The position numbers and the translations under genes are program-made. A DNA stretch of 64,000 bases, taken from Marchantia polymorpha subsp. ruderalis (taxonomy: Eukaryota; Streptophyta; Marchantiopsida; Marchantiales; Marchantiaceae). The stretch lies in contig AP031358.1 of NCBI GenBank assembly GCA_037833965.1, positions 17,058,001-17,122,000 of the forward strand, written 5' to 3'. Positions 1 through 64,000 of the stretch are shown piece by piece. The notes below the pieces were generated by a model. The model was not told the DNA's origin. It did not search any database and saw only the letters and a program-made list of their open reading frames with translations. Numbering within the stretch: position 1 is the first letter of the stretch; each line of letters begins with the position of its first letter.

Positions 1-2
1 TT

Positions 3-2408
3 CTAGAGGAGGTTGCTGGCTATGAGTGGTATAGTTTTGGGAATGGTTATAGTGGCTATAACCAAATCCAAATTGCCTTAGAAGACCAACTCAAAACAAC
101 TTTTACCACTCCATGGGGAACCTTCGCTTTTAGAGTGATGCCGTTTGGTCTATGTAATGCTCCTGCCACTTTTCAAAGGTTCATGAATAGAGTGTTTGAA
201 ACTTTCATTGGAAAGTTTGTAAGGGATTTCATAGATGATTTTTGCGTTTACGGGAGGAAAGCGGATCATTTCGATCATTTGATCGAAATACTTCAACGGC
301 TGGAGGAAGCTAAGGCTTCACTCAATCCAGAAAAATGCATTTTTGGATGTGAGGAAGGCCTATTGTTGGGGCATATCATCTCCAAGAATGGTATAGCGGT
401 GGATCCAGAGAAGGTGACACGGATCATGGAGTTACCTTTTCCGGCGACTTTAACCAAGTTGAGGCAATTCCTTGGTATGGTGGGGTACTATCGACGGTTC
501 ATCTTGTCCTTCTCCAACAAAGCTCATGCCTTGACGAATTACATGAAGAAGGGAGTGGAGTACGAACTCATTTTCAAGGATGAAGCTGCAAAGACGGCGT
601 TCGAAGTTCTCAAGAAGGCGTTGGTGACGGCTCCAATTTTGGCGAAACCGGATTGGGGTAAACCTTTCATTCTCTACACAGATGCATCAAATATTGCTGT
701 AGGATGCACCTTGAGTCAATTAGATGATGAAAAGCATGATCATCCAATTGCCTATGCTAGTAGACAAATGGTTCAAGCGGAGAAGAACTACTCAGTGACA
801 GAGAGAGAGGCCTTAGCTGTAATCTTCTCACTTAAGAAGTTTCGACATTATTTGTTGGGTGGGAGATTCACTATAGTGATGGATCATAAGGCTTTGAAAT
901 ACATTTTCAACAAGCCTAATGCTGAAGGGAGGATAGCTAGATGGAAGCTACTACTAGCAGAGTTTGATTATACCATTGAGGATAGACCTGGAAAGAAGCA
1001 TGCTAATGCGGATTTGATGTCGAGAGCATATGATGATGGAGGAGATCAGTCAGTAGATGACACCTTTCCGGATGAGGACTTGCTAGTCATGGACACGGTG
1101 ACAACAGTACCGGAGGAGTACAAGGAAATTTGGGATTTCATCTCTAGAGGAGAGTTTCCTCAAGGAATGCATCAAAGGGAGAAAAATGCATTAGTGAAGA
1201 GATGTCAACCTTATATGATCATGGAGAAGGTACTTTTTCATCAAGGAGCTGACGGACTTCTACGAAGGGTGGTTGGGAGAGGAGAGGCATTACAACTCAT
1301 GAAGGAGTTTCATGATGGTGCAGTATGTGGAGGACATTTTGCGGGGAAGGTAACTGCCTTCAAAATTCTTGATGCTGGTTATCATTGGAAGGGTATTTTT
1401 AAGGATTGTGTGGAATATTGCAAAAGTTGTGATGTGTGTCAAGCTTTTGCTAAAAAGTCCATGAAAACCCCTCCTATGATTTCTGTACCAGTGTTAGGTC
1501 CTTTTGAAAAGTGGGGAATAGATTTTGTAGGTCCTTTGAATCTTACTCCTCGAGGGAATAAGTTCATTGTGATAGCTACAGATTATCTTACGAAGTGGGT
1601 AGAGGCAAGACCACTTAAATCTACTAATGAGAAGGAGGTTGGTAGATTTTTGTATGAGAGAATCATTACTCGATTTGGTTGTCTATTGGAGTTAGTATCA
1701 GATAGAGGAGTAGAATTTGTGGGAAGTATGATTCAAGCCATGTTGGAGCACTTCTCCATCAAGGCTCGAGTGACCACTTCCTACAAACCTAACGCTAACG
1801 GGTTGGCGGAGCGGACCAACTACACTTTGTGTATGATGTTGGCCAAGGATGCAGACATGGACGGGAGTAAACACAATTGGGACAAGAGGCTCCATGCTAT
1901 CTTATGGGAGTATCGCACAACGTGGAAGACATCTACCGGATACTCACCTTTTCGGATGGTGTATGGAGTTGAGTCAAAACTTCCCATACAGTTTGACTTG
2001 ACAACATTCACAACAATCCAGCAAAGGTTGAAGAAATCAAATGGAGCAGAAGCCATCAAGTCTCGCCAACAACAATTGATGGAGTTGGAGGAAGCTCGAG
2101 CACTAGCCATGGTACGAGTGGAGCGGGCTCAACAGTTGCAGAAGAAGTATCACGACAAACGAAGTGGAAACCAGAACTTGAAGCCGTTCAAGGAAGGTGA
2201 TTGGGTGATGCTCTTTGATGCAATTAGATACAAGAGAGCTAGGAAAAAGTTTCTTCCTAAGTATTTTGGACCTTTCATAGTAAGTAAGGTGTGGGGAAAT
2301 TTCACTTATGACATCAAGGAGTTAGGGGGACGTCACTTCGATCGAGTCAACCACGACAAGTTGAAGTTATTCCATCGAAGATCAGATTCTTTCACTCCGA
2401 GGGCGTAG
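3..2408 (+). CDS. gypsy element A pol, partial: reverse transcriptase, RNase H, integrase
   Basis: Open from the window edge to the stop at 2406-2408, about 800 codons. In order it shows the end of the RT palm (SGYNQ; MPFGLCNAPATFQ; the FIDD form of the YxDD active site), the RT thumb (GYYRRF), RNase H (YTDAS; TEREALA), the integrase zinc region (H..H, then CKSCDVC), and the integrase core with WGIDFVGP, VSDRGVEF and the NGLAERTN glutamate block. The tail ends soon after the GPFIVSKV-type segment, with no chromodomain. In the element, pol copies the RNA into DNA and integrates it. The visible part is uninterrupted; the 5' end is cut by the window. Confidence 0.9.
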   Translation, partial: LEEVAGYEWYSFGNGYSGYNQIQIALEDQLKTTFTTPWGTFAFRVMPFGLCNAPATFQRFMNRVFETFIGKFVRDFIDDFCVYGRKADHFDHLIEILQRLEEAKASLNPEKCIFGCEEGLLLGHIISKNGIAVDPEKVTRIMELPFPATLTKLRQFLGMVGYYRRFILSFSNKAHALTNYMKKGVEYELIFKDEAAKTAFEVLKKALVTAPILAKPDWGKPFILYTDASNIAVGCTLSQLDDEKHDHPIAYASRQMVQAEKNYSVTEREALAVIFSLKKFRHYLLGGRFTIVMDHKALKYIFNKPNAEGRIARWKLLLAEFDYTIEDRPGKKHANADLMSRAYDDGGDQSVDDTFPDEDLLVMDTVTTVPEEYKEIWDFISRGEFPQGMHQREKNALVKRCQPYMIMEKVLFHQGADGLLRRVVGRGEALQLMKEFHDGAVCGGHFAGKVTAFKILDAGYHWKGIFKDCVEYCKSCDVCQAFAKKSMKTPPMISVPVLGPFEKWGIDFVGPLNLTPRGNKFIVIATDYLTKWVEARPLKSTNEKEVGRFLYERIITRFGCLLELVSDRGVEFVGSMIQAMLEHFSIKARVTTSYKPNANGLAERTNYTLCMMLAKDADMDGSKHNWDKRLHAILWEYRTTWKTSTGYSPFRMVYGVESKLPIQFDLTTFTTIQQRLKKSNGAEAIKSRQQQLMELEEARALAMVRVERAQQLQKKYHDKRSGNQNLKPFKEGDWVMLFDAIRYKRARKKFLPKYFGPFIVSKVWGNFTYDIKELGGRHFDRVNHDKLKLFHRRSDSFTPRA

Positions 2409-2431
2409 TGAAATCTTGGTCCGGGGGTAAA

Positions 2432-3243
2432 TGTAAGACCGGGTGTTGCACATATGTACTAAGTCTTAGAAGTGGTCAAGGGAATAAGGATGATTAGCCA
2501 AGGCATAGCTAAGACTAGCTAGTTATGACTAAACTAGTTAGTTATAACTAAGTTTATCTAGTCATGACTAAGTTTAGCTACAATGTCTATAGTTGGCGGA
2601 ATATTTAGCGGAGTTCTAGAAGAATGGAGTGAGCACTTCTATTTTGTCTTTTACAAGGAGTGAGCACTTCTATTTTGTCTTATACAAAAGTTCTAGATTC
2701 CAAGGGATTAGATATTTGACTAGAAGCTTGGATTTGATTGGTTTGACTAAATGTATGAAAGATGATTGGCTAGACTAAGTCTAATGTTGACTTAGTGGCT
2801 AGGAAGCTTGTAGAAGTTTAAAAGCTTCAAATGGCATGTCGCCACCTCAACCTTGGATTGCGAAAGCTTCTAGAAGGTTTAGGTAGGCCAATGGCTTGTT
2901 GCCACGTAGAGAAGGTTAGTCAAATTTACCTAGGTAAAAGTAAGTTAGGAGAAATTACCACATGTTACTATGGTAATTTCTCAAGTAGTATAAATAGAGA
3001 GGTAGAGTAGCACCTCTCAAGCAAGTTTGGAGAGTCATGTGTGAGGACTTGTTTCAGTAATGAAGGAGTGAAGTTTTTGAGTATCTTGGAGTATCGACGT
3101 GTGTTTACATTTATGTGGAGAGGGTGATGTGAGGAGAGTTTGTGTGTGAGTTGGAGTGATACATGAGAGTTTGTAAGAGAAGGTGTTTGGGACATGAGTG
3201 AGAGTATGAATCTTAGTCTTCTAGAACCATGATGCGCTACCAC
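2432..3243 (+). repeat. 3' LTR of gypsy element A
   Basis: Begins TGTAAGACCGGG directly after a purine-rich tract downstream of pol and ends, most plausibly, at CTACCACA (3243). About 0.8 kb long, with a TATA box near 2989. The opposite LTR is outside the window, so the right boundary is inferred from the TG..CA rule alone. Confidence 0.6.
2989..2996 (+). promoter_or_regulatory. TATA box of element A LTR
   Basis: TATAAATA followed by a purine run, about 560 bases into the LTR. This is the expected place for the U3/R promoter that drives the genomic RNA. Confidence 0.6.
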
Positions 3244-3299
3244 AAAGCCATCAGAGGTAAACCTGAGTGAGAGTCAGCCCGGAGGTTGCAGCGCAGATC

Positions 3300-4442
3300 G
3301 CGCCGGAAGAGCAGGCAGTAGAAGCGGGCGGTGTAGGGGTGACAAAAGTAACCGCGGCGCCAACTCCTTCGAGAACCGAAGATTGAGCCGGAACAGAGGC
3401 TCAGGCAGTGGGATCCCCCACTGCCTTGGATATTTTAGCAGGGAGTGGAGCGGCAGTCGCGGCAGAAGCTGCCGCGCACCACAGTTCCAGGGAGTCGCCA
3501 AGAGATTCTGTGGCAACTGAAATCCTCGAAACAGAGGATGAGACGAGTTCGGAAGAGCAGGAAGCGGACTCTGTGCGGAAGACGCCAATAGGGGTACTGT
3601 GCGAGCAGATAGTGCCACTCTTGCGATATTTGGATCGCAAGACAGCAAAGTACTCGAGTTCCAGAAAATCGCAGTCTTATGTGGAGATTGTCAAGAGCAG
3701 GACGAGGAGCAAGGTGGCCACCTGGGCCACTAGGTGCCAAACATTGCAGATGAGGAATACTGCCCTCCAACAGCACCTGGCGATCACGAAGAGGCTACAC
3801 CAAACCCTGCAACAACAGCGGGAGGATGTGGCGACGAAAGCCCAGGCGGATGCCGAGCTAATGCGGGCAAAGATCGAGTCGGAATTGCAGGAAGAACGGA
3901 GACAAAACCGCATTCTAACAGAGGAGCTTGCGCGCCAGACGCGCGCATTAGAGGAAAGTCAAAGCACGCGCAAGGAGGATGAGGAGTTGTTGCGCAACTT
4001 GCAATCCGAATGCGCGGAATTGAGGGCACAGCGCGCAGATGCGGAGATGCAGCTAGTAGCGGTGGAAGGTAGTAGCCGGACGCGAGAGGAGTTGGTGACG
4101 CGGGTGACTCACTGTCTAAGAGGATACGCCCACTGGGAAGTGGCGGCACAAGAGAAGATCACGCTCAGGGAGTTTGAGCTTCGGGCGGCGGCGTTGACGG
4201 AGGGTGACAGTCAGAGTCGGCGGCGAGTAGCGAGGAAATTATAGGCCTTCTTGTCGGGTGCGCGCGACACTATGGCGCACTTGGAGTCTGAAGTGACTGC
4301 AGTCCTTCGCCGGCTGGGGTTGCGCAGCCGGTCGGAAGATTGGCAGGGTAGGGAAATAGTGCGAGGCAGTCCGGCGCGCAGGAGGCGTAGTACCGGATCT
4401 GCAGAGTGCAATAGTGTAGCTTGGTTTCGTGCAGGAGTTTAG
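3300..4442 (+). pseudogene. U3-encoded coiled-coil protein, C-terminal remnant (unit B1)
   Basis: Corresponds to the C-terminal half of the 852-codon frame at 60634-63192. It shows the acidic TALDILAGSG region, the LLRYLDRK block, a long Glu/Arg/Gln-rich coiled coil, the GYAHWEVAAQEK motif and the Arg-rich tail ending near FRAGV. The N-terminal domain is absent because the unit is 5' truncated. Broken, with about one further interruption. The function of the family is unknown. Confidence 0.7.
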
Positions 4443-4486
4443 AGTAGCAGGTAGTGCAACGTAGTGATAGTTAGGACCTTAGAGGG

Positions 4487-4493
4487 TATAAAG
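4487..4493 (+). promoter_or_regulatory. LTR TATA box (unit B1)
   Basis: GGGTATAAAG lies about 45 bases after the end of the U3 frame and about 0.95 kb before the LTR end. The same box sits at the same relative place in every unit, which marks the U3/R border and places the frame in U3. Confidence 0.6.
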
Positions 4494-5124
4494 TAGTTCA
4501 AGGCGTTTTGCCTTGAGATTCTTCCAGTTTCGGAAATGCAGATCAGGAGTTCACTTTTTTCGGCGTGTTTGTGCATTTGGTCCTGGCACCACGTAGAGGA
4601 GCTGCAGCATAGTAAAGTTACCGCATGTTGTAGCTGAAGGCCTTCGGCTGAATGTTCAGAGCTAGTACACCGGTTAGAGACTTGAGTAGTGCGGATCTGC
4701 ACCCGCGGGTGATTTCTAATGCTCAGAGCCCGTTGCGAGTTAGATACTTGAACAGTTCCCCCTTACACCTTCGAGTGACATATCCTGATTGTACTCCTAC
4801 GGGAAGTTTCCCCTGAATGCCAAAGTGAAGTTTTGTTACTTCGTGTAAACCTTGGTTTATCAATTTAGGTTATGTGTGTGTGTTACTGGATTGTGTCTCA
4901 GTTGAGTTCTCAGTCGGGCCTGTACTCTCTGCGCTTGGTGTGAGTCGAGGGTGACGTCCACTGCGTATGAGGTACTTCGTTCCGAAGTGGGAAATCCAAT
5001 CCGGGTTCCCTACGCTAGCAGAAACTGGCGGAAGGGCTGTAAAAGCCGGAGTGGGAGTCACTACCTGCAGAGCCTCTCAGTGAACTTTTGAGATACTTTC
5101 CCCCTGAAATCCTAAGCGGAGGTC

Positions 5125-5129
5125 CTGAC
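5125..5129. repeat. Target-site duplication CTGAC, left (unit B2)
   Basis: CTGAC directly precedes the TG end of B2. The same five bases follow its CA end at 12471-12475. Other units show this sequence uninterrupted (ggtcctgaccgacctc). Confidence 0.9.
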
Positions 5130-5159
5130 TGTGGTAACACACTTTTTGTTTTTTTGCAG

Positions 5160-6317
5160 AATTTAAACAATTTTAGAAAACAAGTACCAAAGCAGTGTCT
5201 GTAGTTAGAAAAGGGTACGTTAAATAGAGTGGATTGAGGAGATTGTCACGAGGTCACGAAGAATCGCGAAGTCGGATCTACCAGCGCCAAATGTCTTCGG
5301 CGCCTTCGGCAAAAGCTCCTTTTCTGAGGTGTCTCTACTCACGCGCTTCCAGCGTTTAAGGAAGCTATGCTTCCGGCGCAGACACCTCCGGAGGAGATTT
5401 TGCTAAAAACGTCAGAAGAACGGCACGGGCCTCTGAAAGCTTTTGACCATGAGTGCGCCTCGGCGATGCGCCGCTAGCGCGGAAAGGGAAACCTTCATAA
5501 CGATCGGAATACACGGTAGTTCCAGTTGGTTGAAGTTGCATTAGAAAGAGCTCGGGACGCTCGTCCTAACGAGCCCAAGAGCGTTGGAGATGGATCAGGG
5601 ACGAAGAAGTTATGAGCATCGGAAAACTCGTAGCCGGACATGCGCCGTTCGCGCTAGGGTTCACAGTCGGAAAGAACTCCCGTACGCCTTCGGCGATGCG
5701 CCTTCGGCGGAATCACGCGCTCATGGGAGGAAATCAACTCAGAGTCGGAAGCGCCTTTGGCGGCTGCGCAACGGAAGAAAAGCGCCGACCGGATGTACGC
5801 CTCCGACGTGGCGCTGATAGGCGGATGCGCTGGCATGATTTGCGCTGGCGGGATATGCGCCGTCAGCGATAGACGAGGCAGAACGGACAAAACAAGTGGT
5901 ACGAATACGCGCCGGCGTAATTCGCGTCGACTGGATGTGCGCCTCCATCAAGGCGCCGACGGATAAGGAACACGCCAGCGGCGACACGCCTCCGATGATG
6001 GTCGGGTTAGGAAAAGACAACATAGCCGACGTATACACTGCGGCGAACTCGAGTTCGGAAGACGGTGGCGGCGGGAGAATTCAACATTCACGCATGCGAA
6101 TGCGCGCAGTGCGGAGACGTGAATTCGAGCATGCAAGGGCGAACCGTTAGGCCGTATAGCCGGCTGCGTAAATTGTAACTAGTAAGAACGTTGGACGATC
6201 TTGAATTCAGAGAAGAAAAGACTGCCCTCCAGTCTCGTTCTCTCATTCTTGATTTTGCGATTTCCAGCTTCCAAGATTACGCGCAAGGGCGGAGAGACCT
6301 GCAGTGAGAGGAGAGAG
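5160..6317 (+). other. Gene-free U3 leader of unit B2
   Basis: GC-rich, CpG-rich sequence with many short palindromes of the CCTTCGG, GCCGGC and GGCGCC kind. Several reading frames stay open by composition on both strands, but none is shared in frame between subfamilies, so I do not call genes here. It matches 45110-46305 and the right end of the window in reverse. Confidence 0.6.
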
Positions 6318-6322
6318 TGCGG
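6318..6322. repeat. Target-site duplication TGCGG, left (unit B3)
   Basis: TGCGG precedes the TG end of B3 and is repeated at 8782-8786 after its CA end. The uninterrupted site (gagagtgcggagacgag, reverse strand) is seen in unit I near 45110 and unit L near 63365. Confidence 0.95.
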
Positions 6323-8781
6323 TGTAATAACCCACCAAAGGCTAAAACTGCAGTATGGTGGTAAAAAGATCGAACCCACAGGGACAGAGGCAACACACAG
6401 AGTAAAAAGTGTCACGTTTAACAGACTTTTGTAGAGTTTGAATTCTCAGGCGACTGTCACTCCCAGAAATACTGCAGTGCTCGACTCGGAGGCTCGACTC
6501 GGAGGAGGATCTCGACTCGGAGGATGCTCGGAGGATGCACGGTACAGCGTAGTCACTCAACACACACACACACACACCTGAAACTGGCAAAAGCACAACT
6601 CGGAGGTCGGTCAGGACCCCCGCTTCGGATTTCAGGAGGAAAGTGTCTCAAAAGTTCACTAAGAGGTTCTGCAGGTAGTGACTCCCACTCCGGCTTTTAC
6701 TGCCCTTCCGCCAGGAACTAGCGTAGGGTACCCGGACTGGACTTCCCACTTCGGAACGAAGCCTCTTCATACGCCGTGGACGTCACCCTCGACTCACACC
6801 AAACGCAGGGAGTGCATGCCCGACTGAGAACTTAACTGAGACACGATCCAGTAACACACACACAACCTGAATTGCAAACCAAGGCTTACACGAAGTAATA
6901 AAACTTCACATTGGCATTCAGGGGAAACTTCCCGTAGGAGTACAATGAGGATATGTCACTCGAAAAAGTAAGGGGGAACTGTTCAAGTCTCTAACTCGCA
7001 GCCGGCTCTGAGCATCAGAAATCACCCGCAGGTGCAGATCCGCACTACTCAAGTCTCTAACCGGGTGCTAGCTCTGAACATTCAACCGAAGGCCTTCAAC
7101 TACAACATACGGTAACTTCTCTATGCTGCAGCTTCTCTACGTGGTGCCAGGACCAAAATGCACAAACACGCCAAGAAAGTGAGTTCCTGATCTGCACTTC
7201 CGAAACTGGAAGAGTCCCAGGGCAAAACGCCTTGAACTACTTTATACTCTCTAAGGTCCTAACTAACACTACGCTACCCGCTAGGGTGCGAGCCGCAACA
7301 GATCCTACACCTGAGGAGTCGGCGGCTACCTTCCCCTCTAACTTACAACCTAAATCTAACCCTAACCCTAAATCTGAATCCTAAGCCTACTGTACAGAGC
7401 CGCCAGCGTCTTTACATCCGAGATCTGAGGCTGAATATTTGCAGGCATGCGTGGCCAACTGAGATCAACGGCCCCACCAAATTTCAGATCCATCCGACCG
7501 TCCATCGCAAAGATATGGACTCCGCAAGATCTCTGAACCGCATCCGGTTTGCCGACTCCGAGTTTGCCGACTTGAAGTTTGCCGACCTCGAGTTCGCCGA
7601 CTCCGAGTTCTCCGAAGGCGTTGACCGCCGAAGACGCACTTCCGCACCTTTGCCTATTTGTAACAGTCACTCCCGACACCCATAACTCACAGATCCTTGA
7701 TCCGTTTCAAGAGTTCTTGGGCTCGTTGGAACGAGCGCGTCGAGCTCTTTCTAACGAGACCCTAACTGAGTCAAACCGTTACGAGTTGAAAGAGTTATGC
7801 CGGTTTTATCTTTCGCCGAAGGCACACTGTCGAAGGCTTGTTATCTGTTATCGCCAAAGGCGCCAGCACGATGTTTCGCCGACTCCGAGTTCTCTGACCT
7901 CAAGTTTGCCGACTCCGAGTTTGCTGACTTGAAGTTCGCCGACCTCGAGTTTGCCGACCTCAAGTTTGCCGACTCCGAGTTTGCTGACTTGAAGTTCTTT
8001 GACCTCGAGTTCGCCGACCTCAAGTTTGCCGACTCCGAGTTTGCCGACTTGAAGTTCTTTGACCTCGAGTTCGCCGACCTCAAGTTTGCCAACTCCAAGT
8101 TCTCCGACCTCGAGTTCGCCGACCCCGAGTTTTCCGACCTCGAGTTCTCCGACCTCGAGTTCGCCGACCTCAAGTTTTCCGACCTGAAGTTCTCCGACCT
8201 CGAGTTTGCCGACTTCGAGTTTGCCGACTTGAAGTTGTTTGACCTCGAGTTCGCCGACCTCAAGTTTTCCGACCTGAAGTTCTCCGACCTCGAGTTTGCC
8301 GACTTTGAGTTTGCCGACTTCAAGTTGACCCGAAGACGTCCGTCGTCGAAGGCGAACATCTAGGGCCGAAGGCGGATATTCTGCCGACGACGAACTCCTT
8401 CCGCCTATTCGTAGGCGTTCTCCTTTGCATCTTCCGACAGTCACAACTCCCTAAGTCCTCATCCGTTCTAGGCGTTCTTGGGCTCGTTAGAACCAGAGCT
8501 TCAAGTTCTTTTCAACGAGACCCTAAGTAACTCAAGGCATTAAGAATTGAGGAAGTTATGAGTGATCTACCGCCGAAGGTGCTCGAAGCGAGTCCTGCAG
8601 CGTGAACCGCCCGCTCCATTCCAAGCGTTCCACTGTGGCCTAAGCCCAAAACCCCTTGACTGTCCTCAATCCTCTTTTTACTCTGGCTTTGCGTACCGAT
8701 TACTATTTACAGCTGCTACCACGGTACTTACTAATCAAAAATGTTTTAGTTCCGGCGAGAAACAAAAAGTGGGTTACCACA
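6323..8781 (-). mobile_element. Solo LTR B3 (short form) nested in B2
   Basis: 2459 bp from TGTAATAACC to GGGTTACCACA on the plus strand, so its own sense is minus. It has perfect TGCGG target duplications. The R-U5 third (6323-7280) is nearly that of subfamily I; the rest is a different U3 without the large reading frame, carrying a 15-bp tandem array. It is the youngest layer of this nest, since it interrupts B2, which interrupts B1. Confidence 0.92.
7549..8331. repeat. 15-bp tandem array in short-form LTR
   Basis: A degenerate 15-bp unit (gccgacctcaagttt type) runs from 7868 to 8331, about 30 copies, with a smaller outlier block at 7549-7613. Because the period is a multiple of three, all copies keep phase and frames stay open on both strands. 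The plus frame reads FADL[E/K] pentapeptides. It lies in the U3 of solo LTR B3 and is absent from the short-form LTR at 31467-34656. Confidence 0.9.
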
Positions 8782-8786
8782 TGCGG
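8782..8786. repeat. Target-site duplication TGCGG, right (unit B3)
   Basis: Second copy of the five bases at 6318-6322, directly after the CA end of B3. Confidence 0.95.
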
Positions 8787-8955
8787 AGACGAGTTGCGCA
8801 AGGATCTTGACAGACCTTGGAGAGAATTTGCGAGTAGCAAACTTGAGCGTGAGAGAAGAGAGAGTGACAGCAGTCAGTGCTTGAGCGGCCGACGCGCAGC
8901 GGCGATTGTGAGAGAGCGAGTGGAGGGGAGAACGTCTGTGTGTGCAGGAAACGCA

Positions 8956-11517
8956 ATGTCGAAGGTCCCCCAGTTGCGAGTGTCTCCACTCAGAGTGCCG
9001 CAGATCGGTCTGCGCGCATTCCAAGATCTGCTGACAGGGCTGAAGCTCGATTTCCTCCTGTGAGGATGGAATTGGACATGTCCGGAGATGGTGCGCGAGT
9101 ATCTGCAGGAGAGACACAAGCCCTCACGCGGATTCCGTCCACATCTAGAGAGGTGGGACATTTGTGACTGGGCGCAGGTGTTGGGCAGGTGTGCCGGCGA
9201 GGAAGGGTATCTCCTCTTTGAGGCCAATAGTGTGAAGGTGCCCAAGGAGGAAGAAATCTCCTACAATGAGCTTTTCAAAGTTGCCAGGCATCCCAAGAAC
9301 GGTTTCCGGACACGGGATTACAAAGATCGATTGCGGAGAAATGTCGCGACTGCATTGCTGCAGATATTGCAGCCGACCAAGACCGCTTACATGCATGGTT
9401 GGCAAGTGGGATTTGTGGAGCTAGTGTTGTCAGGAGCTCCAGTGCATTGGGCACGGCTCTTGTGGAAGGTGACGCGCCAACATGCGCAAGAAGAGAGAGG
9501 AGGAACCCTCAATCATCTTTCGCCTTACCTGATTGTGTTTTATCGGGCGATGGGATGTTTGACAAATTCAGAGCGGACACGGTTTCCGCTGCTGACCCGG
9601 AGCTATCCAGGTAGATACTCGCGGGAGGCCGAAGTAGACACGGATCCGGACGAGGCACCTGCCAGTCCGCCTCCGGCTCCGCCCCCAGCAAGAGCAGCAG
9701 AAGAACGTCGAAATGAGCGCGCTCCGCGAAAGCGGAAATGGGATGAGAGACCTGAGGACAGGCAGCCGGAAGTGCCAGCTGCGCCAACTCGTAGTCGGCC
9801 AACCATCGAGCCCCACAGCCGACCGAAACAGAGGGCACGCAAAGTGCCAACTAGTACTGAGGAGACCGGGCGTACTCCGGTCCGGCGGAGTATCCTGCCC
9901 ACGCAGGAGGAGATAATCGCGCAGATTCTGGGGAAGTCGGCAAATACCTCTGCGCAGAAGGCACCAATGCCTTCGGAAGAAGAAAGACGTACTAACAGTC
10001 GGCCGACTACGAGTCGGGCGACTGAAGGTCGACAAACGGAAGGAAGGCCGACTTAGCGGCGCGTTGAACCGGACAGCAGGCCGGAAGCAGAAGGGAGTTT
10101 GGCTGACGAGCCAACAACCCTCAGAGGGTCGCATTCGGCGGAAGGCACTTCTGGGAAAACGCCGCCAGCAAGCAGGCCAAGTGGAGTGAAGACGCGCAGG
10201 GTGTATCCGACTGCCAGTCGGACACCTGCTAGTCGGCCGACTGCGAGTCGGTCAACAGAGAGTCGGCCAGATTCGCCGACTGCGAGACGGACAGGGCCGG
10301 CGACCAGTGTGCGGACGCCTTTGGCGGACGCACCTCCAGCGAAGACACCTTCCGCGCAGATCGCGCCGGAAGGGCAGGCAGCAGAAGCGGGCGGTGCAAA
10401 GGTGACAAAAGTCACTGCGGCGTCGACCCCTTCGGAAACCGAAGATCGAGCCGGAACAGGGGCTCAAGCAGTGGGATCCCCCACTGCCTTGGATATTTTA
10501 GCAGGGAGTGGAGCGGCAGTCGCGGCGGAAGCTGCTGCGCGCCACAGTTCCAGGGAGTCGCCAAGGGATTCGATGGCGACTGAAATCCTCGAAACGGAGG
10601 ATGAGACGAGTTCGGAAGAGCATGAAGCGGACTCTGTGCAGAAAACGCCAACAGGGGTGTTGTGCGAGCAGATAGTTCCACTCCTGCGATATCTGGATCG
10701 CAAGACATCCAAGTACTCGGGTACCGGAAAACCGCAGTCTTACGTGGAGACTGTCAAGCGCAGGACGAGGAGCAAGGTGGCCACTTGGGCCTCTAGGTGC
10801 CAAACATTGCAGGATAGGAACGCTACCCTCCGACAGCACCTGGCGGTCACGCAGAAGCTATACCAAACCTTGCAACAGCAGAGGGAGGATGCGGCGACGA
10901 AAAACCAGGCGGATGCCGAGCTAATGCGGGCAAAGATCGAGTCGGAATTGCAGGAAGAGCGGAGACAAAACCGCATCTTAGCAGAAGAGCTTGCGCGCCA
11001 GAAGCGCGCCTTGGAAGAAAGTCAAAGTACACGCAAGGAGGATGAGGAACTATTGCGCAACTTGCAATCCGAGTGCGCGGATTTGAGGGCGCAGCGCGCA
11101 GATGCGGAAATGCAGCTAGCAGAGGTGGAAGGCAGCTGCCGGACGCGAGAAGAGTTGGCGACGCGGGTGACTCACTGTCTAAAAGGATACGCCCATTGGG
11201 AGGTGGCAGCTCAAGAGAAGATCACACTCAGGGAGTTCGAGCTTCGGGCGGCGGCATTGACGGAGGGTGACAGTCGGAGTCGGCGGCGAGTAGCAAGGAA
11301 ATTAGAATCCTTCTTGTCGGGTGCGCGCGACACTATGGCGCACTTGGAGTCGGAAGTGACTGCAGCCCTCCGGCGTCTGGGGTTGCGCAGCCGGTCGGAA
11401 GATTGGCAAGGTAGAGATAGAGAGCGAGGTAGCCCGGCGCGCAGGAGGCGCAGCACCGGATCTGCAGAGTGCAGTAGCGTAGTTTGGTTTCGTGCAGGTG
11501 TTGCGAGTAGTAGATAG
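8956..11517 (+). pseudogene. U3-encoded large protein, degenerate copy (unit B2)
   Basis: Begins at the ATG that opens MSKVPQ, the start shared by the subfamily I copies. It covers the whole length of the family: N-terminal globular domain (GLRAF, DWAQVLGRCAG, HWARLLWKV), Pro/Arg/Ser-rich linker with repeated TASR/SRP motifs, acidic segment, long coiled coil and the Arg-rich tail to GVASSR. It is near-identical to the frames at 42392-44953 and 60634-63192. Broken, about two interruptions. The reading sense is that of the LTR and it lies upstream of the LTR TATA box (11550), so in U3. Confidence 0.8.
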
Positions 11518-11549
11518 GATAGCGTAGTGTTAGTAAGGACCTTTGAGGG

Positions 11550-11556
11550 TATAAAG
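11550..11556 (+). promoter_or_regulatory. LTR TATA box (unit B2)
   Basis: TATAAAG in GGGTATAAAGTAG, about 35 bases after the U3 frame ends. It is the presumed U3/R promoter of the long LTR. Confidence 0.6.
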
Positions 11557-12470
11557 TAGATCAAGGCGTTTTGCCTTGGGACTCTTCCAGTTGCGGAAGT
11601 GCAGATCAGGAACTCACTTTCTTGGCGTGTTTGTGCATTTTGGTCCTGGCACCACGTAGAGAAGCTGCAACATAGCGAAGTTACCGTATGTTGTAGTTGA
11701 AGGCCTTCGGCTGAATGTTCAGAGCTAGCACCCGGTTAGAGACTTGAGTAGTGCGGATCTGCACCTGCAGGTGATTTCTGATGCTCAGAGCCGGTTGCGA
11801 GTTAGAGACTTGAACAGTTCCCCCTTACTCCTTCGAGTGACATATCCTAATTGTACTCCTACGGGAAGTTTCCCCTGAATGCCAAAGTGAAGTTTTATTA
11901 CTTCGTGTAAGCCTTGGTTTGCAATTCAGGTTGTGTGTGTGTGTTACTGGATTGTGTCTCAGTTAAGTCCTCAGTCGGGCCTGTACCCCCTGCGTTTGGT
12001 GTGAGTCGAGGGTGACGTCCACGGCGTATGAAGGGGCTTTGTTCCGAAGTGGGAAGTCCAGTCCGGGTTCCCTACGCTAGTTCCTGGCTGAAGGGCAGTA
12101 AAAGCCGGAGTGGGAGTCACTACCTGCAGAGTCTCTGAGTGAACTTGTGAAACATTTTCCCCCTGAAATCCGAAGCGGAGGTCCTGACCGACCTCCGAGT
12201 TGTGCTTTTGCCAGTTTCAGGTGTGTGTGTGTGTTGAGTAACTACGCTATACTGTGCATCCTCCGAGCATCCTCCGAGTCGAGTATCCTCCTCCGAGTCG
12301 AGCCTCCGAGTCGAGCACTGCAGTATTTTTGGGAGTGACAGTCGCCTGAAAATTCAAACTCTACAAAGTCTGTTAAACGTCACACTTTTACTCTGTGTGT
12401 TGCCTCTGTCCCTGTGGGTTCGATCTTTTTACCACCATATTGCAGTTTTAGCCTTTGATGGGTTATTACA
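11557..12470 (+). repeat. R-U5 block of unit B2
   Basis: About 0.9 kb without a gene, repeated in all units: AAGGCCTTCGGC palindrome, the segment gtaagccttggtt..aattcagg, a (GT)n microsatellite near 12220, repeats of tcctccgag, and the end gttttagcctttggtgggttattaca. The strong conservation between units suggests it carries signals for RNA start, 3' processing and integration. Confidence 0.7.
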
Positions 12471-12475
12471 CTGAC
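12471..12475. repeat. Target-site duplication CTGAC, right (unit B2)
   Basis: Second copy of 5125-5129, at the resumption of unit B1. Confidence 0.9.
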
Positions 12476-12789
12476 CGACCTCCGAGTTGTGCTTTTCCAG
12501 TTTCAGGTGTGTGTGTGTGTGTGTGTGTTGAGTGACTTACGCTGCACTGTGCATCCTCCGAGCATCCTCCGAGTCGAGCATCCTCCGAGTGACCTCTGAG
12601 TTGAGCATCCTCTGAGCGGCCTCCGAGTCGAGCACTACAGTATTTCTGGGAGTGATAGTCGCCTGAGAATTCAAACTCTCCAAAAGTCTGTTAAACGTGA
12701 CACTTTGTACTCTGTGTGTTGCCTCTGTCCCTGTGGGTTCGATCTTTTTACCACCATACTGCAGTTTTAGCCTTTGGTGGGTTATTACA
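12476..12789 (+). mobile_element. LTR unit B1, right piece (end of R-U5)
   Basis: Continues the R-U5 sequence broken off at 5129: cgacctccgagttgtg, (GT)n at about 12509-12530, tcctccgag repeats, and the terminal TTATTACA at 12789. The next base belongs to a host gene, so B1 inserted in that gene. Confidence 0.85.
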
Positions 12790-13999
12790 CCACACAAATT
12801 GTTTGGATCACACCGAGCACTAACGCCACCCCGGTACAGCCTTTGGGCGATGCGCAAAATGATATGAACCCCTGGACAATATGCTTCATCACGTATTTCA
12901 GGGCCCCCTTTCTTGATTTATACTTCAAGCATAACATCAGAACATCCACGTTACTGTGGGACCTATCTTGTTTGACGTAAATCTCATGCCCATCAAGAAA
13001 AAGTTGCAGATAATATCGAGAGCAGGTCACATTTTCTTTGAGAACATCCATCTCCGATATCAACTTGTGTCTCATGAACATCTACAATAATAGAAAATGT
13101 GGTAAATATTGAGCTGCGAATTTCAAAAAATGAATTTAAAGAATGAAAAGGGAACATTACATTCATTGTACACAAGTTACAATCAGAACTTGACACATTC
13201 AATCTTCTGATACTATTTGTGAAATCACCTGGAAGCATGGGAACAAACTAGCGGTTAGTGACATTGTTCTTTAATCTTGGCATTGAATCCCGATGCCAAC
13301 AAACTTTGAAGTCTCAATCCTAGTTTTCCAAACCTTAGCCTTCATGTGAGCCCCTTCTTGATGCTTCTGTTCTTCAGGTATGAAGGAGGGAATGAAATAC
13401 TGAGAAGTATCTTCTAGCATGAAACACAAATCCAAGTTGATAAGGATGTTTTCAATCTCCTCTCTGTGCACAATTCTCTCTCCATGTGGCTTCTTCCTCA
13501 CAAACTCCTCTATAAACCGAGCAAAGACAGTCTCACTCACAAGTCCGTCCTTGCTTGTGTATGAGTCACGTGCCACCATTTTGCAAGAAGATCTAGACTC
13601 TTGAGCTTGAAAATTTTGACCCTGAGCTACCAACTTACTAAATAATGTTTTGGTAAGCAAGTTGGGATCCACAATGATATAATCAAGGTTAGGGATAGAA
13701 ACTATAGATTTGACGTCATTCAAATAGGATATGATTGATTTCATTATCCTTGAATAATTAGTGGCATGAGCAGAAGAAAATGGAATAAATTGTTTCAAGC
13801 TTGAGATGCAGAAGTCATAAAACTTTGTCGATGACCAAAGAGGACATCTTATATTCTCCTTGGTGTTTGTTATCAAGAGGGAAGAGAGTTGAGAACACAA
13901 CAGGGGAACTGGTGGGGAGATCTCAACCATGTGATTTTTGAGAGGAATAACTTGCTTCTTTTTTTGAGCATTCACATGACAACACTCTTCAACAGGATG
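12790..13999 (-). pseudogene. ROCO (TORNADO1-like) protein, two exons of a disrupted host gene
   Basis: Two exons read on the minus strand. The upstream exon (13999 to 13229) encodes a COR-type segment with SPPVPLLC, ISYLNDV, LDYIIVDP and SQYFIPSFIPEE. A 147-bp intron (13228-13082, GTGATT..TTGTAG) follows. The second exon (13081 to 12790) encodes SRYYLQLFLDGHEI and a GVALVLGVIQTICV segment. Order and motifs match the part after the Roc GTPase in plant TORNADO1-like LRR-Roc-COR proteins; this is recognition by eye. An in-frame TAA (13273-13271) lies 14 codons before the upstream exon ends, and LTR units cut the gene at both sides (12789 and 14000). The gene is therefore dead here, though a functional paralogue may exist elsewhere. 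Confidence 0.6.
13082..13228 (-). other. Intron of the ROCO-like gene
   Basis: On the minus strand it starts GTGATTTCAC after ..TTCCAG and ends CTATTATTGTAG before the exon opening ATGTTCATGAG. It is AT-rich, 147 bp, and keeps the homology to the family continuous on either side. Confidence 0.6.
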
Positions 14000-14024
14000 T
14001 GTAATAACCCACCAAAAGCTAAAA
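14000..14024 (-). repeat. LTR terminus fragment (25 bp)
   Basis: TGTAATAACCCACCAAAAGC and a few more bases are the first part of a minus-sense LTR inserted in the ROCO-like gene. It is cut at once by a plus-sense LTR start at 14025. The flanking five bases on the host side are GGATG; the partner copy was not found. Confidence 0.6.
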
Positions 14025-14957
14025 TGTGGTACCTCACTTTTGGTAATTTTGAGGAAATTAAAACATTTTTGGAAAACTGTACCAAGGCAGCAATGTAAAT
14101 AGCCTTTGGTGCATCAAAATAGAGTGAATTCGGAAGATCGCAGAGATTCTCGAGGGACCTCGTAGAATCTAGGAGTTGGGTGCAGCGTCAAGGAAGGGCA
14201 CCACCCTCCCTGCGAGCTCTGAAGGTATGATCCCTACGGCGCAAGGCGCAAAATCCGCCTTCGGCACTGCGTCCGGGGCGGTAGGGAAATCCTTCATATT
14301 TAGGTCAACCCCCAAACGCCTTGACTTAGTTAGGATCTCGTTGGAAAGAGCTCAACGCGCTGATTCCAACGAGCCCAAGAACGCCCACAACGGATGAGGA
14401 CTCCGGGAGTTATGAAGGTTGTACGATACTCAGCGTTCCGCCTACGCACAGGCGAAGAAGTTTTGTCCTATGCGCGGACGAAGGAAGTTCGCCTGCGCGC
14501 AGGCGAAATAGGGTTTTGATGTAGGCGCAAAGTTCGCCTACGCACAGGCGTGCGCCTGTGCACAGGCGCTTCGGCGTCGGCGGGAAATCCGCCTTGGGCC
14601 CTAGAAATGCGCCTTGGGAGGTAGAAATTGTACGGCGCCTTCTACGCCAGCGCAACGGCGCGGACGAGCAAGGAGCCGCCAGAATAGTAAAATCCGTACG
14701 GACCGTACGGACTGTACGGACGGGACGGATGGATGCGCTCTTGGTCGGACGGAGTTGCGGCGGCGAGAGCGCCGACGGAGAGACAAGGAACGGACAGTCT
14801 GGACGGAGTCGGTTGACCGCGGTCAACGCCTTCCGCGCCAGCGCATCGACGCGGACGGACTTCGCCTACGCACAGGCGGGTGAAGTTCCGCGCCGGCGGA
14901 GAATCCGCCGAGGAGTCCGCATGCACGCAGGCGGGAGTTGAACTTTTGTCCGAACTG
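14025..14957 (+). mobile_element. LTR 5' part, plus sense (subfamily II U3)
   Basis: Starts TGTGGTACCTCACTTTTGG, the U3 start of subfamily II, and runs through the palindrome-rich leader (gcgcctgtgcacaggcgc at 14552-14569, cgtacgg repeats at 14697-14722). It breaks off near 14957 where sequence of the opposite sense begins. No gene. The five bases before it are TAAAA, with no partner seen. Confidence 0.75.
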
Positions 14958-15390
14958 ACTGCACGCTGACTTTAAAATGCGGTAACTTTGTCAAGCTGTA
15001 CCTCCTCTTGCGCGGCGACAGACTGAGGACACAAATATGTAGAGAAAATGGGTTCCTGATGTGCACTTCCGAAACTAGAAAAATCCCAAGGCAAGACGCC
15101 TTGAACTACTTTACACCTTCTATGTCCTAACTAACACTCTACACTACACTACACTCCATGTCATCTGCTATGTCTCCTGTGCGACGGACGGCTGCGCACT
15201 AACTCCCTACCCGACCAGTCGTCGGCTTTGCTGCGCAACCTCAGCCGCCAAAGTACTGCAGTCACCTCTGCCTCGAGGTTCGCAATGGCGTCTTGCGACC
15301 TTGACAGAAAAGCATCTAACCTCTTCGCGACCCGCCGCCGGCTCCGACTGTCACCCAACATCAATTTTGCCCCACGAAAATCTAACCCGC
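14958..15390 (-). mobile_element. LTR fragment, minus sense (subfamily III)
   Basis: Contains the end of the U3 coiled-coil frame (15161-15388, minus) with RRVAKRLDAF and LRSKADDW, the TATA region (about 15105) and part of R. It is closest to the older unit at 37967-40885. It is truncated at both ends; the opposite-sense join at 14957 suggests rearrangement after insertion. Confidence 0.7.
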
Positions 15391-15584
15391 TGTAATAACC
15401 CACTAAAGGCTAAAACTGCAATATAGTGGTAGAAAGGTCGAACCCACAGGGACAGAGGAACACACAGGGTACAAAGTGTCACGTTTAACAGACTATTGAG
15501 GAGTTCGAATTCTCAGGCGACTGTCACTCCCAGAAATACTACAAGTGTCCACTCGGAGCGCACTCGGAGGTCGCACAGTGCAGC

Positions 15585-15621
<37 letters not shown>

Positions 15622-15696
15622 GAAACTACAAAAACACAACCCAGAGATCCGTTAGGACCTCTACTCAAGATTTCAGGGGGAAGGTCTCTCAAGAGT
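15391..15696 (-). mobile_element. LTR unit C1, left piece (host of the complete element)
   Basis: Starts TGTAATAACCCACTAAAGGC and matches the first 300 bases of subfamily II LTRs, including the (CA)n run at 15592-15619. It stops at AGAGT where the complete element entered and resumes at 27539. Confidence 0.85.
15692..15696. repeat. Target-site duplication AGAGT, left (complete element)
   Basis: AGAGT precedes the TG end of the left LTR. The same bases follow the right LTR at 27539-27543, and the interrupted LTR reads on after it (acactcagcgaagc). Confidence 0.95.
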
Positions 15697-16655
15697 TGTA
15701 ATAACCCACTAAAGGCTAAAACTGCAATATAGTGGTAGAAAGGTCGAACCCACAGGGACAGAGGAACACACAGGGTACAAAGTGTCACGTTTTAACAGAC
15801 TATTGAGGAGTTTGAATTCTCAGGCAACTGTCACTCCCAGAAATACTGCAAGTGTCCACTCGGAGCGCACTCGGAGGTCGCACAGTGCAGCGTAACACAC
15901 ACACACACACCTGAAACTACAGAAACACAACCTAGAGATCCGTTAGGACCTCTACTTCAAGATTTCAGGGGGAAAGTCTCTCGCGAGCACACTCGGCAAA
16001 GCTTCGGGCAGTGACTTCCAACTCCGGCTTTTACAACACTTCCACTAGCTTGCTGCTAGTGTAGGAAACCCGGTTTGGACTGCCTACTTCGGATCGAAGT
16101 CACTCCTACGCGGTGAACAACACTCTCAACTCACAAAACGCGCAGAGAACACAGGTCCGCACTGAAGGTCTCACTGTGAAACATTCCAGTAACACAACAA
16201 CAGTCTATTGAAGAGTTTGAATTCTCAGGCACTTGTCATTCCCAGAAATACTACAGGGGTTACCCTCAAGGCACCTGCTGCAGCGTAACCTGAATTTACA
16301 ACCAAGGCTTACACGAAGTAGCAAAACTTCACTTTGGCATTCAGGGGAAAAATCCCAAGGAGTACAATCAGAAAGAAACACTCGAAGGTGTAGGGGCGAA
16401 ACTGTTCAAGTATCTAACTAGTCACTGGCTCTGAGCATCGGCAGTCACCCGCAGGTGCAGATCCGAACTACTCAAGTCTCTAACCAATGTACTAGCTCTG
16501 AACATTCGGCCGAAGGCCTTCAGCTACAAAATGCGGAACGCTAAGTTGTAACTCCTCGTGCGTGGTGACAGAACTCAAGGACACAAACACGCAAAGGAAA
16601 TGGGTTCCTGATCTGCACTTCTGATGGGAAAGAACCCCAGGCAAAACGCCTGGAA

Positions 16656-16665
16656 CTATTTTATA
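16656..16665 (-). promoter_or_regulatory. TATA box, 3' LTR of the complete element
   Basis: TATAAAATAG on the minus strand, 37 bases after the stop of the U3 coiled-coil frame. The identical box is in the other LTR at 25475-25484. Confidence 0.6.
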
Positions 16666-16701
16666 CCTTCTAAGTCCTACCTAGCACTACACTGCACTAC
16701 G

Positions 16702-17400
16702 CTACACGCCTGCACGGAACCACGTTACACTACACTCCGCGGAACCTGTACTACGTCTCCTGCGCGGCCGACTGCCGCGCACTAACTCCCTACCCTGCCA
16801 CTCTTCCGCTCGACTGCGCAGTCCCAACCGCTGCAACGCCGCGGACACCTCCCCCTCGAGGGCGGACATGGTATCCTGTGCCTTCGACAGAAAGGCCTCG
16901 AGCTTCTTCGCTACCTTCCGCCGACTCCTACTGTCGCCTGACAACAACCCGGCTGCGCGCAATTCAAACTCACGCAGTGTGAGTTTCTCCTGCGCCTTTA
17001 CTTCCCAGTGGGCGTAGCCCTTGAGACAGTGGGCGACTCGCCTCGCCGTCTCCACCTTCGTGCGATCCGCCTCCTTCCTGCGATCCTCTTCAATTATCAC
17101 TAATTGCGATTCGGCTTCAGCACGTTGCGCTCTCAATTCGCCACACTCTGACTGCAACCTGCGGATTAACTCTTCATCCGCCTGCCGTGCGAGCTGACAT
17201 TGTTCCAACAACCTCGTCTGTCGCACGAGCTCCTCTGACAAAATCCGATTCTGGGCCTGCTCAGAGTTGAGTGCTTCCTTGACCTTCACCTGCTCCTTGG
17301 TGAGCTCGCCCAGTTTTTCATCCTTCATCTTCTCGGTGTGCTTGTAGAACTTCTGATTAAGCTTGTACTGTCCCCACAAGCACTCATGCTTCTCCTTCAA
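16702..17400 (-). CDS. U3-encoded coiled-coil protein, short version (3' LTR)
   Basis: Open from 17400 to the stop at 16702; the first ATG is at 17328, giving about 208 residues. It is the C-terminal part of the large U3 frame seen in long LTRs: a heptad-rich Glu/Gln/Arg/Leu coiled coil (EELVRQTRLLEQ, LQSECGELRAQRAEAESQL), the GYAHWE motif, an SRSRRKVAKKL basic stretch and an Arg-rich tail ending FRAGV. The N-terminal domain and linker are not present in this element. Its sense is that of gag-pol. Function and expression are unknown; an upstream promoter is not evident, and the genomic RNA would carry it at its 3' end. Confidence 0.55.
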   Translation of the reverse strand: MKEKHECLWGQYKLNQKFYKHTEKMKDEKLGELTKEQVKVKEALNSEQAQNRILSEELVRQTRLLEQCQLARQADEELIRRLQSECGELRAQRAEAESQLVIIEEDRRKEADRTKVETARRVAHCLKGYAHWEVKAQEKLTLREFELRAAGLLSGDSRSRRKVAKKLEAFLSKAQDTMSALEGEVSAALQRLGLRSRAEEWQGRELVRGSRPRRRRSTGSAECSVTWFRAGV

Positions 17401-17404
17401 TCAA

Positions 17405-18719
17405 CAAGAAATCTCCTGTGCGACGACGTCGAGAATGTTCCGCAGCCAGCAGATGAATGCGCGCAGCGCGCACAAGAGATTGGAATCGCGAATTCAAGAA
17501 TGGGACGTTCTCCGCCGCCCGGTCGAAGGTCATGGTCGGCTCTTGGTCGTGAAGAACGTCTCACTTGATGGCCGCGCCGGCTGTACGCTGGAACGGTCTT
17601 CGCTCTCACGCGCGGCTTCACGCTCCGCCGTCGTCGATTAAACTCTCACGCTCGAATTGGCGGATTTGAACTCCGCGAGCGTGTCGCCCTGCGGACATGG
17701 GGGCGTAGCGCCGAAGGCGAGTTTTCCGCCTTGCGCGGTACACTTGTTCGTACCGCCCCTCGGCCAATCTCCCTCTGCCTTGACGCGTGTGTCCGCATGT
17801 CGGACAAAAATTCAACTCCTGCCTGTGCGCAGGCAGGAGCCTCGGCGGATTTTCCGCCGGCGCGGAACTTGAACATCCTCCTGTGCACAGGCGTTCGCCT
17901 GTGCGCAGGCGAATTCCGTCCGCGGCGGTGCGCTGGCGCGGAAGGCGTTGACCGTGGTCAGCCGTCTCCGTCCAGTCTGTCCGTTCCTTGTCTCTCCGTC
18001 GGCGCTTCCGCCGCCGCAACTCCGTCCGTCCAAGAGCGCATCCACCCGTGCCGTCCGCATGGTCCGTACCGATTGGATTACTCTGGCGGCTCTTCCGACG
18101 TACGCGGCGCTGCGCTGGCGCGGGAGGCGCCGTACACTTTCTACCTCACAAGGCGCACTTCTAGGGCCCAAGGCGGATTTCCCGCCGACGCCGAAGTGCC
18201 TGTGCACAGGCGAACGCCTTCGTCCGCGCATAGGACAAAACTTGAATTCCCCTTCCGCGTAGGCGGAATTCGCGCCGGTGGCGAACTCCTTCCGCCGTAG
18301 GCGACCGCCTCCGTTTCTTCCAGTAGCGATAACTCCCTAAGTCCTCGTCCGTTCCAAGCGTTCTTGGGCTCGTTGGAATCAGTGCGTCGAGCTCTTTCCA
18401 ACGGAATCCTAACTTGGTCAAGGCGCCCGAGGGTTGACCTAATTATGGAGGGTTTCCCTACAGCCGCGGACGCAACCTCCGAAGGCGGGTTTTGCGCCTT
18501 GCGCCGTAGAGATCCTAACTGCAGAGCTCGCAGGGAGGGTGGTGCCTGTCCTTACTGCGGCACCCCAAATCCCAGATTCTACAAGATCCCTTGAGAATCC
18601 CCGCGATCTTCCGGATTCACTCTGTTTTGATGTACCGAAGGCTATTTACAATGCTGCCAGGGTACAGTTTTCCAAAAATGTTTTAATTTCCTCAAAATTG
18701 CCAAAAGTGGGGTACCACA
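17405..18719 (-). other. Gene-free U3 leader, 3' LTR of the complete element
   Basis: About 1.3 kb of CpG-rich sequence with cgcctgtgcacaggcg and similar palindromes and the conserved LTR start. Long frames exist on both strands, but they overlap each other and have no conserved start or family match, so they are not called. Confidence 0.6.
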
Positions 18720-18733
18720 TGCCCCCCTCCTCA
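18720..18733 (-). other. Polypurine tract of the complete element
   Basis: On the minus strand GAGGAGGGGGGCA sits immediately before the 3' LTR start TGTGGTACC. This is the standard site where the plus-strand DNA primer is made during reverse transcription. Confidence 0.8.
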
Positions 18734-18756
18734 ATTGTGAGCGCCCACGCGAACAC

Positions 18757-21588
18757 TCACATGTGGTATTTCTTCAACCGCCACCCGTTCACTCGGGTGC
18801 CTAACAAATCGCCGGCCAGGTCCGCAAGTTGGATGGATCCATTCGGGAAGACTTCGACAACCCTGTAAGGACCCATCCACCTTAGGTGCAGTTTGCCTGG
18901 GAATCTGGCATGCATGCTGTCGTAGAGCAATGCCAAATCACCCGCCTGCAGTAGTACCGGTTTGATCTTTTTATCGTATCTCTCCTTTCGGCGAAGCTGG
19001 ATTTTCCTGGTGCGATCTTCGGCGTCTCGTCTCCTCTCATCCAGCAGCGTGACCTCCTGTAACCTGTAGAGCTGACTCTCCTCTGCGCCCATCCTCTGCA
19101 AATCCAACGTTCGTTGGGTGGGTACTTCAAATTCGATCGGGAGGATCGGGTGTTGCCCATACACCAGAAAGTATGGTGTCTGCTTGGTCGTGATCTTCTC
19201 AGCTGTGCGGTACGCCCATAGAGCGGCTGCTAGCTTCGTATCCCAGTCGTGAGCGTGATTCACCGTGACCTTGAGTAGTATTTTACACAGCAGACCATTG
19301 GACTTCTCCGTTAGTCCATTTGCCTTGGGATTGTATGGAGTAGTCTTCCGGTGCTTGATGTGGAAATACCGTGTCAGATCTTCGATGATCTGATTCAGAA
19401 AATGCGTGCCCCGGTCGCTGACTAGTTCTAAGGGACATCCGTAGCGTGTGATGATCGACTCAAACAAGAATGCTGCCACTGTGGCAGCATCATCCCTTCT
19501 GGTGGCCCGGGCCTCTACCATTTTGGTGGCGTAGTCCGTTGCTACCAGAATGTAGCGCCTTCGTGTACTTCTAGTCACCGGTTGTATCGGCCCTACAAAG
19601 TCAATACCCCACTTTTCGAAAGGTGCTAGAGGCATGATGGAAGTCAGGGGCCAGCGTGTTGTAGGCGTCGGTCTCCCCGTCCTCTGGCAACTGTCGCACT
19701 TGCGGATGTAATCGAGAACATCCTTAAACATGGTCGGCCACCAATACCCCGCATTTAGGATCTTTGTGACCGTGTTCCTGGTGGCATAGTGTCCACCCGC
19801 CTCCTCTGTATGCATCGCACTCACTATTCTTGGTACCTCTGATTCCTCCAGGCATCTGCATAAGCGCTCATCTGCCATCTTCTTGAACAAAACCCCCTGC
19901 TGGAGTTGGTACGGGCCTGCCTTATGAATAAAGACAGTTCGCTGTTCCAAATCCATGCCTTCGGGACACTGGAGGGTTAGCAGATATCGATACAGGTCGG
20001 CATAGCGGGACTCATGTCCTGCAGACAACTGAAATAACTCTTCATCTGGAAAATCGTCCACCAATTCCTCCTCTGTCGGCTGTGTCCATAATCGGGACAA
20101 GTAATCCGCATTTTTGTGGTGCACCCCTTTCCTGGTCTGGACTGTGTAGGTGAACTCTTGTAGTAACAACACCCACCTGGCGATCCGACCGGATAGGTCG
20201 GCTTTCTTGACTAGGTGTTGCAATGCGTAGTGGTCCACATGGAACACAAACTCGTAGCAGATTAGGTAGTGACGGAACTTTTTACAGGAGTACACCATCC
20301 CCAACGCTTCTCTCTCCGTCGTGGTGTACTTCCGCTCTGCTAGAGACAGCTGTCGGCTCGCGAAGTAGATCGGGTAGTCCTTTTTGTTGTCATCCTTTTG
20401 ACTCAGTACTACACCGATGGCGAATGCCGATGTGTCAACGTAAACATGGAATGGTCGATTCCAGTCTGGACTCCTTAGTACGGGAGCAGTCGTGAGTTTT
20501 GCTTTCAGAGCCTCAAATGCTGACTGCTGGTTCGCACCCCAAGCATAAGGCTCGTCCTTCTTCAACAACTTGGTCAGGTCCGCCGCCAGTATTGCATACA
20601 TGTGTATGAATCTTCGGTAGTAGCCCACATGACCCAGGAATGCTCGCAGCTCTCTTAGATTCGTGGGTGGCTCAAGCTCGAGTATAACCTTGACCTTCTC
20701 GATGTCCACCGCAATGCCGTCTGCCGAGACCCGATGACCCAACAAGATCCCACTAGTCATAAAGAAAAAGCACTTCTCGGGATGCAGTGATAAACTGCTC
20801 TCTCTACATTTATCGAAGGTCTGCTTCAAGTGACTTAGGTGTTCAGACCGCTTCCCAAAGACACAGAAGTCATCTATGAATATTTCCAGGAACTTCCTCA
20901 GTTGTTCCTGAAAGATGTTGGTCATCATCCGTTGAAAGGTGGCAGGCGCGTTGCACAGACCGAAGGGCATCTTGTGGTATGCGTAAGTTCCCCAGTCGGT
21001 TGTGAACGTAGTTTTATCCTTGTCCTGTTCACGGATAGACACCTGATTGTAACCTGAGAACCCATCCAGGAAGCTATAACATTCATGTCCTGCGACATGG
21101 TCTAGAATGGCATCCGTGAATGGTAACGGGTGATGATCCTTGCGTGTTGCTGCATTCAACTTCCGGAAATCCTGACACACTCGTATCTTACCCGTCAACT
21201 TCTTGGGTACGATAACAATCGGCGACACCCACTCGCTGCTGAGCACAGGGTAAATAATACCAGCGCTCAAGTACTTATCTATCTCCTCTTTCACTAGCAA
21301 GGAGTACTTTGGGTTGAGGCGATACTGGCGCTGTCGTATGGGTACTGAGTCGTCCAGTAAATCGATACGGTGTTCCCCATACCGTGCAGGTATCCCCTTC
21401 ATGTCTTCGATCTTCCAGGCGAAGACGTCTACATAATGGCTAAGGAATGCCTGTACTTTCCTTAGCTCGTCTCCTCTCACTGCGCTTGATACCTTCAAGC
21501 ACTTGCCGGGACTGAGTTGTACTTCGTGACAGTCACTAGGGTCGACAATGCCCTCAGTGTGACTCGTCTCACTCCTTCCCAGTCCCAC
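18757..21588 (-). CDS. pol: reverse transcriptase, RNase H, integrase (complete element)
   Basis: 943 codons counted from the GTG at 21588, in phase with gag upstream. RT shows FLDGFSGYNQ (173-182), MPFGLCNAPATFQ (207-219) and the FIDD active site (237-240). RNase H spans about 380-500 with the catalytic region at YVDTS (D385) and TEREALG. Integrase has the zinc region (H593/H600, C631 and C634) and the D663-D725-E761 triad (WGIDFVGP, VSDRGTHF, NGLTEKSNG), a DDX35E spacing. The C-terminal tail ends NGWRLKKYHM without a chromodomain. It looks whole. It has no ATG start of its own; expression most likely depends on read-through from gag. Confidence 0.95.
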   Translation of the reverse strand: MGLGRSETSHTEGIVDPSDCHEVQLSPGKCLKVSSAVRGDELRKVQAFLSHYVDVFAWKIEDMKGIPARYGEHRIDLLDDSVPIRQRQYRLNPKYSLLVKEEIDKYLSAGIIYPVLSSEWVSPIVIVPKKLTGKIRVCQDFRKLNAATRKDHHPLPFTDAILDHVAGHECYSFLDGFSGYNQVSIREQDKDKTTFTTDWGTYAYHKMPFGLCNAPATFQRMMTNIFQEQLRKFLEIFIDDFCVFGKRSEHLSHLKQTFDKCRESSLSLHPEKCFFFMTSGILLGHRVSADGIAVDIEKVKVILELEPPTNLRELRAFLGHVGYYRRFIHMYAILAADLTKLLKKDEPYAWGANQQSAFEALKAKLTTAPVLRSPDWNRPFHVYVDTSAFAIGVVLSQKDDNKKDYPIYFASRQLSLAERKYTTTEREALGMVYSCKKFRHYLICYEFVFHVDHYALQHLVKKADLSGRIARWVLLLQEFTYTVQTRKGVHHKNADYLSRLWTQPTEEELVDDFPDEELFQLSAGHESRYADLYRYLLTLQCPEGMDLEQRTVFIHKAGPYQLQQGVLFKKMADERLCRCLEESEVPRIVSAMHTEEAGGHYATRNTVTKILNAGYWWPTMFKDVLDYIRKCDSCQRTGRPTPTTRWPLTSIMPLAPFEKWGIDFVGPIQPVTRSTRRRYILVATDYATKMVEARATRRDDAATVAAFLFESIITRYGCPLELVSDRGTHFLNQIIEDLTRYFHIKHRKTTPYNPKANGLTEKSNGLLCKILLKVTVNHAHDWDTKLAAALWAYRTAEKITTKQTPYFLVYGQHPILPIEFEVPTQRTLDLQRMGAEESQLYRLQEVTLLDERRRDAEDRTRKIQLRRKERYDKKIKPVLLQAGDLALLYDSMHARFPGKLHLRWMGPYRVVEVFPNGSIQLADLAGDLLGTRVNGWRLKKYHM

Positions 21589-21591
21589 AGT

Positions 21592-21600
21592 TAATTGCTA
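21592..21600 (-). promoter_or_regulatory. gag-pol read-through site, UAG CAA UUA
   Basis: gag and pol are in the same phase and separated only by an amber codon followed by CAA UUA. This nine-base context is identical to the tobacco mosaic virus replicase leaky stop and fits the CARYYA read-through consensus. Amber read-through between gag and pol is the known strategy of gammaretroviruses. I infer that this element makes Gag in excess and Gag-Pol by occasional read-through. Confidence 0.75.
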
Positions 21601-24429
21601 TTCGTCTTCCGGCTGAATAGCTTCCGGCTCTTCTTCTTCTCCCACCGAACAGCAGGCAACGAATCCCACGAAGTAATCGGATTCGGTACCACTGGAATCC
21701 GATTGCGCGGTCGACTCACTGTCCTCGCCCGATGTGTAACCTGCACTTGTCGATGGGGTCTCTCCTTCGTGTCTGACCCTATTCCAGGGCACCGTAATGG
21801 TTTTGGTAGGTTCCGAAGGATGGGGAAACTTAAGGCGATGCCTGCGCCAATCACATCTGACTTGTGCGCCATATAGCCATGGTCGCCCGAGCAGGACGTC
21901 ATAGCCCTGCTTCATCATCGGTTGAAGGATGATATACGTCAACCGAAATTCCGCACCCCCGATGATTGTCTTGACATTGCGCAGCATACCTGCAGGCATT
22001 CTCCGTGTCTGATCCGCTAATCTCAACACACGCTTCGAGGGTTCGTATTGACTGAACCCCAAGGCTCTCGCTGTATCCTCCGTCATTATGTTGACTCCTG
22101 ATCCAGAGTCGATTGGCACTCTGCGTACACAACACCCTGCTATTTCCACATCGATCTCTGGTGGCCCTTGGTCTTCGCTCTCCACTTGATATACTTGAGA
22201 GGTTGTGGATGCGCGCGGCTTCCGCGGATGCCGTAGCGAAAGCATCAACATTCTCCGATACGTCTTATTGTCCTCCAAGAGCTGCTTGAACGTGATGTTC
22301 ACTTTTCGACTCCCGAGATCTTCAACCAAGTCATAGTGGGTGCGTTGGGTCGCCGGGGTCGGCGACGCTCTGCGAGGTTCCACGGTGGCTGCTAACTTCG
22401 CCCCAAGGGAGGATGTCAAGTCTGGCCGCGGTGGGTCCTTTTGAGTGCGGATCGCTTCCTTCAACAGGTTGGCTACCTCGTTGCGGATATCCGGAGCATA
22501 GTCCCGTTTCAGTAGGCGCACTGGCTCGTCCTCGACTGCTGTCTGGGGGCGCACTGCTGGTGCCTCTCGCGTAGCCGAAGACTTCCGAGCAGGTCGCAAG
22601 TCGGACTTGCTGGATGTCTTCTCCTTTCCTTTTCCCGTCCGGTCGTCGGTTCTCCGTTCGTGCTTGCGAGTGTCACGCTCTTGCTCCTTCGATTTCTTGG
22701 AACTACGAGTTTCGACCCGTGCGCACATAACCTCTTCAGCCGGCCATTCTTCGTCTTCGCCATCCCCGTCTGAACCTACTTCGACCTGGTTAACTTGCAC
22801 GTCTTCCTTGGCAGGAGTGTTCACAAATCGTACCGCTGGCCGAGGGACTGGTGGCTGATCACACTCTGGCGCGGTATGCCCGATCTTTTTGCAATTACTA
22901 CATGTCGGAGCATAATCGTTTCGCCTTTTTGGATGGGGACACTGCGGTGAGAAGTGCCCAACTTCCCCGCAATTATAACAAGCTCGCGGTGGCGGTGGGT
23001 CAAACGTCCCTGGAGGTGCTCTCCGCCTCACGGGTACCGTAGTGGCCCGATCCACCGGAATATATCGTGGGACTTGCATTGCTGAAACTGCAGGAGGGGT
23101 AGGAACCGACTGGACGGCGTAGGCTGTCTCTTCGCTCGCCTCTCCATAGTACTGAGGGTGCTCTCCATAGTACGGTTGCGCCCACTCTACTGCGTTGACT
23201 GGATATGACGGACGGGTGGTAAGGCACTCGGTGTTTGCATGTCCCACCGCCCCGCACGTAGTACACCATAAGTTCGCTCGCACTCTCCCGGGTGATTTTC
23301 GGCGATCATGCCCGCCTACCACTTGAACCTTGAGATCGGCGAAGTCCTTCACAAGGGTCTCCATCTTCGAAGCTATGTCTCCCGGCGCTCTGTCCGTAGT
23401 CACTCGTCGGATGCCCTTTTTCTTCGCTGACCCATGCTTCTTCCTCTTCTTCTCCTCCTCCGACGATGAGGTTTCCTCTTCTTCGGATGAGGAACGGTTC
23501 TCGTCCGAAGACGATTCCTCCGATGACGGAGTTGTACCTCTACGTCGTCTTCGCCCTCCCTTTGGTTTTCGCTCCTTCGACTCCCGTCTCTCTCTCCCTC
23601 TTCGGTTGAGAGTGGAAGTTTCGAAGGCTTCTGCCGATGCAATCACATCCTCAATAGTGTCGCACTTGCTGCGTCGGCAAAAAGTCTCCATCTCCCGAGT
23701 TAAACCGGTCACGTACCAATCCACAGCTTGTTGTACCGAGAAAGGGGACCCTGGTCCTGTTTTCGGTATTCTGTCAAGGAGGTCCAGAAATCTCTCAGTG
23801 TAGTCACGCAGACTCTCCTTCTTCTCCCGCTGCAAATTACGTAACTTTGTCAAAACCCGGCTGTCGTAGCCGAGCTCGCGAAAGCGGCGAAGGAACTTCT
23901 CCTTCAGCTGGGCCCATGTTGTCAACCCCGTCGGATCGATGCTCTCGTGATTGTACCAACTCCTCGCTTTCTTCCGCAGAAGGCTTGGAAAGATCCTTAG
24001 TCGGTCGTCGTCTGCGATCTCGCGATTGGCAATAGACACCGACTCGAACAACTTGATGTATGAATCTGCATCGTCGTCATCCCCACTCCCTTTGTACTTC
24101 GGGTAGGAATGTTTAGTAATCGGCTGAGGTAGCCGCACATTGGCTTGTCCGTCCGCCATCGGTGTGTCTGTCGACGGTTCTCGGGCGGTCGGTTCTACTT
24201 CACTAGGCGGGTCCGTGCAAGGAATATCTAGTAGAACTGTAAGCACCAAGTTTGGTTCCGAGTCGCCGGGGGTAGGTTCCCCAAGGATGTCGGCCGAACT
24301 AGGCTTAGATACTCTTTTTGGTGTTTTCTTGTTTTGACGCCGTGTCTCTTCCACGGCCTTCTCCGAATCTCGTCGGAACTTGCGGACAGCTCTAGCACTT
24401 AGGTTGCTCCCGCTAGCCCCAGTCGACAT
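21598..24429 (-). CDS. gag and protease (complete element)
   Basis: 943 codons from the ATG at 24429. A disordered N-terminus is followed by the retrotransposon Gag core (about 110-275, with ARSWYN and LKEKFLRRFRELG), a Ser/Glu/Lys-rich stretch (285-345), and three CCHC zinc knuckles at 389-402, 484-497 and 510-523 (each C-x2-C-x3-GH-x4-C), which bind the RNA. A retropepsin-like aspartic protease follows, with DSGSGVN near residue 774 and the LLGRPWL motif about 75 residues on. The tail is acidic. It looks whole. The frame ends at the amber codon discussed for the read-through site. Three knuckles are more than the one or two usual in plant gypsy Gag. Confidence 0.93.
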   Translation of the reverse strand: MSTGASGSNLSARAVRKFRRDSEKAVEETRRQNKKTPKRVSKPSSADILGEPTPGDSEPNLVLTVLLDIPCTDPPSEVEPTAREPSTDTPMADGQANVRLPQPITKHSYPKYKGSGDDDDADSYIKLFESVSIANREIADDDRLRIFPSLLRKKARSWYNHESIDPTGLTTWAQLKEKFLRRFRELGYDSRVLTKLRNLQREKKESLRDYTERFLDLLDRIPKTGPGSPFSVQQAVDWYVTGLTREMETFCRRSKCDTIEDVIASAEAFETSTLNRRGRERRESKERKPKGGRRRRRGTTPSSEESSSDENRSSSEEEETSSSEEEKKRKKHGSAKKKGIRRVTTDRAPGDIASKMETLVKDFADLKVQVVGGHDRRKSPGRVRANLWCTTCGAVGHANTECLTTRPSYPVNAVEWAQPYYGEHPQYYGEASEETAYAVQSVPTPPAVSAMQVPRYIPVDRATTVPVRRRAPPGTFDPPPPRACYNCGEVGHFSPQCPHPKRRNDYAPTCSNCKKIGHTAPECDQPPVPRPAVRFVNTPAKEDVQVNQVEVGSDGDGEDEEWPAEEVMCARVETRSSKKSKEQERDTRKHERRTDDRTGKGKEKTSSKSDLRPARKSSATREAPAVRPQTAVEDEPVRLLKRDYAPDIRNEVANLLKEAIRTQKDPPRPDLTSSLGAKLAATVEPRRASPTPATQRTHYDLVEDLGSRKVNITFKQLLEDNKTYRRMLMLSLRHPRKPRASTTSQVYQVESEDQGPPEIDVEIAGCCVRRVPIDSGSGVNIMTEDTARALGFSQYEPSKRVLRLADQTRRMPAGMLRNVKTIIGGAEFRLTYIILQPMMKQGYDVLLGRPWLYGAQVRCDWRRHRLKFPHPSEPTKTITVPWNRVRHEGETPSTSAGYTSGEDSESTAQSDSSGTESDYFVGFVACCSVGEEEEPEAIQPEDE

Positions 24430-24475
24430 TCACCGAGCATGGCTGCTCGTAAAAACCCCGGTGTTGACGCAACTA

Positions 24476-24493
24476 TCCCCGGCAGCGGCGCCA
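24476..24493 (-). other. Primer binding site, tRNA-Asp type
   Basis: On the minus strand TGGCGCCGCTGCCGGGGA, almost the TGGCGCCGTTGCCGGGGA complement of plant tRNA-Asp used by Athila/Tat-type elements. It lies 22 bases inside the 5' LTR end (24516), farther than the usual 0-5 bases, and 46 bases before the gag ATG. Confidence 0.8.
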
Positions 24494-25474
24494 AAAAGAA
24501 GTTGTCGGCTTCTTATGTAATAACCCACTAAAGGCTAAAACTGCAATATAGTGGTAGAAAGGTCGAACCCACAGGGACAGAGGAACACACAGGGTACAAA
24601 GTGTCACGTTTTAACAGACTATTGAGGAGTTTGAATTCTCAGGCAACTGTCACTCCCAGAAATACTGCAAGTGTCCACTCGGAGCGCACTCGGAGGTCGC
24701 ACAGTGCAGCGTAACACACACACACACACCTGAAACTACAGAAACACAACCTAGAGATCCGTTAGGACCTCTACTTCAAGATTTCAGGGGGAAAGTCTCT
24801 CGCGAGCACACTCGGCAAAGCTTCGGGCAGTGACTTCCAACTCCGGCTTTTACAACACTTCCACTAGCTTGCTGCTAGTGTAGGAAACCCGGTTTGGACT
24901 GCCTACTTCGGATCGAAGTCACTCCTACGCGGTGAACAACACTCTCAACTCACAAAACGCGCAGAGAACACAGGTCCGCACTGAAGGTCTCACTGTGAAA
25001 CATTCCAGTAACACAACAACAGTCTATTGAAGAGTTTGAATTCTCAGGCACTTGTCATTCCCAGAAATACTACAGGGGTTACCCTCAAGGCACCTGCTGC
25101 AGCGTAACCTGAATTTACAACCAAGGCTTACACGAAGTAGCAAAACTTCACTTTGGCATTCAGGGGAAAAATCCCAAGGAGTACAATCAGAAAGAAACAC
25201 TCGAAGGTGTAGGGGCGAAACTGTTCAAGTATCTAACTAGTCACTGGCTCTGAGCATCGGCAGTCACCCGCAGGTGCAGATCCGAACTACTCAAGTCTCT
25301 AACCAATGTACTAGCTCTGAACATTCGGCCGAAGGCCTTCAGCTACAAAATGCGGAACGCTAAGTTGTAACTCCTCGTGCGTGGTGACAGAACTCAAGGA
25401 CACAAACACGCAAAGGAAATGGGTTCCTGATCTGCACTTCTGATGGGAAAGAACCCCAGGCAAAACGCCTGGAA

Positions 25475-25484
25475 CTATTTTATA
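25475..25484 (-). promoter_or_regulatory. TATA box, 5' LTR of the complete element (genomic promoter)
   Basis: TATAAAATAG on the minus strand. In this LTR it would start the genomic RNA, leaving about 0.95 kb of R-U5 plus 86 bases of leader before gag. Confidence 0.65.
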
Positions 25485-25520
25485 CCTTCTAAGTCCTACC
25501 TAGCACTACACTGCACTACG

Positions 25521-26219
25521 CTACACGCCTGCACGGAACCACGTTACACTACACTCCGCGGAACCTGTACTACGTCTCCTGCGCGGCCGACTGCCGCGCA
25601 CTAACTCCCTACCCTGCCACTCTTCCGCTCGACTGCGCAGTCCCAACCGCTGCAACGCCGCGGACACCTCCCCCTCGAGGGCGGACATGGTATCCTGTGC
25701 CTTCGACAGAAAGGCCTCGAGCTTCTTCGCTACCTTCCGCCGACTCCTACTGTCGCCTGACAACAACCCGGCTGCGCGCAATTCAAACTCACGCAGTGTG
25801 AGTTTCTCCTGCGCCTTTACTTCCCAGTGGGCGTAGCCCTTGAGACAGTGGGCGACTCGCCTCGCCGTCTCCACCTTCGTGCGATCCGCCTCCTTCCTGC
25901 GATCCTCTTCAATTATCACTAATTGCGATTCGGCTTCAGCACGTTGCGCTCTCAATTCGCCACACTCTGACTGCAACCTGCGGATTAACTCTTCATCCGC
26001 CTGCCGTGCGAGCTGACATTGTTCCAACAACCTCGTCTGTCGCACGAGCTCCTCTGACAAAATCCGATTCTGGGCCTGCTCAGAGTTGAGTGCTTCCTTG
26101 ACCTTCACCTGCTCCTTGGTGAGCTCGCCCAGTTTTTCATCCTTCATCTTCTCGGTGTGCTTGTAGAACTTCTGATTAAGCTTGTACTGTCCCCACAAGC
26201 ACTCATGCTTCTCCTTCAA
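25521..26219 (-). CDS. U3-encoded coiled-coil protein, short version (5' LTR)
   Basis: Identical to the frame in the 3' LTR (first ATG here at 26147, about 208 residues): heptad-rich coiled coil, GYAHWE motif, basic SRSRRK stretch and Arg-rich tail. In the 5' LTR it lies upstream of the genomic TATA box, so it would not be in the genomic RNA made from this LTR. Only a promoter further upstream, in U3 or in flanking DNA, could transcribe this copy. Confidence 0.5.
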   Translation of the reverse strand: MKEKHECLWGQYKLNQKFYKHTEKMKDEKLGELTKEQVKVKEALNSEQAQNRILSEELVRQTRLLEQCQLARQADEELIRRLQSECGELRAQRAEAESQLVIIEEDRRKEADRTKVETARRVAHCLKGYAHWEVKAQEKLTLREFELRAAGLLSGDSRSRRKVAKKLEAFLSKAQDTMSALEGEVSAALQRLGLRSRAEEWQGRELVRGSRPRRRRSTGSAECSVTWFRAGV

Positions 26220-27538
26220 TCAACAAGAAATCTCCTGTGCGACGACGTCGAGAATGTTCCGCAGCCAGCAGATGAATGCGCGCAGCGCGCACAAGAGATT
26301 GGAATCGCGAATTCAAGAATGGGACGTTCTCCGCCGCCCGGTCGAAGGTCATGGTCGGCTCTTGGTCGTGAAGAACGTCTCACTTGATGGCCGCGCCGGC
26401 TGTACGCTGGAACGGTCTTCGCTCTCACGCGCGGCTTCACGCTCCGCCGTCGTCGATTAAACTCTCACGCTCGAATTGGCGGATTTGAACTCCGCGAGCG
26501 TGTCGCCCTGCGGACATGGGGGCGTAGCGCCGAAGGCGAGTTTTCCGCCTTGCGCGGTACACTTGTTCGTACCGCCCCTCGGCCAATCTCCCTCTGCCTT
26601 GACGCGTGTGTCCGCATGTCGGACAAAAATTCAACTCCTGCCTGTGCGCAGGCAGGAGCCTCGGCGGATTTTCCGCCGGCGCGGAACTTGAACATCCTCC
26701 TGTGCACAGGCGTTCGCCTGTGCGCAGGCGAATTCCGTCCGCGGCGGTGCGCTGGCGCGGAAGGCGTTGACCGTGGTCAGCCGTCTCCGTCCAGTCTGTC
26801 CGTTCCTTGTCTCTCCGTCGGCGCTTCCGCCGCCGCAACTCCGTCCGTCCAAGAGCGCATCCACCCGTGCCGTCCGCATGGTCCGTACCGATTGGATTAC
26901 TCTGGCGGCTCTTCCGACGTACGCGGCGCTGCGCTGGCGCGGGAGGCGCCGTACACTTTCTACCTCACAAGGCGCACTTCTAGGGCCCAAGGCGGATTTC
27001 CCGCCGACGCCGAAGTGCCTGTGCACAGGCGAACGCCTTCGTCCGCGCATAGGACAAAACTTGAATTCCCCTTCCGCGTAGGCGGAATTCGCGCCGGTGG
27101 CGAACTCCTTCCGCCGTAGGCGACCGCCTCCGTTTCTTCCAGTAGCGATAACTCCCTAAGTCCTCGTCCGTTCCAAGCGTTCTTGGGCTCGTTGGAATCA
27201 GTGCGTCGAGCTCTTTCCAACGGAATCCTAACTTGGTCAAGGCGCCCGAGGGTTGACCTAATTATGGAGGGTTTCCCTACAGCCGCGGACGCAACCTCCG
27301 AAGGCGGGTTTTGCGCCTTGCGCCGTAGAGATCCTAACTGCAGAGCTCGCAGGGAGGGTGGTGCCTGTCCTTACTGCGGCACCCCAAATCCCAGATTCTA
27401 CAAGATCCCTTGAGAATCCCCGCGATCTTCCGGATTCACTCTGTTTTGATGTACCGAAGGCTATTTACAATGCTGCCAGGGTACAGTTTTCCAAAAATGT
27501 TTTAATTTCCTCAAAATTGCCAAAAGTGGGGTACCACA

Positions 27539-27543
27539 AGAGT
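27539..27543. repeat. Target-site duplication AGAGT, right (complete element)
   Basis: Second copy of 15692-15696. Confidence 0.95.
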
Positions 27544-27944
27544 ACACTCAGCGAAGCTGCGGGTAGTGACTCCCAATTCCGGCATTTACAACCCTTCCAC
27601 TAGCTGTCTGCTAGCGTAGGGAACCCGGTTTGGACTGCCTACTTCGGATCGAAGTCACTCATACGCGGTGAACAACACTAAAACGCGCAGAGAACACAGG
27701 TCCGCACGGAAGGACTCACTAAGAAACGTTCTAGTAACACACCATAACAGTCTATTAAAGAGTTTGAATTCTTAGGCACTTGTCATTCCCAGAAATAGTA
27801 CAGGGGTTACCCTGAAGGCACCTGCTGCAGCGTAACCTAAATTTACAACCAAGGTTTACACGAAGTAGCAAAACTTCACTTTGGCCTTCAGGGGAAAAAT
27901 CCCGAAGGAGTACAATCAGGAACAAACACTCGAAGGTGTAGGGG
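27539..27944 (-). mobile_element. LTR unit C1, right piece
   Basis: Continues the R-U5 sequence interrupted at 15696 (acactcagcgaagctgcggg.. to ctcgaaggtgtagggg) and then changes abruptly to plus-sense U3 sequence at about 27945. C1 is therefore truncated. Confidence 0.8.
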
Positions 27945-30411
27945 CTTAGTTAGGGTTGAGTCTTGACTTAGTTAGGGTCTCGTTGGAAAGAGCTCGACGC
28001 GTTGATTCCAACGAGCCCAAGAATGCCAACAACGGATGAGGACTCCGGGAGTTATGAAGGTTGTAAGATACTCAGCTCTTCGCCTGTGCACAAGCGGAGA
28101 AGTTTTGTCCTATGCGCGGACGAAGGAAGTCCGCCTACGCACAGGCGTGCGCCTGTGCACAGGCGCTCCAGCGTCGGCGGAAAATCCGCCTTCGGCCCTA
28201 GAAATGCGCCTTGTGAGGTAGAAATTGTACGGCGCCTTCCGCGCCAGCGCAACAGCGCGGACGAGCAAGGAGCCGCCAGAACAGTGAAATCCGTACGGAC
28301 CGTACGGACTGTACGGACGGGACGGATGGATGCGCTCTTGGACGGACGGAGTTGCGGCGGCGAGAGCGCCGACGGAAAGGCAAGGAACGGACAGTCTGGA
28401 CGGAGTCGGTTGATCGCGGTCAACGCCTTCAGCGCCAGCGCACCGACGCGGACGGACTTCGCCTACGCACAGGTGAGCGCCTGTGCACAGGCGGGTGAAG
28501 TTCCGCGCCGGCGGAGAATCCGCCGAGGAGTCCGCCTGCGCGCAGGCGGGAGTTGAACTTTTGTCCGACATGCGGACACACGCGCCGAGGCAGAGGAGGA
28601 TTGGCTGAGGAGCGGTACGAACGAGTGTACCGCGCAAGGCGGAAAATCTGCCTTCGGCGCTGCGCACCCGTGTCCGCGGCGTAGTACGCTCGCGGAGTTC
28701 AAATTTGCCAATTCGAGCGTGAGAGTTAAATCGGCGACGGCGGAGCGTGAAGCCGCGTGTGAGAGCGGAGACCGTTTTAGCGTAGAGCCGGCGCGGCCAT
28801 CAATTGAGTCGTCCTTCACGAGCAAGAGCCGACCATGACCTTCGACCGGGAGGCGGAGAGCGTCCCATTCTTGAATTCGCGATTTCATTCTCTAGTGCGA
28901 GCTGCGCGCGTCCATCTGCTCGCTGCTAAGCATTCTCGACATCGCCGCGTAGAGGATTTCTTGGTGATTGAGGGAGAAGTGAGTGCGCGTGATTTGGAAT
29001 TGAGGGAGATTAGAGTTTGCCGAGGAAGAAAGGAGCTCGAGCGGAGCGGAAGGAGAATTAGCAAGCAGGCGAACTTCAAGAAAGCAATGACGAGACTGGG
29101 CCGATTGCGGATGCTGCCGCTCCGACTACCACAGAACGGGCTGCGCGCTTTCGAGGAGCGCCTGATAGCAAGAAAGCTCGATTTCTTGCTATGGGGATGG
29201 AACTACATCTGTGTGGATATGGTGCGCGAGTGGCTAGAGCCACAGGGACCACCTACGCGCGGATTGCGGCCGCATGATGATCGATGGACGGTCCAAGATT
29301 GGGCGCAGGCATTGGGGAGATGTGCCGGCATCCTAGGGCACCTCCTCTTCGATAGTGAGAACGTCAAGGTGTCCAAGCACGAAGAGGCGCAATTTGTGGA
29401 GCTGTTCAAGCGGGGGAAGTCTACCAAGAATGGGTACAAGACCCGCAATTACAAGGATCGATTCCGCCGAACTTTGGCTACGGCGCTGCTGCAATTACTG
29501 CAGCCACACCGCGCCTGCTACATCACATTGTGGCAGGTCTCTTTTGTGGAGTGCATCATCGAGGGAACTCCAATTCACTGGGCGAGCATCCTGCACAGGG
29601 TGATGCGACAGCACGCTTTTGAGGAGAAGGGGGGAACTCTAAATCATCTCTCTCCTTTCCTCATCAATTTTTATCGACAGCGAAAGACCGCAAGACCGAT
29701 CGAGGGAGCAGCACCTGACAGAGGAGCGTACTGACAGGATTTGAGCTCCTTTGGGATTTTTCCCCTGAATGCCAGAGTGAAGTTTTGTTACTTTGTGTAA
29801 GCCTTGGTTGTAAATTCAGGTTACGCTGCAACAGGTGCCTTCAGGGTAACCCCTGTAGTATTTCTGGAAATGACAAGTGCCTGAGAATTCAAACTCTTCA
29901 ATAGACTGTTGTTGTGTTACTGGAATGTTTCTCAGTGAGTCCTTCTGTGCGGACCTGTGTTCTCTGCGCGTTTTGTGAGTTGAGAGTGTTGTTCACCGCG
30001 TATGAGTGACTTCGATCCAAAGTAGGCAGTCCAAACCGGGTTTCCTACGCTAGCAGCAAGCTAGTGGAAGCGTTGTAAAAGCCGGAGTTGGAAGTCACTA
30101 CCCGCAGCTTCGCTGAGTGTACTCTTGAGAGACTTCCCCCCTGAAATCTTGAGTAGAGGTCCTAACGGATCTCTGGGTTGTGTTTCTGTAGTTTCAGGTG
30201 TGTGTGTGTGTGTGTTACGCTGCACTGTGCGACCTCCGAGTGCGCTCCGAGTGGACACTTGCAGTATTTCTGGGAGTGACAGTCGCCTGAGAATTCAAAC
30301 TCCTCAATAGTCTGTTAAACGTGACACTTTGTACCCTGTGTGTTCCTCTGTCCCTGTGGGTTTGACCTTTCTACCACTATATTGCAGTTTTAGCCTTTAG
30401 TGGGTTATTAC
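27945..30411 (+). mobile_element. LTR unit D (subfamily II), 5' truncated, reduced
   Basis: Plus-sense unit: palindrome-rich U3 leader (27945-28830), start of the U3 reading frame, then directly R-U5 (from about 29750) to TTATTACA at 30411. It is shorter than full units, so it is broken, with at least two losses. No target duplication can be assigned. Confidence 0.8.
28835..29734 (+). pseudogene. U3-encoded large protein, N-terminal domain remnant (unit D)
   Basis: Starts at the ATG of MTFDREAES, the subfamily II start, and covers a basic helical leader (about 1-95) and the N-terminal globular domain (RAFEERLIARKLDFLLWGWN, DWAQALGRCAG, YKDRFRRTLATALLQLLQP, IHWASILHRVMRQH, LNHLSPFLINFY). Then it ends early; the linker and coiled coil are missing, so this copy is broken. 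The domain aligns over its length with subfamily I copies at roughly 55-60 % identity by eye. I do not recognise the fold; its layout is loosely like the domain annotated as putative plant transposon protein. Confidence 0.7.
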
Positions 30412-30502
30412 AGACACTTTGTACCCTGTGTGTTCCTCTGTCCCTGTGGGTTTGACCTTTCTACCACTATATTGCAGTTTTAGCCTTTAGTGGGTTATTA
30501 CA
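30412..30502 (+). repeat. 91-bp tandem copy of the LTR end
   Basis: The last 91 bases of unit D (gacactttgtaccctg..ggttattaca) occur again, immediately and unchanged, so the LTR end is present twice in tandem. Confidence 0.85.
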
Positions 30503-30563
30503 GACGGTCACCTGCCAACAACCTGGCTGCGCGAAGCTCTAACTCACGCAGTGTGAGTTTCTC

Positions 30564-31442
30564 CTACGCCGCCACTTCCCAGTGGGTGTAGCTCTTGAGA
30601 CAATGGGCGACTCGCCTCGCCATCTCCTCCTTCGTGTGATCTGCCTTTCGCCTGCGATCGTCTTCAATCACTACCAACTGCGATTCGGCCTCCCCACACT
30701 GAGCTCTCATTTCTCCACACTCCGACTGCAGCCTGCGGATCAAATCCTCATCTGCCTGTCGCGCGAGCTGACACTCCGCCAACAACCGCTTCTGTCGCAC
30801 GAGCTCCTCTGACAGAACCTGATTCTGAGTCTTTTCAGAAATCAGTTCTTCTATGGTCCTCACCACATCTTTGGTGAGCTCCTCCAGTCTCTCCTTCTTC
30901 AACTCGTTGTAGGCGTGCGACTTGCGCACGAAATTGTACTGTCCCCACAAGCAGTCATACTGCTCTCGCAGCTCCTTAAGTTCCCGGTCCACCCGAGCTA
31001 GCAGCTTGCTGGTGTGGACTTTAGTGCGAGTTCGCCTGCGCACTAACTTGACGTAGGACCAAGGCTGGCGAGGATCCGCGTATTTATCAATTTTGCGGTC
31101 CAAGTACCTCAGCAGAGGTACTACCAGCTCACAGAGCGCCGCCGTCGGCGCTCCAACAATTTCTTCCTCCTCCTCCTCGGTGTCTCCCGATCCCGACATT
31201 GCTTCCGTGGATCCTCCTTCGTCATCATCCGAAGGAAGGATTTCGGTCGCCATTGATTGCGTTGGCGACTGGCCCGAGTGGGGCTGCGAGTGGTCTGCGG
31301 TTGCTGCCGCCGATGGCACTTCTGCAGCTTCGCTACTCACCTCTAAAATGTCCAAGGCAGTGGGTGAATGTGGTCGTGCTACATCCCCATCATCCGCCTG
31401 TCGAGCGTCGATCGTCGCTCCTTCGCCGCCGAAGGCGATCAA
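30564..31442 (-). pseudogene. U3-encoded large protein, coiled-coil part (unit E)
   Basis: About 290 codons of the mid and C-terminal part: acidic SPTALDILE segment, LLRYLDRK, RRRTRTKVHTSKL, long coiled coil (EELVRQKRLLAECQLARQ, LQSECGEMRAQ) and the start of the region before the HWEVAA motif. It lies on the far side of a nested LTR from the N-terminal part at 34742-35982 and is cut at its end, so the gene is broken. Confidence 0.65.
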
Positions 31443-31461
31443 GCGGAATGTGTTTGCGCGG

Positions 31462-31466
31462 GGTGT
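31462..31466. repeat. Target-site duplication GGTGT, left (solo LTR F)
   Basis: GGTGT directly before TGTAATAACC; the second copy is at 34657-34661. Confidence 0.93.
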
Positions 31467-34400
31467 TGTAATAACCCACTAAAGGCTAAAACTGCAATAT
31501 AGTGGTAGAAAGGTCGAACCCACAGGGACAGAGGAACACACAGGGTACAAAGTGTCACGTTTTAACAGACTATTGAGGAGTTTGAATTCTCAGGCAACTG
31601 TCACTCCCAGAAATACTGCAAGTGTCCACTCGGAGCGCACTCGGAGGTCGCACAGTGCAGCGTAACACACACACACACACACACACACCTGAAACTACAG
31701 AAACACAACCCAGAGATCCGTTAGGACCTCTACTTCAAGATTTCAGGGGGAAAGTCTCTCACGAGCACACTCGGCGAAGCTGCGGGTAGTGACTTCCAAC
31801 TCCGGCTTTTACAACACTTCCACTAGCTTGCTGCTAGTGTAGGAAACCCGGTTTGGACTGCCTACTTCGGATCGAAGTCACTCATACGCGGTGAACAACA
31901 CTCTCAACTCACAAAACGCGCAGAGAACACAGGTCCGCACTGAAGGACTCACTGAGAAACATTCCAGTAACACAACAACAGTCTATTGAAGAGTTTGAAT
32001 TCTCAGGCACTTGTCATTCCCAGAAATACTACAGGGGTTACCCTCAAGGCACCTGCTGCAGCGTAACCTGAATTTACAACCAAGGCTTACACGAAGTAGC
32101 AAAACTTCACTTTGGCATTCAGGGGAAAAATCCCAAGGAGTACAATCAGAAAGAAACACTCGAAGGTGTAGGGGCGAAACTGTTCAAGTATCTAACTAGT
32201 CACTGGCTCTGAGCATCGGCAGTCACCCGCAGGTGCAGATCCGAACTACTCAAGTCTCTAACCAATGTACTAGCTCTGAACATTCGGCCGAAGGCCTTCA
32301 GCTACAAAATGCGGAACGCTAAGTTGTAACTCCTCGTGCGTGGTGACAGAACTCAAGGACACAAACACGCAAAGGAAATGGGTTCCTGATCTGCACTTCT
32401 GATGGGAAAGAACCCCAGGCAAAACGCCTGGAACTATTTTATACCTTCTAAGTCCTACCTAGCACTTCACTGCACTACCATGGTGCGAGCCGCAACAGAT
32501 CCTACACCTGAGGAGTCGGCGGCTGCCTTCCCCTCTAACTTACAACCTAAATCTAACCCTAACCCTAAATCTAAATCCTAAGCCTACTGTACAGAGCCGC
32601 CAGTGCCTTCCCACCCAAGATCTGAGGCGGAAAATTTGCAGGCAGGCGTGGCCGGCCGAGATCAACGGCCCCACAAAATTTCAGATCCATCCGACCGTCC
32701 ATCGCAAAGATATGGGCCCCGCAAGATCTCTGAACCTAGGCCAAAATTCCCTCTCCAAAATCCGAGGACTGTGGGTTCCACGCGTCCTACCCGCAAGCCG
32801 CCTACTCGCAGGCCGCCACTGCCACACCTGAACATTCTACATTCATGACCACCCGATCCTCGCCGGAGGAAATCTCCTTCCGCGCACCGCCGAATGCGTC
32901 CAACCGCCAAAGACGCACTTCCACACCTTGTCAATCTCTAACAGTCACCCCGACGCCCATAACTCACGGATCCCTGCTTCGTTTGCAACGTTCTTGGGCT
33001 CGTTGGAACGAGCGTGTTGTGCTCTTTCCAACGAGCCCCTAACCAAGTCAAACGGATAAGAATTGAAAAAGTTATCACTGTTTTAATTTTCCGCCGAAGG
33101 CCTACAACCGTCGAAGGCGTCCGTCCCCGCATCGGACAAAAGTCGATCTCCCTACCTCCGAAAGCGGAATTCCCGGAAGCGTAACCCCGAAGGCGAACAT
33201 CTAGGGCCGAAGGAGAACGTCTACGTATCTTCCGATAGTCCTAACTCCCTAAATTCCCATCCGTCCCAGGCGTTCTTGGGCTCGTTGGAACGAGCGTCGC
33301 GAGCTCTTTGCAACGAGACCCTAACCACCGCAAACCATTAAGAATTGAAAACCCTATGTCAATTTTACCCTTCCGCCGAAGGCCTGCCTGTGCACAGGCC
33401 GTCCGCCTGTGCACAGGCGTCCGCGTCCGTCCGCGGCGTAAGCCGCCTCTCTAAGTGTTAACGCCGAAGGCCCCTCTAAATGTTAGCACCGAAGGCCCTC
33501 CATATCAGAAACTTCCGCCGCTTCTAACTCGGTGATGCCTCATCCGTTTCAAGAGATCTTGGTCTCGTTGGAACCAGCTCGTTGAGTTCTTTCCAACGAG
33601 ACCCGAATCAAGTCAAACCGCTAAGAATTGAGAAAGTTATGTCGGTTTTACTCTTCCGCCGAAGGCGTTCGCCTATCCACAGTCCGTCCGCGGCGATGAC
33701 CTGGCTGTCCACGGCGCTGAGCTGTCCGTCCGCGGCGATGACCTGGCCGTCCGCGGCGCTGAGCTGTCCGTCCGCTGCGCTGACCTGTCCGTCCGGGGCG
33801 CTGAGCTGGCGCAGAAGGCGCCGTACACTTTCTACCTCACAAGGCGCATTTCTAGGGCCCAAGGCGGATTTCCCGCCGACGCCGAAGCGCCTGTGCACAG
33901 GCGGCACGTGTGGAGGTGACCTGTGCACAGGCGACCTGTGCACAGGCGAACTTCCTTCGTCCGCGCATAGGACAAAACTTTCTTCGCCGGTGCGTAGGCG
34001 GAAAGCTGAGTATCTTGCGACCTTCATAACTCCCGGAATTCTCCTCCGTTCGTGGCGTTCTTGGGCTCGTTAGAACCAGCGCGTCGAGCTCTTTCCAACG
34101 AGACCCTAACCAAGTCGAGGCGTTGCGCATTGAGGAAGTTATGAGGGTTTCACTCTTCCGCCGAATGCACTCTCCCGTATCGCCGAAGGCGTTGACCCGA
34201 AGGCGTTGACCGAAGGCGTCTACCGCCCAAGGCGCATCTTCCGGCGGTTCTTCCGCCGAAGGCGTACCGCCAAAGTCGCTCTACCGCCGAAGGCCCCCCC
34301 CCCCATCAGTAACTCCCGACACTCATAACTCAGTGACCTCTCATCCGTTTCACAAGTTCTTGGTCTCGTTAGAACGAGCGTCGCGAGATCTTTGCAACAA

Positions 34401-34656
34401 GACCCGAAGCAACTCAAGGAGTTACGAATTGAGAAAGTTATGAGTGATCAACCGCCGAAGGTGCTCGAAGCGGATCCTGCAGCATGAACCGCCCGTTCCG
34501 TCCCAAGCGTCCCACTGTGGCCTAAGCCCAAAATCCCCTTGACTGTCCTCGATCCTCTGGTTTCGCGTACCAATTACTATTTACAGCTGCTGCCGCGGTA
34601 CTTACTATTCAAAAATGTTTTAGTTCCGACAAAAAAACAAAAAGTGGGTTACCACA
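31467..34656 (-). mobile_element. Solo LTR F (short form) nested in unit E
   Basis: 3190 bp from TGTAATAACC to GGGTTACCACA (plus strand) with GGTGT duplications. Its R-U5 (31467-32470) is the subfamily II sequence; from 32485 on it carries the short-form U3 shared with B3 (gtgcgagccgcaacagatcc, ctaaccctaaccctaaat). There is no large U3 frame. The rest of the U3 consists of about 0.3-kb repeated modules, each with a cgttcttgggctcgtt segment followed by ccgaaggcg palindromes. Confidence 0.92.
32600..34620. repeat. Diverged ~0.3-kb modules in the short-form U3
   Basis: The motif gttcttgg[g/t]ctcgtt..aacgag..ctctttccaacgagaccc..aagaattgagaaagttatg recurs at about 32990, 33270, 33560, 34060 and 34360, separated by ccgaaggcg-rich sequence. 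Similar modules occur at 7710, 8470, 37390 and 37660, and single copies lie in the U3 of long units. No gene is evident. Confidence 0.7.
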
Positions 34657-34661
34657 GGTGT
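34657..34661. repeat. Target-site duplication GGTGT, right (solo LTR F)
   Basis: Second copy of 31462-31466; unit E resumes directly after it. Confidence 0.93.
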
Positions 34662-37185
34662 AATTGCGCATCGCGCACTCGAATTTCATCCCGCTGACGT
34701 ACAATCTGCTACTCCGTTAGGTCCTGCTCCCTCGATCGGTCCTACGCGAGGGTTGCGTCTGGCCTGCGCGTAGGCGCTATTCCCGGCGCCTCATCCACCG
34801 TAGGCACAGCGCCGAAGACGTCTATCACCGAAGGCGACAGAGCCGAAGGCCGCTCGCCCGATGTACCTTGGCCCGAAGGCCCTACCGCCAAAGGCGCATC
34901 TTCCGGCGGATTACCCGCCGAAGGTGCAGTCTCCGCACGCTCCCTGCTGATGACTCGATGGCCGGAAGGCCCTGGCGCCGAAGGCGCAAATCGCGGCGCG
35001 TTGTGCGCCGGAGGGTCTGGCCCCGAAGGCCGGTGTCTCGTAGGCGGCTCTTCTGCCGGCTCCTTCCCCTTCCTTCGTTGGAACGGGGGTGATTCCTGCC
35101 TGTGCACAGGCGGCACGTGTGGGGGTGACCTGTGCACAGGCGAACTGCTTCTTCCCACGCGTAGGCGCAGGTCTACGTCCGCTTGTGGTCGTCCGTCCGC
35201 GGAGTCTCGTCCGTCCGCGGAGGCTCGCCTGTGCGCAAACGGAACACCTGTCCGCAACGCACGTGGTAACTCCGGAGGCCCTTGGCCCGTAGGCGGCCTC
35301 TCGTCCGTCGAGGCTGCAGTAATTGCATCAGCGCCGCGTACAAAGTCCGGCGGAATCGATCCTTGTAATCGCGGGTCCTGTACCCATTCTTGGTAGACCT
35401 CCCGGTCTTGAACAGCTCCACAAATTGCGCCTCTTCCTGCTTGGTCACCTTGATGCTCTCACTGTCGAAGAGGAGATGCCCTGGCATGCCGGCACATCTT
35501 CCCAATGCCTGCGCCCAATCTTGGACTGTCCACCGATCAACATGCGGACGCAATCCGCGCGAGGGTGGTCCCTGTGGCTCTAGCCACTCGCGCACCATAT
35601 CCGCACAGATGTAGTTCCATCCCCATAGCAAGAAATCGAGCTTTCTTGCTATCAAGCGCTCCTCGAAAGCGCGCAGCCCGTTCTGTGGTAGACGAAGCGG
35701 CAGCATCCGCAATCGGCCCGGTCTCGTCATTGCGTTCCTGGAGTTCGCTCGCCCGCTCATTCTACTTCCGCACCGCTCAAGCTCCTTTCTTCCTCGGCAA
35801 ACTCTAATCGCCCTCAATTCCAAATCACGCGCACTCACTTCTCCCTCAATCACCAAGAAATCCTCTGTGCGGCGATGTCGAGAATGCTTAGCAGCCAGCA
35901 GATGGACGCGCGCAGCTCGCACAAGAGAATGGAATCGCGAATTCAAGAATGGGACGCTCTCCGCCGCCCGGTCGAAGGTCATGGTCGGCTCTTGCTCGTG
36001 GAAGACGTCTCAATTGATGGCCGTGCCGGCTCTACGCTGAAACGGTCTCCGCTCTCACGCGCGGCTTCACGCTCCGCCGTCGCCGATTAAACTCTCACGC
36101 TCGAATTAGCGGATTTGAACTCCGCGAGCGTACTACACCGCGGACATGGGTGCGCAGCGCCGAAGGCGAGTTTTCCGCCTTGCGCGGTACACTCGTTCGT
36201 ACCGCTCCTCAGCCAATCCCCTTCTGCCTCGACGCGTGTGTCCGCATGTCGGACAAAAGTTCAACTCCCGCCTGTGCGCAGGCAGACTCCTCGGCGGATT
36301 CTTCGCCGGCGCGGAACTTCATCCTCCTGTGCACAGGCGCTCGCCTGTGCGCAGGCGAATTCCGTCCGCGGCGACGCGCTGGCGCGGAAGGCGTTGATCG
36401 CGGTCAGCCGTCTCCGTCCAGACTGTCCGTTCCTTGTCTCTTCGTCGGCGCTTCCGCCGCCGCAACTCCGTCCGTCCAAGAGCGCATCCATCCGTCCCGT
36501 CCGTACGGTCCGTACGGATTTGACTATTCTGGCGGCTCCTTGCTCGCCCGTGGCGCTGCGCTGGCGCAGAAGGCGCTGTACAATTTCTACCTCACAAGGC
36601 GCATTTCTAGGGCCCAAGGCGGATTTCCCGCCGACGCTGAAGTGCCTGTGCACAGGCGGACGCCTGTGCGTAGGCGAACTTCGCGCCTACCTCAAACCCT
36701 ATTTCGCCTGTGCACAGGCGAACTTCCTTCGTCCGCGCATAGGACAAAACTTCTCCGCCTGTGCGCAGGCGAAGAGCTGAGTATCTTACAACCTTCATAA
36801 CTCCCGGAGTCCTTATCCGCTGTTGGCGTTCTTGGGCTCGTTGGAATCAGTGCGTCGAGCTCTTTCCAACGAGATCCTAGCTAGGTCAAGGCGTCCGGGT
36901 GTTGACCTAAATATGAAGGATTTCCCTACCGCCGCGGACGCAGCTCCGAAGGCGGGTTTTGCACCTTGCGCCGTAGAGATCCTAACTGCAGAGCTCGCAG
37001 GGAGGGTGGTGCCCGTCCTTACTGCTGCACCCAACTCCTAGATTCTACGAGATCCCTCGAGAATCTCCGCGATCTTCCGAATTCACTCTATTTTGATGCA
37101 CCGAAGGCTATTTACATTGCTGCCAGGGTACAGTTTTCCAAAAATGTTTTAATTTCCTCAAAATTACCAAAAGTGGGGTACCACA
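34662..37185 (-). mobile_element. LTR unit E, right piece (U3 with N-terminal part of the frame)
   Basis: Ends CAAAATTACCAAAAGTGGGGTACCACA-like at 37185, the U3 start of subfamily II in minus sense. It contains the first half of the U3 frame and, from 36090 to 37185, the palindrome-rich leader without a gene. It appears inserted into short-form LTR sequence (G) at GCTGG. Confidence 0.8.
34742..35982 (-). pseudogene. U3-encoded large protein, N-terminal half (unit E)
   Basis: Opens at MTFDRAAES (35982) with the basic helical leader and N-terminal globular domain (KLDFLLWGWNYIC, DWAQALGRCAG, YKDRFRRTL), followed by a Pro/Arg-rich linker region toward 34742. Broken, with about one to two interruptions besides the nested LTR at 31467-34656. 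Same family as the frames at 28835 and 47966. Confidence 0.65.
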
Positions 37186-37966
37186 GCTGGCGCCGAAGGC
37201 GCCGTACAAGTTCCAACCCCGAAGGCGCATTTCTAGGGCCGAAGGCGGATTTCCCGCCGACGCCGAAGCGCCTACGCGTAGGCGGACTTCTCTGGTCCGC
37301 GCATAGGACAAACTTTCCTCGCCTACTCGTAGGCGAGAAGCTGAGTATCTTGCGACCTTCATAACTCCCGGAGTCCTCATCCGTTCGTGGCGTTCTTGGG
37401 TTTGTTAGAATCACCACGTCGAGCTCTTTCCAACGAGACCCTAACCAAGTCAAGACGTTGCGAATTGAGAAAGTTATGAGGGATTCACTCTTCCGCCGAA
37501 TGCACTCTCCCGCATCGCCGAAGGCGTTGACCCGAAGGCGCATCTTCCGGCGGTTCTTCCGCCGAATGCGTACCGCCAAATTCGCTCTACCACCGAAGGC
37601 CCCCCCATCAGTAACTTCCGACACTCATAACTCAGTGACCTCTCATCCGTTTCACATGTTCTTGGGCTCGTTAGAACCAACGCGTCGAGTTCTTTTCAAC
37701 AAGACCCGAAGCAACTCAAAGCGTTACGAATTGAGAAAGTTATGAGTGATCTACCGCCGAAGGTGCTCGAAGCGGATCCTGCAGCATGAACCGCCCGTTC
37801 CGTCCCAAGCGTCCCACTGTGGCCTAAGCCCAAAACCCCTTGACTGTACTCCATCCTCTTTTTACTCTGGTTTCGCGTACCGATTACTATTTACAGCCGC
37901 TGCCGCGGTACTTACTATTCAAACATGTTTTAGTTCCGACAAAAAACAAAAAGTGGGTTACCATAG
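37186..37966 (-). mobile_element. Short-form LTR fragment G
   Basis: Minus-sense end of a short-form LTR (ctggcgccgaaggcg.. to aaaaagtgggttaccata), with two of the cgttcttggg modules. It is truncated on the left by unit E. It adjoins unit H at about 37966, probably having inserted in it. Confidence 0.7.
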
Positions 37967-39939
37967 AGAAGAAGGTTACGAAGGAAGAAGAAATTTCCTT
38001 CGGAGCACTTTTCAAGAACTGCAAATCGAGCAAGAACGGGTACAAGACCCATGACTACAAGGATCGCATGCGGAGTAATGTTGCGGTAGCACTCTTCCAA
38101 ATTTTACAGCCGCACTGGACCACCTACATGACATCTTGGCAGGTGAGGTTTGTGGAGCTGGCGTTGACAGGAACTCCGATCCATTGGGCTCGGATTCTGT
38201 GAAAGGCAACGCAACAGCACGTGACAGGAGGAGAAGGGGGGATCGATCAATCACCTCTCCCTCTTCTTGATTAATTTCTATCGGTCGATGAGGTGTTTGA
38301 CAACGTCGGAGCGGGTACAATTTCCCTTGCTGTCACGAAGCAATCCGGGCAGATATGTGAAGGACGTCGAGGTCCACACCGACACCGACGAAGCGCCCGC
38401 CTGCACACCACCAGCTTGACCAAGAGCAGAGGACAAACTGCGGGTAGTACGAGTACCGCGGAAGCGGAAGTGGGATGGGGAAGCGGACCAAAGCCAGCAG
38501 GAAGTGCCCACTGCTCCAATCTAAAGTCGGGCGAATCACGAGCCCTCAAGTCGGCCGAAGCAGAAGGCACGCAAGCTTGTTCTGCCGGCGAGCAGCGCGG
38601 ACACAGGACGAGCCGCGGAGACGAAAAACTCGCCATTCTCGGGGGAGGATGCGAGTGCAAGAGTTCTTGGGAGGACAGCTGACCTCCCTGCATCGAAGGC
38701 ACGGACGCCTTCGGAGGAAGCACGTACACCTTCGGGCCAAGGAAGACAGCATGCGGCGCCGGCCAGCGTGCCAGCGACGGAGAAGTGCTTGGCTTCCGAG
38801 CAAGTACACTTTGATGACTCGACTTCGAGTCAAGAGCCTTCGGCTCAGCGGACTTCGAGTCAAGCGCCTTCGGCGCAGACGCAACTTGAGCAGCCTGCGG
38901 AGGACAAAGGCAGGAAAGAGAAGACACATGTGCCTTCGGCACTGACGCCTTCGGCGGTAGCAGTTCGGGCAGGTGGAGCAGGCCCACCAGGCGCAAGATC
39001 TCCCACCCCCTTGGAGATGTTGGCAAGACGTGGAGCGGCGGTCGCGGCAGAAGAAGCTGCGTGATTTAGCTCCAGAGAATCGCCGAGGATTTCTGCGGCA
39101 ACAGAGATCCTCGACACCGAGCACGACACGAGATTGGAGGAGGAGGAAGTGGAGTCGGTGCGAGGTACACTGACCGGAGTGCTTTGCAAGCATGTGATAC
39201 CGCTACTGCGGTACCTTGATCGCAAGGCAACAAGGTACGCGGATCCCCGCCATAGAGGATCCTACGTTGAATTGGTCAGGAATCGGACTCGGATTAAGGT
39301 AGCAACGAATCCCCAGCTGATAGCCCTGGACTAGAAGTACTGGCAGCTAGAGGAGCGATACAATTGCCTGCAAGACCATTGTCCCCTTTTGCGGAAGCTG
39401 TAGAAGACAGCGCTTCAGCTGCGAGATGACACAGCGGCCAATGCTCAACGCAATTTTGAAGAGCAGCGTGCGAAGATCGAGGCGGAGCTCAATTCCGAAC
39501 GAGCCCACAATTGCATCTTGGCAGAGGAGCTCTTGCGGCAGACGCGGTTGCTGGAGCAGAGTGAACTCGCACGGAAGTCGGACGAGGAGTTACTACGTCG
39601 ACTGCAATCGCAGTGCGACGAATTGAGAGCGCAGCGTGTGAAGACGGAGTTGCAGTTAGTGGAATTTGAAGGCCACAACTGGCGCGCGACAGATCGCACG
39701 CGGGAGGAGTAACCTTGCGCGAGATGGAGATTCGTGCGGCGGCTTTGATCTCGGGTGACAATCGCAGTCGGCGGCGCGTAGCGAAGCGGTTGGATTCATT
39801 TCTGTCGAGATCGCGAGACGCCATTGCAAACCTCGAGGCAGAGGTAACCGCGGTGTTGCGGCGGTTGGGACTGCGCAGTAGAGCAGACGATTGGACGAGT
39901 ATGGAGTTAGTGCGCAGTCGGCCTTCGCAAACTACCTAA
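37967..39939 (+). pseudogene. U3-encoded large protein, subfamily III remnant (unit H)
   Basis: Pieces of the N-terminal domain (KEEEISFGALFKN, YKDRMRSNVAVALFQILQP, PIHWARIL), the low-complexity linker, the LLRYLDRKATRY block, the coiled coil (EELLRQTRLLEQSELARKS) and the tail (SRRRVAKRLDSFLSR, LRSRADDW). Broken, with roughly six or more interruptions. It shows that the same gene layout already existed in this older, diverged subfamily. Confidence 0.65.
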
Positions 39940-40885
39940 ACTGTGTTAGGTAGTTAGTATTTTAGATTGTATAAAGCAGTTCAAGGCGTTGGCCTTGGGG
40001 GAATTTTCTAGTTTCGGAAGTTCAGTTCAGGAACTCGTTTTCTCTGCGCGTTTGTGTCCTTTGTTTTGTCACCGCGCAAGGGGAGCTACAGCTTGTCGAA
40101 GTTACCGCATTTTGTAGCTGAAGGCCTTCGGCCGAATGTTATGAGCTAGCAGATAGTCTAGTCAAGATCTGAAATTCCGACTTACACCTTTGGACGATTT
40201 TCCCGGTTTGTATTCCTTCGGAATTTTTCTCCCTGAATGCCAAAGTGAAGTTTTGTTACTTCGGAGTAAGGCTTGGTTGTAAATTCAGGTTGTGTGTGTT
40301 ACGCTGCTTGAAGCGCCTTCGGAAGTAGACTCCGCAGTATTTCTGGGAATGACTAGTGCTTGAGAATTCAAACTCGTCAATAGATTGTTAAGTTGTGACT
40401 TTGGATGTTTTCTCAATCGAGTTTCTCAATTTAGATTCCTGTATTCTCTGTGCGTTTTGTGAGTTGAATGTGTTGTTCACCGCGTGAGAGTGACTTCGGT
40501 TTGACGAAGGTACCGCATCCGAAGTAGGAAATCCAACCCGGATGCGCTGCACTAGCGGTAACTAGTGGAAGGGTTGTAAATTTCGAGTTGGGGTCATTAC
40601 CTGCAGATACTCTCAGTGTACTCTTGGGAAATTTTCCCCTTGAACCTTAAGTAGAGGTCCTAACCGACCTCTCAGTTGTGTTTTTATAGTTTCAGGTGTG
40701 TACTGGGGTGAACTACGCTACACTGTGCGTACTCCGAGTGATCTCCGAGTTGAACACTTGCAGTATTTCTGGGAATTTGCAGTCTGTCAAAACGTGACAT
40801 TTAGTACTCTGTGTGTTGACTCTGTCCATGTGGGTTCGACCTTTTGCTGCTATACTGCAGTTTTAGCCTTTGGTGGGTTATTACA
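37967..40885 (+). mobile_element. LTR unit H (subfamily III), 5' truncated, older
   Basis: Plus-sense unit starting inside the U3 frame and ending ggtgggttattaca at 40885, next to host DNA. It is more diverged from subfamilies I and II than they are from copies of their own kind, and its frame is broken several times, so it is among the oldest insertions here. The TATA-like sequence near 39968 and R-U5 (39980-40885) are recognisable. Confidence 0.8.
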
Positions 40886-41427
40886 GTAGAGCGTCGAAGA
40901 ATAGTAGGCCAAAGTTGAAATTCACAAACCACCTCCTCGAGCCATCGCCATCTATCAAAATATTGCCTAGAAATTATAGATAACATGGAATTTGTTGTCT
41001 TCTTCACGCCAAGAAAGTTGATGCCAAAGTATTATGGGGATTGGAGCCATGAGGAAGATGACTACATGGAAGTACTTCAGCTTATAGATAGTGCCACACT
41101 GACTTTACACGATGAGGCTGACATGGTATTCCAAAGTTCCGACTCGATTTCCTTCTGAGTACCATAATGAAAAGATTTGATAAGTTTCACCTGTAACATT
41201 AAATATTATGTTACTGTTACCGAATATATAGTTAAATCAGTAGTCATGCGGTTGTCCATGTTCTTTATAAGATCTCTCTATCACTGAAGAACGCACGATC
41301 CTTTGAGTTGAGGGATCTATGTCGACGATGCGGATGTAACACTGGAGAACGACTTCAACATTTCCCTTGTTATGTCCATTGGCAGTTTGATTGACTTCAA
41401 ATGCCACGTTTGGATTCTATATAACAC
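40886..41427. other. Host DNA with degenerate segment A
   Basis: AT-rich host sequence between units H and I. A 57-codon plus-strand frame (40985-41158, MEFVVFFTPRKL..) is unassigned and may be chance. From about 41138 to 41427 it matches, at roughly 85 % by eye, the host segment at 56370-56660, and more weakly 54860-55150. These are three copies of one duplicated host segment. Confidence 0.6.
41423..41427. repeat. Target-site duplication AACAC, left (solo LTR I)
   Basis: AACAC precedes TGTAATAACC; repeated at 46311-46315. The paralogous host segment near 56655-56675 shows the site without insertion. Confidence 0.95.
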
Positions 41428-42352
41428 TGTAATAACCCACCAAAGGCTAAAACTGCAGTATGGTGGTAAAAAGATCGAACCCACAGGGACAGAGGCAACA
41501 CACAGAGTAAAAAGTGTCACGTTTAACAGACTTTTGTAGAGTTTGAATTCTCAAGCGACTGTCACTCCCAGAAATACTGCAATGCTCGACTCGGAGGCCA
41601 CTCGGAGGATGCTCGACTCGGAGGTCACTCGGAGGATGCTTGGAGGATGCACAGTGCAGCGTAGGTCACTCAACACACACACACACACCTGAAACTGGAA
41701 AAAGCACAACTCTGAGGTCGGTCAGGACCTCCGCTTCGGATTTCAGGGGGAAAGTGTCTCAAAAGTTCACTCAGAGGTTCTGCAGGTAGTGACTCCCACT
41801 CCGGCTTTTACTGCCCTTCCGCCAGGAACTAGCGTAGGGAACTCGGACTGGACTTCCCACTTCGGAACGAAGCCCCTTCATACGCCGTGGACGTCACCCT
41901 CGACTCACACCAACCGCAGGGGGTACAGGCCCGACTGAGGACTTAACTGAGACACAATCCAGTAACACACACACACAACCTGAATTGCAAACCAAGGCTT
42001 ACACGAAGTAATAAAACTTCACTTTGGCATTCAGGGGAAACTTCCCGTAGGAGTACAATCAGGATATGTCACTCGAAGGAGTAAGGGGGAACTGTTCAAG
42101 TCTCTAACTCGCAGCCGGCTCTGAGCATCAGAAATCACCCGCAGGTGCAGATCCGCACTACTCAAGTCTCTAACCGGGTGCTAGCTCTGAACATTCAGCC
42201 GAAGGCCTTCAACTACAACATACAGTAACTTCGCTATGCTGCAGCTTCTCTACGTGGTGCCAGGACCAAAATGCACAAACACGCCAAGAAAGTGAGTTCA
42301 TGATCTGCACTTCCGAAACTGGAAGAGTTCCAAGGCAAAACGCCTTGATCTA

Positions 42353-42359
42353 CTTTATA
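42353..42359 (-). promoter_or_regulatory. LTR TATA box (solo LTR I)
   Basis: TATAAAG on the minus strand, about 33 bases after the end of the U3 frame. Confidence 0.55.
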
Positions 42360-42391
42360 CCCTCAAAGGTCCTAACTAACACTACGCTATC

Positions 42392-44953
42392 CTATCTACT
42401 ACTCGCAACACCTACACGAAACCAAACTACGCTACTGCACTCTGCAGATCCGGTGCTGCGCCTCCTGCGCGCCGGACTGCCTCGCTCTCTATCTCTACCT
42501 TGCCAATCTTCGGACCGGCTGTGCAACCCCAGACGCCGGAGGGCTGCAGTCACTTCCGACTCCAAGTGCGCCATAGTGTCGCGCGCACCAGACAAGAAGG
42601 ATTCTAATTTCCTTGCTACTCGCCGCCGACTCCGACTATCACCCTCCGTCAATGCCGCCGCCCGAAGCTCGAACTCCTTGAGTGTGATCTTCTCTTGAGC
42701 TGCCACCTCCCAATGGGCGTATCCTTTTAGACAGTGAGTCACCCGCGTCGCCAACTCTTCGCGCGCCCGGCAGCTGCCTTCCACCTCTGCTAGCTGCATT
42801 TCCGCATCTGCGCGCTGCGCCCTCAAATCCGCGCACTCGGATTGCAAGTTGCGCAACAATTCCTCATCCTCCGTGCGTGTACTTTGACTTTCTTCTAAGG
42901 CGCGCTTCTGGCGCGCAAGCTCTTCTGCTAAGATGCGGTTTTGTCTCCGCTCTTCCTGCAATTCCGACTCGATCTTTGCCCGCATTAGCTCAGCATCCGC
43001 CTGGTTTTTCGTCGCCACATCCTCCCTCTACTGTTGCAAGGTTTGGTATAGCTTCTGCGTGACCGCCAGGTGCTGTCGGAGGGTAGCGTTCCTATCCTGC
43101 AATGTTTGGCACCTAGAGGCCCAAGTGGCCACCTTGCTCCTCGTCCTGCGCTTGACAGTCTCCACGTAAGACTGCGGTTTTCCGGTACCCGAGTACTTGG
43201 ATGTCTTGCGATCCAGATAGCGCAGGAGTGGAACTATCTGCTCGCAGAACACCCCTGTTGGCGTTTTCTGCACAGAGTCCGCTTCCTGCTCTTCCGAACT
43301 CGTCTCATCCTCCGTTTCGAGGATTTCAGTCGCCACCGAATCCCTTGGCGACTCCCTGGAACTGTGGCGCGCAGCAGCTTCCGCCGCGACTGCCGCTCCA
43401 CTCCCTGCTAAAATATCCAAGGCAGTGGGGGATCCCACTGCTTGAGCCCCTATTCCAGCTCGATCTTCGGTTTCCGAAGGGGTCGACGCCGCAGTGACTT
43501 TTGTCACCTTTGCACCGCCCGCTTCTGCTGCCTGCCCTTCCGGCGCGATCTGCGCGGAAGGTGTCTTCGCTGGAGGTGCGTCCGCCGAAGGCGTCCGCAC
43601 AATGGTCGCCGGCCCTGTCCGTCTCGCAGTCGGCGAATCTGGCCGACTCTCTGTTGACCGACTCGCAGTCGGCCGACTAGCAGGTGTCCGACTGGCAGTC
43701 GGATACACCCTGCGCGTCTTCACTCCACTTGGCCTGCTTGCTGGCGGCGTTTTCCCAGACGTGCCTTCCGCCGAAGACGACCCTCTAAGGGTTGTTGGCT
43801 CGTTAGCCAAACTTCCTTCTGCTTCCGGCCTGCTGTCCGGTTCAACGCGCCGCTCCGTCGGCCTTCCTTCCGTTTGTCGACCTTAAGTCGCCCGACTCGT
43901 AGTCGGCCGACTGTCAGTCCGTCTCTCTTCTTCCGAAGGCATTGGTGCCTTCTGCGCAGAGGTATTTGCCGACTTCCCCAGAATCTGCGCGATTATCTCC
44001 TCCTGCGTGGGCAGGATACTCCGCCGGACCGGAGTACGCCCGGTCTCCTCAGTACTAGTTGGCACTTTGCGTGCCCTCTGTTTCGGTCGGCTGTGGGGCT
44101 CGATGGTTGGCCGACTACGAGTCGGCGCAGCTGGCACTTCCGGCTGCCTGTCCTCAGGTCTCTCATCCCATTTCCGCTTTCGCGGAGCGCGCTCATTTCG
44201 ACGTTCTTCTACTGCTCTTGCTGGGGGCGGAGCCGGAGGCGGACTGGCAGGTGCCTCGTCCGGATCCGTGTCTACTTCGGCCTCCCGCGAGTATCTACCT
44301 GGATAGCTCCGGGTCAGCAGCGGAAACCGTGTCCGCTCTGAATTTGTCAAACATCCCATCGCCCGATAAAACACAATCAGGTAAGGCGAAAGATGATTGA
44401 GGGTTCCTCCTCTCTCTTCTTGCGCATGTTGGCGCGTCACCTTCCACAGGAGCCGTGCCCAATGCACTGGAGCTCCTGACAACACTAGCTCCACAAATCC
44501 TACTTGCCAACCATGCATGTAAGCGGTCTTGGTCGGCTGCAATATCTGCAGCAATGCAGTCGCGACATTTCTCCGCAATCGATCTTTGTAATCCCGTGTC
44601 CGGAAACCGTTCTTGGGATGCCTAGCAACTTTGAAAAGCTCATTGTAGGAGATTTCTTCCTCCTTGGACACCTTCACGCTATCGGCCTCGAAGAGGAGAT
44701 ACCCTTCCTCGCCGGCACACCTGCCCAACACCTGCGCCCAGTCACAAATGTCCCACCTCTCTGGATGTGGACGGAATCCGTGTGAGGGCTTGTGTCTCTC
44801 CTGCAGATACTCGCGCACCATCTCCGGACATGTCCAGTTCCATCCCCACAGGAGGAAATCGAGCTTCAGCCCTGTTAGCACATCTTGGAATGCGCGCAGA
44901 CCGATCTGCGGCACTCTAAGTGGAGACACTTGCAGCTGGGGGACCTTCGACAT
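42392..44953 (-). pseudogene. U3-encoded large protein (solo LTR I)
   Basis: Starts at the ATG of MSKVPQLQVS (44953) and ends GVASSR at 42392, the same ends as the uninterrupted copy in unit L. It contains all parts: N-terminal globular domain, linker with SRPTASR-type repeats, acidic segment, coiled coil, GYAHWEVAAQEK and Arg-rich tail. Broken, about two interruptions, otherwise nearly identical to 60634-63192, so the decay is recent. Confidence 0.8.
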
Positions 44954-46310
44954 TGCGTTTCCTGCACACACAGACGTATTCCCCTCCGCTCGCTCTCTCA
45001 CAATCGCCGCTGCGCGTCGGCCGCTCAAGCACTGACTGCTGTCACTCTCTCTTCTCTCGCGCTCAAGTTCGCTACTCGCAAATTCTCTCCAAGGTCTGTC
45101 AAGATCCTTGCGCAACTCGTCTCCGCACTCTCTCCTCTCACTGCAGGTCTCTCCGCCCTTGCGCGTAATCTTGGAAGTTGGAAATCGCAAAATCAAGAAT
45201 GAGAGAATGAGACTGGAGAGCAGTCTTTTCTTCTCCGAATTCAAGATCGTCCAACGTTCTTACTGGTTACAATTTACGCAGCCGGCTATACGGCCTAACG
45301 GTTCGCCCTTGCATGCTCGAATTCACGTCTCCGCACTGCGCGCATTCGCATGCGTGAATGTTGAATTCTCCCGCCGCCACCGTCTTCCGGACTCGAGTTC
45401 GCCGCAGTGTATGCGTCGGCTATGTTGTCTTTTCCTAACCCGACCATCACCGGAGGCGTGTCGCCGCTAGCTTGTTCCTTATCCGTCGGCGCCTTGCTGG
45501 AGGCGCACATCCAGTCGGCGCGAATTACGCCGGCGCGTATTCGTACCACTTGTTTTGTCCGTTCTGCCTCGTCTATTGCTGACGGCGCATATCCCGCCGG
45601 CGCAAATCATGCCAGCGCATCCGCCTATCAGCGCCACGTCGGAGGCGTACATCCGGCCGGCGCTTTTCTTCCGTTGCGCAGCCGCCAAAGGCGCTTCCGA
45701 CTCTGAGTTGATTTCCTCCATGAGCGCGTGATTCCGCCAAAGGCGCATCGCCGAAGGCGTACGGGAGTCCTTTCCGACTGTGAACCCTAGCGCGAACGGC
45801 GCATGTCCGGCTACGAGTTTTCCGATGCTCATAACTTCTTCGTCCCTGATCCATCTCCGACGCTCTTGGGCTCGTTAGGACGAGCGTCCCGAGCTCTTTC
45901 CAATGCAACTTCAACCAACTGGAACTACTGTGTATTCCGATCGTTATGAAGGTTTTCCTTTCCGCGCTAGCGGCGCATCGCCGAAGGCGCACTCATGGTC
46001 GGAAGCCGTCAGAGGTCCCTGCCGTTCTTCTGACGTCTTTAGCGAAATCTCCTCCGGAGGTGTCTGCGCCGGAAGCGTAGCTTCCTTAAACGCTGGAAGC
46101 GCGTGAGTAGAGACACCTCAGACAATGAGCTTTTGCCGAAGGCGCCGAAGACATTTGGTACATCCGACTTCGCGATTCTTCGTGACCTCGTGACGATCTC
46201 CTCAATCCACTCTATTTAACGTACCCTTTTCTAACTACAGACACTGCTTCGGTACTTGTTTTCTAAAATTGTTTAAATTCTGCAAAAAAAACAAAAAGTG
46301 TGTTACCACA

Positions 46311-46315
46311 AACAC
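46311..46315. repeat. Target-site duplication AACAC, right (solo LTR I)
   Basis: Second copy of 41423-41427. Confidence 0.95.
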
Positions 46316-47016
46316 CTCCCCTAATATCTGTCAGTTGCAACATGCCAACGTACAACCAGAAAAGGGGTTAAAGAAATTTATAATATAAGACGCCTGAATA
46401 TGGGTCGAGTGCTCACTCTTTCCAATGTCACCAACATTGTCATCCGTGTAAACTCAGCCGCAACTGGTCTCGTCGCCACCATCATCGGCACTGAACGGTC
46501 CCGTTTCAGTCGCACTGGACCTCATCTTCACCACTGTTGTCGGGGCTCTTACCTCCATTTCGGTGAGTATCTTTCAAGCTCTCATTCGGATGTATTGCCG
46601 AGAGCTGCAATTGCTATCACCACAATGTATGACTCAGGGATAAATCGTATCTGCTTTCTATTTGATACATGGCTCCAGGAAATGAGTTAAGATCTGTCGT
46701 TATTGGTTACATAAAATATTGTGCATTGAGCAAGAATGAGATCATGCGTTTGACACCTTTCGCTCGGTATCGAATGATATGATCTTCTGTGGAATTTTTG
46801 CACAAAAATGAACCGTACCTATCTGGGATTGTTCTCCATAGAGGTGATCAATACCGGAACAAAATTACATGGAAGATGCTGGACGAGCACGTGACGTTAT
46901 CATAATCAGTTTAGTGATCCGTGTTCGTCTGGAAAGCTGTGAGAGACTACAACCTCAACATTTAAATGAAATAGGATATTCTCAATTCATGATAACGGGA
47001 ATAATCATGAGATTTC
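46316..47016. other. Host DNA between two solo LTRs
   Basis: Continues the host sequence broken at 41427: the part to about 46400 matches 56665-56745. A plus-strand frame opens at ATG 46399 (MGRVLTLSNVTNIVIRVNS..) and a good splice donor consensus (gGTGAGTatct) lies at 46564, but two frames compete across the stretch. It may be the broken first exon of an unrecognised hydrophobic protein. The rest is AT-rich with no gene evident. Confidence 0.4.
47012..47016. repeat. Target-site duplication ATTTC, left (solo LTR J)
   Basis: ATTTC precedes TGTGGTACCCC; repeated at 52107-52111. Confidence 0.95.
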
Positions 47017-47965
47017 TGTGGTACCCCACTTTTGGTAAATTTGAGGAAATTAAAACATTTTTGGAAAACTGTACCCCGGCAGCAATGTAAATAGCCTTCG
47101 GTGCATCAAAACAGAGTGAATTCGGAAGATCGCAGAGATTCTTGAGGAACCTCGTAGAATCTAGGAGTTGGGTGCAGCAGTAAGGAAGGGCACCACCCTC
47201 CCTGCGAGCTCTGCAGTTAGGATCCCTACGGCGCAAGGCGCAAAATCCGCCTTCGGCGCTGCGTCCGCGGCGGTAGGGAAACCCTTCATATTTAGGTCAA
47301 CCCCCGCACACCTTGACTTAGTTAGGTTTTCGTTGGAAAGAGCTCGACGCACTAATTCCAACGAGCCCAAGAACGCCAACAACGGATAAGGACTCCGGGA
47401 GTTATGAAAGTTGTAAGATACTCAGCTCTCCGCCTGCGCACAGGCGGAGAAGTTTTGTCCTATGCGCTCTTGGACGGACGGAGTTGCGGCGGCGAGAGCG
47501 CCGACGGAGAGACAAAGAACAGACAGTCTGGACGGAGTCGGTTGACCACGGTCAGCGCCTTCCGCGCCAGCGCATCGACGCGGACGGACTTCGCCTTCGC
47601 ACAGGCGAGCGCCTGTGCACAGGCGGGTGAAGTTCCGCGCCGGCGGAAATCCACCGAGGAGTCCGCCTGCGCGCAGGCGGGAGTTGAACTTTTGTCCAAC
47701 ATGCGGACACACCCGCCGAGGCAGAGGAGGATTGGCTGAGGAGCGGTACGAACGAGTGTACCGCGCAAGGCAGAAAATCCGCCTTCGGCGCTTCGCACCC
47801 ATGTCCGCGGCGTAGTACGCTCGCGGAGTTCAAATTCGCCAATTCGAGCGTGAGAGTTAAATCGGCGACGGCGGAGCGTGAAGCCGCGCGTGAGAGCGGA
47901 GACCGTTTCAGCGTAGAGCCGGCGCGGCCATCAATTGAGTCGTCCTTCACGAGCAAGAGCCGACC

Positions 47966-50900
47966 ATGACCTTCGACCGGGAGACGGAGAGCGCCCCATT
48001 CTTGAATTCGCGATTCCATTCTCTAGTGCGAGCTGCGCGCGTCCATCTGCTAGCCGCTAAGCATTCTCGACATCGCCACACAGAGGATTTCTTGGTGATT
48101 GAGGGAGAAGTGAGTGCGCGTGATTTGGAATTGAGGGAGATTAGAGTTTGCCGAGGAAGAAAGGAGCTCGAGCGGAGCGGAAGGAGAATGAGCGAGCGGG
48201 CGAACTCCAAGAACGCAATGACGAGACTGGGCCGATTGCGGATGCTGCCGCTCCGACTACCACAGAACGGGCTGCGCGCTTTCGAGGAGCGCCTAATAGC
48301 AAGAAAGCTCGATTTCTTGCTATGGGGATGGAACTACATCTGTGTGGATATGGTGCGCGAGTGGCTAGAGCCACAGGGACCACCTTCGCGCGGATTGCGT
48401 CCGCATGTCGATCGGTGGACGGTCCAAGATTGGGCGCAGGCATTGGGGAGATGTGCCGGCATGCCAGGGCACCTCCTCTTCGATAGTGAGAGCGTCAAGG
48501 TGACCAAGCAGGAATAGGCGCAATTTGTGGAGCTGTTCAAGAAGGGGAAGTCTACCAAGAATGGGTACAAGACCCGCGATTACAAGGATCGATTCCGCCG
48601 GACTTTGTCTACGGCGCTGCTGCAATTACTGCAGCCACACCGCGCCTGCTACATCACATTGTGGCAGGTCTCTTTTGTGGAGTGCATCATCGAGGAAACT
48701 CCAATTCACTGGGCGAGCATCCTGCACAGGGTGATGCGACAGCACGCTTTTGAGGAGAAGGGGGGAACTCTAAATCATCTCTCTCCTTTCCTCATCAATT
48801 TTTATCGACAGCGGAATTGTTTGACAGCGGCGGAGCTTGCTCGTTTTCCGCCGTTGTCCGTCGACCATCCCGGGAGGTATGTGCGGGAGAATAAGGTCGA
48901 CACTGATGCAGAGGAGTCACCGACTTCTACTCCGTCAAGGCGGAGGGACGAGGGGAGAAATACTCCTGCAGCACGAGTGCCGCGGAAGCGGCGATGGAGA
49001 GAGGAGTCCGAAGAGGAGCAGCATCAAGAACCCACTGCTCCCATTCGACCGCGGCCGTTGTACGAATCGTACAGCCGGCCGAAGCAGAAGGCGCGCAGGC
49101 GTGTGTTACAAGCCAGCAGCGCGGACACGGCGACGATTGCGACGGAGAAAGGAAGTGCGTCGCCAGAGAAGAACGAGGGAGCGCCGACGTCCGCAGGAGC
49201 AACGGACCACGCTGCACCCTCGACGGACGAGAGGCCGCCTACGGGCCAAGGGCCTCCGGAGTTACCACGTGCGTGGCGGACAGGTGTTCCACCTGCGCAC
49301 AGGCGAGCCTCGACGGACGGGCGAGCCTCGACGGACAGACGACCACAAGCGGACGTGGACCTACGCCTACGCGTGGGAAGAAGCAGTCCGCCTGTGCACA
49401 GGCGCTCGCCTGTGCACAGGTCACCTCCACACGTGCCGCCTGTGCACAGGCAGGAATCACCCCCGTTCCAACGTAGGAAGGGGAAGGAGCCGGCGGAAGA
49501 TCCGCCTACGAGACACCGGCCTTCGGGGCCAGACCCTCCGGCGCACAACGCGCCGCGATTTGCGCCTTCGGCGCCAGGGCCTTCGGGCCGAGGAGATGCG
49601 AGCATGGAGCGTGAGGAGGCCGCACCATCGGCGGGTAATCCGCCGGTAGATGCGCCTTCGGCGGTAGGGCCTCAGGGCCAAGGGATATCGGGCGAGCGGC
49701 CCCCGGCTATGTCGCCTTTGGCGGTAGACGTCCGCGGCGCTGCGCCTGCGGCGGACAAGGCGCCGGCATTTGCGCCTGTGCACAGGCCAAGCACAGCCCC
49801 CGCGCAGGACCGATCAAGGGAGAAGCACCTGACGGAGGAGCGGATTGACTGTCCGCGGGACAAAATTTCGGTGCGCGATGCGCAATCAAACCCCGCGTAG
49901 ACACCCTCCGCTCGATCACCTTCGGCGGCGGACGTCGGCGGCGGAGAGGATACGGTAGAAGACCAACAAGCGGGCGACGGGGATGTAGCACGGGCACATT
50001 CGCCCACCGCCTTAGACATTTTGGCGAAGAGCAGCGAGGCTGCAGCGGTGCCTTCGCAGGCAGCACACGTCGACGACGTGCAGCCCCACTCGGGACAGTC
50101 GCCAACGCAATCAATGGCGACTGAAATTCTCCACTCGGATGATGACGACGGAGGCTCCACCGAAGAAATGTCGGGAGCGGGGGATACCGAGGAGGAGGAG
50201 GAGGAAATTGTTGGAGCGCCGGCGGCGGCGCTCTCTGAGCAGGTGATTCCGTTGCTCAGGTACTTGGATCGCAAAATCGATAAATACGCCGATCCACTTC
50301 ACCCGGGATCTTACATCGAATTAGTGCGCAGGCGGACTCGCACTAAAGTCCACACTAGCAAGCTACTAGCTAGGGTGGACCAGGAGTTGAAGGAATTGAA
50401 GGAGAGGCATGCCTGTTTATGGGGGCAGTACAACCTTGAGAGGAAATCGCACGCCCTCGACAGGATGCGGAAGGATAGAGTGGAAGAGCTCACCAGGGAT
50501 GTGTTGCAGACCACGCAGGATTTGATGTCTGAGAAAACTCAGAATCAGATTCTGTCAGAAGAGCTCGTGCGACAGACGCGTTTGTTGGCGGAGTGTCAGC
50601 TCGCACGGCAGGCGGATGAGGATTTAATCCGCAGGCTACAGTCAGAGTGTGGTGAATTGAGAGCGCAGCGTGCGGAGGCCGAATCGCAGTTAGTGGTAAT
50701 TGAAGAGGATCGCAGGCGAGAGGCAGATCGCACGAAGGAGGAGACGGCGAGGCGTGTCGCCCACTGTCTCAAGGGCTACGCCCATTGGGAAGTGGCGGCG
50801 CAGGAGAAACTCACACTGCGTGAGTTTGAACTTCGCGCAGCAGGGTTGGTGGCAGGCGACAGCAGGAGTCGGCGGAAGGTAGCGAAGAAGCTCGACGCTT

Positions 50901-51091
50901 TTCTGTCGAAGGCGCGGGATACCATGTCCACCCTCGAGTTAGAGGTGTCCGCGGCGTTGCAGCGGTTGGGACTGCGCAGTCGAGCGGAAGACTGGCAGGG
51001 TAGGGAGTTAGTGCGCGGCAGTCCGTCGCGCAGGAGACGTAGCACCGGTTCCGCGGAGTGTAGTGTAGCGTGGTTCCGTGCAGGCGTGTAG
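47966..51091 (+). pseudogene. U3-encoded large protein, subfamily II (solo LTR J)
   Basis: Starts MTFDRETES and ends FRAGV, over 1000 codons in length including a longer basic leader than subfamily I. The N-terminal globular domain, a Pro/Arg-rich linker with VHRR/PSA-type repeats, an acidic segment (EEMSGAGDTEEEEEE), LLRYLDRK, the coiled coil and the RRRRSTGSAEC tail are all present. Broken, about two interruptions. Its C-terminal part is closely similar to the short frame in the LTRs of the complete element, which ties the two together. Confidence 0.8.
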
Positions 51092-51127
51092 CGTAGTGCA
51101 GTGTAGTGCTAGTTAGGATTTAGAAGG

Positions 51128-51134
51128 TATAAAA
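51128..51134 (+). promoter_or_regulatory. LTR TATA box (solo LTR J)
   Basis: TATAAAATAG, 37 bases after the U3 frame, identical to the box in the complete element. Confidence 0.6.
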
Positions 51135-52106
51135 TAGTTCAAGGCATTTTGCCTTGGGTTCTTTCCCAAACTCAGAAGTGCAGATCAGGAACCCATTTCC
51201 TCTGCGTGTTTGTGTCCTTGAGTTCTGTCACCACGCACGAGGAGTTACAACTTAGCGTTCCGCATTTTGTAGCTGAAGGCCTTCGGCCGAATGTTCAGAG
51301 CTAGTACGTTGGTTAGAGACTTGAGTAGTTCGGATCTGCACCTGCGGGTGACTGCCGATGCTCAGAGCCAGTGACTAGTTAGATACTTGAACAGTTTCGC
51401 CCCTACACCTTCGAGTGTTTGTTTCTGATTGTACTCCTTCGGGATTTTTCCCCTAAATGCCAAAGTGAAGTTTTGTTACTTCGTGTAAGCCTTGGTTGTA
51501 AATTCAGGTTACGCTGCAGCAGGTGCCTTCAGGGTAATCCCTGTAGTATTTCTGGGAATGACAAGTGCCTGAGAATTCAAACTCTTCAATAGACTGTTGT
51601 TGTGTTACTAGAATGTTTCTCAGTGAGTCCTTCAGTGCGGACCTGTGTTCTCTGCGTGTTTTGTGAGTTGAGAGTGTTGTTCACCGCGTATGAGTGACTT
51701 CGATCCGAAGTAGGCAGTCCAACCCGGGTTTCCTACGCTAGCAGCAAGCTAGCGGAAGTGTTGTAAAAGCCGGAGTTGGGAGTCACTACCTGCAGCTTCG
51801 TTGAGTGCACTCGCGAGAGACTTTCCCCCCCCCTGAAATCTTGAGTAGAGGTCCTAACGGATCTCTGGGTTGTGTTTCTGTAGTTTCAGGTGTGTGTGTG
51901 TGTGTGTGTTACGCTGCACTGTGCGACCTCCGAGTGCGCTCCGAGTGGACACTTGCAGTATTTCTGGGAGTGATAGTCGCCTGAGAATTCAAACTCCTCA
52001 ATAGTCTGTTAAACGTGACACTTTGTACCCTGTGTGTTCCTCTGTCCCTGTGGGTTCGACCTTTCTACCACTATATTGCAGTTTTAGCCTTTAGTGGGTT
52101 ATTACA

Positions 52107-52111
52107 ATTTC
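52107..52111. repeat. Target-site duplication ATTTC, right (solo LTR J)
   Basis: Second copy of 47012-47016. Confidence 0.95.
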
Positions 52112-53480
52112 CCTGTCAATTTTCCGCCACCAAGCAAATATTTTCAATAAAACCCGCATTTGAGTTAAAATTCTTGTCATCTGGTTTGGACGGAGAACTT
52201 GGAACTCCAAGTACTCTAATGTTTTTCGTACTCTCGGCCGAAACATGACATTATATTATACTAGCCCAGGATACTCGATCTCACGAGTAATTATATTCGT
52301 GTCTAGGATGTTGTAAGGTAAATTCAGTAGCAGAAAATTTCACGAAAATTTCACGATGGACTTATATTAGTATTGGCGATACAGCTCAAGTTTCTGATAC
52401 ACTCGTTGTGACACCCAGGGATTTATAATTCAAAATCCAGATCTTGGCATTCGAAATGTATTGTAGTGCACCACAAATTCTGAGAGAAGTTGAATTTTCT
52501 TGGATTTTTAGAGATCCATTTATAATTGATATCTCAAATGAGTTGATAATGGCAGAATATGTTCTTGTTTCTTCAATTTACAGTTGGAATCAATCTCCAT
52601 TCAGTCTTATCTCGGTCGATGAGATATTTAATCTAATAAACTGAGCAGTTCGAGGCTTCGTGCTGGCCAACAGGCTCAGATCCAGTCTAATTCTCACCTC
52701 ATAATTTGGGTAATATATGAATTGGGCAAAAGGCTCTAATCAGGATGTATATCCTTACAATGTCGATGATTAAGATGACCATCAAATTCAACATGAACAC
52801 AAACTTTCAACAAAATTTGACCTCACTGGTCCAGGTTAACGGTGATGATACGTGCGGCCAGGACCGTAAGTTTCATTGATCTCTTACGGCGCACCCGTAT
52901 AATATTCTAGAAGTGGAAGAAAGCTATCTGATTTAGAATCACAGTACCCAATGATTTCAAGGCGATCACGCTTGCAGTGCGGTTGGGTGATAGAGAGAGA
53001 GAGCTGTTGTATTTCAGTCTGAGGTTTTTCAGTATTATAACACAGAAAGCAACAGAGGTAGAGTTTCTATTTGCATCTGGTTTTCCAGGCTTGAAGCATT
53101 GTTGAACATTAAAGAGTATTGAGTCCGATTTTTATAAAATACTGTCCAATGAGCAATAATTCTCGGAATCTGCCTTGAGCTAATTTATAAATTCTTGGTG
53201 GCTAATTTATAAATTCTTGGCTTTTTTTAGAAGAAAAGACCTTATGAACTTACCAAAGACAACCCTCCTTTATGTTCAAATTTTGGCTAAAATCCAGAAA
53301 GGTGTGACCTATATACTACAATGCATTCAATGAATGTGAATTACCCACACAAAGGCCTAGGTTTGATCTGTAGGTCTCCTCAGACATTTGCAGAAGAGCG
53401 ATTCCGTATGTTTTCTACAAACGGGTACTGTGAAGCTTTACTTTCACAGCTCGCAGCACAGAAAAATGGCTAGAACCATA
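52112..53480. other. Host intergenic DNA
   Basis: AT-rich, with short frames only. A 66-codon plus-strand frame at 52444-52644 has no recognisable motif. A short direct repeat (gctaatttataaattcttgg) lies at about 53178-53221. I see no convincing gene. Confidence 0.5.
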
Positions 53481-53485
53481 CAACT

Positions 53486-53791
53486 TCACACATGTGTAGA
53501 TAATGAGAGACGCAGTCCATCGCCAACAGTTCCGCGAAAGGAACCGATCTTCTGAATAATGACTGCCTGAAAGTTTCGGATCACAAACTGGCCAGCATTG
53601 GCAGGGACTGTGGCCAGCAGGTGCAATGCGCCGTTCCGAATCTGGAAGATCAGAACTTCAACGGGGCAAAGACTGGTGACTGTGATAACTGCCTTCGCTT
53701 CTGCTGGTGGGGGCTGGGCAGAATCTCGGCTCCATGCTGTGAGGATGACAGCCAAAGCTGCAAACAAGAGGACGGTAGTCTTGGTGACCAT
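53486..53791 (-). CDS. Small secreted protein, unrecognised
   Basis: 101 codons from ATG 53791, which sits in a good plant start context (GCCATGG), to the stop at 53486. The first 25 or so residues form a typical signal peptide: MVTK, then the hydrophobic run TVLLFAALAVILTAW, then polar residues. The mature part is short, rich in Val/Ile/Ala, with a single Cys (SLCPVEV), so not a Cys-knot peptide. It may be a beta-rich cell-wall or apoplast protein, but I do not recognise a family. A TATA-like box lies about 126 bases upstream. A second copy of the 5' flank is at 55890-56150. The opposite strand also has a short Cys-rich frame, judged less likely. Confidence 0.5.
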   Translation of the reverse strand: MVTKTTVLLFAALAVILTAWSRDSAQPPPAEAKAVITVTSLCPVEVLIFQIRNGALHLLATVPANAGQFVIRNFQAVIIQKIGSFRGTVGDGLRLSLSTHV

Positions 53792-53869
53792 GGCTGCGGC
53801 TGCAGATGCAAGTGAGAGCACTGATACTATGCTGAATTAGCTTCTGAGTCGAATGCGTGTGAGCGATGG

Positions 53870-54190
53870 TGAAAGAGAAGTTCGATCCAGTGCATCAAAC
53901 AATAAGCGCATTCTTGCTTTTTATGTACCAACGATAATGCAGACGGTTGGAATTTTCAGCTGTCGTAGATTTGAGTCTTCCTTCTCTCTTCAGAAACCGA
54001 GTCCCAGCCAACGGTGCACGCTTTAGCTCCTCATTCATGCACTCTTAATCACGTAGACGAACCAATGTTTTTTGCATATTCGAGGAATGTGCACTTCTTT
54101 CCCTTAACTTCCAAAGTTGACCTCAAACGACAAACAACTAACATTGATGATTTCTTCCTTTGCAAAAAAGCCATGAATCTAACTTCAACA
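53870..54190 (-). repeat. Host duplication, copy 1 (5' flank of the small secreted protein gene)
   Basis: Shares gcgatggtgaaa, aataatgcagacggttg-type, gagtcccagcc and cattcatgcac segments in the same order with 55890-56160, at moderate identity. Confidence 0.55.
53917..53924 (-). promoter_or_regulatory. TATA-like box of the small secreted protein gene
   Basis: ATAAAAAG on the minus strand, about 126 bases before the ATG at 53791. The duplicated flank has CTATATAATC (55930-55921) at the corresponding place. Confidence 0.4.
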
Positions 54191-54194
54191 TATG

Positions 54195-54755
54195 AAAGCT
54201 GATGAGTATTTTGACTCTGCTCTCCGTATTTTGATCTTGATGGTAAATGAAACTTTGACCATGAGAATGTAATTCAAATAGAACGGTTACTGCTTGACTT
54301 TCTTCTTCTTCGGAATCGAAGTCGTAAAAGGTAGAATATAACTGTCCTTATGTCTAAAATGCCCCTACATTTGGAATGACGTGAGAAATTTCTCCCTCAT
54401 CCGGCTCCCATAGGAGACTAGAGGAATGATCAAAGGCATCTAGGTAGACCAGAGGCGGCTAGTCTCCCAGTTATGCAGTAGTTTTATCGGGTGATACTAC
54501 CGATTTTGGCGTTAAGCTGCATGAAGCGGGTCATAGTACTGATTCCTCCCCACGCACGGTCTCATCAGTAGATCCTGAATATCCTGTAACGTAATTAGGC
54601 CTTTTTGGTTTGGAGTTAGATCCTCTGCGGGTCTATTCACTCTGTGTAGTGTGGGGGACTCCGTGGTCTCCTGACTCTTCTCATTAATTATTCATATTTT
54701 CGGGGCTTTACCGTACCCTCTTATAATCCCGGAATATGAGGACTTACGCTTGAGG
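54195..54755. other. Host intergenic DNA
   Basis: No gene evident. An inverted repeat ggagactag..ctagtctcc spans about 54412-54469. The block 54380-54740 is slightly richer in GC than its surroundings and could be an old insertion of unknown kind. Confidence 0.35.
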
Positions 54756-54756
54756 G

Positions 54757-55142
54757 CTAGTACTCATCTTTATAAGGAGTGTGAAAGTGGAATGAATGTT
54801 GTAACCTCCGATTTAATTTTCGTTTCTCGCACTTAGGACTGAAGTCTTGGGATAATGATGAGACTTTATTACAATCTGGATAAGTTTCACCTTCAATGGT
54901 AGATACTCTGTTATTGTTAAGATACAGTAAAGCAGCCGTCATGTGTTTTTCCATGTTCTTTATAAACATCGTCCCCATGCACGTACAAGAAAGCACGATG
55001 AGAAGCAATAATATTTAGACTTCAAGAGAACTGTGTAAATGTTGGAGATGTGACTCTCGAGAACAGCTCTAATATCTCCCTTTCTACGTCCACTGGCATT
55101 TCTCATTAAGATCAAATGCCACTTTTGGCCTTCATATGACAC
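54757..55142 (-). pseudogene. Degenerate host segment B (one of three copies)
   Basis: Two overlapping minus-strand frames (55142-54960 and 55008-54757) share KGDI.AVL and GETY motifs with the frame at 56643-56329. The DNA around it (tttataa.catcg.., atatctcccttt..gtccactggca, and the downstream block 55200-55480) matches segment C. The protein is not recognised. The frames do not agree between the copies, so this looks like a decayed tandem duplicate. Confidence 0.4.
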
Positions 55143-55259
55143 ATTTCCCAGTCTTCATCAAGAGCGACTTTCCACCGTACAATCAAGAAACGTGCTAAAG
55201 TAGCTAATTCTTGTAAGTGGACTCGAAAGGGAAGCTATGATTATCCTGTCGACTACGGA

Positions 55260-55735
55260 TCAAAGCATCTTTCGTTGGAAAGTATGTTAATAATTGCAAG
55301 AGTTATCTTCATCGAACCTGCAGTTCCAATAATTACATTAGTGTATCAGATGGTTGATCTGTTAAAGACTGCATGGCTTATCCTTTGTTCTGCTTTTTAC
55401 GGTTTACGTATATATCCAACCCAATGCAAGAAAAGTTCACCATTCGTCGCTGAGATGGATGAGAAATAAAGTTTGAAATTTAAGGCCTGAAATTTCCATT
55501 TATATTTGCTCAAAAAGGTATTAGATAAAATATCAGTTCATTCGAACTTCATAGATAATACAAGACCATGATTAAACTCCATCAGCATATCTTTTTATAG
55601 CTTTCGTTGTTAGATAGATAAAATACTAGTCCTCCAAAATTCACGAGATTAGCACTCTGTATCTTTCGCTTCGTTTAAATCAACCATCTGTGGAATAGTT
55701 GCACGACTATGAGAACTACCTAATCTGCAATTCAT
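55260..55735. other. Host intergenic DNA, downstream part of segment B
   Basis: Matches 56757-57060 with moderate identity (aaagcatctttc.ttggaaa, cagatggttgatctgt, gatgagaaa). No gene is convincing. Confidence 0.45.
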
Positions 55736-56160
55736 TTCAGATGATTCCTCACTGCACTAATACTTGGGACGGGCTTAAGTAATAATTTTCGTGAAATATC
55801 CTGGACTTGTTGGAACAGAATGTCATTTTCAGGCCGCGAGTACGCAAAACTGTCGAGTACTTGGATCGATGATCGATGATCGAGATCTTGGGCGATGGTG
55901 AAACAAAAGGGGATCCAATGGATTATATAGTGAATGGTCTCTTGTCTCGTGTGCACCAACAATAATGCAGACGGTTGAAAGAGGTTGAGCTTTCGTGGCA
56001 TCTGGTCTTTCTTCTTTCTTAAGAAAACGAGTTCCAGCCCACAGTGCACAATCTAACTCTTCATTGATGCACGTCGACCACGTATATGAACCATATATCT
56101 TCGTTCATGCACGAAATGGCATGAATCTTAGTTTTATAAAACATTTTATGACAACTAATG
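55735..56160 (-). pseudogene. Host duplication, copy 2: decayed relative of the small secreted protein gene
   Basis: The flank 55890-56160 matches the 5' flank of the gene at 53486-53791, with a TATA box CTATATAATC (55930-55921). A 105-codon minus-strand frame (56049-55732) crosses it but lacks the signal peptide, and resemblance to the copy 1 coding region is only slight (55770-55800). I take it as a broken or very divergent duplicate. Confidence 0.35.
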
Positions 56161-56328
56161 AGTATTCGTACGCGGCTATTATATCTTGATGGTGAATAGA
56201 ACTTTGTGCGTGCAAATATTACAAACGAAAACGTCAAAGCTTCAGTTTCGTCTTCTTCGGTATCGACATCCTACAATGTAGATTTGAAATGTGCTATTGT
56301 CCCTAGTATCAGAATGTCAGAATACATA

Positions 56329-56643
56329 TCAATATGAAGTGGAAGGAAAGCGGAACCACTTTTTGAGTTCCGATTCGATTTCCTTCTGAGTATCATAATG
56401 AAAGATTTGATAAGTTTCACCTGTAACATTAAATATTCTGATACTGTTATCTGAAGATATAGTTAGATCAGCGGTCATGGGTTTGTCCATGTTCTGTACA
56501 AGATCTCTATCTTTGTAAGTCCAAGAACGCGCGATCCACAGACTTAGGGGAATTATGTCGACGATGCGGATGTACCACTGGAGAACGACCTCAATATCTC
56601 CCTTTTTATGTCCAGTGGCAGTTTGATTGACATCAAATGACAT
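56329..56643 (-). pseudogene. Degenerate host segment C (one of three copies), with empty LTR site
   Basis: A 104-codon minus-strand frame (MSFDVNQTATGHKKGDIEVVLQ..) with no family I recognise. Segment A (41138-41427 continued at 46311) has the same DNA but its frame differs, and segment B is more diverged. It may be an exon of an old gene, now decayed. Just upstream (56645-56700) the sequence runs unbroken across the point where solo LTR I inserted in segment A. Confidence 0.4.
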
Positions 56644-56659
56644 GTTTGGACTCTATATA

Positions 56660-57140
56660 ATACCTTCCCGAGTCTTTGTCGGTTGCAACATGCCAACGTA
56701 CAACCAGAAAAGGGTTTAAAGAGATTTATAATGTAAGACGCCTGAAAAGGGACGCTATCATGTTAAAGCATCTTTCAATGGAAAATCTGACAGGCATTAC
56801 AACATTTATCTTTCATGGAACCTGTAGTTCCGAATCTTACATGAGTGAATCAGATGGTTGATCTGTCAACGAGTGCATGGCCTATCTTTAGTTCTGCTAC
56901 ACACCTTTTACGTGTAAATCTAAAACAATGCAAATGAAATTCATCTAATTAAATTCAGCATTCGTAGCGAGGTTGGATGAGAAACGGAGTGTCAAACTTC
57001 TATGTATCCGTGTTCACAGCGGTGTTAGATCAAGTATCAGTTGCTTCAAACCACCTAGACAATATACAGGACCAGTATTCAATGTATACAAAAAAATTTA
57101 GCTCGATATTGAATTTAATAGAGAAGACATTTGATAACCT
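56660..57140. other. Host intergenic DNA, downstream part of segment C
   Basis: Partner of 46311-46400 and of 55200-55600. Short frames only (an 80-codon plus-strand frame at 56977-57219 has no motif). No gene is called. Confidence 0.45.
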
Positions 57141-57231
57141 CGGTGGCAGGTGTTACATGGCGCATAATGTGGCAGGCGCGAACTGCCGGTCTTGCAGATC
57201 ATGGGTTCAGACTGGATGAGTGGAAGAAACA

Positions 57232-57281
57232 CTTCTGAAGGGACTATAATGGAGAGACCTCCATTATCTTCCCTCCAGAAG
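57232..57281. repeat. Imperfect hairpin 1
   Basis: cttctgaagggactataatggag pairs with ctccattatcttccctccagaag with a few mismatches, around a 4-base loop. It adjoins hairpin 2 and the STOP1-like fragment. Confidence 0.7.
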
Positions 57282-57290
57282 AAACAGAAA

Positions 57291-57318
57291 TCGGCTTCAC
57301 TATATATTGTGAAGCCGA
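57291..57318. repeat. Perfect hairpin 2
   Basis: tcggcttcac / gtgaagccga, a 10-bp perfect stem with an 8-base AT loop (tatatatt), directly left of the STOP1-like fragment. Confidence 0.85.
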
Positions 57319-57322
57319 CTTG

Positions 57323-57636
57323 CTACCTTCTAGATCTTAATCTCACGCAGAATCTCACGTTGCGCTTGCAGCCGACGTGCGGACTCGAGAACCTCTTGGG
57401 GATTTCCGGAGTCTGCTCGTCTATGGGCTTCTGGGGCCTGGCCAGAGCCTCGGGAGTTTTGTACTCGTCTCCGTGGCTCCTCATGTGCATCCTCAGGTTC
57501 GCGTCTCTCTTGAATCCCTTCCCGCACAACTCGCAGAAGTGAGTGTGCTCGGCCAGAATTTCCTGTCCGTCCAGTTCCACGAGCTGGTAAGAACCATCGA
57601 CCAGATTCTCGCCCTCCCCGTCATCGAACTCGTACC
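57323..57636 (-). pseudogene. STOP1-like C2H2 zinc-finger gene fragment
   Basis: Read on the minus strand from about 57636: [11 protein letters not shown].., then [14 protein letters not shown] leading into [21 protein letters not shown], a C2H2 finger (C-x2-C-x12-H-x3-H), then [13 protein letters not shown] and the start of the next finger ([12 protein letters not shown]). This is the signature of STOP1, the plant transcription factor for proton and aluminium tolerance. Only about 100 codons are present; after CKRN the frame leaves the family and stops, so fingers 2-4 are missing, as is the N-terminal region. GC content is much higher than in the flanks, and hairpins bound it on both sides, so it is probably a captured or transposed gene piece. 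Confidence 0.8.
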
Positions 57637-57672
57637 GAGAAGCTCCCCTAGGATCTAGGAGGGGAGCTTCTC
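57637..57672. repeat. Perfect hairpin 3
   Basis: gagaagctcccct (57637-57649) pairs perfectly with aggggagcttctc (57660-57672); the spacer is aggatctagg. It forms the upstream border of the STOP1-like fragment. Confidence 0.88.
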
Positions 57673-57679
57673 CTCCTAG

Positions 57680-58160
57680 ATCTCACGCCCATTTCCTGAT
57701 CCTCGGAACCGTGCGACCCCGAGGCCGAGTTCGAAGGAAACATGACGTCAGGAGAGGATCGATTGATTATTGATCGAGGCCTTGGCAGAACCTGCTCCCG
57801 ATCCAGCAGCCATGCGATCAAGGGATCAAGGCCGAGTTTTATAGCTTTTACATATTTCCCGTTATTGAGAACTATGTTTGTTCAGTATATGAGAGCTAGG
57901 AAGAACGAAATTTGACCGATATGTCAGTCGTCAGGTTCATCGGACTTAGATCAAAAATTGAATTTAGCGTCTCAAAAGTATCATTATACTGTTCGGACAT
58001 GATCCATAAATGAGAAGAACTGAAATGTCAGTTGGACAACTGATATTTCAGTGGTGTAAGACGTTTCTAGTCATCGATCTTCAGCCAAAGCTTATTTCAA
58101 AAATCCGTTAAGAACCTTGAAGCAAACGGCACTGGAGCGAAGTCATTTCACGGCGGGCAG
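57680..58160. other. Host intergenic DNA
   Basis: The first 60 bases on the minus strand (ATGTTTCCTTCGAACTCGG..) could be a displaced start of the STOP1-like piece. The rest is AT-rich without a gene that I can support. Confidence 0.4.
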
Positions 58161-58168
58161 GCAGCATC

Positions 58169-58431
58169 ATGGCGCTGAAGGGATCTGCAGTCGCGAGCAT
58201 CTGTGATCGCATCCATGATCTGTGTACGTTTTGTAACGAGGAGATGAATCTCCTCGGTACAAAACTCAAACAAATCATGCTCCAATGCCAAATAACGAGA
58301 ACATGGTTGAAGTCCTAAAAAAGATACGCGAGATTCTCCAGAAACCAACAGCACCAATCTTTCCCTTTTGCAAAAAACGAAGCTGCTCTCGTAGGATTTG
58401 CGGAGTTGTCGTTGATACGGAGATATACTGA
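58169..58431 (+). pseudogene. Helical N-terminal domain remnant, unrecognised host gene
   Basis: ATG at 58169 opens MALKGSAVASICDRIHDLCT.., 49 codons to TAA at 58316. Shortly before that stop, the next frame takes over with a matching helical pattern (NENMVEVLKKIREILQ) and runs to TGA at 58431, which suggests a frameshift within about 58285-58300. The alternating hydrophobic helices recall the N-terminal bundle of plant NLR or MLKL-like proteins, but I have no motif that proves it. Confidence 0.35.
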
Positions 58432-58439
58432 GCACACAC

Positions 58440-59098
58440 TGCACAAATGTGTCGCCTTCCTCTCCAGATTGAGTAATATGTGAATGAGATATCCTGAAAG
58501 AGGACTAAAAGGTCACATGCAGAGCTCATTCACTTCCCCCCTCGCAACCCATGTCTCCTCGGCACCGTGCAGCTGTTATTTGTGCTGCAAATGGAGAGTT
58601 AGCTTCCAATGCTGGCCTCGGCTGAGTTATCTTGTTATCTCATTCATAGCCATATCAATCTCAATGAATTGCGAGTGACTCGTTGAACTGTGCACGTGAG
58701 CGAGCTTCTTTGCAGAATCCACAAACTTGAGACGAAGGTTTATATTTAAGCTTGACCTTTAGGAGTCGAGGCCTGGTTGGATGTCATTAATATAGTCCAC
58801 TCGAGCATGTACAGTAAGTATCAGCGCATACGAGTGGATCTTCTTGTCATCATGCTACACTATCATCAGTAGGTCCGGTTGACTCCGGTTGGAGAGTTTC
58901 AGGCATTCCTGCTTGCTCGAGTTCAGGGTTTAAGCATCGGCGAGACGATGCATGTTGGGTAATTCAAGACGGTGATACGAGCTACCATCATCTTGAACTT
59001 CAAGTAGCTGCTTTTAGAACCTTCAATTAGTGTTGGTCCATGATCCATATTCTCGGTGGGTTGAAACTCTTTTCATGTGCCAGATTATCCAATTGTAT
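58440..59098. other. Host intergenic DNA
   Basis: Short frames only; no recognisable domain, RNA gene or repeat. It ends at the TG of the LTR piece K. Confidence 0.5.
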
Positions 59099-59677
59099 TG
59101 TAGTAACCCACCAAAGGCTAAAACTGCAATATAGCAACAAAAAGGTCGAATCCACATGGACAGAGTCAACACACAGAGTACTAAATGTAATGTTTTAATA
59201 AACTATTGAAGAGTTTGAATTCTCAGACGACTGTCACTCCCAGTATACTGCAAATGCTCAACTCTGAGGTCACTCGGAGGACGCACAGTGCAGCGTAGTT
59301 CACCCAACACACACCTGAAACTATAAAAGCACAACTCAGAGGTCGGTTAGGACCTCTACTTAAGATTAAGGGGAAAGTTTCTCACGAGTACCCTCAGAGG
59401 ATTTGCAGGTAGTGTTCCCCAACTCCGAATTGTTAACTCTAACTACTAGTGCAGAGCATCCGGGTTGGACTTCCTACTTCGGATGCGGTACCTTCGTCAA
59501 ACCGAAGTCACTCTCATGCGGTGAACAACACACTCAACTCACAAAACGCGTAGAGAATACAGAAATCCAAACTGAGGGAATATGTTGAGAAAAGATCCAG
59601 TGTCACAACTTAACAGTCTATTAACGAGTTTGAATTCTCAGGCACTAGTCATTCCCACAAATACTGCGGAGGCTACC
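59099..59677 (-). mobile_element. LTR unit K (subfamily III-like R-U5), left piece
   Basis: TGTAGTAACCCACCAAAGGC start, then R-U5 sequence closest to the older unit H (tagcaacaaaaaggtcgaatccacatgg). It breaks at 59677 where unit L begins; the rest would lie beyond the window. Confidence 0.8.
59673..59677. repeat. Presumed target-site duplication CTACC, left (unit L)
   Basis: Five bases before the TG end of unit L; the partner copy is outside the window. Confidence 0.5.
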
Positions 59678-60594
59678 TGTAATAACCCACCAAAGGCTAA
59701 AACTGCAATATGGTGGTAAAAAGATCGAACCCACAGGGACAGAGGCAACACACAGAGTAAAAAGTGTCACGTTTAACAGACTTTTGTAGAGTTTGAATTC
59801 TCAGGCAACTGTCACTCCCAGAAATACTGCAGTGCTCGACTCGGAGGCCACTCGGAGGATGCTCGACTCGGAGGATGCTCGGAGGATGCACAATGCAGCG
59901 TAGTCACTCAACACACACACACACACACACACCTGAAACTGGCAAAAGCACAACTCGGAGGTCGGTCAGGACCTACGCTTACGATTTCAGGGGGAAAGTA
60001 TCTCAAAAGTTCACTCAGAGGCTCTGCAGGTAGTGACTCCCACTCCGGCTTTTACAGCCCTTCCGCCAGGAACTAGCGTAGGGAACCCGGACTAGACTTC
60101 CCACTTCGGAACGAAGTCCCTCATACGCCGTGGACGTCACCCTCGACTCACACCAAGCGCATAGAGTACAGGCCCGACTGAGAACTCAACTGAGACACAA
60201 TCCAGTAACACACACACACAACCTGAATTGCAAACCAAGGCTTACACGAAGTAATAAAACTTCACTTTGGCATTTAGGGGAAACTTCCCGTAGGAGTACA
60301 ATCAGGATATGTCACTCGAAGGAGTAAGGGGGAACTGTTCAAGTCTCTAACTCGCAACCGGCTCTGAGCATCAGAAATCAACCGCAGGTGCAGATCCGCA
60401 CTACTCAAGTCTCTAACCGGGTACTAGCTCTAAACATTCAGCCGAAGGCCTTCAACTACAACATACGGTAACTTCGCTATGCTGTAGCTCCTCTACGTGG
60501 TGCCAGGACCAAGTGCACAAACACGTCAAGAAAGTGAGTTCCTGATCTGCACTTCCGAAACTGGAAGAGTCCCAAGGCAAAACGCCTTGAACTA

Positions 60595-60601
60595 CTTTAT
60601 A
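60595..60601 (-). promoter_or_regulatory. LTR TATA box (unit L)
   Basis: TATAAAG on the minus strand, 33 bases after the U3 frame. Confidence 0.6.
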
Positions 60602-60633
60602 CCCTCTAAGGTCCTAACTAACACTACGCTATC

Positions 60634-63192
60634 CTATCTGCTACTCGCAACACCTGCACGAAACCAAACTACGCTACTGCACTCTGCAGATCCAGTGCTG
60701 CGCCTCCTGCGCGCCGGACTGCCTCGCTCTCTTTCTCTACCTTGCCAATCTTCCGACCTGCGCAACCCCAGTCGCCGAAGGGCTGCAGTCACTTCCGACT
60801 CTAAGTGCGCCATAGTGTCACGCGCACCCGACAAGAAGGCTTCTAATTTCCTTGCTACTCGCCGCCGACTCCGACTGTCACCCTCCGTCAATGCCGCCGC
60901 CCGCAGCTCGAACTCCCTGAGTGTGATCTTCTCTTGAGCTGCCACCTCCCAATGGGCGTATCCTTTTAGACAGTGAGTCACCCGCGTCGCCAACTCTTCT
61001 CGCGTCCGGCAGCTGCCTTCCACCTCTGCTAGCTGCATTTCCGCATCTGCGCGCTGCGCCCTCAAATCCGCGCACTCGGATTGCAAGTTGCGCAACAACT
61101 CCTCATCCTCCTTGCGTGTACTTTGACTTTCTTCTAATGCGCGCTTCTGGCGCGCAAGCTCCTCTGTTAAGATGCGGTTTTGTCTCCGCTCTTCCTGCAA
61201 TTCCGACTCGATCTTTGCCCGCATTAGCTCGGCATCCGCCTGGTCTTTCGTCGCCGCATCCTCCCTCTGTTGTTGCAGGGTTTGGTATAGCCTCTGCGTG
61301 ATCGCCAGGTGCTGTCGGAGGGCAGTGTTCCAATCCTGCAATGTTTGGCACCTAGAGGCCCAAGTGGCCACCTTGCTCCTCGTCCTGCGCTTGAAAGTCT
61401 CCACGTAAGACTGCGGTTTTCCGGAACCCGAGTACTTGGATGTCTTGCGATCCAGATATCGCAGGAGTGGAACTATCTGCTCGCACAACACCCCTGTTGG
61501 CGTCTTCTGCACAGAGTCCGCTTCCTGCTCTTCCGAACTCGTCTCATCCTCCGTTTCGAGGATTTCAGTCGCCACCGAATCCCTTGGCGACTCCCTGGAA
61601 CTGTGGCGCGCGGCAGCTTCCGCCGCGACTGCCGCTCCACTCCCTGCTAAAATATCCAAGGCAGTGGGGGATCCCACTGCTTGAGCCCCTGTTCCGGCTC
61701 GATCTTCGGTTTCCGAAGGGGTCGACGCCGCAGTGACTTTTGTCACCTCTGCACCTCCCACTTCTGCTGCCTGCTCTTCTGGCGCGATCTGCGCAGAAGG
61801 TGTCTTCGCCGGAGGTGCGTCCGCCGAAGGCGCCCGCACAATGGTCGCCGGCCCTGTCCGTCTCGCAGTCGGCGAATCTAGCCGACTCTCTGTTGACCGA
61901 CTCGCAGTCGGCCGACTAGCAGTTGTCCGACTGGCAGTCGGATCTACCCTGCGCGTCTTCACTCCACTTGGCCTGCTTGCTGGCGGCGTTTTCCCAGAAG
62001 CGCCTTCCGCCGAAGACGACCCTCTAAGGGTTGTTGGCTCGTCAGCCAAACTCCCTTCTGCTTCCGGCCTGCTATCCGGTTCAACGCGCTGCTCAGTCGG
62101 CCTTCCTTCCGTTTGCCGACCTTCAGTCGCCCGACTCGCAGTCGGCCGACTGTCAGTCCGCCTGTCTTCTTCTGAAGGCATCGGTGCCTTCTGCGCAGAG
62201 GTGTTCGCCGACTTCCCCAGAATCTGCGCGATTATCTCCTCCTGCGTGGGCAGGATACTCCGCCGGACCGGAGTACGCCCGGTCTCCTCAGTGCTAGTTG
62301 GCACTTTGCGTGCCCTCTGTTTCGGCCAGCTATGAGGCTCGTTGGTTGGCCGACTCCGAGTCGGCGCAGCGGGAGCTTCCGGCTGCCTGTCCTCAGGTCT
62401 CTCATCCCATTTCCGCTTTCGCGGAGCGCGCTCACTTCGACGCTCTTCTGCTGCTCTTGCTGGAGGCGGAGCCGGAGTTGGACTGGCATGTGCCTCGTCC
62501 GGATCCGTGTCTACTTCGGCCTCCCGTAAGTATCTACCTGGATAACTCCGGGTCAGCAGCGGAAACCGTGTCCGCTCTGAATTTGTCAAACGTCCCATCG
62601 CTCGATAAAACACAATCAGGTAAGGCGAAAGATGATTGAGGGTCCCTCCTCTCTCTTCTTGCGCATGTTGGCGCGTCACCTTCCATAGGAGCCGTGCCCA
62701 ATGAACTGGAGCTCCTGACAACACTAGCTCCACAAATCCTACTTGCCAACCATGCATGTAAGCGGTCTTGGTCGGCTGCAATATCTGCAGCAATGCAGTC
62801 GCGACATTTCTCTGCAATCGATCTTTGTAATCCCGCGTCCGGAAACCGTTCTTGGGATGCCTGGCAACTTTGAAAAGATCATTGTAGGAGATTTCTTCCT
62901 CCTTGGACACCTTCACGCTATCGGCCTCGAAGAGGAGAAACCCTTCCTCGCCGGCACACCTGCCCAACACCTGCGCCCAGTCACAAATGTCCCACCTCTC
63001 TGGATGTGGGCGGAATCCGCGCGAGGGCTTGTGTCTCTCCTGCAGATACTCGCGCACCATCTCCGGACATGTCCAGTTCCATCCCCACATGAGGAAATCA
63101 AGTTTCAGCCTTGTTAGCACTTCTTGAAATGCGCGTAGACCGATCTGCGGCACTCTGAGTGGAGACACTCGTAGCTGGGGGACCTTCGACAT
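60634..63192 (-). CDS. U3-encoded large coiled-coil protein, uninterrupted (unit L)
   Basis: 852 codons from the ATG at 63192; the frame is open 29 codons further up, but only this ATG (MSKVPQ) is shared by the copies in B2 and I. Residues 1 to about 190 form a globular domain with LDFLMWGWNW, DWAQVLGRCAG, YKDRLQRNVATALLQILQP, VHWARLLWKVTRQH and LNHLSPYLIVFYR. About 190-505 is a Pro/Arg/Ser/Thr-rich linker with repeated SRPTASR motifs. 507-560 is acidic, 611-731 is a long coiled coil, GYAHWE is at about 744, and a basic Arg-rich tail follows (820-835). It looks whole. No protease, polymerase, transposase triad or envelope feature is visible. A nucleic-acid-binding or assembly role is only a guess. 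Confidence 0.75.
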   Translation of the reverse strand: MSKVPQLRVSPLRVPQIGLRAFQEVLTRLKLDFLMWGWNWTCPEMVREYLQERHKPSRGFRPHPERWDICDWAQVLGRCAGEEGFLLFEADSVKVSKEEEISYNDLFKVARHPKNGFRTRDYKDRLQRNVATALLQILQPTKTAYMHGWQVGFVELVLSGAPVHWARLLWKVTRQHAQEERGGTLNHLSPYLIVFYRAMGRLTNSERTRFPLLTRSYPGRYLREAEVDTDPDEAHASPTPAPPPARAAEERRSERAPRKRKWDERPEDRQPEAPAAPTRSRPTNEPHSWPKQRARKVPTSTEETGRTPVRRSILPTQEEIIAQILGKSANTSAQKAPMPSEEDRRTDSRPTASRATEGRQTEGRPTEQRVEPDSRPEAEGSLADEPTTLRGSSSAEGASGKTPPASRPSGVKTRRVDPTASRTTASRPTASRSTESRLDSPTARRTGPATIVRAPSADAPPAKTPSAQIAPEEQAAEVGGAEVTKVTAASTPSETEDRAGTGAQAVGSPTALDILAGSGAAVAAEAAARHSSRESPRDSVATEILETEDETSSEEQEADSVQKTPTGVLCEQIVPLLRYLDRKTSKYSGSGKPQSYVETFKRRTRSKVATWASRCQTLQDWNTALRQHLAITQRLYQTLQQQREDAATKDQADAELMRAKIESELQEERRQNRILTEELARQKRALEESQSTRKEDEELLRNLQSECADLRAQRADAEMQLAEVEGSCRTREELATRVTHCLKGYAHWEVAAQEKITLREFELRAAALTEGDSRSRRRVARKLEAFLSGARDTMAHLESEVTAALRRLGLRRSEDWQGRERERGSPARRRRSTGSAECSSVVWFRAGVASSR

Positions 63193-64000
63193 CTTTCTGG
63201 TTGTTCCTGCAGACACACAGACGTTCTCCCTTCCGCTCGTTCTCTCACAATCGCCACTGCGTGTCGGCCGCTCAAACACTGACCGAAATCGCTCTCTCTT
63301 GCGCGCTCAAGTTCGCTACTCGCAAATTCTCTGCAAGGTTTGTCAAGATCCTCGCGCAACTCGTCTCCGCACTCTCTCCTCTCACTGCAGGTCTCTCCAC
63401 CCTTGCGCGTAATCTTGGAAGCTGGAAAACTCACAATCAAGAATGAGAGAATGAGACTGGAAAGCAGTCTTTTCTTCTCCGAATTGAAGATCGTCCAACG
63501 TTCTTACTGGTTACAATTACGCAGCCGGCTATACGGCCTAACGGTTTTCCCTCGCATGCTCGAATTCACGTCTCCGCACTGCGCGCATTTGCATGCGTGA
63601 ATGTTGAATTCTCCCGCTGCCATCGTCTTCCGGACTCGTGTTTCGGCGTCGTCTTCCGGACTCGAGTTCGCCGCAGTGTATGCGTCGACTATGTTGTCTT
63701 TTCCTAACCTGACCATCGCCGGAAGCGTATCGCCGCTGGCGTATTCCTTCTCCGTCGACGCCTCGCTGGAGGCGCACATCAAGTCGGCGCGAATTACGCC
63801 GGCGCGTATTCGTACCACTGGTTTTGTCCGTTCTGCCCCGCCTATCGCCGACGGCGCATATCCCGCCGGCGCAAATCATGCCAGCGCACCCGCCTATCCG
63901 CGCCACGTCGGAGGCGTACATCCGGCCGGCGCTTCTCTTCCGTTGCGCAGCCGCCAAAGTCGCTTCCGCCTCTGAGTTGATCTCCTCCCATGAGCGCGTG
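63193..64000 (-). other. Gene-free U3 leader of unit L
   Basis: CpG-rich sequence matching 44954-45780 and 5700-6317/8787-8955. It lacks the nested unit B3, so it shows the empty target site near 63365. Frames here are not conserved in phase and are not called. Confidence 0.6.

What the first reader, a model, noticed from the sequence alone, without database searches (positions are those of the whole stretch)
60634..63192. A large protein gene carried inside the LTR (U3) of a plant gypsy family
Seen: an uninterrupted 852-codon frame lies within an LTR unit, in the same sense as gag-pol of the related complete element and upstream of the LTR TATA box. Equivalent frames, decayed to different degrees, occupy the same place in units B1, B2, D, E, H, I and J. 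Known: plant LTRs rarely code; the best parallel for a U3 gene is sag of mouse mammary tumour virus. Inference: the family has an accessory gene duplicated at both ends by its LTR position. The N-terminal domain keeps length and motifs between subfamilies that differ by about 40 %, which suggests past selection on the protein.
Basis: partly seen in the sequence, partly recalled or inferred. Interest (0 to 1): 0.88.

Follow-up and report, generated by a model that had tools for sequence, protein, structure and literature searches.

The report
Protein gene inside a retrotransposon LTR
In a liverwort genome, a family of jumping genes carries an extra protein gene inside its long repeated ends, and natural selection has kept the protein's sequence, although its job is still unknown.

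Summary
The 852-codon frame at 60634-63192 (minus) is real. It lies in a solo LTR, 59678-64584 (584 bases beyond the window), with TG...CA ends and a 5-bp target duplication. The genome is Marchantia-like. Its own subfamily is old and mostly broken. Two young subfamilies carry the frame open, in sense, between pol and the LTR TATA box: a 4.86-kb LTR with 851 codons and a 5.39-kb LTR with 1045 codons. One search shows 51 frame pairs at LTR spacing, 25 with a listed pol between, 23 of these with both frames open. dN/dS is about 0.22 in frame, 0.99-1.51 out of frame, 0.73 in neutral simulations. Differences shared among copies are far more synonymous than private ones. Two corrections: intact frames are common elsewhere, and the window's complete element has LTRs shortened by a deletion. 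The protein has no Pfam match, both structure predictions failed, and I have no RNA data. A nuclear accessory role is inference. Ten text searches showed me no plant report of a conserved gene inside an LTR.

The parts
60634..63192 (-). U3 accessory frame, 852 codons plus stop
59678..64000 (-). solo LTR holding the frame; continues 584 bases beyond the window to 64584
59673..59677 (.). target-site duplication GGTAG (other copy at 64585-64589, outside the window)
60596..60601 (-). TATAAA, 33 nt after the frame's stop codon
62488..63192 (-). N-terminal domain, the part that aligns best across subfamilies (first 235 codons)
15697..18719 (-). 3' LTR of the complete element; frame mostly deleted
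24516..27538 (-). 5' LTR of the complete element, identical to the 3' LTR
16702..17400 (-). 232-codon C-terminal remnant of the frame, 3' LTR
25521..26219 (-). 232-codon C-terminal remnant of the frame, 5' LTR
21598..24429 (-). gag with protease of the complete element
18757..21588 (-). pol (RT, RNase H, integrase) of the complete element
5130..12470 (+). solo LTR C, interrupted by an insertion at 6323-8781; TSD CTGAC
8956..11514 (+). frame copy in LTR C, two in-frame stops
41428..46310 (-). solo LTR E; TSD GTGTT
42395..44953 (-). frame copy in LTR E, two in-frame stops
48218..51088 (+). broken frame copy of a more distant subfamily (two overlapping pieces)
3288..4451 (+). C-terminal part of a frame copy split by a nested element of another gypsy family

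Best explanation
The frame is a genuine accessory protein gene of a Ty3/gypsy family in a Marchantia-type liverwort, lying wholly in U3 of the LTR. SHOWN: its place, its sense, its presence in both LTRs of complete elements, its survival in solo LTRs, and past purifying selection on the encoded protein. INFERRED: genomic RNA starts at the TATA box just after the stop codon, so the 5' copy lies upstream of that start and the 3' copy at the tail of the RNA; the protein is then made from a separate promoter in the first 1.3 kb of U3, or from a spliced or reinitiated message. Each integration leaves two gene copies, and loss of gag-pol by LTR-LTR recombination still leaves one whole gene in the solo LTR. 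The protein (helical N-domain in two low-confidence models, basic clusters, long proline-free C-terminal stretch with a weak heptad pattern, no transmembrane segment) most likely works in trans in the nucleus on expression or silencing of the family. I put that particular role at about 0.35; the confidence given is for a selected, translated U3 accessory gene.
For: Solo and complete LTR anatomy. Frame pairs at LTR spacing: 51, of which 25 with a pol between and 23 with both frames open; 38 pairs in the second subfamily, 33 with both frames open, 5 with a pol between. Frames about as often open as pol in comparable best-match lists: 108 of 136 and 130 of 142 against 98 of 132. omega 0.218 (bootstrap 0.171-0.277) for the window copy against L024 and 0.214-0.241 for three other copies; 0.99-1.51 in shifted frames of three pairs; neutral simulations mean 0.72-0.74, lowest 0.50 in 200 runs per pair. 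Singletons 100 nonsynonymous to 84 synonymous, shared 24 to 59, p 1.2e-4.
Against: No RNA, ribosome or peptide evidence was available. No Pfam or PDB relative. Both structure models failed. The window copy is a solo LTR of an old subfamily in which only 36 of 142 scored copies are open. Of three LTRs chosen by pol spacing without regard to the frame, one (L023) has a broken frame. The recent complete element in the window moved, or was made, with the frame deleted in both LTRs, so the gene is not needed in cis. Silent divergence in the frame is 2.5 to 6.4 times the uncorrected divergence of the flanking LTR DNA, which is unexplained.
Confidence: 0.85

Rival explanations
1. The frame began as an ordinary third gene between pol and the 3' LTR (an accessory ORF of the kind known in plant Tat/Retand elements) and was engulfed when the polypurine tract came to lie upstream of it. 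Reverse transcription then copied it to both ends. Function is as in those elements. This is an origin that can hold together with the best explanation.
For: Only 37 nt separate the pol stop codon from the LTR, with the PPT-like tract between, so nothing else lies where additional ORFs usually lie. N-terminal domain plus coiled-coil-like C-terminus resembles the make-up reported for Retand proteins (PMC11963269, passages).
Against: Retand ORFs are antisense and carry Transposase_28; none of 46 aligned members matched it, and the genome gave 3 matches below cut-off, best E 0.89. No relative with the frame outside an LTR was seen, but none was sought in other species' genomes.
Confidence: 0.35
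2. A host gene or gene fragment was captured into the LTR long ago and is carried as a passenger.
For: No viral or retroelement domain was recognised in the protein.
Against: All 15 matches and 66 of 73 are Marchantia polymorpha hypothetical proteins, the other 7 are from an unnamed source; none carries a host-type name. Constraint persists across subfamilies with 50 % identity, which a passenger should not show. Genome lists hold only the best copies (e.g. 142 of 8116 candidates), so a single host paralogue could be hidden.
Confidence: 0.08
3. The open frame is a by-product of base composition or of conserved regulatory DNA or RNA; no protein is made.
For: LTRs hold regulatory sequence; the flanking LTR DNA is itself conserved.
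Against: Conservation follows codon structure: shifted frames 0.99-1.51 against 0.21-0.24; 8-11 stops expected against none (copies chosen as open); 1045 open codons in L021 and 851 in L024, both chosen by pol spacing.
Confidence: 0.04
4. The units are not LTRs but a separate mobile element with short inverted ends that was captured at the ends of a retrotransposon.
For: Most X-type copies stand alone with target duplications.
Against: The units flank gag-pol with PBS- and PPT-like tracts directly at their edges, 909 exact PPT-LTR junctions in the genome against 0 for the reversed pattern; the two units of the window's element are identical. Solo LTRs explain the single copies.
Confidence: 0.02

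Closest known systems
Mouse mammary tumour virus sag, and other retroviral genes that reach into U3 (lentiviral nef, foamy virus bet) - recalled, not looked up
   Same: Accessory gene in U3, same sense as gag-pol, copied to both ends by reverse transcription
   Different: No sequence relation was found or specifically sought; host is a plant; the frame is 850-1045 codons and lies wholly in U3; no transmembrane segment
Antisense additional ORFs of plant Tat/Retand elements (Transposase_28, PF04195); maize Grande gene23 (PMC7264820 parts 1-2 of 3 read; PMC11963269 passages)
   Same: Extra protein of unknown function kept in many copies; N-terminal domain and coiled-coil-like part; nuclear location reported for Grande
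   Different: They lie in the internal region between pol and the 3' LTR and are antisense; here the gene is in the LTR, in sense, without a PF04195 match
Env-like third ORFs of Athila/Bagy2-type elements (PMC7264820)
   Same: In sense, downstream of pol in the genomic RNA
   Different: Those have transmembrane segments and lie before the 3' LTR; here the highest 19-residue hydropathy is 1.14-1.22
Additional ORFs of bdelloid rotifer LTR elements (PMC5408684, passages)
   Same: Extra ORFs in LTR retrotransposons, many solo LTRs
   Different: LTRs of 159-551 bp; extra ORFs (ORF3) are not in the LTR and are of enzymatic or env origin

Membership tests
Ty3/gypsy LTR retrotransposon (the carrier) | TG...CA direct repeats with a 5-bp target duplication | tested here: met
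   16 of 17 units with both ends in view have identical 5-bp flanks, the exception being a 3' LTR of a complete element; 2 further rows lack a 5' end; window element ACTCT on both sides
Ty3/gypsy LTR retrotransposon (the carrier) | gag, protease, RT, RNase H, integrase in that order | tested here: met
   Pfam matches in window gag and pol
Ty3/gypsy LTR retrotransposon (the carrier) | Primer-binding site after the 5' LTR and polypurine tract before the 3' LTR | tested here: inconclusive
   PPT-like tract at the 3' LTR in every case read, 909 exact junctions; a stretch that looks like a tRNA-Asp site near the 5' LTR was judged from recall, not matched to a tRNA
U3-borne accessory gene (MMTV sag type, by position) | Frame in U3, in sense, present in both LTRs | tested here: met
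U3-borne accessory gene (MMTV sag type, by position) | Sequence relation to sag | not tested
   Only a general Pfam scan without matches
Retand/Tat antisense aORF with Transposase_28 (PF04195) | PF04195 domain | tested here: not met
   No match in hmmscan of 46 members at E <= 5; genome search 3 weak matches, best E 0.89, none over cut-off
Retand/Tat antisense aORF with Transposase_28 (PF04195) | Antisense, between pol and the 3' LTR | tested here: not met
   In sense, inside the LTR
Putative plant transposon protein PF20167 (idea from recalled motif likeness) | PF20167 domain | tested here: inconclusive
   No hmmscan match; genome search found none, but nothing rang in the control genomes either
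Env-like third gene | Transmembrane segment | tested here: not met
   Highest mean hydropathy over 19 residues 1.14-1.22 in three frames; the usual limit near 1.6 is recalled
Nuclear regulatory accessory protein | Nuclear location and effect on element expression | not testable with these tools
   Basic clusters only

The most novel reading that the evidence does not exclude
A kind of retrotransposon in which the LTR itself is the lasting selfish unit: the U3 gene has its own promoter and makes a trans-acting nuclear factor that counters silencing of the family, so solo LTRs left after loss of gag-pol keep working as stand-alone gene copies and sustain the remaining complete elements.
Probability: 0.25. 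Interest if true: 0.88.

Novelty: new variant of a known kind. Interest (0 to 1): 0.75.

Why it matters
Plant LTRs are generally treated as non-coding. A gene of 850-1045 codons under selection inside them would explain their unusual 4.9-5.4 kb length, would mean that solo LTRs can be genes, and would give a model liverwort lineage a tractable retrotransposon accessory factor. It would also suggest that many 'hypothetical proteins' annotated in Marchantia are pieces of LTRs: 66 of 73 matches carry Marchantia gene-model names.

Tried and rejected
Chance frame or regulatory DNA: rejected. A DNA transposon instead of an LTR: rejected. Env-like gene: rejected. Transposase_28 membership: not met; PF20167: inconclusive. 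Two AlphaFold models of the N-terminal domain had mean pLDDT 41.3 and 40.1; both are mostly helical. No fold search was made, because such models give meaningless matches. PDB sequence searches gave none or three weak matches, best E 0.21. Viral contigs: none. The deletion junction of the window's complete element was sought genome-wide to see whether deleted copies spread: two places, the two LTRs of this one element, so it says little about supply in trans. The list of X-type frames nearest L015 shows no frame pairs at LTR spacing on reading it through; pairs come from the two younger subfamilies.

Full report
OBSERVATION. The frame at 60634-63192, minus strand, is open for 852 codons from an ATG. 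The window is C9:17058001-17122000 of a 241.5-Mb genome in nine contigs. Its named protein relatives are hypothetical proteins of Marchantia polymorpha, so this is a Marchantia-type liverwort; the species was not established. The frame has no Pfam match better than E 0.27.

THE UNIT IS AN LTR. I fetched 18 loci with the frame, all chosen because they were listed there as open for at least 827 codons, and the window's two flanks. Copies with both ends in view share sharp ends, TGTGGTAACAC...GGTTATTACA, and are 4.82-4.94 kb long apart from the interrupted unit C. One search has 19 rows (16 fetched loci and three window units; L003 and L012 were not among them). Two rows lack a 5' end. Of the other 17, 16 have identical 5-bp flanks, one of them after moving the end by a base, and the exception is L015, the 3' LTR of a complete element. 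The window unit runs from 59678 to 64584 with GGTAG on both sides. The internal region begins taag(a/g)agccgac..., with a stretch that looks like a tRNA-Asp primer site (from recall, not tested), and ends ttgaggaggggggca directly before the 3' LTR. The junction of that tract with the LTR start occurs 909 times in the genome, against 0 for the pattern read backwards.

COMPLETE ELEMENTS CARRY THE GENE AT BOTH ENDS. The window's complete element (15697-27538) has two identical 3023-bp LTRs with ACTCT on both sides; each LTR keeps only a 232-codon remnant of the frame. The last 297 residues of its pol are 99-100 % identical in the 131 other listed matches; 18 of 19 same-strand neighbour spacings between 8 and 12 kb are 11.16-11.21 kb. 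L021, chosen by pol and spacing, has a 5394-bp LTR with an open 1045-codon frame, 961 codons from the ATG that aligns with that of the window frame. The window's LTRs are therefore deletion versions, and the junction was found nowhere else. L023, chosen by pol alone, has a broken frame. The window's own subfamily is older. One complete element was seen (L022 and L015, LTRs 98.3 % identical over 3425 nt): its 3' frame is open, its 5' LTR is interrupted by another insertion with the frame ending early, and its pol is broken in frame. A third subfamily (L024, chosen by pol spacing) has a 4864-bp LTR with an open frame of 851 codons. In one search, 142 of 8140 candidates were scored, none with a stop inside the 271 codons; 130 have an open frame of at least 851 codons. 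They form 51 same-strand pairs 10.6-10.9 kb apart, 48 with both frames open; 25 pairs have a pol match between them, 23 of these with both frames open, and the pol-to-frame offset is 2199-2286 in these 25. In the L021 subfamily 108 of 136 scored frames are open for at least 1040 codons, with 38 pairs, 33 with both frames open and 5 with a pol between (that pol list held 132 of 3187 candidates). For comparison 98 of 132 pol matches are open for at least 946 codons. In the window's own subfamily 107 of 142 scored N-terminal stretches have no stop, and 36 have an open frame of at least 851 codons. All these lists are best-scoring copies and favour intact ones.

SELECTION. Between the window frame and L024, dS is 0.351, dN 0.076, omega 0.218 (bootstrap 0.171-0.277). 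Three other copies against L024 give 0.214-0.241. Three pairs read one or two bases out of frame give 0.99-1.51. Because transitions dominate, neutral simulations give an NG86 omega of 0.72-0.74 on average (lowest 0.50 in 200 per pair), 8-11 stops per frame, and 1 stop-free run of 6000. Within 15 open copies (105 pairs) the median omega is 0.34, from 0.19 to 0.72; the closest pairs have the higher values. Singleton codon differences are 100 nonsynonymous to 84 synonymous, shared ones 24 to 59 (Fisher p 1.2e-4). A selected gene in active elements, with relaxed dead copies, should look like this. Gap runs in the frame against L024 are all multiples of three (17 of 17), against 10 of 188 and 10 of 157 in the flanks, but those copies were chosen as open. 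The window copies C and E, not chosen for openness, keep phase over 853 codons with two stops each. Against L021 the proteins are about 50 % identical; dS is saturated there and its omega (0.17-0.18, or undefined) should not be leaned on; codon-position differences are 328, 262 and 488. Between the L015 and window-B elements 662 codons of pol are 88 % and 248 codons at the gag end 64 % identical, also with saturated dS, so the U3 protein evolves faster than gag-pol. Unexplained: silent divergence in the frame is 2.5-6.4 times the divergence of the flanking LTR DNA.

PROTEIN AND MECHANISM. The first 215 or so residues align across subfamilies, and 13 of 21 rows have M at the start column by eye. 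The middle is rich in P, S, T, R and A with basic clusters; the C-terminal part has a 232-residue run without proline and a weak heptad pattern; no transmembrane segment. Each of the 16 X-type LTRs has one TATAAA/TATATA match, 33 nt after the frame's stop; in L024 and L021 it is 34 and 37 nt after. Genomic RNA should therefore start after the 5' copy and hold the 3' copy at its tail (inference). How the protein is expressed is unknown; the first 116 bp and a block near 320-560 of the LTR are conserved between L021 and L024 and could hold a promoter. Both structure predictions failed, so the fold is open. A trans-acting nuclear role is my best guess: the gene survives in solo LTRs and is dispensable in cis in the window's recent element.

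COMPARISON. Two papers place additional ORFs of plant LTR elements in the internal region (PMC7264820, parts 1 and 2 of 3 read; PMC11963269, passages). Ten full-text searches showed me no plant case of a conserved gene inside the LTR, in listings and in the passages I opened (also PMC5408684, PMC12786077, PMC9985172, PMC12885004, PMC1560396: passages only). That library lacks most subscription journals and preprints. The position is that of MMTV sag (recalled). The kind, an accessory gene of an LTR element, is known; its place in a plant LTR and its size are new to me, hence 'new variant of a known kind'.

Noticed in passing
C4:14582785-14627545, C6:28282550-28360642, C8:4153030-4174356 and others: Complete elements stand in head-to-tail arrays that share LTRs (spacing 11.16-11.21 kb and about 10.66 kb), as if LTR-internal-LTR units had been multiplied by recombination or at integration.
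   Followed up: partly
window 1-3290 with left flank L002:3439-8000: An element of another gypsy family (pol 43 % identical to the window's complete element) has 859-bp LTRs that are 99.8 % identical and no U3 frame; it sits nested inside a copy of the U3 frame near codon 466.
   Followed up: partly
window 7815-8386: A 15-bp tandem array of about 25 or more units lies within the insertion that interrupts LTR C.
   Followed up: no
C1:2352395, 2758762, 3111948 and C1:2315780, 2709213, 3075333: Matches on the small contig C1 (5.6 Mb) recur in threes with equal scores, which suggests large repeated blocks there.
   Followed up: no
frames of window X, L015 and L010 against L024: dS in the frame (0.25-0.35) exceeds the uncorrected divergence of flanking LTR DNA (0.04-0.14) 2.5-6.4 times.
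   Followed up: no
middle of the frame, L024:2504-2792: Degenerate 15-bp (5-residue) repeats inside the coding frame.
   Followed up: no
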